From Alphaproteobacteria bacterium MarineAlpha5_Bin7 (lineage in GTDB: Bacteria; Pseudomonadota; Alphaproteobacteria; HIMB59; GCA-002718135), in NCBI GenBank assembly GCA_002938195.1, contig PTKX01000009.1, positions 1 to 39,826 of the forward strand: DNA of 39,826 nt. Reading direction: 5' to 3'. A program made the translations under genes and the position numbers. The notes below the pieces were generated by a model that was not told the DNA's origin, did no database searches, and saw only the letters and a list, made by a program, of their open reading frames with translations. Shown here piece after piece: positions 1 through 39,826 of the stretch. The stretch's first letter is position 1. Each line of letters opens with the position of its first letter.

Positions 1-168
1 GGTTTAAAAAAACAAGGTGTTACATCGATTTTTATTACTCATAATTTAAGCCACGTATTTCCAATCGCTGATCATTTATGCGTAATGGCAAGGGGTGAAA
101 AAATTGCTGATATGGAAAAAAAGGACACTTCAATAGAAGAATTGACTGACCTTTTAGTAAATGGGTAA
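1..168 (+). CDS. Sugar ABC transporter ATP-binding protein, C-terminal fragment (5' end outside window)
   Basis: Open frame 1 translates as GLKKQGVTSIFITHNLSHVFPIADHLCVMARGEKIADMEKKDTSIEELTDLLVNG*; the H-loop region (ITHNLSHVF) and tail resemble RbsA/FrcA-type ATPases. Confidence 0.8.
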   Translation, partial: GLKKQGVTSIFITHNLSHVFPIADHLCVMARGEKIADMEKKDTSIEELTDLLVNG

Positions 169-170
169 AG

Positions 171-998
171 ATGTCTAGAAAAAAATTAACAGTCTATGAT
201 TATCTACAATGTAAAGGAAAAAGACAACTAAGCGTTATCTTTGTGCATAATGCAGATGAAGCACGGGCGGCTGAAGAAGCTGGCATAGATATGATTTGTA
301 CATCTCATGACGCACCTCAATTTGGAATTTATAATAGTTTTGATGAGTTGAAGAGAATTAGAGAAGCGGCACCTACTTGTTTTATGCAATCTGGTACAGC
401 AAGTAATATTGCTTCTGAATATGATGCGATGAAAGTATCGCACAAATATTTAGAAATAGGAGCGGATGTAATTTATGGAGGTAATTGGAGTTATAAGATT
501 ATTAGAGGTTTAAGAGACGAAAACATTCCAATTAATAGTCATGTTGGTTTAGTGCCAGGTAAGGCGACTTGGATTGGAGGTTTTAGAGCTATTGGAAAAA
601 CGGCCGATGAAGCTGCCGGAGTTTTAAAACACACTTTAGAACTTCAAGAAGCAGGAGCAATAGGTGTTGAATTAGAGGTTGTTCCCCCAAAAGTTGCAGA
701 AGTAATAACAAAAAAAGTTGAAATAATGACTTTATCGATGGGCAGTGGATCAGGTTGTGATGGTCAATATTTATTCGCAAATGATGTTCTTGGCTATACA
801 GAAGGTCACATCCCAAGACATGCTAGAATATATAAAGATTTTAAAAAAGAATATGCTAGATTACAAGAAGAAAGAGTTAATGCTTTTAAGGAGTTTCATA
901 AAGATACAACAGAAAAAAATTTTAATGATCCAAAAATTACTGTCGGAATTGAAGATAAAGAATTTGAAAAATTTTTAACACTTATAGAAAAAATTTAA
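171..998 (+). CDS. Divergent PanB-like (ketopantoate hydroxymethyltransferase family) protein, copy 1
   Basis: Family-like segments: GLVPGKATWIGGFRAIGKTADEA, GAIGVELEVVPPKVAEVITKK, GSGSGCDGQYLFANDVLGYTEGHIPRHARIYKDF; starts 2 nt after the ABC ATPase stop. Confidence 0.8.
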   Translation: MSRKKLTVYDYLQCKGKRQLSVIFVHNADEARAAEEAGIDMICTSHDAPQFGIYNSFDELKRIREAAPTCFMQSGTASNIASEYDAMKVSHKYLEIGADVIYGGNWSYKIIRGLRDENIPINSHVGLVPGKATWIGGFRAIGKTADEAAGVLKHTLELQEAGAIGVELEVVPPKVAEVITKKVEIMTLSMGSGSGCDGQYLFANDVLGYTEGHIPRHARIYKDFKKEYARLQEERVNAFKEFHKDTTEKNFNDPKITVGIEDKEFEKFLTLIEKI

Positions 999-1003
999 AA
1001 TTT

Positions 1004-2011
1004 TTATTGAGGAATATTTTTTGGACAATAATAACTAGGATCTTTTGATTGCTTAATTATAGCAGGTATCATTTCTAATAAACCATCAATAAATCCTTTA
1101 TTAGGTTTAGGCAATTGATCTTTAATTGCTTCATGAAGTTTGGGTAAATTATAAAATGGTATCTGAGGAAAAATATGATGTTCTATATGATACTGCATGT
1201 TAAAATATAAAAGCCATCCATGAATAGGATTTAAAATTACTGTTCTTGTACTTTCTCGATGATCCCAACTATCTGCTTTTAATCCACCATGCTGAAGCAT
1301 AGTCGTTAGTTGTAAAATGGGACTACCGTATAATTGTGGAAGTACTACAAACATTATTGGTAAAAAACTTCCTACAATAAAAGACCAGATTATTACAACG
1401 ATTTTAATTCCAATAAAAACTCTGCTTGTCCAAATCATTTTATTTCTTTGATTCTCTGGAACACAGTCAATAGCAACTGGTGTCATAATACCAAAAGAAT
1501 GTAGTAAAATTTTTTTAAATTCAAAATAAATTCTTTTAATACCAAAAAGATCGATTAAAAATAAATCAGTAAGATTAGATGGTCTAGTTACTTGTATTTC
1601 ATAATCGATACCTTGATGAATTGTTCTGCTATGATGATGAGTGTGACTCCATCTCCATGAAACTGGTTCGAAGTATGCAATAAAACTGGAGATTTGATAA
1701 AAAAAATCATTTAATCTACGAGTTTTAAAAACTGATCTATGACCATATTCATGCCATCTTGCGTTTGAGAAAGCATATACTGTTCCATATATAAAAAAAG
1801 CAGGTATAGCCCACCATTTTCCCCACGATAAATAAGCTATAAAGCCTGTTCCAAAAAGAAGAGCAAAATATAGAATTGTATTTACCCAGCCCGGTAAATC
1901 ACGTCTTTTCATTAATTCTTTTAATAATTTATTATCAATTTGAGGTTTAAACCAGTCCTCTTTCATATTTTCATGCTGGTTTTCAATTGGTTGATATGAA
2001 TAATTGACCAT
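1004..2011 (-). CDS. Fatty-acid-desaturase/MocD-family membrane oxygenase, copy 1
   Basis: Histidine boxes HEYGH, HTHHH, HIEHH; multiple hydrophobic segments; tail FYNLPKLHEAIKDQLPKPN. Confidence 0.88.
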   Translation of the reverse strand: MVNYSYQPIENQHENMKEDWFKPQIDNKLLKELMKRRDLPGWVNTILYFALLFGTGFIAYLSWGKWWAIPAFFIYGTVYAFSNARWHEYGHRSVFKTRRLNDFFYQISSFIAYFEPVSWRWSHTHHHSRTIHQGIDYEIQVTRPSNLTDLFLIDLFGIKRIYFEFKKILLHSFGIMTPVAIDCVPENQRNKMIWTSRVFIGIKIVVIIWSFIVGSFLPIMFVVLPQLYGSPILQLTTMLQHGGLKADSWDHRESTRTVILNPIHGWLLYFNMQYHIEHHIFPQIPFYNLPKLHEAIKDQLPKPNKGFIDGLLEMIPAIIKQSKDPSYYCPKNIPQ

Positions 2012-2122
2012 AGGTTAATATATAATCAAAAAAATTAAAAAAAAATAGCATTTTTAAGAAATTTATCTTGTACTAACTAGATTTATTGTGAATATTATAA
2101 ATGTTAATTTAATTAGGAACAA

Positions 2123-3058
2123 ATGATGATTACTGATTCTCAAATTGAGCAATATAATAAAGAAGGCTACACGATCGTTGAAAATGTATTTTCAGAAGAT
2201 GAACTTTTGCCAGTTTTAGGAGAATTTGAAGAAATCGTTGATCAATTTGCTGAGAAAGCTTTTAAAGCTGGCAAAATTAAAGATAAACACTCTGATGAAA
2301 ATGTTTTTAGAAGATTAGCTTTATTAGAAAAAAATTTTAAAGGATCATCAGTTTTAATTCATCATAAAGGAGAACTAAAACCACAACTTGCGAAGCTGTG
2401 GGCTTCAGAAAAGCTGCTTAATATAGTTGAAAATTGGGTTGGCAAAGATATATCCGGACACCCAGTTTGGAACATCAGATCTAAAACACCTCAAACTGTT
2501 CGAATGACAGTGCCTTGGCATCAAGACTCAGCTTACTTAGCGGAAGGTGCAGAAAAAACTATTCAACCAGCTGCATGGATCCCTTTTTTAGATGTAAACA
2601 AAAATAACGGTTGTATGCAAGTATTAAAGGGCGGACATAAACCGGAAAGAGTTTTAGATCATAAACTAGAAAAAAAAGCAGGAGTGAAAGACTCTTGGTA
2701 CCTATACATAGAGGAAAAAAATATTCCAGAAGAAGACATTATAACCTGCGAAATGAAAGCTGGATCGGTGTTATTTTTGCACCAACTTGTCCCTCATCGT
2801 TCTTTAGAAAATTACTCAGATGATGTTAGGTGGAGTGTAGATTTGCGTTTTCAAAATCCTAAAGATGAAGCTGGATTTCATACAGGATTAATAGATCCTA
2901 TAATTATGAGAAAATCCGATGATCCTTCGTATAGAGCTGATTGGGTCAACTGGTTTAAAGGTTTAGAAGAGCAACATACAAAATTTAGAGGTAAATCTGA
3001 TAAAGATGAGTTTGATTCTACCATACAAGGATCTTGGTTAGACCGGTGGGACAAATAA
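2123..3058 (+). CDS. Phytanoyl-CoA dioxygenase (PhyH) family Fe(II)/2-oxoglutarate oxygenase
   Basis: HQD facial-triad motif (VPWHQDSAYL), distal His (LHQLVPHRSLENYS) and Arg (VRWSVDLRFQ). Confidence 0.87.
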   Translation: MMITDSQIEQYNKEGYTIVENVFSEDELLPVLGEFEEIVDQFAEKAFKAGKIKDKHSDENVFRRLALLEKNFKGSSVLIHHKGELKPQLAKLWASEKLLNIVENWVGKDISGHPVWNIRSKTPQTVRMTVPWHQDSAYLAEGAEKTIQPAAWIPFLDVNKNNGCMQVLKGGHKPERVLDHKLEKKAGVKDSWYLYIEEKNIPEEDIITCEMKAGSVLFLHQLVPHRSLENYSDDVRWSVDLRFQNPKDEAGFHTGLIDPIIMRKSDDPSYRADWVNWFKGLEEQHTKFRGKSDKDEFDSTIQGSWLDRWDK

Positions 3059-3063
3059 TCTCT

Positions 3064-3384
3064 TTATAAATTTATATATAATTTATTATCATCAACTTTT
3101 ACTTGATATGTCTTTAAGTCTATACAGGCTGGAGGGCTTTTGGCTTTACCTGATTTAATGTCAAATATTCCTTGATGCATTGGACATTCAATCTCTCCAT
3201 TCATGACCAAACCGTCTTCTAAATGAAATTCTTCATGTGTACAATTACCATCGGTTGCGTAATAACCATCTTCCAATCTATAAATACAGTAGGTATCATT
3301 TTCATGATCAAATCTTTTTAAATCTTCAACTTCAATACTATCTGCCTCACAAACATAAATCCAATTTTCATTTGTATCTGTCAC
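3064..3384 (-). CDS. Rieske [2Fe-2S] ferredoxin, MocE-like
   Basis: Rieske motifs CTH...CPMHQGIFDIKSGKAKSPP; ~106 aa soluble domain. Confidence 0.9.
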   Translation of the reverse strand: MTDTNENWIYVCEADSIEVEDLKRFDHENDTYCIYRLEDGYYATDGNCTHEEFHLEDGLVMNGEIECPMHQGIFDIKSGKAKSPPACIDLKTYQVKVDDNKLYINL

Positions 3385-3443
3385 TTTATTCCTCCCAATA
3401 ATATTTTATATTTATTAATTAGGTATTAAAAAAAATAAATCAA

Positions 3444-4664
3444 TTATATTTTTTGTAATTTAATATTTTTATCAATTATTTTATTAATATCAATTATCTC
3501 TTGATTCTTTATTTTTATTCCACTTATTCGAATATCCTTACCAATTTTTGGTCCCTTTGAAACTCCGCATGCACCCATAATAATATTTTTTTTTATAAAG
3601 AAAAATATTATTCCTTCATCTAGATTATTTCCACGAGATACTTTTTGATCATAGTCATTGCAGATACCTGTTAATTGCAAGTTTAAATCATATTGATCCG
3701 ACCACATCCAAGGAATTTCTTCATAATTTTTCTTTTGATTAATTATATTTTTACCAGCATTGATTCCATGATCTTGTGCATGTTTCCATGACTCTAGTCT
3801 CATATAAGAATTATAAATTGGATGAAAAAAATTAGATACATCTCCAGCAGCATAAACATTATCTCTAGAGGTTTCACAGTATTCGTTGGTAACAACTCCA
3901 TTATCAATATTAATATCTGAAGAATTGAGAAAATCAGTATTGGGCAAAGCGCCAATTCCAACAATTATTATATCAACTTCAATTTTCTCATTGTTACTAA
4001 GATTAATTTGATACTGTTGATCTTTTTTTCTAGCACTTTTAAGACTAGTGTTTAAAAATATTTTTACACCTGACTGTGAATGTTTTTCGTAAACAAGTCT
4101 AGATATTTCTTCAGGAATAATTCTGCCCATTAATTGAGCGCTTGACTCTACAAGTGTTATATTCTTTTCTAACTTGGACATAGAAGAAGCAATTTCAAGG
4201 CCAATAAAACCCCCTCCAACTATTAAAATATTTTTAATTTTTTTTACTTTATCAATAATTTTTTTACATTCATCTATATTTCTTAGATAAAATATTTCAT
4301 TCTGATTTAGCCCCTCTATATTTAAAATTCTATTTTTACTTCCTGATGCTATTAATAATTTATTGTAAGAATAATTTTTATCACCCGTAAAAATTAATTT
4401 TTCTTTAAAATCTATTTTTTCTACCTCAGTATTAGGAAGAAAGTTTATATTATTTTCATTATAAAACTCTTCTTTATAAAATAAACAATCATCTATTTTT
4501 TTTTCACTTGTTAACAATTGTTTTGAAAGTGGAGGTCTCTCATAAGGCAGATAATCTTCATTTGAAAATATTGATAAATTATATGACTTATCACTATCTT
4601 TAATTGTTTTTGAGGCATTAGCAGCAGTCTGTCCACCACCTATAATAATAATTTCTTTAGACAC
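3444..4664 (-). CDS. FAD-dependent ferredoxin--NAD(P) reductase (rhodocoxin/putidaredoxin reductase type; MocF-like role)
   Basis: GGGQTAANA dinucleotide motif, second Rossmann ILIVGGGFIGLEIAS, FAD motif VYAAGDVSNF. Confidence 0.88.
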   Translation of the reverse strand: MSKEIIIIGGGQTAANASKTIKDSDKSYNLSIFSNEDYLPYERPPLSKQLLTSEKKIDDCLFYKEEFYNENNINFLPNTEVEKIDFKEKLIFTGDKNYSYNKLLIASGSKNRILNIEGLNQNEIFYLRNIDECKKIIDKVKKIKNILIVGGGFIGLEIASSMSKLEKNITLVESSAQLMGRIIPEEISRLVYEKHSQSGVKIFLNTSLKSARKKDQQYQINLSNNEKIEVDIIIVGIGALPNTDFLNSSDINIDNGVVTNEYCETSRDNVYAAGDVSNFFHPIYNSYMRLESWKHAQDHGINAGKNIINQKKNYEEIPWMWSDQYDLNLQLTGICNDYDQKVSRGNNLDEGIIFFFIKKNIIMGACGVSKGPKIGKDIRISGIKIKNQEIIDINKIIDKNIKLQKI

Positions 4665-4673
4665 TAAATATTC

Positions 4674-5663
4674 TTAATGATTATTAGGAATTGTAGTTTT
4701 AAAATATTCCTTAGGATTTGCAGCCTGCTTAATAACAGTTGGCAAAATTTGTTTATAAAAAGAAAACAAACTCGGGAAAGGTGCCGGTAGTTGATTTTTA
4801 ATATTTTTATGGAGCTTTTGAAGATTGTAAGATGGCACTGACGGAAACATATGATGTTCTAAATGATATTCCATATGCCAATATAAAAAGCTTAATATTG
4901 GATTAATTTTAACGCTATAAGTACTTTTTCTATGATCCTTATTATCAAAGGCTGCTCCAAGATGTTGAGTTATATTTACAGCGAACCAAATTGGCTTGCC
5001 GTAGTATTGTGGTAAAATAATATATAAAATGGGAAGAAAAGATCCATAGTAGACAGAAATTAGAATTACAATTAACCAAATCAAAATGTATAGTCTTGAG
5101 TTCCAAAGAATTTTTTTCTTTTCTGAGTCTGGTGCTGAAATTTCTACTACTGGTGAAAAAAATCCAAACGCATGTTTTAATACCTCAAATTTAATTAACC
5201 TATGAGGATATAGTAATGCACTAAAAGGAATATAGTTCAGAAAGAACCATAATAATTCTGTAGGTCTAGATACTTGAATTTCATGGTCATAATCTCCTTC
5301 AGTTTGAAGTGTATTAGTATGATGAAAAGTGTGACTCCACCTCCATCTAAAACCTTCGAAATCACTCATAAATGAACTTATGTGATAAAAAAATTCATTA
5401 ATTTTTCTTGTTTTAAAAGCTGTTCTGTGAACAGTTTCATGCCAATTAGAAACACTGAAAGCATAAATGGTTCCATAGATAAAAAACCAAAATACAGTCC
5501 ACCAAGTCCCCCATGTTATGTATGCAAAGTAGCCGGACACAAATAAAGAGAAAAAATAAATAAAAAAATGAAGTAAACCAGGCCAATCTTTTCTTTTGGA
5601 AAGATCTTTTAATTTTTTTCTATCTATTGTTGGTTTGTACCAGTTAGCTAAATCTATATGCAT
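4674..5663 (-). CDS. Fatty-acid-desaturase/MocD-family membrane oxygenase, copy 2
   Basis: Histidine boxes HETVH, HTFHH, HLEHH; TQH motif; paralogous to neighbouring ORF. Confidence 0.88.
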   Translation of the reverse strand: MHIDLANWYKPTIDRKKLKDLSKRKDWPGLLHFFIYFFSLFVSGYFAYITWGTWWTVFWFFIYGTIYAFSVSNWHETVHRTAFKTRKINEFFYHISSFMSDFEGFRWRWSHTFHHTNTLQTEGDYDHEIQVSRPTELLWFFLNYIPFSALLYPHRLIKFEVLKHAFGFFSPVVEISAPDSEKKKILWNSRLYILIWLIVILISVYYGSFLPILYIILPQYYGKPIWFAVNITQHLGAAFDNKDHRKSTYSVKINPILSFLYWHMEYHLEHHMFPSVPSYNLQKLHKNIKNQLPAPFPSLFSFYKQILPTVIKQAANPKEYFKTTIPNNH

Positions 5664-5675
5664 AATATAAAAAAC

Positions 5676-6707
5676 CTATGAAATTGGAATTTCTCTTTTA
5701 GGTATAAAATTTGGATCGTATGCTTGCTTAATAATAGAAGGTATAATATCTTTATACGCACTAATTAATCCGTTATTAGCTTTTGGCAATTGGTCTTTAA
5801 TAATTTCATGCAATTTAGGAAGATTGTACCATGGAACCATAGGAAACATATGATGTTCAATATGATATTCTAGTTTTACATAAAGCCAGCTGAGAATAGG
5901 GTTAAGATAAACTGATCTAGTATTTATTCTATGATCTTTTACATTAAACGCAAGACCTGCGTGTTGCGTCAGGCCACATAAGAAGAAGAGAGTATTTCCG
6001 TAGAAAGTGGGAAGTAGGAAAAAAAGTACTGGTAATATTGTTTGAAAGTAAAAAGAAAAAGCGATTATAGATAACCATATTAACATATGAATTCTTGCTG
6101 ATAAAAGAACTTTCCATTGATGTTCTTTTGGGACACATTCATTAATAACAGGAGTCAAAATACCTAAAGAGTTTTTTAATGTCTCAGCTAAATAAGATTG
6201 ATGTATCCAAAGAAGGGGACCAAAAGGTATGAAGCTTACAAAATATTTAAATAATTTGCTTGGTCTGTCTACTTGAATTTCAAAATCAACAGGTTCTGCA
6301 GTATGAAGAGTATAACTATGATGCAGTGTATGTGACCATCTCCATCTTACAGGTTCAAAATTTGTCATAAATGAAAATACGTATTGAAAAAAATCATTTA
6401 ACCATCTTTGTTTAAATAATGTTCTATGTCTGCTTTCATGATCATAAGCTCCACTAAATGAGTAAATTGTTCCATAAAGCCAGAACCATAAAATTGTCCA
6501 CCACGTACCCCAAGTGATATAAGCCATAAAACCACAAAAGATGAGGGCAATAAAATACATTGATACGTAATAAATGCCTGGCAAAGATCTTTTTTTACAT
6601 AATTCTTTTAAAACTTTTTTATCAATTTCTGCTTTCCACCAAACCTCACCACCTAATTTTTCTGTTAGATCTGCGGAAACATTGTCGTCAATTATTACTT
6701 TGCTCAT
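5676..6707 (-). CDS. Fatty-acid-desaturase/MocD-family membrane oxygenase, copy 3 (start adjusted from ORF-track 6758)
   Basis: Boxes HESRH, HTLHH, HIEHHMFPMVPWYNLPKLHE; TQHAGLAFNVKDHR. An internal ATG at 6707 (MSKVIIDD...) is preceded by a GAG-type SD and a TATAAT-like hexamer, so it is the more plausible start. Confidence 0.85.
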   Translation of the reverse strand: MSKVIIDDNVSADLTEKLGGEVWWKAEIDKKVLKELCKKRSLPGIYYVSMYFIALIFCGFMAYITWGTWWTILWFWLYGTIYSFSGAYDHESRHRTLFKQRWLNDFFQYVFSFMTNFEPVRWRWSHTLHHSYTLHTAEPVDFEIQVDRPSKLFKYFVSFIPFGPLLWIHQSYLAETLKNSLGILTPVINECVPKEHQWKVLLSARIHMLIWLSIIAFSFYFQTILPVLFFLLPTFYGNTLFFLCGLTQHAGLAFNVKDHRINTRSVYLNPILSWLYVKLEYHIEHHMFPMVPWYNLPKLHEIIKDQLPKANNGLISAYKDIIPSIIKQAYDPNFIPKREIPIS

Positions 6708-6834
6708 ACTTTTTACTCTTATAATATTATAATCTATTAAAAAAACATCATTTTTCAAGAATTTTTTGAAAATTATTTGATAATCCTATTTATAGTATTT
6801 TAAATTTAAAGTAGTATTTTATATATAAAAAATG

Positions 6835-6854
6835 TGATTTAATTAATTAAATCA
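6835..6854. promoter_or_regulatory. 20-bp perfect palindrome, candidate operator
   Basis: tgatttaattaattaaatca equals its own reverse complement; lies between divergent desaturase-3 and PanB-like-2 genes, 26 bp upstream of the latter ATG. Confidence 0.4.
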
Positions 6855-6879
6855 TAATTATTTTAGAAAGCTTAAAATT

Positions 6880-7704
6880 ATGAAAAAAAAATTGACTGTT
6901 TTTGACCTTTTACAATTGAAGGGTAAAAGACAAATTCATGAAGTTTATGTTAATAATGTAGAAGAAGCTATAGCAGCTGAAGAGGCTGGGATTGATATAA
7001 TAGTCTCTGCTTATGGTATGCCTCATCATGGAATTTACGGCACACTAGAGGATTTAAAAAGGATAAGAGAAGCAGCACCAAATACTCATTTAATGAGCGC
7101 TGCTCCAGAGAGATCTTTTGCCTCTGCTGATGAGGCAGTCAGAGCTGCTTACAAATTATTATCAATGGGTTGTGACTCTTTTTATACCAATAATAGTTCT
7201 CATATAATTAAAACTTTAAGACGAGAAAAAGTTCCTGTTGTAAGTCACATCGGCTTAATACCGGGTCATGTTAATTGGATTGGAGGATATAGAGCTATTG
7301 GCAAAACATCAGAAGAGGCAATTGAAGTTCTAAGACATGCCATGGAGCTAGACGATGCTGGGGCCATTGGCCTTGAAGTTGAAGTTGTTCCACCCAAAGT
7401 TGCAAAAATTATTACAAAAAAAGTAAAATTAATGACAGTTTCTATGGGTAGTGGCTCAACCTGTGATGCACAATACTTATTTTCGCAAGATGTTTTGGGA
7501 TATAATATTGGACATGTTCCAAGACATTCAAGAATTTATAGAAATTTTAAAAAAGAATTTGAAAGACTTCATAAAGAAAGAGTTGAAGCTTATAAAGAAT
7601 TCATATCTGATACTGAGAACAAAACTTTTAATGATCCAAAAATTACTGTTTCAATAAATGATAAAGAATTTGAATCTTTCTTAAATCTTGCAGAAAAAAT
7701 TTAG
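6880..7704 (+). CDS. Divergent PanB-like protein, copy 2
   Basis: Clearly paralogous to ORF 171..998; HIGLIPGHVNWIGGYRAIGKTSEEA, EVEVVPPKVAKIITKK, GSGSTCDAQYLFSQDVLGYNIGHVPRHSRIYRNF. Confidence 0.8.
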   Translation: MKKKLTVFDLLQLKGKRQIHEVYVNNVEEAIAAEEAGIDIIVSAYGMPHHGIYGTLEDLKRIREAAPNTHLMSAAPERSFASADEAVRAAYKLLSMGCDSFYTNNSSHIIKTLRREKVPVVSHIGLIPGHVNWIGGYRAIGKTSEEAIEVLRHAMELDDAGAIGLEVEVVPPKVAKIITKKVKLMTVSMGSGSTCDAQYLFSQDVLGYNIGHVPRHSRIYRNFKKEFERLHKERVEAYKEFISDTENKTFNDPKITVSINDKEFESFLNLAEKI

Positions 7705-7723
7705 CAAGTAATACAAGTTATGT

Positions 7724-8752
7724 ATGTCTAACTCCATTCGCAATAGTTTTTTAGGACTAGGTCCTATGAGCAATAATGTTATTGAAGCAATAGATGAGTA
7801 TTCTTTTGAAGAGAAAAAGGCTATTATGATTATATGTTCAAGAAATCAAATTGAGTGTAAGAGCTTAGGTTCTGGGTATGTTAATGATTATTCCACTGAA
7901 GATTTTAGCTCTATTATCAATCATAAAAAAAAAAGAAATCCTTATATTTATTTATGCAGAGACCATTCTGGACCTTTTGTAAGAAATACACCTAAAGATA
8001 ATTTAAAAGATGAGTTGAATGATACAAAAACTAGTATGCAGGTTGACATAGAGTGTGATTTTGATTTGATACATGTAGATACATCCTTATGCGGAAGTCA
8101 AAAATATGAAATTGCTGAAGAGTTAATAAATCATTGTAATAGTTTAGATAAAAAAAAAGAATCTCTCTTTTTTGAATATGGATCAGAAGAACATGGAGTT
8201 GCTCTTAATAGAGAAAATTTTAAAAGAGATTTAGATTTTTTGTCAAAATTTAATAATATTGAATTTCTCGTAGGCACTACTGGGAGTTTAACTAAAGAGA
8301 TATATCAAGCTGGTGAGTTTAATAATGAAGACTCATTATTTATGAGCAATCTAGCTGAGGAATATAATATCCGCATTAAGGATCATAATTGTGATTATCT
8401 TGATTTTGCTGATGTAAAATTGAGAAAAATATCAGGTATTGGGGCATTGAATGTAGCTCCAAGTTTTGGAGCTTTTGAGTCTAAGATTTTGATTAATATT
8501 GCATCCTCTTTACAGCTTTTTAAATTAATTGAAAATTTTAAAAATGTAGTTTTGCAGAAAAAAAAATGGATCAAATGGTGTTATGATAACTCAAATAATA
8601 ATATTAAATTTTTTAGCTCTGCACATTATTTTTTTATGCATGAATCATATTTTGAATTAGTAGAACAAATTAAAAAGCATAGAGATTTAAATAAAGAAAC
8701 TATTAATTTTTTAAAAAAATATATTAATATATATTTGCAAGATATAGATTGA
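7724..8752 (+). CDS. Divergent GatZ/KbaZ-like (tagatose-bisphosphate aldolase non-catalytic subunit family) TIM-barrel protein
   Basis: Motifs in GatZ order: RNQIE (cf. TSNQ), RDHSGP (cf. GDHLGP), LIHVDTSL (cf. IHLDAS), YGSEEHG (cf. IGTEVP), KDHNCDYLD...GIGALNVAPSFGAFES (cf. EAHSTDYQ...KVGPALTFALRE). Confidence 0.6.
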   Translation: MSNSIRNSFLGLGPMSNNVIEAIDEYSFEEKKAIMIICSRNQIECKSLGSGYVNDYSTEDFSSIINHKKKRNPYIYLCRDHSGPFVRNTPKDNLKDELNDTKTSMQVDIECDFDLIHVDTSLCGSQKYEIAEELINHCNSLDKKKESLFFEYGSEEHGVALNRENFKRDLDFLSKFNNIEFLVGTTGSLTKEIYQAGEFNNEDSLFMSNLAEEYNIRIKDHNCDYLDFADVKLRKISGIGALNVAPSFGAFESKILINIASSLQLFKLIENFKNVVLQKKKWIKWCYDNSNNNIKFFSSAHYFFMHESYFELVEQIKKHRDLNKETINFLKKYINIYLQDID

Positions 8753-8756
8753 TCCT

Positions 8757-9758
8757 CTACTCCATAAGTTTTTTTGAAAAATTAACTATATTTTCCATAC
8801 TTGGTATTGACTCTTTCTCCAAGTTAGGCGCAACTGGCACAGGAGTATCTTCTGCTGTATATCGAATTACAGGTTTTAATAAATCTCCAAAACAATGTTC
8901 AAAAATTATTGAAGTTATTTCGCTTGCTACACTTGAAGTATAATGACCTTCACTTACGACTAGAGCACGCTTATTCTTCTTTACAGATTTAATTATATTT
9001 TCTTTATCAAGAGGGTTTAATGATCTAAGATCAATAACTTCTGCATTAATATTACTTTTCTTTAATTCTATTGCAGCTTCTTCAGCTATATTAACCATTC
9101 TAGAATAAGAGATTATGGTAATATCATTGCCTTCAAGTCTAATAGATGCCTTACCAAATTCAGCATCAATATTTTTTTTATCTAGAGATCCTTTTGAGTT
9201 ATAAAGCATTTTATGTTCTAAGAAGACTACAGGATCATCCAGCTGAATTGACTTTCTTAAGAGATGATAAGCGTCGCATGGTTTTGAAGGCATTACCAGA
9301 TATAATCCGGGAATGTGCATAATCCAAGACTCTAGACTTTGAGAATGTTGTGCCCCACCAGATCTACCAGTTCCACCTTGTGCTCTTAATACCATTGGAA
9401 CACTAGTTTGCCCTCCAAACATATATCTAATTTTGGCAGCTTGATTAGCAATTTGATCTAAAGACATTCCAAAAAAATCTACATACATTAATTCTGCAAT
9501 CGGTTTTAAACCAGTCATTGCAGCACCAACACTAGCACCAATAATAGAAGGCTCTGAGATTGGTGTATCAATAACTCTATTTTCACCAAAAATATCTAAT
9601 AATCCTTTAGTTGCCCCGTAAGCGCCTCCGTATTTTGCTACATCTTCACCCATTATAATAACATTCTTATTTTCATTCATTTCATCATGCATGGCTAAAC
9701 GCAAAGCATCTCTATAAGTAATTTCCTCAAAATAATCTTTTTCTATATCCGACATCAA
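8757..9758 (-). CDS. 2-oxoacid/acetoin dehydrogenase E1 component beta subunit
   Basis: GEDVAKYGGAYGATKGL, EPSIIGASVGAAMTGLKPIAELMYVDFFG, RAQGGTGRSGGAQHSQSLE; AcoB/PdhB-type. Confidence 0.9.
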   Translation of the reverse strand: MMSDIEKDYFEEITYRDALRLAMHDEMNENKNVIIMGEDVAKYGGAYGATKGLLDIFGENRVIDTPISEPSIIGASVGAAMTGLKPIAELMYVDFFGMSLDQIANQAAKIRYMFGGQTSVPMVLRAQGGTGRSGGAQHSQSLESWIMHIPGLYLVMPSKPCDAYHLLRKSIQLDDPVVFLEHKMLYNSKGSLDKKNIDAEFGKASIRLEGNDITIISYSRMVNIAEEAAIELKKSNINAEVIDLRSLNPLDKENIIKSVKKNKRALVVSEGHYTSSVASEITSIIFEHCFGDLLKPVIRYTAEDTPVPVAPNLEKESIPSMENIVNFSKKLME

Positions 9759-10756
9759 TTACCAATTATTTTTTTTATTCTTGTTTTAATGCTCTCAGGA
9801 TTTTTATTACTATAAACATCCTTAAAAATTTCATTTGTATCATTTAAAGAAGCATTAATAGCGAAACTAATAGCCTCATCCATTTCATTTGAGATTTCAT
9901 TATCCAGTTTATCAATATTATCTTTTGATAAAATATTTTTATCAATTAATTTTTTTTTCGCAAATTTTATAGGATCTCTTTCTCTGTATAATTTTTCCTC
10001 ATCTATATCTCTATATGGACTTTTATCCATTCTAGCATGACCATAAAATCTATAACATTCAATTTCTATAAACCCCGGTTTTCCAGAACGAGCGTCATCA
10101 ATAATAGGCTTGATTTTGTAATATGCCTCTTCAACATCAAGAGTGTTTACCGAGCAAGCATTTAGTCCAAAAGATTTCGCTCTACCAGTAAAATCTTTTA
10201 CTGCAACCGCTTTGTCTATTTTTGTACCCATTCCATATTGGTTATTAATACAACAAAAGACTACAGGGAGATCCCACAGAGCCGCCATGTTCATACTTTC
10301 ATAAAGTATTCCTTGTTGTAGTGCGCCATCACCAAAAAAAGCTACAGAAATACTAGGTTTAGAAAAATATTTATAACTCATTCCTGCTCCAACCACTGTA
10401 GGTATGCCACCGCCAACAATAGCATTAGCACCTAAATGTCCTACACTCATATCTGCAATATGCATGGAACCACCTTTACCTTTACAATAACCATCTTTTT
10501 TGCCTGCAATTTCAGCCATCATTTTATTTGGATCTCCGCCTCTTGCTAAAAATATGCCATGACCACGATGGTGTGTTGTGAATGTATCATTATCATTCAT
10601 TGCTTTACTAATACAAGTTGGGCCAAGTTCTTCTCCAATGGATAAATGCAGCATAGAGCCAGCAGTTTCTCCTTTAATAAATAACTCTGAAACTCTCTCT
10701 TCAAACGTTCTTATACGTTTCATTGTTTTATAAAAATCTTCAAGAAAGGTATTCAT
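9755..10756 (-). CDS. 2-oxoacid/acetoin dehydrogenase E1 component alpha subunit
   Basis: TPP motif GDGALQQG...NNQYGMGT, GGSMHIADMSVGHLGANAIVGGGIP; overlaps the E1-beta start by 4 nt. Confidence 0.92.
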   Translation of the reverse strand: MNTFLEDFYKTMKRIRTFEERVSELFIKGETAGSMLHLSIGEELGPTCISKAMNDNDTFTTHHRGHGIFLARGGDPNKMMAEIAGKKDGYCKGKGGSMHIADMSVGHLGANAIVGGGIPTVVGAGMSYKYFSKPSISVAFFGDGALQQGILYESMNMAALWDLPVVFCCINNQYGMGTKIDKAVAVKDFTGRAKSFGLNACSVNTLDVEEAYYKIKPIIDDARSGKPGFIEIECYRFYGHARMDKSPYRDIDEEKLYRERDPIKFAKKKLIDKNILSKDNIDKLDNEISNEMDEAISFAINASLNDTNEIFKDVYSNKNPESIKTRIKKIIGN

Positions 10757-10763
10757 ATAAGTA

Positions 10764-11804
10764 TTAGTATATATTGTTTATTTGCAATTTAATATCATTT
10801 GGTCTGTGTTCAGAAGCTCTTTTAAAAGCACCAACGCTTTCTTTAAATGGAATGGTGTCAGTGATTAAAGGTTTCACATCAATTTTATTAGTGGCAAGCA
10901 TTTGTATAGCTTTTTCGTATTGGTTTGCATATCTAAAAACAGTTTCAATTTTAGCTTCCTTTACAGATAGAGGGGTTATATCAAATGATATTTTTTCTAC
11001 CGGCATTCCTATTACGACTATAGTTCCACCAGGGGCGATATTTTCAACTATTAGATCATAAGCTTTCGTTGATCCAGAAGCTTCAAACAAAATATCGAAA
11101 CCCCAACCCTTTGTCTCATCTGTTTTAATTTGCTTTAAATCATCTTTAGTAAGATCAATAGGAATAAGTCCTTTATATTTCTCACAAATTTTTAGCTTTT
11201 CTTTTACTATATCTGCTACAAAAATTTTAGAACAACCGTTAGCTAACGCTGATAGAGCAGTTACTATCCCTATCGGTCCACAACCTAGAACCAGTCCTAT
11301 AGAACCTGGTTGAATTTTTACTTTAGATACTGCTTGCAATCCTACAGCTAATGGTTCTATCATTGCACCTTCTGCGAAAGAAACATTATCATTTAATTTA
11401 AATGTAAAGTCTGCTGGCATTATAACTTCTGGCCTCAGACATCCATGAATTGGAGGTGTTGCCCAAAATTTAACATTTGTATCAACGTTGTACATTCCAA
11501 TCTTATATGCTCTAGAATTTTTATCTGGAATTCCTGGTTCAATACAAACTCGATCTTTGATGTTTAGATTTTTTACGTTTTTACCTTTTGCAATAATAGT
11601 TCCAGAAGCTTCATGACCTAATATCATGGGTTCTTTAACAATAAAATTTCCTATTTTACCATATTCATAATAATGTACATCACTACCACAAATGCCAACT
11701 GTGTTTATTTTAATCTTAACATCATCGGGGCCAAGCTCTTCTTTTATATCAAAATCTCTTATTGAAAGTTGCAATTTTTTTTCAAGGACTAGAGCTATCA
11801 TCAA
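10764..11804 (-). CDS. Zinc-dependent polyol/sugar alcohol dehydrogenase (sorbitol/xylitol dehydrogenase-like MDR)
   Basis: GICGSDVHYYEYGKIG, GHEASG, AD-binding VLGCGPIGIVTALSA. Confidence 0.87.
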   Translation of the reverse strand: MMIALVLEKKLQLSIRDFDIKEELGPDDVKIKINTVGICGSDVHYYEYGKIGNFIVKEPMILGHEASGTIIAKGKNVKNLNIKDRVCIEPGIPDKNSRAYKIGMYNVDTNVKFWATPPIHGCLRPEVIMPADFTFKLNDNVSFAEGAMIEPLAVGLQAVSKVKIQPGSIGLVLGCGPIGIVTALSALANGCSKIFVADIVKEKLKICEKYKGLIPIDLTKDDLKQIKTDETKGWGFDILFEASGSTKAYDLIVENIAPGGTIVVIGMPVEKISFDITPLSVKEAKIETVFRYANQYEKAIQMLATNKIDVKPLITDTIPFKESVGAFKRASEHRPNDIKLQINNIY

Positions 11805-11873
11805 TTTTTAATGTAAAATGTTATTTTATATAAAAAAATAATATATTATAATACTTTTTTTATATAGTGAATT

Positions 11874-12848
11874 ATGACTGATAGTGATTATATTATTGAT
11901 GATAAAGGAAATTGGAGACCAGCTAAAAAATTAGAGTTTGATCCAATTTTTGTTTGGCCTCCTCGTCCGATACAATTTTTAAAATATTTATTTTCTTTCC
12001 CTGGTTATATATGGCCTTGGAACATATTCTATATAGCTATAGCTGTTATTATATATCTATTCTTTCAACCAGCGATTTCGGAATGTAAAAATTTTTCTTT
12101 TAGTTGGATTTCTATAGTTTTTCTTCGTAATTTATTTTTGGTTTTTGTATATGCAGGTTTAATGCACTTAAGATTTTATATTTTTAAATATCAAGGAGAA
12201 AAGTATCAATACAATACAAAGCCTTTGGGAACTGGAAATAAGTTCTGGCATTTTGGAAGTCAAACTAGGGAAAATATGTTTTGGACTCTTTGTAGCGCTG
12301 TGCCAATATGGTCGGCTTATGAAGTAATTTTTTTATGGGGATATGCTAATAATATATTTCCTTATATTGATTTTAATACTAATCCCATTTATTTTTGCGT
12401 GTTATTTTTATTGCTACCAGGCTGGCAAATGGTACATTTTTATTTTTCTCATCGTATCACTCATTGGAAGCCTTTATATAAATGGGTTCATTATTTACAT
12501 CATAGAAATGTTAATACTGGTCCTTGGTCCGGTCTTTCTATGCATCCTGTTGAGCATATAATATATTTTAGCACTGTGTTAATTCATTTTATCATACCAT
12601 CACATCCTCTGCATATGATTTTTCATATTCAAAGGACAGGTCTTGCGGCCATCCATGGACATTCTGGATTTGATAAAATTATGCTTAATAAACATAGAGC
12701 TAAATTACCGCATGCTTCGTATTTCCATTATTTACATCACAAGTATTTTGAATGTAATTATGGAGAATTATGGATGCCTTTAGATAAATGGTTTGGATCT
12801 TTTCATAATGGCTCAAAAGAAGATGATGAAAGGCTTGTAAATAAATAG
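11874..12848 (+). CDS. Sterol desaturase / fatty acid hydroxylase superfamily membrane protein
   Basis: Histidine clusters HFYFSHRITHW, HYLHHRN, HASYFHYLHHKYFECNYG; several TM segments. Confidence 0.87.
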   Translation: MTDSDYIIDDKGNWRPAKKLEFDPIFVWPPRPIQFLKYLFSFPGYIWPWNIFYIAIAVIIYLFFQPAISECKNFSFSWISIVFLRNLFLVFVYAGLMHLRFYIFKYQGEKYQYNTKPLGTGNKFWHFGSQTRENMFWTLCSAVPIWSAYEVIFLWGYANNIFPYIDFNTNPIYFCVLFLLLPGWQMVHFYFSHRITHWKPLYKWVHYLHHRNVNTGPWSGLSMHPVEHIIYFSTVLIHFIIPSHPLHMIFHIQRTGLAAIHGHSGFDKIMLNKHRAKLPHASYFHYLHHKYFECNYGELWMPLDKWFGSFHNGSKEDDERLVNK

Positions 12849-12888
12849 TTTTTTTTAATTTAATTTAACTTATTTTTTTTATTTTATT

Positions 12889-13806
12889 ATGATTTTATCA
12901 TGTGGCGAAAATGTAATTGATTTTATTCCAACTAGTTATAAAAAAAATTATTATAAAGCTTGTATTGGAGGTTCGCCCCTAAATACTGCTTTAGCTTTAG
13001 GTCGTTTAAACCAACCTGTATATTTTTTTTCACGAGTTTCTAATGATTTTTTTGGAAAAAAAATAGTTAATTTTTTAAAACAAAATAATGTAAACACTTC
13101 ACTTTTACAAAGAACTGAGGATCTTACAACCGTTGCAATTGTAAGTGAAAAAAAGAATCCTCAATTTTCTTTTCATGCAGCTCAGACTGCAGATCGAAAT
13201 TTAAAAGATTATCAATTTAACAAAACTCTTTATAAAAAAGTTTTATTAGCTCATTTTGGATCAATTTCATTAGTGCTTCCACCAGGTTCAGAGACATATT
13301 TCAAATTAATGAAAAAATTACAAAATAAATGTATCATATCAATAGATCCCAATATTAGAGAAAATTTAATTTCTAACAAAAATTCCTTTATTAAACGTTT
13401 TAATAAATTTTTAAATTTAGCAGATATAATTAAATTAAGTGAAGAAGATATGAAGTTTATTAACAATAGAAAAAATAATGATTTTATAATAAAAAATTGG
13501 ATAAAAAAAAATAAAGTATCAATAGTAATTTTAACAAAAGGATCTTTAGGAGCTTCACTTTATACTGATAATTATAAGATAAATGTTAAAGCAAAGAAAA
13601 TAAAAGTTATTGATACAGTGGGAGCTGGAGATAGTTTTCAAGCAGGGATTATTTCTTGGTTAAATAATCATAATTTATTAAAAGAAAAAAAATTTCTTAA
13701 ATTAAAAAAGAATCATTGGAAATCTTGTTTAGAACATGCATCAAAAATTGCCTCACATTGTTGTAAAAATGAAGGATGTGATCCTCCATGGGCAAAGGAA
13801 GTATAA
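12889..13806 (+). CDS. PfkB-family carbohydrate kinase (fructokinase-like)
   Basis: GGSPLNTALALGRL near N-terminus; DTVGAGDSFQAGI catalytic signature. Confidence 0.9.
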   Translation: MILSCGENVIDFIPTSYKKNYYKACIGGSPLNTALALGRLNQPVYFFSRVSNDFFGKKIVNFLKQNNVNTSLLQRTEDLTTVAIVSEKKNPQFSFHAAQTADRNLKDYQFNKTLYKKVLLAHFGSISLVLPPGSETYFKLMKKLQNKCIISIDPNIRENLISNKNSFIKRFNKFLNLADIIKLSEEDMKFINNRKNNDFIIKNWIKKNKVSIVILTKGSLGASLYTDNYKINVKAKKIKVIDTVGAGDSFQAGIISWLNNHNLLKEKKFLKLKKNHWKSCLEHASKIASHCCKNEGCDPPWAKEV

Positions 13807-13812
13807 TCTCTC

Positions 13813-14046
13813 TTATTCAACTAGAGCAATTACTTCACCAACTTTTGTATCTTGACCCTCCGGGGCTACTATTTTCTTTAAGGTACCATCTTCTAATGCT
13901 GGCAACTCAACAGTAGTTTTATCAGTTTCTATTTCAGCTATAATTTGACCTCTTGCAAAAGAATCGCCTTCCTTAATAATCCACTTTGATATTTTGCCTT
14001 CCTCCATAGTTTCTCCCAATCTTGGTAGAGTAATTTCTTTTGTCAT
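13813..14046 (-). CDS. Free-standing lipoyl (biotinyl/lipoyl attachment) domain protein, 77 aa
   Basis: Full lipoyl domain with ETDKTTVE lipoylation site and nothing else in the ORF. Confidence 0.9.
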   Translation of the reverse strand: MTKEITLPRLGETMEEGKISKWIIKEGDSFARGQIIAEIETDKTTVELPALEDGTLKKIVAPEGQDTKVGEVIALVE

Positions 14047-14172
14047 AATAGCCTTATAAAGAAAAAAATATTAAATTTCATAAATAAATCCTAATTTTAA
14101 ATATAAATTCGTGTTGATTATCATTTTTATTTAGCATAACATATTAATAATTAATATAGGAGGATATTAAAT

Positions 14173-15129
14173 ATGAAAAAATATTTTATAATATTGTCTT
14201 CTTTTGTAATTGCGTTTTCATCTTTTTCAGCTAGTGCTTTAAAAGTTGGCGCTATCTATATGGACTCTCAGGGTTTTTATGGTGGTGTAGCAAAGGGTAT
14301 TAAAACAGGAGCTGGAGACTTAGGTGTTGAGCTTATTGGTAATAACTCTCAAGGCGATGTTACAAAGGAATCTGAATTTATTGATCAATTGATTGCGGCA
14401 GGTGTAGAGGCAGTTATAATGTCTCCAGTATCTACAGAAGCTTCAGTAGCAGCTGTGGAAAGAATAAGAGAGGCTGGTATTCCAGTTGTCTGTTATAACA
14501 CTTGTTTAAAAGATGAGGACTCAGAAAGATTGATCAGCGCGCTTGTAACAACAAGCCAAACTGCACTTGGTATTCACATTGGTCGTTTAGCAGGTGAGTG
14601 GGCTATTAAAGCAGAAATGGAACTAAAAATAGGTATTCATAACTGTAATAGATATGAAGCTTGTCAACAAAGAGAAGATGGTTTCATAGCTGGATTAAAA
14701 GAAGTTGGTGCAAAATTCGAAGTTGTAAATAACCAAGAGGCTTTTACTCATGACAAAGCTACACAAATTGGAACTGATATGCTTATTGCAAATCCAGAAA
14801 TCAATTTAATGTATGCTGCTAATGAAGGTGGAACTGCTGGAGCTGTTAATGCTGTTATTGCAGCAGGTCAAGTAGGTCAAACTTATGTTATGGGCACAGA
14901 TACAACAACGGAGCTTATAGAAATGGTTCAACAGGGAGATGTTTTACTTGCTGTTAATTCTCAATTCCCACAAGAAATGGGAGCTGGTGCCATGGAGTAT
15001 GCAATTAAAGCTATAAATGGCGAAGCAATTGGCGAGTTTGTTCAATTGATACCAACTAAAGTTTATACATCACTTGATAAGTTTGCTACTGCAAAGTGGC
15101 TAGTTGATCATGCTGATGGTATTCCGTAA
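14173..15129 (+). CDS. Sugar ABC transporter substrate-binding protein (RbsB/periplasmic-binding type 1 fold)
   Basis: N-terminal signal peptide, QLIAAGVEAVIMSPVS, REAGIPVVCYNT; strong AGGAGG RBS; followed by permease and ATPase. Confidence 0.9.
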   Translation: MKKYFIILSSFVIAFSSFSASALKVGAIYMDSQGFYGGVAKGIKTGAGDLGVELIGNNSQGDVTKESEFIDQLIAAGVEAVIMSPVSTEASVAAVERIREAGIPVVCYNTCLKDEDSERLISALVTTSQTALGIHIGRLAGEWAIKAEMELKIGIHNCNRYEACQQREDGFIAGLKEVGAKFEVVNNQEAFTHDKATQIGTDMLIANPEINLMYAANEGGTAGAVNAVIAAGQVGQTYVMGTDTTTELIEMVQQGDVLLAVNSQFPQEMGAGAMEYAIKAINGEAIGEFVQLIPTKVYTSLDKFATAKWLVDHADGIP

Positions 15130-15147
15130 AGTGAAAATTATTTAAAT

Positions 15148-15186
15148 AAAAAAGGGACATCTAGTTCGTTAAATGTCCCTTTTTTT
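15148..15186. terminator. Intra-operon stem-loop with T-tract
   Basis: aaaaaagggacat (15148-15160) pairs perfectly with atgtccctttttt (15173-15185), 12-nt loop; T-run follows the GC part of the stem. Confidence 0.8.
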
Positions 15187-15198
15187 AAAGGAAATTAA

Positions 15199-16182
15199 AT
15201 GACTAATTCTAATTCAAAGCCAAAGACTAGTGTAAGTAATATTCATGAACTGGGTCTTCTAGTAGCCTGTGTTTTAGTTTTATTAATTTTTAGTTTTACA
15301 GCTCCAAATTTTTTTACTGAGAGAAATTTATTAAGTATTTTAAGAAGTGCTTCGTATGTAGGATTAGTAGCATTTCCTATGACTTTTGTCCTAATCAGCA
15401 GAGAAATTGATATTAGCGTTGGACCCTCAGTTGCTTATTCTGGAGTTTTATTTGCTTGCTTAATAAAATGGTACGGAATTAGTTATCCATTAGCAACGAT
15501 TATAGTTTTATTATGGGGGCTGGTGTTAGGGTACGTCGTAGGTATTGTTAGAACTAAACTTTTTGTTCCTACATTTATAACTACATTAGCACTTTGGAGT
15601 GCACTTAGAGGAATGGCACTTTGGCAAACTGATGGCATGCCTGTAATGATAGGCAGTAAAGCTTTTAGACATTTCTTTGGAGGAGATTTCTTAGGATTTC
15701 CAACTGTGACATGGATTATGTTAGTTGTATTTATTATATTTTGGTTTCTTAGTACATATTCTGTTTTGGGTACAAATATTTATGCTGTTGGAGGCAATCC
15801 AAAAGCTGCAAGAAGTGTTGGAATTAATGTAGACGGAATTAAAATTATCACTCTAACAGCAACTAGTTTTTTTTCTGCAGTGGTTGGAATTTTGTTTGTT
15901 GCAAGAGTTTCATCTGGAAATTCCACAGTTGGAGAAGGAATGGAATTCGATGTCATTGCTGCAGTTGTTGTAGGAGGAACTGCTCTTGGTGGAGCGGTAG
16001 GAAGGATGACCGGAACATTGTTAGGTGTTCTATTTATTGCAATGATTGGAAACGGTTTAGTTCATTGGGGTATCGACCCTGATCTTAATAAAGTTGTGCG
16101 AGGCATTATTATTTTTTTAGCAGTAGTAATTAACTCAAATCTAACTCTTAAATCTAATACAGGACCAAAGGGAGAAGATTAG
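15199..16182 (+). CDS. Sugar ABC transporter permease (RbsC/FrcC type)
   Basis: Multiple TM segments; VGGNPKAARSVGINV and AAVVVGGTALGGAVGRMTGTLLGVL family motifs. Confidence 0.9.
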   Translation: MTNSNSKPKTSVSNIHELGLLVACVLVLLIFSFTAPNFFTERNLLSILRSASYVGLVAFPMTFVLISREIDISVGPSVAYSGVLFACLIKWYGISYPLATIIVLLWGLVLGYVVGIVRTKLFVPTFITTLALWSALRGMALWQTDGMPVMIGSKAFRHFFGGDFLGFPTVTWIMLVVFIIFWFLSTYSVLGTNIYAVGGNPKAARSVGINVDGIKIITLTATSFFSAVVGILFVARVSSGNSTVGEGMEFDVIAAVVVGGTALGGAVGRMTGTLLGVLFIAMIGNGLVHWGIDPDLNKVVRGIIIFLAVVINSNLTLKSNTGPKGED

Positions 16183-16922
16183 TGTCAATTTTGCAATTAA
16201 ACAATATTTCAAAAAATTTTGGAGCAATTGTAGCTTTGGATAAAGTTACTTTAAATTTAGAACAGGGTGAAGTTTTGGGTTTGATGGGAGATAATGGAGC
16301 AGGAAAATCTACTTTGATCAAAATTATTGCAGGAAATTTTAAACAATCTGAAGGGGAAATATTATTTGAAAATAATAATGTTGAATTTAATAAACCTATG
16401 GATGCAAGGAACAAAGGCATTGAAGTAGTTTATCAAGATTTAGCATTATGTGATAATTTAACTGCAGCATCTAATATTTATCTTACAAGAGAACTAAAGA
16501 AAAAATTTGGACCTTTCTCTATAATTGATTTTAAACGCATGTTTGAATCTGCAAAAAATATTTTTGCTGAGTTAAAATCAGAAACATTACCTAATGAAAC
16601 TGTTAAAATGATGTCTGGTGGACAAAGACAGGCAGTTGCTCTAGCTAGGACCAAATTATCTAAAGCAAAAGTTGTATTACTTGACGAACCTACTGCAGCA
16701 ATTAGTGTAAGACAAGTAGCTGAGGTCTTAGAATTAATTAGGCAATTAAAAGCTCAAGGTATATCAGTAGTTATTATTAGTCATAGAATGCCTGATGTTT
16801 TTGCAGTAAGTGATAGAATAGCTGTTTTAAGAAGAGGCAAGCTAGTTGCTAATAAATTTGCTAAAGAAAGTTCGGCAGAAGAAGTTACAGCTTTAATTAC
16901 AGGAGCTTTAGAGACGGCTTGA
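16182..16922 (+). CDS. Sugar ABC transporter ATP-binding protein, single-domain (FrcA-like), GTG start
   Basis: Walker A GDNGAGKST, signature MSGGQRQAV, Walker B VVLLDEPTAA; start overlaps the permease stop by 1 nt. Confidence 0.92.
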   Translation: MSILQLNNISKNFGAIVALDKVTLNLEQGEVLGLMGDNGAGKSTLIKIIAGNFKQSEGEILFENNNVEFNKPMDARNKGIEVVYQDLALCDNLTAASNIYLTRELKKKFGPFSIIDFKRMFESAKNIFAELKSETLPNETVKMMSGGQRQAVALARTKLSKAKVVLLDEPTAAISVRQVAEVLELIRQLKAQGISVVIISHRMPDVFAVSDRIAVLRRGKLVANKFAKESSAEEVTALITGALETA

Positions 16923-16944
16923 AAACAATTACTTAAATTTTTTT

Positions 16945-17994
16945 GTGAAAATAGAAAAAGAGCATATCTGCAATATCAATAATCAAGAAATTATTAAAGT
17001 TAAATTTGTTAATGATAACAATTACTCAGTAGAATTTTTTAATTATGGAGGATATTTTCATAAGATTATAATTCCCTATAAAAATAATCCAAAAAAATAT
17101 GAAGATGTTATTCTTGGCTATGAAAATTTTAAAGAATATCTTACCGATAAAGATTATATTAATGCTCTAGTTGGAAGAGTGTGCGGCAGGATTAGTTACG
17201 CAAAATTTTTACTTAATGATAAGGAATATAAATTAAAACAAAATGATGGAATACATCATATTCATGGAGGGGAAAAAGGATTTACCCAAAATATTTGGAA
17301 AATAAATAATATTGGACAAAAAAATAATAAATTATTTTGTGAGCTTTATTATCACTCAAAACATTTGGAAGAAGGATATCCAGGCAATGTTGACTGTACA
17401 GCTCAATATAGTTTTAATAATGAAAATGAAATTGAAATAAAATTTAGCGCCGTAACAGACCAGGATACAATAATAAACTTAACTAATCATAATTATTGGA
17501 ATTTTCATGGTCATAATGATTATTATCAAAAAATTGATGATCATTTTCTAAAAATTAATAGTGACTATGTCTGTGAAGTAGATAAAAAGCAAATTCCTTC
17601 AGGAAAATTAATTAATGTTAATAAAACTAAATATGATCTAAGAGAAATTAAAAAAATAGATAAATTTATATTAGGTCAAGATGGAATTGATCATTGTTAC
17701 ACTATTGATGACAATAAAAAATTATTAGAAGTATCAACCATTTACAGTAATTACACCAAAATGGGTATGATTTTTTCAACAGATCAGCCAGGTTTACAAC
17801 TTTATACTGGCAATATGATGGCAGATAAATATTTAGGAAAGTATAATAAAAAATATGGATTACAACACGGAATTTGTTTTGAAGCTCAGATATATCCAGA
17901 TGCAATTAATCAACCAAATTTTAAAAGCCCTATATTAAGACCGGGGGAAAAGTACTCATCAAGAATTATTATGAAGTTAAAAAATAATTTCTAG
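16945..17994 (+). CDS. galM: Aldose 1-epimerase (GTG start)
   Basis: GRISYAKFLLNDKEYKLKQNDGIHHIHGG, NLTNHNYWNFHG, LQLYTGN. Confidence 0.9.
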   Translation: MKIEKEHICNINNQEIIKVKFVNDNNYSVEFFNYGGYFHKIIIPYKNNPKKYEDVILGYENFKEYLTDKDYINALVGRVCGRISYAKFLLNDKEYKLKQNDGIHHIHGGEKGFTQNIWKINNIGQKNNKLFCELYYHSKHLEEGYPGNVDCTAQYSFNNENEIEIKFSAVTDQDTIINLTNHNYWNFHGHNDYYQKIDDHFLKINSDYVCEVDKKQIPSGKLINVNKTKYDLREIKKIDKFILGQDGIDHCYTIDDNKKLLEVSTIYSNYTKMGMIFSTDQPGLQLYTGNMMADKYLGKYNKKYGLQHGICFEAQIYPDAINQPNFKSPILRPGEKYSSRIIMKLKNNF

Positions 17995-18026
17995 CAAGCT
18001 TATTTTTTTCAATCTATAATAACATA

Positions 18027-19511
18027 ATGTTTATAGGAATAGATTTAGGAACCTCATCAGTAAAAACAATTTTAATTGATGCAAATCAAACTTCATTATC
18101 AACTCATATTGAGAATATTGAATTATTTAATCCAAGTGTAGGGTATTATGAGCAAGATCCTGAAAGTTGGTACGATGCAACAATAAAATGTTTTAATAAA
18201 ATTAAAACAGAGAAACCAAAAGAATTTTCAGCAGTTAAAGCAATAGGGATTTCAGGACAAATGCATGGAGCAACATTAATTGATAAAAATAATAAAGTTC
18301 TGCGTCCGTGTATTCTTTGGAATGATACTAGATCATTTAAACAATGTACTTATATGGAAAATACATGTTCTTCTTTAAGAAAAGAATCTGGAAATATTGC
18401 TATGCCTGGATTTACAGCTCCAAAAATATTATGGGTTAAGGAAAATGAAAAAGAAATTTTTAACAAAATTCATAAAGTCTTATTACCAAAAGATTACCTT
18501 CGATTTAAATTAACAAATACTTTCTATACTGATATGTCAGATGCATCAGGAACTTTGTGGTTAAATGTAAAAGAGAGACGTTGGTCAAAGACTTTATTAA
18601 ATTTAACTGATTTATCAGAAGACCATATGCCAAGATTAGTAGAAGGAAATCAAAAAACGGCTATAGTAGATAAAAAACTAGCTAATGAATTAGGGTTTAA
18701 AAATGATGTTTTAATTGCTGGTGGAGCAGGAGATCAGGCTGCTGGCGCAACTGGTGCAGGAGTAATAAAATCTAATCAATCGGTAATTTCTCTTGGAACA
18801 TCTGGAGTATATTTTTCACCAACAAATGAATTTATATCTAATACTAAAGACGCAGTTCATTCATTTTGTCATTGTATACCCAAAACATGGCATCATATGT
18901 CAGTGATGTTAAGTGCAACAAATTGTTTAGATTGGATAAGTAAAATTTGTGGATTAAATATTTCAGAAACAATGAAGAAGATAGAAAATTTCTCAAATTA
19001 TAAATTTGAATTAAATTCTACTCCATATTTTTTACCTTATTTAAGTGGCGAGCGAACACCTCATAACAATGCGTATCTTAGAGGATCTTTTCATTTACTT
19101 AATACTTCTACAGATACTGATTCATTAATTTATTCTGTTCTCGAGGGTATTAGTTTTGGAATCAAAGATGGATATGAATCTACTCACTCTGTTAGCCCAA
19201 AAAGTGAGGAAATATACTTGATTGGAGGGGGCTCAAAAAATATATTTTGGGCTAACTTAATTTCATCAACATTGAATCAATCTATTTTAATAGGTGAAGA
19301 TGCTAATTTGGGACCAGCTTTAGGAGTTGCTAGACTAGCCATGCTTTCTACAGAAGATTTCTCACTAAATGAAGTGATTAAAAGTATGAAAATAAAAAAA
19401 GAATGTTCTATAGATAATAATTTATGCGAAAGGTTAGATAAAAGGTATAAAGTTTGGAAACAAATTGTTAATATTAATAAACCTATAGCTAGTAAATTAA
19501 TGGAGAATTAA
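18027..19511 (+). CDS. xylB: Xylulokinase (FGGY family)
   Basis: GIDLGTSSVKTILID, GISGQMHGATLIDKNNKVLRPCILWNDTRS, GGAGDQAAGATGAG, ERTPHNNAYLRGSF. Confidence 0.92.
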   Translation: MFIGIDLGTSSVKTILIDANQTSLSTHIENIELFNPSVGYYEQDPESWYDATIKCFNKIKTEKPKEFSAVKAIGISGQMHGATLIDKNNKVLRPCILWNDTRSFKQCTYMENTCSSLRKESGNIAMPGFTAPKILWVKENEKEIFNKIHKVLLPKDYLRFKLTNTFYTDMSDASGTLWLNVKERRWSKTLLNLTDLSEDHMPRLVEGNQKTAIVDKKLANELGFKNDVLIAGGAGDQAAGATGAGVIKSNQSVISLGTSGVYFSPTNEFISNTKDAVHSFCHCIPKTWHHMSVMLSATNCLDWISKICGLNISETMKKIENFSNYKFELNSTPYFLPYLSGERTPHNNAYLRGSFHLLNTSTDTDSLIYSVLEGISFGIKDGYESTHSVSPKSEEIYLIGGGSKNIFWANLISSTLNQSILIGEDANLGPALGVARLAMLSTEDFSLNEVIKSMKIKKECSIDNNLCERLDKRYKVWKQIVNINKPIASKLMEN

Positions 19512-19513
19512 TT

Positions 19514-20827
19514 ATGAGTGAATACTTCAAAGATATAAATCATATAAAATTTGAAGGTCCGGAAAGTGAAAATCCGTTAAGTTTTAAATTTTATAATGAA
19601 GATCAAGTAGTTTTAGGAAAAACTATGAAGGAGCATTTTCGCTTTGCTACTTGCTATTGGCATACATTTACCTGGCCAGGATTAGATCCTTTTGGAGGAC
19701 CAACTCTTGAAAGACCATGGATGCAAGTAGGCGATCCTCTTAAAATGGCTGAGATTAAGCTTGATGCAGCTTTTGATTTTTTTAATAAAATCAAAACTCC
19801 TTTTTTTTGCTTTCACGATAGAGATATTGCACCTGAAGGCAATACATATAAAGAAACAAAAAAAAATTTAGATCACATAGTCGAGTTAATGGAAAAGAAA
19901 ATGGAAGAAACCAAGATGAAATTATTATGGGGTACTGCAAATGCATTTTCTCATAAAAGATATATGTCTGGAGCTTCAACAAATCCTGATCCTGAAGTAT
20001 TTGCATTTGTGGCTACTCAAGTTAAAAATTGTATGGATATTACAAAAAGATTAGGAGGCGAAAATTATGTTTTGTGGGGAGGAAGAGAAGGTTATGAAAC
20101 TATATTAAATACTAACATGAAATTAGAAATGGATAATTTATCAAGATTTTTAGAATTAGTAGTAGATTATAAACATAAAATTGGCTTTAAAGGTTTAATA
20201 CTTCTAGAACCAAAGCCACATGAGCCAACTAAGCACCAATATGATTTTGATGCTGCATCTTGCTTAGCCCTTATACGCAAAGCTGGATTAGAGAAAGAAG
20301 TAAAACTAAATATTGAAGTTAATCATGCAACTTTATCTGGACACAACTTCGAGCATGAAATTGCTTATGCCATTGCAAATAATGCGCTTGGCAGTATTGA
20401 TATAAATAGAGGAGATACTATGCTGGGATGGGATACAGATCAATTTCCAAATAATCCAGCGGACTTAATTTTGGCATTTTACCATATATTTTCTAATGGC
20501 GGTCTTAAAAATGGAGGTTTTAATTTTGATGCAAAAATTAGAAGACAATCTATTGATCCTGAAGATTTATTTTATGCTCATATTGGAGCAATGGATGTTT
20601 GCGCTAAAACTCTGATTGCTACAGAAAAATTAATCAATGAAGGCATTCTTAGTAAACATATTGATGAAAGATATTCAAATTGGTATAAAGATTTAGGAAA
20701 TTTTATCCATGATAAAAGTACAAACTTAGAAAAAATTTCTCAGTTAGTAGTAGAAAATAAAATTAATCCAAAGCCAAAATCGGGCCAACAAGAGTTGTTA
20801 GAAAATATTTTAAATAAATATTTATAA
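19514..20827 (+). CDS. xylA: Xylose isomerase
   Basis: FRFATCYWHTF, FFCFHDRDIAPEG, YVLWGGREGYETILNTNMKLE, LLEPKPHEPTKHQYDFD. Confidence 0.96.
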   Translation: MSEYFKDINHIKFEGPESENPLSFKFYNEDQVVLGKTMKEHFRFATCYWHTFTWPGLDPFGGPTLERPWMQVGDPLKMAEIKLDAAFDFFNKIKTPFFCFHDRDIAPEGNTYKETKKNLDHIVELMEKKMEETKMKLLWGTANAFSHKRYMSGASTNPDPEVFAFVATQVKNCMDITKRLGGENYVLWGGREGYETILNTNMKLEMDNLSRFLELVVDYKHKIGFKGLILLEPKPHEPTKHQYDFDAASCLALIRKAGLEKEVKLNIEVNHATLSGHNFEHEIAYAIANNALGSIDINRGDTMLGWDTDQFPNNPADLILAFYHIFSNGGLKNGGFNFDAKIRRQSIDPEDLFYAHIGAMDVCAKTLIATEKLINEGILSKHIDERYSNWYKDLGNFIHDKSTNLEKISQLVVENKINPKPKSGQQELLENILNKYL

Positions 20828-20836
20828 TTTGAAATT

Positions 20837-21769
20837 GTGAAAACATTTAGAATTAATTCAACTACTAGTTTTAATGAACCGGGTTTAAACTTGGCCATTG
20901 GTAATTTTGATGGAGTGCATGTTGGACATCAAGTTGTTATAAAAAAACTTGTTAAAGAATCAAAAAAAATAAATTTTAAGTCAGCTATATTAAGTTTTAT
21001 GCCTCATCCAAGACAATATTTTACAAATAACTATGAGGATTTTAATATTATAGATGAGAATGAAAAAATAACTTTATTTAAAAATTTGAATATTGATTAT
21101 TATATTTCTTTAAAATTTGACTCTAATTTAGCCTCATTAAGTCCAGAAAAGTTTATTCAAGATATTTTAGTTGAAAAACTTAAAGTAAAAAATATCACAG
21201 TTGGATATGATTTTAAATTTGGGAAAGACAGAAAAGGAAATACTGATCTTTTACAGAAATTATCAAATCAATATAATTATAAAGTCTCAATTATTGATCA
21301 AATCAAAAGTGAAAAAGATTCTTTAGTTTATTCTTCATCTTTAATTAGAAAAAAAATAAAGGAAGGAGATTTTGAAGGTGTGTCATCAATGTTAGGAAGA
21401 AATTGGCGTTTAAGTGGCGAGGTAATTCATGGTGATAAAAGAGCTAGTAAAATCAATTTTCCTACAGCCAATATAATTCCTAAAAAAATTATTAAACCAA
21501 AAAGAGGAGTATATGCTATTAAAGCTATATATTTGAACAATTTATATAAAGGTATCGCAAATTTTGGTTATAGACCGACTATTAAAGGAAAAATATTGCT
21601 TCTCGAAGCTCATTTATTTAATTTTGATCAAAATATATATTCTAAGGATTTGACTGTTGAATTTCTAACATTTATTAGAGAGGAGAAAAAATTTAATGAT
21701 TTTACATCCTTAACAAAACAAATTCAAAAAGATATTCAAATAGTAAAAAAGTATCATTCAGAGAAATAG
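20837..21769 (+). CDS. ribF: Bifunctional riboflavin kinase/FAD synthetase (GTG start)
   Basis: IGNFDGVHVGHQ, SSSLIRKKIKEGDF, NFPTANI, KRGVYAI; upstream of ileS. Confidence 0.93.
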   Translation: MKTFRINSTTSFNEPGLNLAIGNFDGVHVGHQVVIKKLVKESKKINFKSAILSFMPHPRQYFTNNYEDFNIIDENEKITLFKNLNIDYYISLKFDSNLASLSPEKFIQDILVEKLKVKNITVGYDFKFGKDRKGNTDLLQKLSNQYNYKVSIIDQIKSEKDSLVYSSSLIRKKIKEGDFEGVSSMLGRNWRLSGEVIHGDKRASKINFPTANIIPKKIIKPKRGVYAIKAIYLNNLYKGIANFGYRPTIKGKILLLEAHLFNFDQNIYSKDLTVEFLTFIREEKKFNDFTSLTKQIQKDIQIVKKYHSEK

Positions 21770-24547
21770 ATGGAATATAAAAATACAATTTTTTTACCCA
21801 AAACATCTTTTGAGATGCGAGCAAATCTTCCCTTAAAGGAACCAAAAATTTTAGAAAATTGGGATAAACAAAATATTTATAAAAAATTAAGAGAAAATTC
21901 AAAAGGTAAAGAAAAATTTGTATTACATGATGGCCCCCCGTATGCAAATGGGCACATTCATATGGGAACAGCTCTTAATAAAATATTAAAAGACGTAATA
22001 GTTAGAACGCAACAAATGACCGGTAAAGATTCAATTTATGTTCCAGGTTGGGACTGTCATGGTTTGCCCATTGAATGGAAAATTGAAGAAGAGTATAGAA
22101 AAAAAGGAAAAAATAAAGATGATGTTCCTATTGTTCAATTCAGGAAAGAATGCAGGGAATTTGCAGAAAAATGGATTAATATCCAAAAAAAAGAATTTAG
22201 AAGACTGGGTGTAGAAGGTGATTGGGATAATCCTTATCTAACGATGTCAAATGAAGCCGAAGCGCAAATAGTAAGAGAATTAGGAAAATTTTTACTCGAT
22301 GAAAGTTTATATAAGGGGGCAAGACCTGTTTTATGGTCAGTAGTTGAAAAAACTGCGTTAGCAGATGCTGAAGTAGAATATGAAGATCATACTTCTAATA
22401 CTATTTACGTTAAGTTTAAAGTCAAACAAAGTAAAATAAACGAACTTGTTGATAACAATCTACTTATTTGGACTACTACTCCGTGGACAATTCCTGGCAA
22501 TAGAGCCTTAGCTTACAGTTCAGAAATACAATATACATTAATAGAAATTCAAGAAACTACTGAAACTAGTTTAGCGAGAATAGGCGATAAAATTGTAATT
22601 GCTGAAGAATTAAAGCAAAATGTATTTCAAGAAGTTGGTATAAATAAATTTAGTGTAATAAAAAAATTCATTGGAAAAGAATTAATCAATACAGTCTGTG
22701 AACATCCTTTTAAAGAAATTGGTTATGATTTTAGTATCAGAGCTCTGGAAGCTGATTTTGTGACGTTAGAACAAGGTACTGGAATAGTTCATATAGCTCC
22801 TGGACATGGTGCCGATGATTATAATTTAGGAATAAAAAATGGCATTGATGTAGTTCAAACTGTTAACGATGACGGAAAATACAATGAAAATGTAAAAGGA
22901 TTTGAGGGAGAGCATGTATATAAAGTTGATTTAAAAATAGCTGATAAACTTAAGGATTTAAATAAACTTATTTACTTAGGTAAGTTAAGACATAGTTACC
23001 CGCACTCTTGGAGATCTAAAGCACCTTTAATTTTTAGAAATACTCCTCAATGGTTTATCTCTATGGAAAAGCAAAACTTAAGAGAAAAAGCTTTAAAATC
23101 TATAGATGTTACAAAATTTTACCCTCCCCAAGGTCAGTTGAGATTAAGATCAATGATAGAGACAAGACCTGATTGGTGCATTTCAAGACAAAGAGTCTGG
23201 GGTGTTCCATTACCTCTCTTTGTTAATAAGAAAACAGGACAACCTTTGAGGGATCAAAATGTTATAAATAGGATAGCTGATATATATGAAAAAGAGGGAA
23301 GTGATTCTTGGTTTATTAAAGACCCTGAATATTTTTTAGGCAAAGAATATAATTCTGAAGATTACGAACAAATAAAAGATGTAGTTGAAGTTTGGTTTGA
23401 TAGTGGGTCAACGCACGCATTTTGTTTAGAAAAAAGAGATGATTTAAAATGGCCTGCCTCTATGTACTTAGAGGGAAGTGACCAACATAGAGGATGGTTT
23501 CATTCTTCCTTATTAGAATCCTCTGGAACCAGAGGAAGAGCACCCTACGAAAGTGTGCTAACCCATGGATTTGTAGTTGATGGCAAAGGAAGAAAGATGT
23601 CTAAATCTTTAGGCAATGCTATGACGCCAGATGATATTTTAAAAAAATATGGCGTAGATATTTTAAGGCTATGGGTTGTTGCTTCAGATTATTATGATGA
23701 TTTAAAACTTGATAACTTTATTTTACAAGCGCAAACAGACTCTTATCGAAGAATAAGAAATACTTTTAGATACTTAATTGGGAATTTACATGAGTTTCAA
23801 GATAAAGAAAAGATTTCTATATCTGAATTTCCTGAATTAGAAAAATATATATTACACAGATTATGGGAAGTTGATCAAATTATTCAAGAATGTATTGATA
23901 CATATAATTTTCATTTAATGTTTACTACTTTATTAAATTTTTGTTCTAATGACTTATCTTCTTTTTATTTTGATATAAGAAAAGACACTATTTATTGTGA
24001 TACTCATTCTTCAAATAAAAGAAGAGCTGCAAGAACATTGCTAGATATACTTTTTGATTTTTTAATTCGTTGGTTAGCCCCTTCTTTAGTTTTTACTTGT
24101 GAAGAAGCTTGGCAAGCAAGAGGGAATAATACAAGCATTCATCTTAAAGATTTTCTTAAGGCTGAAAATAGTTTTAAAAATCATCATTTATCAGAAACAT
24201 GGCAAACCGTTAAAAATATACGTAAAGTTATTACTGGGGCATTAGAAAAAAAACGTGCAGATAAATATATTGGTTCTAGTTTAGAAGCCCATGCTGAAAT
24301 ATATTTAGATAATAAATTAAAAAAACTAATGCAAGATGTAGATTTTTCAGAAATAGCTATAATTTCTTCTTTTGAAATAAAAGATATCAATGAGTCCTTA
24401 AATTATTTTAGTCTAGATGAAATAGAAGGTGTGTCTGTAAATATAAGTAAAGCAAGTGGAAGTAAATGCCAAAGATGTTGGAAATATGAAAAGGAAATTA
24501 ACTCAAGAACCATTTGTCAAAGATGCGAAGATGCAATATCTATATAA
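21770..24547 (+). CDS. ileS: Isoleucyl-tRNA synthetase
   Basis: PPYANGHIHMGTALNK, GWDCHGLPIEWK, GRKMSKSLGN, C-terminal zinc-finger CQRCWKY...CQRC. Confidence 0.97.
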   Translation: MEYKNTIFLPKTSFEMRANLPLKEPKILENWDKQNIYKKLRENSKGKEKFVLHDGPPYANGHIHMGTALNKILKDVIVRTQQMTGKDSIYVPGWDCHGLPIEWKIEEEYRKKGKNKDDVPIVQFRKECREFAEKWINIQKKEFRRLGVEGDWDNPYLTMSNEAEAQIVRELGKFLLDESLYKGARPVLWSVVEKTALADAEVEYEDHTSNTIYVKFKVKQSKINELVDNNLLIWTTTPWTIPGNRALAYSSEIQYTLIEIQETTETSLARIGDKIVIAEELKQNVFQEVGINKFSVIKKFIGKELINTVCEHPFKEIGYDFSIRALEADFVTLEQGTGIVHIAPGHGADDYNLGIKNGIDVVQTVNDDGKYNENVKGFEGEHVYKVDLKIADKLKDLNKLIYLGKLRHSYPHSWRSKAPLIFRNTPQWFISMEKQNLREKALKSIDVTKFYPPQGQLRLRSMIETRPDWCISRQRVWGVPLPLFVNKKTGQPLRDQNVINRIADIYEKEGSDSWFIKDPEYFLGKEYNSEDYEQIKDVVEVWFDSGSTHAFCLEKRDDLKWPASMYLEGSDQHRGWFHSSLLESSGTRGRAPYESVLTHGFVVDGKGRKMSKSLGNAMTPDDILKKYGVDILRLWVVASDYYDDLKLDNFILQAQTDSYRRIRNTFRYLIGNLHEFQDKEKISISEFPELEKYILHRLWEVDQIIQECIDTYNFHLMFTTLLNFCSNDLSSFYFDIRKDTIYCDTHSSNKRRAARTLLDILFDFLIRWLAPSLVFTCEEAWQARGNNTSIHLKDFLKAENSFKNHHLSETWQTVKNIRKVITGALEKKRADKYIGSSLEAHAEIYLDNKLKKLMQDVDFSEIAIISSFEIKDINESLNYFSLDEIEGVSVNISKASGSKCQRCWKYEKEINSRTICQRCEDAISI

Positions 24548-24553
24548 TTATTT

Positions 24554-25009
24554 GTGAAAAAATTATTTATATTATTTTTATTAGTTTCAGCTGATTTGTT
24601 AGTAAAAAGCTTTGTTTACGAAAATATCCAATTAAACTCTTTTATTAATATTCTTCCATTTTTAGAAATAACACATATTCATAATTATGGTATATCATTT
24701 GGCTTATTATCAGGGTTAATTTCAAAAGAAATTATAATAATCATTAGCTTAATTATTACTTCTATAATTTTTTACTTATACATCAAATCCTTTGATAAAA
24801 TTGAAAAATGGGGATTACTAATTATTATAGCGGGGGCAATTTCTAATATAGTTGATAGGGCATTAAATGATTATGTTTTGGATTTTATTCATTTACAATA
24901 TAATAACTATTATTGGCCTGCATTTAATTTTGCAGACATTTATATTACGATTGGAGTATTGCTAATTTTATATAAAGTTGTAATAGATTTAAAAAAAAAT
25001 AAGATATGA
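24554..25009 (+). CDS. lspA: Lipoprotein signal peptidase II
   Basis: Downstream of ileS; NYGISFG, GAISNIVDRALNDYVLDFIH, FNFADIYI. Confidence 0.92.
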   Translation: MKKLFILFLLVSADLLVKSFVYENIQLNSFINILPFLEITHIHNYGISFGLLSGLISKEIIIIISLIITSIIFYLYIKSFDKIEKWGLLIIIAGAISNIVDRALNDYVLDFIHLQYNNYYWPAFNFADIYITIGVLLILYKVVIDLKKNKI

Positions 25010-25551
25010 TAAAAATTAAGCGATTTTATATATTAATATTAGTAATAACTATTTTTTTGACTTCTTGTTCTCAAATACGTGAAAGTGCAGGAGTAAATAG
25101 AAAATCAATTGATGAATTTAGAGCATATGAAAATCCTCCGCTAATTCTGCCACCAGATTTTAATCTAACAGCGCCAGATCAACTGAAGGAAAAAAATATA
25201 GATGATGTTGAAAAAGATTTAGCAAAAGAAATATTATTTGGCTTAGAGGTTGAAACACAAGAGGAAAAAAAAGAATTTACAACAATGAATACAATACTTA
25301 ACAAATCTGAAGCAACAAATGTTTCAGATGATATTCGTAGAGATATAGATGAAAATTTTGCTTCAAAGAAAAAAACTAACAACATTTTTAAAATAGAGTG
25401 GGAGAATGAGCAAGAAGTGTTAGATGCTGTTAACGAATCAAAAAGAATAAGAGATAAAAATTTTGAAGGCGAATCAATTGCAGAAGGTGAAGTGCCAATA
25501 AAAACTGAAAAAAGTAAAATTAAAAAGAAAAAACGTTTTATATTTTTTTAG
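25006..25551 (+). CDS. DUF3035-like (BamF-type) lipoprotein
   Basis: Lipobox FLTSCSQ, then FRAYENPPLILPPDFNL; overlaps lspA by 4 nt. Confidence 0.72.
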   Translation: MIKIKRFYILILVITIFLTSCSQIRESAGVNRKSIDEFRAYENPPLILPPDFNLTAPDQLKEKNIDDVEKDLAKEILFGLEVETQEEKKEFTTMNTILNKSEATNVSDDIRRDIDENFASKKKTNNIFKIEWENEQEVLDAVNESKRIRDKNFEGESIAEGEVPIKTEKSKIKKKKRFIFF

Positions 25552-25554
25552 GAT

Positions 25555-26790
25555 ATGAAAGAATTATTAATAAAATATAATAATATAAATTTCGAAAATC
25601 TTTTTAAAAAAAATAAAAAAAATCATCATGTAATAAATGAAATAAAAAATATTTTATTAAATTTACCTGCATTTAAAATAATAAAAGATCGCAAAAAACT
25701 AAATAAAACTATTAATATTGCAAAAAATTTTTCGAGAAATAAAAAGAATATAATTATTTTTGGTACTGGGGGATCTAATTTAGGAGCGATGGCCTTAATC
25801 AATATTTTACAAGGTAAAGAAAAAAAAAATATATTTTTTTATGATAATATAGATCCAATTTTTTTTGAAAATTCTATAAAAAAATTAGATATAAATCAAT
25901 CAGGCTTTATCATTATTTCTAAATCAGGGAAAACTCCTGAAACTTTAAGTCAACTTGGGTGTTTAATAGAGTTATTTAAAAATAAATATAATTTAAAAAA
26001 GATGTTTCAAAACTCTCTTATAATAACTGAAAATAAAGAAAGTCCACTGAGAATGATTGCTCTTAACAATAAATGCCCTATTTTGGATCATGAATTTGAT
26101 ATTGGCGGTAGATACTCAGTTTTTTCAAATGTTGGTATTATCCCATCTGTTATCGCTGGAGTTGATGTTACAAATTTTTATAAAGGAGCAGAAAATATAA
26201 TTTCAAAAATAAACAACAATTCCTTTTATAATTTTATTAAATTTTCTGAAATATTTTCACTTAATTCTAAAAAAAATTCATTAGTAAACAGTGTGATTTT
26301 TACTTATTCTGATGCCCTCTATTATTTTGGTAAATGGTATTTACAATTGTGGGCTGAAAGTATTGGCAAAGAAGGATTAGGAATAACTCCCATTCACGCA
26401 GTTGGTACCACTGATCAACACAGCCAATTACAACTTTTCCTTGATGGGCCCAAGGATAAATTTTTTACTTTTATAACAACTAATAATTCAAAATTAGGTT
26501 TAAAAATAAATAAGAAAATTATGGAAAATCATAATTTATCTTTTCTAGCAGGTAAAAAAATGGGTGATTTAATGGAAGCGGAACAAAAGGCAACTATAGC
26601 TACTTTCAAAGCTAGAGGCCTAAAATTTAGAGAAATCAGTCTTCCTAAAGTAAATGAATTCTATCTAGGTCAAATTATGACAATAAGCATGATAGAAACT
26701 GTAGCAACTTGCTTATTTTTTCAAATCAATCCATTTGATCAACCAGCCGTGGAGCAGGGTAAAATATTAACAAAAAAATACCTTAGTTAG
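25555..26790 (+). CDS. pgi: Glucose-6-phosphate isomerase
   Basis: FGTGGSNLGA, GGRYSVFSNVGIIP, AVGTTDQHSQLQLFLDGP. Confidence 0.9.
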   Translation: MKELLIKYNNINFENLFKKNKKNHHVINEIKNILLNLPAFKIIKDRKKLNKTINIAKNFSRNKKNIIIFGTGGSNLGAMALINILQGKEKKNIFFYDNIDPIFFENSIKKLDINQSGFIIISKSGKTPETLSQLGCLIELFKNKYNLKKMFQNSLIITENKESPLRMIALNNKCPILDHEFDIGGRYSVFSNVGIIPSVIAGVDVTNFYKGAENIISKINNNSFYNFIKFSEIFSLNSKKNSLVNSVIFTYSDALYYFGKWYLQLWAESIGKEGLGITPIHAVGTTDQHSQLQLFLDGPKDKFFTFITTNNSKLGLKINKKIMENHNLSFLAGKKMGDLMEAEQKATIATFKARGLKFREISLPKVNEFYLGQIMTISMIETVATCLFFQINPFDQPAVEQGKILTKKYLS

Positions 26791-27352
26791 TTTTTTTTAT
26801 AAATAAAATTTTTGTTTTTCCATAAAATTTTTCATTAAAAACATTTAAACAAGTTGGAACTTCAATGACAGTATTTATTTCACATTCAGCAACTATGATA
26901 GTCTTTTTAGAAATTAAATTATTTTTTAACAAAGATTTTAAAATATTAGCAATTACATTCATTTCATATGGGGGATCGATAAAAATTACAGAAATACTAT
27001 TTATTATTATAGAAAAATTAGACTTATTTAAATCTTCTTTAATTATTTGAAAATTATTATTTTTACAAATTTTAATACAGTTATTTTTTAAAATATTAAT
27101 CACTTTTTCTGATGACTCAAAAAAATAACAAAATTTAGCTCCTCTTGAGATTGCCTCCAAACCTAATGCACCAGTTCCAGCAAAAAGATCTAAAAAAAAC
27201 TGATCTTTATAAATATTATTATTATTTTTTAAGGAAGTACTTTCTAAGATTGAAAAAATCGATTCTCTTTTTTTTGAAGAAGTTGGCCTAACTAGTTCTT
27301 TAGGAACTTCTATTTTAGTTTTTTTATTTTTTCCTCCAATGATACTGACCAT
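26783..27352 (-). CDS. rsmD: 16S rRNA (guanine966-N2)-methyltransferase
   Basis: RPTSSKKRESIFSIL, FLDLFAGTGALGLEAISRGA, FIDPPYE. Confidence 0.9.
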   Translation of the reverse strand: MVSIIGGKNKKTKIEVPKELVRPTSSKKRESIFSILESTSLKNNNNIYKDQFFLDLFAGTGALGLEAISRGAKFCYFFESSEKVINILKNNCIKICKNNNFQIIKEDLNKSNFSIIINSISVIFIDPPYEMNVIANILKSLLKNNLISKKTIIVAECEINTVIEVPTCLNVFNEKFYGKTKILFIKKTN

Positions 27353-28041
27353 TATAAAATCTCTAGATCTTTAATTTCTTGAATTTCGCCTTTTTTTTGT
27401 TGGTTGAGTTTATATTTACCATATTGAATTCTTATTAATTTAATAATTTTCCACTTAAAATATTTACAAATATTTCTAATTTCTCTATTTTTACCTTCTT
27501 TAAGTTTAACGATTAAATAGGTATAATTTTCTGTGCTTTTTTCTATATTAACTTTTATTTTTTTATAATAAATGTCGTCTATTACTAAACCTTTATTAAT
27601 TTCTGATATCATTCTCTTGTTAACAATACCTTTGACTATCAACCTATATATTCTTAAAATATTTGAACTTGGCAATTCAAATTTTCTTGCTAAGTCTCCG
27701 TTATTTGTTAACAATAATAATCCCTCACTCATATAGTCCAGTCTTCCAATTGAAATTAGCCTAGGTAAATGTTTCGGCAATATGTCAAATATTGTTTTTC
27801 TTTTTTGAGGATCTTTGTTTGTGCAAATGATCTTAGTGGGTTTATATAATTTCCATAACTTAATTTTATTATTTAATTTTATTATTTTATTTTTTACAAT
27901 GATTTTATCTTTTAGATTAACATTGATATTGGGCTTACTACATAATTTGTTGTTTATATAAACTTTTCCATCTAGAATTAATTTTTCAGCGTCTCTTCTT
28001 GAGCAATACCCAGAATTAGAGATATATTTGGCTATTCTCAT
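27352..28041 (-). CDS. rRNA pseudouridine synthase, RsuA/RluB family
   Basis: N-terminal S4 domain (MRIAKYISNSGYCSRRDAEKLI), ISIGRLDYMSEGLLLLTNNGDLA. Confidence 0.9.
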   Translation of the reverse strand: MRIAKYISNSGYCSRRDAEKLILDGKVYINNKLCSKPNINVNLKDKIIVKNKIIKLNNKIKLWKLYKPTKIICTNKDPQKRKTIFDILPKHLPRLISIGRLDYMSEGLLLLTNNGDLARKFELPSSNILRIYRLIVKGIVNKRMISEINKGLVIDDIYYKKIKVNIEKSTENYTYLIVKLKEGKNREIRNICKYFKWKIIKLIRIQYGKYKLNQQKKGEIQEIKDLEIL

Positions 28042-28754
28042 TTATTTTTAGAAGCAAAAGTTATAAAATTAGATATTATCAATTTATCAGATTTAGTAAT
28101 TAAAAACTCTGGATGCCACTGAACCCCAATACACCAATCATTTTTTATATTTTCGATTGATTCTATAATCCCATCATCTGCTGTACCGCTTGTTATTATG
28201 TCTTTGCCTAATTTTTTTACTGATTGATGATGGGCGCTATTAACTTTTATTTTTTTTCTTTTAATAATCTTATATAATTTTGAATTTGTATTTATATCAA
28301 CAAAATGGCTAGTTTGATTTCTGGGATTCTTTTGCTCATGTTCTATGGCTTTGTTATTACTTTTTTTTATGTCTTGTATTAATGTTCCTCCACAACTGAC
28401 ATTTAATAATTGTTCCCCACCACAAATTCCCAGTATTGGAATATTATTTTCTATGCATATTTTGCATATTCTCATTTCAAATATTGTTCTTTTAGTTTTA
28501 ATATTTCTAGAAAAAATATTTTTTTTTTCATAAAAGGATGGATTTATATCAAAATCTCCTCCTGTAATTATAATTCCGTCTACTATAGAAAAAATATCTT
28601 TTAGGTTTGTTAATGAATAAAAAAGAGGGAAAGGAATTCCTCCAAATTTTAAAATTGAATGAAGATAATTTTTTCTTATAGCGTACCATGGAAATTTCGA
28701 ATAATAACCAGAATTTTCTTCATCAAGTGTTATGCCAATTATGGGTTTTTTCAT
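28038..28754 (-). CDS. Class I glutamine amidotransferase-like gamma-glutamyl-GABA hydrolase (peptidase C26 family)
   Basis: IPILGICGGEQLLNVSCGG nucleophile elbow, VNSAHHQSVK, GVQWHPEF. Confidence 0.87.
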   Translation of the reverse strand: MKKPIIGITLDEENSGYYSKFPWYAIRKNYLHSILKFGGIPFPLFYSLTNLKDIFSIVDGIIITGGDFDINPSFYEKKNIFSRNIKTKRTIFEMRICKICIENNIPILGICGGEQLLNVSCGGTLIQDIKKSNNKAIEHEQKNPRNQTSHFVDINTNSKLYKIIKRKKIKVNSAHHQSVKKLGKDIITSGTADDGIIESIENIKNDWCIGVQWHPEFLITKSDKLIISNFITFASKNK

Positions 28755-28791
28755 TGTAAAGTAATATTAATGTTATAATTTATCATTCAAA

Positions 28792-29253
28792 TTGAATTTT
28801 ATGAATATAAATTATTTTATGAATATTGCTAAAGAAGAAGCAAAAAAAGCTTATTTATTGGATGAAGTTCCCATAGGGGCTGTCCTTGTAGATAATGAAA
28901 ATAACTCAATAATATGTTCGTCTCATAATGAAATTAATAAACAAAATAACTCTATAAAACATGCAGAAATAATCTTAATTGAAAATGCATGTAATAAAAG
29001 AAAATCAAAATATTTAGATAATACTTCTATTTTTGTAACACTAGAGCCTTGCACAATGTGTGCGGCTGCTATTAGCGCGGTTCAAATAAAAAGGATATAT
29101 TTCGGAGCATATGATGAACAAAAAGGTTCTCTAGAAAGTTTAATGAAAATATATAATCAAAAAGGTTTTTTTGTTCCAGAAGTTTATGGAGGTATAAACG
29201 AAATAGAGTGTAAGAATCTAATTAAAGATTTTTTTCAACGGCAGAGATCTTAA
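28792..29253 (+). CDS. tadA: tRNA-specific adenosine deaminase
   Basis: HAEIILIENA and TLEPCTMCAAAI zinc motifs. Confidence 0.92.
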   Translation: MNFMNINYFMNIAKEEAKKAYLLDEVPIGAVLVDNENNSIICSSHNEINKQNNSIKHAEIILIENACNKRKSKYLDNTSIFVTLEPCTMCAAAISAVQIKRIYFGAYDEQKGSLESLMKIYNQKGFFVPEVYGGINEIECKNLIKDFFQRQRS

Positions 29254-30588
29254 ATGAAAAATAAAAATAACATACCTGAATATAAAGTTTCAGAATTTAA
29301 TGAATCATTTAAAGAACTAATTGAATCAAAATTTAATTATTTAAGAATTAAAGGGGAAGTATCTGAAATTAAAACTGCAACTAAAGGTCAATTATATTTA
29401 GTTCTTAAAGATGAGGATTCTATTTTAAGTGGAGTTATTTGGCAAAGTAAAAAAAACTATTTAAATATTCAACCAGAATTAGGAATGGAAGTAATTGCAA
29501 CAGGAAAAATTACAACTTGGTCTAGATATAAAACCACTTATCAAATTGATATTGATAATATAGAAATATCTGGTGAAGGTGCCTTACTTAAGATAATTGA
29601 AGAAAGAAAAAAAAGACTGCAAAAAAAAGGTATTTTTGATTCCAAGTTTAAGAAAAAGCTTCCTTATCTTCCAGGCATAATTGGTGTAATTACTTCACCA
29701 ACCGGTTCTGTTATTTATGATATTATTAATACTTTAAAAGAAAGATTTCCAGTCTCAGTTGATCTTTGGCCTGTTTCAGTTCAAGGTTCAAATGCAGCTT
29801 TAAGTATTATTAGCGCTATAAAAGGATTTAATGAAATATCTTATGAAAATAAACCTGATGTAATAATAATAGCAAGAGGAGGTGGTAGCACAGAAGATTT
29901 AATGGCTTTTAATAATGAAGAATTAATTATGGAAGTTTTTAAATCTAAGATTCCAATTATTTCTGCCATTGGTCATGAAACTGATAACACATTAATTGAC
30001 TTAGTGAGTGACAGCAGATCTTCAACTCCTACTGCTGCAGCTGAAAGGGTTGTTCCTAATAAAGATGAATTAACAAAAAGATTAGATAACTTAATATATA
30101 ATTTAAATTCTTATATTGAGAATTTTATTAATTTTAAAAAAGATATGTTATTAAATTTATCTAAGTTTTTAAAATTACCTGATAATTTAATAAACTCTTA
30201 CAAAACAAGATTTTTAACACTTTTTAATAGTTTTATTAATCAAACAGATAATGTTTTAAAAAGTAAAAGTATTAATTTAAATCAGTTGAGTAGGTTTATT
30301 AAACTACCCACAAAATTATTTAAAGATAAAAAAAATAATTTAAACAGTTTAAATAATAATCTTAATTATAATATAAACAACAAAATAGAAAATTATATAA
30401 ACCACTTCAACGATTTAATAAAAATTCTAGAATCAAATTCAATAAATAATAATTTAAAAAAAGGTTATTCAATAGTGAGTAAATCAAATAAAATAGTCAA
30501 AAAATCAAGTATTATTAAGAATAATGATACTATTAAAGTTAAATTTTATGATAAATCAATTAATATTAACGTAAAAAAAATCAATTAA
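29254..30588 (+). CDS. xseA: Exodeoxyribonuclease VII large subunit
   Basis: OB-fold N-terminus, IGVITSPTGSVIYDIINTL, ARGGGSTEDLMAFNNEEL, AIGHETDNTLIDLVSDSRSSTPTAAAE. Confidence 0.95.
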   Translation: MKNKNNIPEYKVSEFNESFKELIESKFNYLRIKGEVSEIKTATKGQLYLVLKDEDSILSGVIWQSKKNYLNIQPELGMEVIATGKITTWSRYKTTYQIDIDNIEISGEGALLKIIEERKKRLQKKGIFDSKFKKKLPYLPGIIGVITSPTGSVIYDIINTLKERFPVSVDLWPVSVQGSNAALSIISAIKGFNEISYENKPDVIIIARGGGSTEDLMAFNNEELIMEVFKSKIPIISAIGHETDNTLIDLVSDSRSSTPTAAAERVVPNKDELTKRLDNLIYNLNSYIENFINFKKDMLLNLSKFLKLPDNLINSYKTRFLTLFNSFINQTDNVLKSKSINLNQLSRFIKLPTKLFKDKKNNLNSLNNNLNYNINNKIENYINHFNDLIKILESNSINNNLKKGYSIVSKSNKIVKKSSIIKNNDTIKVKFYDKSININVKKIN

Positions 30589-31459
30589 ACCTGTTATGTT
30601 GCCAAAACCATTGGGTAGGATTTTCTACAATCCATTTTTCTATAATTTTATGAATATATAACATTGCTTCACAATCATTGAAATCATTCTGAATTATTTC
30701 AATTGGTTTGCAAAATCTAATTGTAAAATTATTTTTATTTCTAGAATTTTGTATAGGGATTAATTTTAATTTATTTTTTCTTGCAATTTTAATAAAACCT
30801 GTTTGTGTTTTTGCTGAAATATTAAATAATTTTACTATTTCTCCTGCTGAATCTTTTTGATCTATGAGCAATAAGATTGATAGATTCTTATTTATAGCCG
30901 CTATAATATCTTTTGCACTTTTTATACCTTTAGGAGTATAGAAACTATTTCTGGTATTTAAGCTTCTATTTCTTTTTTTTAATATTAAATTATTTATAAA
31001 CCTATTGTTAATGTGCCTGTAAATAGCACCGGTGCTTATTCCCAATTGATCTATTACCGGCAATAAGATTTCCCAATTTGATTGATGAATACTAAAAAAA
31101 ATAACCTGCTCATTACTCTCAGTTATTGATTTAATGTTTTCTAAACCACTTAAAACAATTTTATTATTTTTTTTATCAACTATTTTCTCTAAAATAGATA
31201 ATTCAAATATAGTTTTACCAAGATTTTCCCAGCTTTTTAATACATTTTTATTTATTTCGTTTTCTGAAATATTTTTGAAAATTCTCTTATAATTAGATAT
31301 TGCTGTTTTATGTGCATTCGTAAATGGGCCAAAAAATTTTAAAACTAACCCTCCAATATTAGAAACAAGATTAATCGGAAGTAATGATAGGAAAATAAAA
31401 ATTAAGTATACTAAAAAAAATTCTAAAAACAATTTAAATTGTTTCAATAAAATTTTCAT
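30581..31459 (-). CDS. Lipid A late acyltransferase (LpxL/HtrB family)
   Basis: HQSNWE catalytic HX4E motif, hydrophobic N-terminus, operon with lpxK/waaA/msbA. Confidence 0.85.
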   Translation of the reverse strand: MKILLKQFKLFLEFFLVYLIFIFLSLLPINLVSNIGGLVLKFFGPFTNAHKTAISNYKRIFKNISENEINKNVLKSWENLGKTIFELSILEKIVDKKNNKIVLSGLENIKSITESNEQVIFFSIHQSNWEILLPVIDQLGISTGAIYRHINNRFINNLILKKRNRSLNTRNSFYTPKGIKSAKDIIAAINKNLSILLLIDQKDSAGEIVKLFNISAKTQTGFIKIARKNKLKLIPIQNSRNKNNFTIRFCKPIEIIQNDFNDCEAMLYIHKIIEKWIVENPTQWFWQHNRFN

Positions 31460-32451
31460 TATCTGTTAAGTATTTTTTTTTCAATAACTTTAGATAACAT
31501 TTTAACAAGAGAATCTTCATCATTGAATATAATTTCACCCTCTAAAGTATTTATAAGCGATCTATAAGACTTAGGAATTCTGATATAGTCTTTTCTTGTT
31601 GATACCAAAATTGATTTAGTTTTATTTGCCATTTCAGCTAATGAAAGTAGATCATTTTCATTATAGATATAATGATCTGGATAACTCACTTTTTTTACTA
31701 TCTTAGCACCTTGTTCCTCTAATGATTGAAAAAATTTTTCAGGATAGGCAATACCAGCAAAAGCTGTAATATTTTGTCCTTTAAATATTTTATTTTCCTT
31801 ATTTATTTCAAATTTTGCCTCAATTATTGGAATTTCTATTGGTATTGTTTTTTTTATTTTTTCACTTGTGTTACCAATGACTATAACAAGATGGGTTCTT
31901 GATAAGCCTCTTTTAATACTTTCCCTTAAAGGTCCTGATGGCATAACTCTTCTATTACCAAATTCTTGTGTAGCATTTATCACTATTATAGAAAAATCTT
32001 TCTTAATAGTTGGATTCTGGAATCCATCATCTAAAATAAGGCAGTCACTTCCTTTTTTTTGTGCTAGGTTTGCAGAGTTAATTCTATTACCTCCAATCCA
32101 AGTTGGAGCTACTTCAGATAATAATATTGATTCATCTCCTACTGAAGAAGCAGAGTGCCAAGATTGAACTAGTGTGCTTGATTTAATTTTTCCTGAATAA
32201 CCTCTAGAAATAAAATGAGGGTTATAACCAGCTTTAATTAATAATTTACCTATTTTTAGAGCTACTGGAGTTTTACCTGCACCTCCTACCACTATATTTC
32301 CAACACATATTATAGGTAAATCGGCATTTTGTTTAGTGCTCACAAAATTTCTAATTTTAGTTCCAAATCTAAATAGTAGTGAAAGCGGATAAAAAGAATT
32401 TGATAAATAAGTGTCTTTTTTTTGGTACCAAAATTTTGGAGCTTTTAACAT
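31459..32451 (-). CDS. lpxK: Tetraacyldisaccharide 4'-kinase
   Basis: GNIVVGGAGKTPVALKIG, ISRGY, LILDDGFQNPTIKKD, MPSGPLRE. Confidence 0.95.
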   Translation of the reverse strand: MLKAPKFWYQKKDTYLSNSFYPLSLLFRFGTKIRNFVSTKQNADLPIICVGNIVVGGAGKTPVALKIGKLLIKAGYNPHFISRGYSGKIKSSTLVQSWHSASSVGDESILLSEVAPTWIGGNRINSANLAQKKGSDCLILDDGFQNPTIKKDFSIIVINATQEFGNRRVMPSGPLRESIKRGLSRTHLVIVIGNTSEKIKKTIPIEIPIIEAKFEINKENKIFKGQNITAFAGIAYPEKFFQSLEEQGAKIVKKVSYPDHYIYNENDLLSLAEMANKTKSILVSTRKDYIRIPKSYRSLINTLEGEIIFNDEDSLVKMLSKVIEKKILNR

Positions 32452-33698
32452 GAAGTAATTTCTAATAATTTATTCATAGAATTTATTAATTTATCAGACT
32501 CAAAAAATTGTTTTTTAGCTATTGTTATAGATCTTTTTTTCATTGTCATTAATAGTTTATCATTAATCAACAAATTTTTAACATTTTTTTCCAAAATACT
32601 TATTTTATTAAAAACTAAACATGCTTTATTTTCTAACATATCTTCGTATATATTTTGCCAATTATAAATATGAGGACCTGAAACAATAGCACAATTATTT
32701 ATTGCCGGTTCAATAGGATTATGCCCTCCTTTTTTAACAAAAGATCCTCCAAGAAAAACTACGTCACTTAAATTAAAATAATAAGGCAGGGTTCCAAAGG
32801 TATTGATTATAAGAAGATCCTCTTTAAAAATTTTATTTTTATCTTTTATAATTTTAGAAGAGATATTATTTTTATTATATAGATGTAGTATTGATTCCGA
32901 CCTTTCGGGATGACGAGGGGCTATAATTATTTTTAGATTTTTAATCTTTGAAAGCAGAGTTTTGATTATAGGTAAAAATTGTTCTTCTTCATTTTCATGA
33001 GTGCTAGCTAACATCAATACTTTTTTAGATTTAAATAAAATATTATCTTGATCGATGTTTTTATAAATTATTAATGAAGATAACTTTAAGTTTCCGATAT
33101 ATTTAATCTTTCTATTAGTTAGTTTTTCTACTCTTTTTTTGTCTAATTCACTTTGAGCGAATATATCAGAAAAACAATCTGTTATTTGTTTATAAAAAAA
33201 ATTAATCCTTTTCCATTTTTCAAAAGAAGCAGGAGACATTCTAACATTTACTAGTATTGATTTAATGGCCTTTTTTTTTAACAAATGCATGGTAATCGGC
33301 CATAAATCAGATTCTATCCAAATAACCAATTTAGGTTTCCACTTATTCAAAAAAATATTTACCCACGGGTGAATATCAAGTGGAGCAAATTGATGAATAA
33401 TTTTATCATTATAATATTTTAAGGCATAATTTGCTGCACTCAGAGTTGTAGTAGTAACTAAAATCGTGTATTTTTTGTAAAGATTATTAATAATTAAATC
33501 TGCAGATTTAAATTCACCAATACTTGCTGCATGTAGCCAAATTATATCCCCGGAAGGTCTTTTCTTAGAACTTCTTCCAAATCTTTCAGATATTCTAATC
33601 TTGCTTTCTTTTCCATTTTTTGTTCTTAACAAAAGGTTGATTATGATAAATGGTATTAAAATTATTCCTAAATATTTATAAATTTTTATCATTTGCAA
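32445..33698 (-). CDS. waaA: 3-deoxy-D-manno-octulosonic acid transferase
   Basis: RISERFG, IIWLHAASIGEFKSA, FAPLDIHPWVNIFLNKWKP, LGGSFVKKGGHNPIEPA. Confidence 0.94.
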   Translation of the reverse strand: MQMIKIYKYLGIILIPFIIINLLLRTKNGKESKIRISERFGRSSKKRPSGDIIWLHAASIGEFKSADLIINNLYKKYTILVTTTTLSAANYALKYYNDKIIHQFAPLDIHPWVNIFLNKWKPKLVIWIESDLWPITMHLLKKKAIKSILVNVRMSPASFEKWKRINFFYKQITDCFSDIFAQSELDKKRVEKLTNRKIKYIGNLKLSSLIIYKNIDQDNILFKSKKVLMLASTHENEEEQFLPIIKTLLSKIKNLKIIIAPRHPERSESILHLYNKNNISSKIIKDKNKIFKEDLLIINTFGTLPYYFNLSDVVFLGGSFVKKGGHNPIEPAINNCAIVSGPHIYNWQNIYEDMLENKACLVFNKISILEKNVKNLLINDKLLMTMKKRSITIAKKQFFESDKLINSMNKLLEITSC

Positions 33699-34357
33699 TT
33701 AATTTGCGCTTTAATAATATTTTCTTTTAGCTTATTCTCAAGTATTTTTTGAAAATTCTGAATTTCATTTTTGTTAATATTTTTAGGAATCTGTAAAGGC
33801 TCTCCCCAAACAAAAGAACATTTTGAAAAAGGCAGAGTTATTAAAAAAGAATCCCAAGAATTTAATCTGATATTTTTAGAAGACCAAAAACTTACTGGTA
33901 TTATTGGAATTCCTGATGCAATTGCAATTTTAATAACACCTTCTGACACCATTTCTTTAGGTCCTCTTGGTCCATCTGGTGTTATACCTACATAGTTATT
34001 ATTTTTTAAAATTTTAAATATAGGCTTTAATGACATTGCTTTATTTTTATTTGAAATTTGTATATTTTTTAGATTAAAATATTGGCCTACGATTGAACCA
34101 AATCTTCCATCACTATGTCCTGAAGCAAGAATATTAATTGTTTTTTTAGAATTCCATGCAAAACTTATCATCATAAGTTGACTATGCCAAAAGGCTAAAA
34201 TAAAAGATTGATTATTTTTCCAAAATTTCTCAGGTATAATTTCGTTTTCATAATTGATTGAAGAGGTTATTTTAACAAAATATATATATATAGCTGTTAT
34301 AAAGCCAAGAAATTTTTGTATTAGAAAGTTTTTAAGAATTTTTTTTTTAATTTGCAT
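33689..34357 (-). CDS. DUF374-like lysophospholipid acyltransferase family protein
   Basis: FWHSQLMMISFAW, SGHSDGRFGS, GITPDGPRGPKEMVSEG. Confidence 0.87.
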   Translation of the reverse strand: MQIKKKILKNFLIQKFLGFITAIYIYFVKITSSINYENEIIPEKFWKNNQSFILAFWHSQLMMISFAWNSKKTINILASGHSDGRFGSIVGQYFNLKNIQISNKNKAMSLKPIFKILKNNNYVGITPDGPRGPKEMVSEGVIKIAIASGIPIIPVSFWSSKNIRLNSWDSFLITLPFSKCSFVWGEPLQIPKNINKNEIQNFQKILENKLKENIIKAQINCK

Positions 34358-36104
34358 TTTCTAATTTTTCTTTTAAATTTAATTGTGAATATAAGTCGCA
34401 ACTATCTATTAATTCTTCGTGACTTCCAGAATCAATAATTTTTCCTTTATCTAACACATAAATTAAATCAGCTTTTTTAATAGTACTCAATCTATGAGCA
34501 ATTATTAATGATGTTCTATCTTTCATTAATTCATTAATTGATTCTTGCACCTTTCTTTCTGTTAAGTTATCTAGTGATGATGTTGCTTCATCTAGTAGTA
34601 AAATTGGGGCATTTTTCAACAATGCTCTTGCTATAGCAATTCTTTGTTTTTGACCTCCTGATAGTTTAATGCCACTTTCCCCAACAATTGTTTGTAGTTT
34701 TTTTGGTAAAGAATTAACAAATTCTAATACACCTGCTTGATTAGCAGCATTTTCTATTTCATCTTTAGAGGCATTTAAATTTCCATATTTAATATTTGAT
34801 TCAATAGTATCATTAAAAAGAACTGTATCTTGAGTAACTAATCCAATATTTTTTCTTATTGATTCAATAGAAAAAATACTTATGTCTTGGTCATCTATCA
34901 AAATTTGACCTTTATAATTTTCAAAAAATTGAAGTAATAGATTTATTATTGTTGATTTTCCTGAACCCGATAACCCAACCAATCCGACTTGCTTTCCGGC
35001 AGGAATAATCATACTTAAATCATTTAGAATATTTTTATCTTGATAAGAAAAGCTTATATTTTTAATTTCTAATTTACCTTTTGTTATTTTGATATTGTTA
35101 TTATTATTTTTTCTTTCAAGCGAATTTTCACCATCGTCCATAAGTTGAAAAATTCTCTCAGCTCCTGCTAATCCTTCTTGTACACTAATATTTAAATTTC
35201 CAAGCGCTTTTACAGGTTGATATGCCAACAGCAAACTAACTAAAAAGCTCATAAATTGACCAGTAGTCATCGTTTCATTTAAAACAAAAGTTCCTCCAAT
35301 ATAAATTGAGATTGCTATAGCTAAACTTCCTATAAATTCCATTATTGGACTCAATCTATTGCTAATAAAAGCAGATTTTATAAAATAATTTTTTATTTGA
35401 TTAATTGTATTTATAGCTTTATTTTTTTCAAAATTTTCTCTGTTATATGCTTTGACTTGCCTAATACCTCTTATGCTTTCTCCCAGCACATTGGAGAATT
35501 TAGCAATCTCATTTTGTATAGTATAAGTAATTTTTCTAATACTTTTGCCTATTTTTTTAATAGGCCAAAGAGCAAGAGGAAAAGCAAAAAAGGCAAATAT
35601 AGTTAATTCCCAACTTTGATAAAACATGTTGCCAAGTAGAAAAATTATTACTAGCACGTCTTTAATAACTCCAGTTACAGTTTTTACAATTGCCATACGA
35701 AGAAAATACGTATCATTTATTAGTCTTGAAATTAAGTTGCCAGACTTAGAATCATTATAAAATTTAATATTTAAATACATTAGTTTTTCAAACATTTGAG
35801 ATTGTAAGGTAGAAATAATATTATGTGCAACTTTACTCATTTGAAAGGAATGTAGATAAGTTGCAACACCTTTACAGAGAGTTGTTAAAATAATAGCTAA
35901 AGGGATAATTAATAACATTTGTTTATCACCTTTAATTAATACTTCATCTAATGCAGGCCTTACCAACCAGGCATGCAATCCTGTGGCTCCAGCAGAAACC
36001 ATCATCATTAACAAAGCAAATAAAATATTTAATTTATAATTTAAAATGTAATTATTTATTAATCTTTTAACAACTTTTTTATTTATATTAATTTTTTTTG
36101 ACAT
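34347..36104 (-). CDS. msbA: Lipid A export ABC transporter permease/ATPase (MsbA-like)
   Basis: TM domain plus GLSGSGKST, LSGGQKQRIAIARALLK, ILLLDEATSSLD; in LPS operon. Confidence 0.9.
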   Translation of the reverse strand: MSKKININKKVVKRLINNYILNYKLNILFALLMMMVSAGATGLHAWLVRPALDEVLIKGDKQMLLIIPLAIILTTLCKGVATYLHSFQMSKVAHNIISTLQSQMFEKLMYLNIKFYNDSKSGNLISRLINDTYFLRMAIVKTVTGVIKDVLVIIFLLGNMFYQSWELTIFAFFAFPLALWPIKKIGKSIRKITYTIQNEIAKFSNVLGESIRGIRQVKAYNRENFEKNKAINTINQIKNYFIKSAFISNRLSPIMEFIGSLAIAISIYIGGTFVLNETMTTGQFMSFLVSLLLAYQPVKALGNLNISVQEGLAGAERIFQLMDDGENSLERKNNNNNIKITKGKLEIKNISFSYQDKNILNDLSMIIPAGKQVGLVGLSGSGKSTIINLLLQFFENYKGQILIDDQDISIFSIESIRKNIGLVTQDTVLFNDTIESNIKYGNLNASKDEIENAANQAGVLEFVNSLPKKLQTIVGESGIKLSGGQKQRIAIARALLKNAPILLLDEATSSLDNLTERKVQESINELMKDRTSLIIAHRLSTIKKADLIYVLDKGKIIDSGSHEELIDSCDLYSQLNLKEKLENAN

Positions 36105-36110
36105 AATAAA

Positions 36111-36971
36111 TTAAAATATTATTAAATATATAAAACTAAATAAACCAATATAATTATTTAATTTAAAAAAATAATTTGAACTTGCATTTGAATTAATCAT
36201 CCATTTATTTAAATAAATAATCATTAAAAATATCACAGAAACTATTATACCTATACTTAAAATTGAATCTGAAGATTTATATCCTAAATAACCAATTATT
36301 ATTAAGAAGATTAAATAAAATAACTTAACAAATAATCGACCCTTTATGCCAAATAAAATTGCAGTAGATTTCAATTTATTTTTAATATCATCCTGTATAT
36401 CTTGATAAGCATATATAGTATCGTATGCTAGTGTCCAGAAAACACATCCAATATATAGTAATAACAAATCTGGGGTTATTTTATTATATATTTCTATAGA
36501 AACAATAAACACTCCCCAATTAAATACTAAACCTAAAACTAATTGAGGTAAGTAAGTTATTCTTTTCATATATGGGTATAATATAATTAGAGGAAGAGAA
36601 ATTAATCCAATTAATATTGTTTTAAAATTAAATTGTAAAAGAATTAAGAAAGCAAGCAATAATAATATGAATAACAATATTAAAGCTTCGTGAACTAATA
36701 TTTTTTTTGATGTTAAAGGCCTATTTGAAGTTCTAATTATGTTTTTATCAATATTAATATCAATTAAATCATTTATTATACATCCAGCACTACGCATTAA
36801 AAAGGCGCCAACAAAAAAATAAAAATATAACATATTGAAATTACTTTGATATTCAATAGCCGCTAAAGCAATCCAACAAGGCCACATTAAAAGCAAAAAG
36901 CCTATAGGTTTATCAAATCTAATTAATTCGAAAAAAAGCAAAATTTTGTTTGGAACTATTTTATTTAACAT
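36111..36971 (-). CDS. ubiA: 4-hydroxybenzoate polyprenyltransferase
   Basis: FDKPIGFLLLMWPCWIAL, INDLIDINIDKNIIRTSNRPL, DTIYAYQDIQDD. Confidence 0.92.
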   Translation of the reverse strand: MLNKIVPNKILLFFELIRFDKPIGFLLLMWPCWIALAAIEYQSNFNMLYFYFFVGAFLMRSAGCIINDLIDINIDKNIIRTSNRPLTSKKILVHEALILLFILLLLAFLILLQFNFKTILIGLISLPLIILYPYMKRITYLPQLVLGLVFNWGVFIVSIEIYNKITPDLLLLYIGCVFWTLAYDTIYAYQDIQDDIKNKLKSTAILFGIKGRLFVKLFYLIFLIIIGYLGYKSSDSILSIGIIVSVIFLMIIYLNKWMINSNASSNYFFKLNNYIGLFSFIYLIIF

Positions 36972-36979
36972 ATAAAAAA

Positions 36980-37738
36980 ATGTTAAAAAAGAAATACATT
37001 AAAATGATTAAAAAGTCCAAAACACGTATTTTTCTAGAGAAAACTATATCTCCAAATTTGATGGTTTATATTAAAAAAAAACAACATCATTATTTAAAAA
37101 ATGTACTACGGATTAAAATTAACGATCAAATAAATGTTTTTGATGGAATATCGGGGGAGTGGGAATCAAATGTATTATCAATCAATAGAGACAACACTGT
37201 TTTGCAAGTCAAAAAAAAAATAAAGGAGATAGAAAAAACTGAAGATATTTGGCTTATTTTTTCTCCAATTAAAAAACATAGAATGAGTTTATCTATACAA
37301 AAGGCAACTGAACTTGGAGTATCAAAAATAATTCCTTGTATTTCAGAGTATACAAATCTTAGAAATATAAATATTGCAAGTTTGAAAGAAAATTCAGTCG
37401 AAGCTGCTGAACAATCAGAAAGATTAGATATTCCAACAATTGAACAGGCGATAGATCTAAAAGATTTACTGTCTGAATGGCCCAATGATAGAAAATTAAT
37501 ATTTTGTGATGAAAGAAAAGAAAGCAGTGAATTAATGTACAAGACACTTTTGCCATTAAAAAAAAATATTAATAAATTTGCTGTTTTTATTGGTCCAGAA
37601 GGAGGCTTTTCTGACACTGAGCATAAATTAATATTGAATAACAGTAATGTAGTTGCCGTATCTCTAGGAAAAAGACTGCTTCGTTCTGACACAGCAATAA
37701 CAGTTTCACTTTTCTGTATTCAAGAATTAATATCATAA
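36980..37738 (+). CDS. rsmE: 16S rRNA (uracil1498-N3)-methyltransferase (start uncertain; ORF track begins 36950)
   Basis: HHYLKNVLRIK, KATELGVSKIIPCISEYTN, AAEQSERLDIPTIE, FIGPEGGFSDTE, LGKRLLRSDTA; internal Mets at 36980/37004 are more plausible starts and reduce overlap with ubiA. Confidence 0.88.
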   Translation: MLKKKYIKMIKKSKTRIFLEKTISPNLMVYIKKKQHHYLKNVLRIKINDQINVFDGISGEWESNVLSINRDNTVLQVKKKIKEIEKTEDIWLIFSPIKKHRMSLSIQKATELGVSKIIPCISEYTNLRNINIASLKENSVEAAEQSERLDIPTIEQAIDLKDLLSEWPNDRKLIFCDERKESSELMYKTLLPLKKNINKFAVFIGPEGGFSDTEHKLILNNSNVVAVSLGKRLLRSDTAITVSLFCIQELIS

Positions 37739-37782
37739 TAATTATTTAAAAAATTATAAATTGATTTATACATAGGAGTATA

Positions 37783-38415
37783 ATGACTATTTCGTATTTT
37801 ATATTATTTCTTTCAGTTATAGGAATTTTCCTATTTTGCTATTTTATTGCTACTAGAGTTTGGATAAAAGTAGATGAGGAAAAAAAAGACTCTAACAATC
37901 AGCCAAAGAATAGAAGAGACTTTCTCTATATTTCTTCAATGTCAATTGGAGGATTAGGAGTAGCTTCTTTTATGTGGCCTTTTGTTAAAAGTATGAGTCC
38001 AGCTGAAGATACCTTAGCACTTGGTTCTACAGAAGTAGATTTATCTGAGATTGGAATAGGTCAAAGTATTACTGTTAAGTGGAGAGGCAAACCTGTATTT
38101 ATTAAAAGAAGAACTGAAGAAGAAATTTTCGCAGCTCAAAATGTTGATTTAAGTTCTCTTAGAGATCCTATTTCTGATGAAGACAGGGTTCAAAATCCTG
38201 AATGGCTTGTTTTAGAAGGTGTTTGTACTCACTTAGGTTGTGTTCCACTTGGTCAAAAAATGTCAGACACAAAAGGAGAATTTGAAGGTTGGTTTTGTCC
38301 TTGTCATGGCTCACATTATGATACCTCAGGAAGAATACGAAAAGGGCCTGCTCCAGAAAATCTTGCAGTACCACCATATCGTTTTTTAAGTGATACAATA
38401 ATAAAAATTGGCTAA
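37783..38415 (+). CDS. petA: Rieske iron-sulfur subunit of cytochrome bc1 complex
   Basis: [10 protein letters not shown]...[53 protein letters not shown] anchor; AGGAG RBS before ATG. Confidence 0.93.
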
Positions 38416-38609
38416 CTTTTATCTATTATCTTTTTTAGAAATCTATTTGCAAAGAACAAAATCAAAAAAGAACTAATAATCACAATTACTGCTATACTTG
38501 CACCTGATAGTCCCTGCGTATAACATACTGCACATCTGGAATATGCTGGCATCGGGAATATTAATAAAAAGGTGAATAAAGAGAATATATTTAATATGTT
38601 ATTCTTCAT
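38412..38609 (-). CDS. Small secreted/membrane protein with CxxC motif
   Basis: Signal-like N-terminus ending AYS, then RCAVCYTQG and a TM helix; overlaps ctaB start and petA stop by 4 nt each. Confidence 0.65.
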
Positions 38610-39502
38610 ATTATTATATTATCTATTAATATTATCGAGAAAATCAAGAAAAGATATAATATTGAGTAAAAAAATATTTTTTTTGAAATTTTATAATAAT
38701 CTCCAGAACTAATTAGTAGTTTATAACATAAAAAAACATAATAAATTCCCAGTAGTGCACTAGATATAAAATAAAGCATACCAAAATATCCTAAATAAAC
38801 TGGTAGCATTGAAATAATTAATAGAACTACTGAATAAACAAAAATATTAATTTTTGTAGTTTTAATTCCTGAAACGACAGGCAACATAGGTATTTTGGCA
38901 TTTGAATAATCTTCAGTTTTAAATAAACTTAATGCCCAAAAATGCGATGGAGTCCAAAAAAAGATAATCAAAAATAAAATGATTGGTTCAAAAGATATAT
39001 AATTAGTTGTTATTGTCCATCCAATTATTGGAGGAAAGGCTCCTGCAGCTCCTCCTATTACTATATTTTGAGCAGTTCTTGTTTTTAACCACATCGTATA
39101 AATAACTACATAAAAAAATATAGTAATTGTTAAAATTATTGCAGATAACAAATTCGAGAAAAAATATAAAACTACAATTGATATAAAAGAGGTTAAAATT
39201 CCAAAAACAAAAGCTTGGTTTTTTGTTACTTTTCCTGTTGGTATTGGTCTTAAACATGTTCTTGTCATTAGTGCATCAATTTCAGCCTCATACCACATGT
39301 TTAAAGTACCTGCCGCCCCAGCACCAAATGCAACAGCAATTAAGGATACCGATGCATTGATAAAATTTATTTCATTTGGAGCAATTAACATACCAACAAC
39401 ACAAGTAAAGATCACTAAAGACATTACTCTAGGTTTCATTAATTGAAACAATCCATTAATGAATAAAATAGAAGGATTTTCTTTTGTAATAGTGTTTTGC
39501 AC
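38606..39502 (-). CDS. ctaB: Protoheme IX farnesyltransferase (heme O synthase)
   Basis: LNMWYEAEIDALMTRTCLRPIPTGK, GGAAGAFPPIIGWT, FFWTPSHFWALSLF. Confidence 0.94.
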   Translation of the reverse strand: MQNTITKENPSILFINGLFQLMKPRVMSLVIFTCVVGMLIAPNEINFINASVSLIAVAFGAGAAGTLNMWYEAEIDALMTRTCLRPIPTGKVTKNQAFVFGILTSFISIVVLYFFSNLLSAIILTITIFFYVVIYTMWLKTRTAQNIVIGGAAGAFPPIIGWTITTNYISFEPIILFLIIFFWTPSHFWALSLFKTEDYSNAKIPMLPVVSGIKTTKINIFVYSVVLLIISMLPVYLGYFGMLYFISSALLGIYYVFLCYKLLISSGDYYKISKKIFFYSILYLFLIFSIILIDNIII

Positions 39503-39507
39503 TTTTT

Positions 39508-39826
39508 CTAATTGCCTGAAATAAGAAAATATAATTTTCTGATCAGCTGTGTATAATAAGATTCATGCCACATTATGAATACAAAAACTAAAATAGCAAA
39601 ACATGGAACAAGGATAGCAGAAATGATAGCAAGTCTTTCCCAATACATATGCATAAATATTGCGCAGATAAAACCCGCTTTAAGCATCATAAATAATAAA
39701 ATTAAACCCCAACGTGTGAAACCTTGGAATCCGTACCAATCAACCCAATATGAAAAAGCACTAAAAACAAAAAGAAGAGTCCATACATAAAAATATATTT
39801 TTAGGGGATGTTGTTGTGTTCCTTCA
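39508..39826 (-). CDS. Cytochrome c oxidase subunit IV-like protein, partial (5' end beyond window)
   Basis: Reverse frame reads EGTQQHPLKIYFYVWTLLFVFSAFSYWVDWYGFQGFTRWGLILLFMMLKAGFICAIFMHMYWERLAII...; hydrophobic, adjacent to ctaB. Confidence 0.75.
   Translation of the reverse strand, partial: EGTQQHPLKIYFYVWTLLFVFSAFSYWVDWYGFQGFTRWGLILLFMMLKAGFICAIFMHMYWERLAIISAILVPCFAILVFVFIMWHESYYTQLIRKLYFLISGN

Follow-up and report, generated by a model that had tools for sequence, protein, structure and literature searches.

The window examined here, a stretch of 39,826 nucleotides (contig PTKX01000009.1) from an alphaproteobacterium of the HIMB59 lineage that has a small genome and most likely belongs to the marine plankton, encodes a MocDEF-like system. 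It probably catalyzes oxidative O-demethylation of methyl ethers that are small and hydrophilic, whether of pentoses, hexoses, deoxyhexoses or cyclitols, and a PanB-like protein would transfer the C1 unit to tetrahydrofolate. The likeness to MocDEF, already pointed out in an earlier note on this DNA, is borne out by 38%, 50% and 30% identity to the D, E and F proteins of the mocR-linked locus L110, by the position of the oxygenases beside MocD in the tree and by their gene context.

The Operon and Its Oxygenases

The minus-strand operon (6707–3064) encodes, in order of transcription, MocD-like oxygenase 1 (5676–6707; FA_desaturase 114 bits, cut-off 29.7; 37.6% identity to MocD of L110) and oxygenase 2 (4674–5663; 110 bits, same cut-off; 37.8%), both of the desaturase fold, a MocF-like FAD ferredoxin reductase that shares the operon with them (3444–4664; Pyr_redox_2 219 bits, Reductase_C 47 bits; 30% to MocF of L110) and a MocE-like Rieske ferredoxin (3064–3384; Rieske 60 bits; 50% to MocE of L110). 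The four open reading frames, separated by gaps of 12, 9 and 59 bp, stand at the coordinates and in the order first described, as verified by an ORF check and Pfam matches, and chance is excluded as the source of this observation. Although a TTG at 6758 could extend oxygenase 1, the ATG at 6707 is preferred as its predicted start because ortholog alignments begin at about residue 4. The ferredoxin carries the cluster ligands CTH and CPMH and scores 126 bits with the NCBIfam MocE model (TIGR02377, cut-off 136.15), around which its orthologs in relatives fall (135.9 and 136.5). Across 19 homologs, the three oxygenases of the window among them, the histidine boxes H90xxxH94, H126xxHH130, H249 and H282xxHH286 show no variation. 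The scan of window proteins in the surroundings of the operon matched no regulator, of the MocR type or otherwise.

The description of the oxygenase as duplicated holds for the operon and understates the genome: a third MocD-like oxygenase of the same fold lies at 1004–2011 (minus strand; FA_desaturase 125 bits; 39.7% to MocD of L110; MocD-sister clade) and a fourth paralog on contig C5, outside the window, with FrmA (633 bits, cut-off 544) and FrmB (312 bits, cut-off 282) less than 10 kb away. No other FA_desaturase gene was found in the genome. Relatives carry up to seven oxygenase paralogs (in a 1.5-Mb genome) beside ribose-type sugar transporters, and despite several paralogs there is one close (MocE-like) ferredoxin gene per genome; in most genomes of the second family, the oxygenase and a PanB-like gene are present and the MocE-like ferredoxin is absent.

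Other oxygenase-type genes occur nearby. A PhyH-family 2-oxoglutarate oxygenase (2123–3058, plus strand; PhyH 96.5 bits) has orthologs (81–82%) that adjoin orthologs of oxygenase 2 in relatives. An FA_hydroxylase (sterol-desaturase family) protein (11874–12848, plus strand; PF04116 62 bits) is a possible further terminal oxygenase: locus L045 shows the run oxygenase, binding protein, permease, ATPase and FA_hydroxylase, the last being an ortholog 61% identical to the window protein, and in locus L112 a gene of this family sits between the PanB-like and Rieske genes. The genes at 171–998, 1004–2011, 2123–3058, 6880–7704 and 11874–12848, as well as the fourth paralog on C5, lie outside the coordinates originally given for the system.

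PanB-Like Proteins and C1 Genes

Two plus-strand genes encode PanB-like proteins: protein 1 (171–998; KPHMT fold; Pfam Pantoate_transf 135 bits; TIGR00222 106.6 bits) and protein 2 (6880–7704; Pantoate_transf 136 bits; PanB model 107 bits), the latter divergent from oxygenase 1. Both score about half the PanB cut-off of 207.55. The predicted model of protein 2 matches the ketopantoate hydroxymethyltransferase structures 3vav and 1m3u (TM-score about 0.75–0.77), and two catalytic residues of PanB, H136 and E181 (equivalent to H123 and E168 of protein 2), are kept in 36/36 PanB-like proteins; unlike in PanB, D84, E114 and K112 are lost in all 36, and an aspartate at position 45 occurs in three of them and in neither window protein. 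In PanB, D45, D84 and E114 are the Mg2+ ligands and the lysine K112 holds the keto acid. A separate true PanB is present in 5/6 genomes tested. Pantothenate biosynthesis was considered as the function of these genes and rejected, because their products lack the residues named above and relatives carry a true PanB besides.

Orthologs of protein 1 (81–85%) lie within oxygenase clusters of relatives, where the divergent pairing of protein 2 with oxygenase 1 is also kept. In a set of 40 genomes, made up of this genome plus 39 relatives and not independent of one another, an oxygenase gene is found no more than 1.5 kb from 38 of the 75 PanB-like genes (about 1.1 expected); about half of the PanB-like genes do not adjoin one, and the counts of both genes per genome correlate (rho 0.85). 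By gene neighborhood, the two PanB-like genes of the window belong to the oxygenase system, an assignment new to this work; the literature consulted on PanB with demethylation, on rhizobial methyl-inositol catabolism and on the demethylation of methyl sugars in the ocean yielded no MocD–PanB link.

The same PanB-like gene follows mocDEF in moc-type operons elsewhere, often with purU and/or folD after it. Locus L110 consists of mocR (763.9 bits, cut-off 650) followed by mocD, E, F, the PanB-like gene and purU; loci L072 and L076 read mocDEF–PanB-like–purU–folD, and locus L111 transporter–mocE–mocF–PanB-like–folD–purU–iolG (gene content of GC-rich loci was determined by tblastn). Outside the order, MocD homologs from the class mostly lack a PanB-like gene in their vicinity, where a Rieske gene is found at most. 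Fhs was found in 40/40 genomes and PurU over its cut-off in 0/40; the PurU matches in the order are all far below cut-off, and the order therefore does not use the rhizobial exit to formate.

The kept H136 and E181 would also suit a route in which a C-methyl branch is oxidized to hydroxymethyl and the PanB-like protein, running the PanB reaction in reverse, passes the carbon to tetrahydrofolate by a retro-aldol step. We regard it as quite improbable, given that the PanB metal ligands and the keto-acid lysine are lost and that the studied relative, MocDEF, is required in the catabolism of an O-methyl compound (PMC10107442).

Family Placement of the Oxygenases

In the tree, the 27 paralogs of the order form one clade (100/99). 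This clade, to which the window oxygenases belong, is sister to rhizobial MocD, with MocD of L110 among the latter; both are set apart from GntB-like relatives at 100/98. Support for the MocD clade is only 58/20 owing to a single Caballeronia row and rises to 98/99 once that row is removed. XylM, the intended outgroup, was not found in two examined stretches of plasmid pWW0.

Membrane desaturation or hydroxylation of an acyl lipid, carotenoid or hopanoid is a reading to which the fold family, the FA_hydroxylase gene nearby and a genome with no other FA_desaturase would lend themselves. It is nevertheless very unlikely: the oxygenases group with MocD, their neighbors in relatives are sugar transporters and C1 genes rather than acyl-carrier or carotenoid genes, and the curated DesA, DesB and CrtR models give 25–47 bits against cut-offs of 475–500 (DesA and DesB, 27–47 against 500). 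None of 150 genomes of the phylum held a DesB-family protein over the cut-off, the best noted reaching 211 bits; this match and other distant desaturases had branches of 4–7 changes per site and were excluded from the final tree. Grouping with characterized acyl-CoA or acyl-lipid desaturases, an outcome that the earlier note named as refuting its proposal, is disfavored by the curated model scores (DesA, DesB, CrtR and GntB, 25–47 bits against 380–500); in the tree, acyl-lipid desaturases were too distant for reliable placement. Structural comparison led to the AlkB-AlkG alkane monooxygenase by weak fold similarity only (Foldseek, E 0.05; AlkB alone by oxygenase profile against the PDB, E 0.013; no match in a PDB protein search with one oxygenase), a system that differs in its alkane substrate and rubredoxin partner and has no family-level sequence match.

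A further alternative is hydroxylation of ordinary C–H bonds in sugars, sugar acids or amino acids, without demethylation, with the PanB-like protein as an aldolase acting on the product. GntB, the L-arginine hydroxylase of the guanitoxin pathway, is of the same fold family and has a substrate that is small and hydrophilic; in locus L164 a related protein adjoins a 5-guanidino-2-oxopentanoate decarboxylase and a partner Rieske ferredoxin, and the PhyH and Gfo/Idh/MocA genes near the oxygenases likewise favor plain hydroxylation. However, the GntB-like proteins form the separate, strongly supported group mentioned above, and the curated GntB model gives 34–45 bits against a cut-off of 380. Moreover, plain hydroxylation yields no C1 unit, yet FolD and PurU share operons with the PanB-like gene and therefore call for one, so that we consider this alternative unlikely.

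Sugar Transport and Pentose Genes

A sugar-transport context, first argued from proximity alone, finds agreement in relatives. The ribose-type ABC transporter of the window (binding protein at 14173–15129, permease and ATPase; 14173–16922, plus strand; profile matches) has 92%/91% orthologs directly 3' of the oxygenase 1 ortholog (69–83% identical) in loci L045 (= L052), L046 (= L130) and L047, and probably imports the oxygenase substrate. It is followed by aldose 1-epimerase, xylulokinase and xylose isomerase (16945–20827, plus strand; Aldose_epim 232 bits; XylB 527 against 380; XylA 667 against 533), a probable downstream pentose pathway; from this linkage to the xylose operon the substrate is perhaps a methylated pentose. 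Other oxygenase genes in relatives are adjoined by L-rhamnose mutarotase, gluconolactonases and sugar-acid dehydratases.

That purU and folD also accompany N-demethylases speaks for a different reading, in which the methyl group is taken from the nitrogen of a methylated amine or a betaine. SAR11 bacteria do oxidize such methyl groups through tetrahydrofolate (PMC3160333). Nonetheless, the transporters here are of the ribose and not the betaine type and the oxygenases are accompanied by sugar-acid, xylose and inositol genes, which makes this reading scarcely probable at all.

Comparison with Known Systems

The rhizobial MocDEF system for 3-O-methyl-scyllo-inosamine shares with the window a desaturase-fold oxygenase of a sister clade, a MocE-like Rieske ferredoxin, an FAD reductase, an associated PanB-like gene and, close by, a transporter of the sugar type together with genes for inositol or sugars. 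Unlike it, the present system has no MocR, the order D-D-F-E rather than D-E-F, PanB-like genes on the opposite strand, several paralogous oxygenases to a single close ferredoxin in each genome, and FrmA/B or Fhs where rhizobia have PurU. The identity of its oxygenases to MocD, only 38–40%, counts against the proposed reading, as do the scarcity of PanB-like genes near MocD homologs outside the order, the half of the order's PanB-like genes that do not adjoin an oxygenase, the absence of PurU over its cut-off and the second-family genomes that lack a MocE-like ferredoxin. The marine example found, demethylation of 6-O-methyl-D-galactose by alga-degrading Flavobacteriia, is also a redox-partner-driven oxidative demethylation of a methyl sugar, but it is catalyzed by a cytochrome P450 and not a membrane di-iron enzyme, and its reported conserved companion is a zinc alcohol dehydrogenase instead of a PanB-like protein (PMC10033563).

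Proposed Mechanism

For O-demethylation, we infer that the ribose-type transporter would bring in the methylated compound and that electrons would pass from NADH through the FAD reductase and the Rieske ferredoxin to the MocD-like membrane di-iron oxygenase, which would hydroxylate the carbon of the O-methyl group; the hydroxymethyl ether so formed would give the free sugar and a formaldehyde-level C1 unit. The four paralogous oxygenases probably differ in substrate and share a single ferredoxin/reductase pair; among them, oxygenase 1 is the best candidate to act on a methylated pentose feeding into the xylose pathway of the window. The PanB-like protein, to judge only from its synteny and residues, may take up the C1 unit, in the form of the hydroxymethyl ether or of formaldehyde, and load it onto tetrahydrofolate; oxidation to formate could follow through FrmA/FrmB or through FolD and reverse Fhs, with PurU in place of the latter in rhizobia. 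In vivo, formaldehyde condenses spontaneously with tetrahydrofolate too slowly for this route to be effective (PMC7073904). More tentatively, and with somewhat more doubt than belief, the PanB-like family may be a new tetrahydrofolate enzyme and an unrecognized fourth part of the moc operon, forming 5,10-methylene-tetrahydrofolate from the MocD-type hydroxymethyl ether or formaldehyde with little or no free formaldehyde, in a module multiplied in HIMB59/AEGEAN-169-type plankton for several methylated sugars.

Significance

To our knowledge, no enzyme has been assigned to methylated-sugar demethylation in abundant streamlined plankton. If the proposed reading is true, a relative of the rhizopine enzyme, in up to seven copies in a 1.5-Mb genome, would be a concrete candidate for it, and the PanB-like partner would supply the classical moc operon with a C1 step. 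Because the oxygenases lie near sugar importers and adjoin a gene for a PanB-like protein, an unusual relative of a folate enzyme, the data suggest that the bacterium consumes methylated sugars and also captures the methyl carbon that is removed.

Relation to MocD

The earlier note had read a minus-strand operon of the window as MocDEF-like, and its four genes were found as described, running from 6707 down to 3064: two desaturase-fold proteins (oxygenase 1, 5676-6707, and oxygenase 2, 4674-5663), then an FAD reductase (3444-4664) and a small Rieske ferredoxin (3064-3384), with intergenic gaps of 12, 9 and 59 bp. A third oxygenase (1004-2011, minus strand) belongs to the same family as these two, and a PhyH protein is encoded at 2123-3058 on the plus strand. 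The MocD of the Sinorhizobium meliloti pSymA locus (L110) was used as the nearest available reference because the adjoining regulator passes the rhizopine-MocR cut-off (763.9 versus 650 bits). The likeness to MocDEF holds up against its counterparts, with 38–40% identity for the three oxygenases, 50% for the ferredoxin and 30% for the reductase, as well as in a tree of 54 sequences, where 27 paralogs from the order group in a single clade (100/99) beside the MocD clade, which is made up of rhizobial and Rhodobacterales sequences; the two clades are split at 100/98 from a group holding an arginine-hydroxylase-like protein. Very distant desaturases were left unplaced in this tree owing to too great branch lengths. 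The window oxygenases scored far below every cut-off of the curated DesA, DesB, CrtR and GntB models. Sequence, tree placement and these low scores together identify them as a subfamily sister to MocD and, within the reach of these comparisons, argue against an acyl-lipid desaturase. The oxygenase structure model (mean pLDDT 85) matched solved structures weakly. Two other paralogs of the order (L062, 8394-9395; L066, 9416-10381), both accompanied by Rieske and reductase genes of their own, cluster with GntB-like proteins and not in the MocD-sister clade.

All four FA_desaturase proteins of this genome (1.23 Mb, 42 contigs) are MocD-like, and copies reach seven in same-family relatives, a comparison that includes single-cell genomes and one MAG. 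Multi-oxygenase genomes mostly carry one close Rieske ferredoxin homolog and one distant. The distant one of this genome (37%) has no adjoining oxygenase and sits among inositol-type genes on contig C27 (811-6251; Gfo, IolD-like 48%, IolG-like 40%). In the second family of the order, most genomes have an oxygenase and a PanB-like gene without a MocE-like ferredoxin; in several of them (L060, L061 and others) this pair lies near a glutamine-synthetase-like gene.

A PanB-like partner

Two PanB-like genes are present in the window (171-998 and 6880-7704, both plus strand). Across this genome and 39 relatives, 38 of 75 PanB-like genes lie at most 1.5 kb from an oxygenase gene, versus about 1.1 expected, although the genomes are related and the 75 genes are not independent observations; half of the PanB-like genes do not adjoin an oxygenase. 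Gene numbers per genome also correlate (rho 0.85, 40 genomes). For most MocD homologs found in the class beyond this order, the neighbourhood lacks a PanB-like gene and holds a Rieske gene at best. Bacteria of soil, freshwater and coasts lend the linkage independent support: the order D-E-F-PanB-like occurs in R. etli and on S. meliloti pSymB, D-E-F-PanB-like-purU behind mocR itself (L110), D-E-F-PanB-like-purU-folD in Mesorhizobium and Agrobacterium, transporter-E-F-PanB-like-folD-purU-iolG in Neotabrizicola, D-E-PanB-like-transporter in Rhizobium sp. Kim5, and the same followed by an inositol dehydrogenase in Marivivens and Aestuarium. FolD and PurU convert methylene-tetrahydrofolate to formate. 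No description of a MocD/PanB-like link was found in the papers searched on PanB with demethylation, rhizobial methyl-inositol catabolism or oceanic methyl-sugar demethylation.

Of the functional residues of PanB, D84, E114 and K112 are absent in all 36 aligned PanB-like proteins, and H136 and E181 are kept in all of them. The model of 6880-7704 (mean pLDDT 80) resembles ketopantoate hydroxymethyltransferase structures, and five of the six genomes checked carry a separate, true PanB, though this genome (93% complete) yielded none. Given these residue losses, the model and the separate PanB, the family is an offshoot of PanB, probably with a newly acquired role. A 342-aa protein (7724-8752) directly behind the 6880-7704 gene has as its sole match a sub-threshold GatZ/KbaZ-like one (14.6 bits) and no counterpart in the relatives' oxygenase clusters examined.

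Proposed route

From the observed gene content, homology, tree, synteny and residue loss we infer a reaction, a C1 transfer and a substrate, the most likely working route being as follows. The substrate would be imported and its O-methyl carbon hydroxylated by the MocD-like protein, using electrons that NADH supplies via the reductase and then the Rieske ferredoxin; the hydroxymethyl ether would break down, and the PanB-like protein would capture the C1 unit on tetrahydrofolate for oxidation to formate. A dedicated capture enzyme is plausible, since spontaneous condensation of formaldehyde with tetrahydrofolate is too slow in vivo to be an effective route (PMC7073904). Within the 40 genomes of the order PurU above its cut-off is absent and Fhs is present in all. 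On contig C5 of this genome, FrmA and FrmB share a stretch with the fourth oxygenase and a third PanB-like gene.

Sugar genes beside the oxygenases

The window also encodes an FA_hydroxylase protein (11874-12848), a PfkB kinase (12889-13806), a ribose-type ABC transporter (14173-16922) and an aldose epimerase, xylulokinase and xylose isomerase (16945-20827; XylB and XylA above curated cut-offs). The earlier argument from this sugar context against a fatty acid substrate gains weight beyond mere proximity because the linkage is conserved: in three genomes from a single related genus (L045, the same locus as L052; L046, the same as L130; and L047) a 92%-identical ortholog of the xylose-operon transporter stands immediately downstream of the oxygenase 1 ortholog and is followed by the FA_hydroxylase ortholog. 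Other relatives have a 67–68% transporter ortholog close by. An E1 alpha/beta pair of a 2-oxo acid dehydrogenase (8757-10756), with no adjoining E2/E3, has orthologs (70%) bordering the oxygenase clusters of L045, L052 and L130 as well.

A Bradyrhizobium plasmid run (L112, 6818-11364) holds PanB-like, FA_hydroxylase, Rieske, sugar phosphate isomerase and FAD reductase genes, with MocD absent. The same ferredoxin system may have a further type of terminal oxygenase in proteins of the FA_hydroxylase fold, which bears on window 11874-12848. In two loci (L126, 12895-14336; L129, 3989-5450) a DUF1326 protein and PpoB2-type copper chaperone pair adjoins oxygenase genes.

Oxygenase neighbours in relatives include ribose-type ABC transporters and Gfo/Idh/MocA dehydrogenase, PhyH and FA_hydroxylase genes. 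Other paralogs adjoin L-rhamnose mutarotase, gluconolactonases, IlvD/EDD and mandelate-racemase-type dehydratases and a DHDPS-type aldolase. These neighbours belong to sugar and sugar-acid routes, and different oxygenase paralogs therefore probably serve different sugars.
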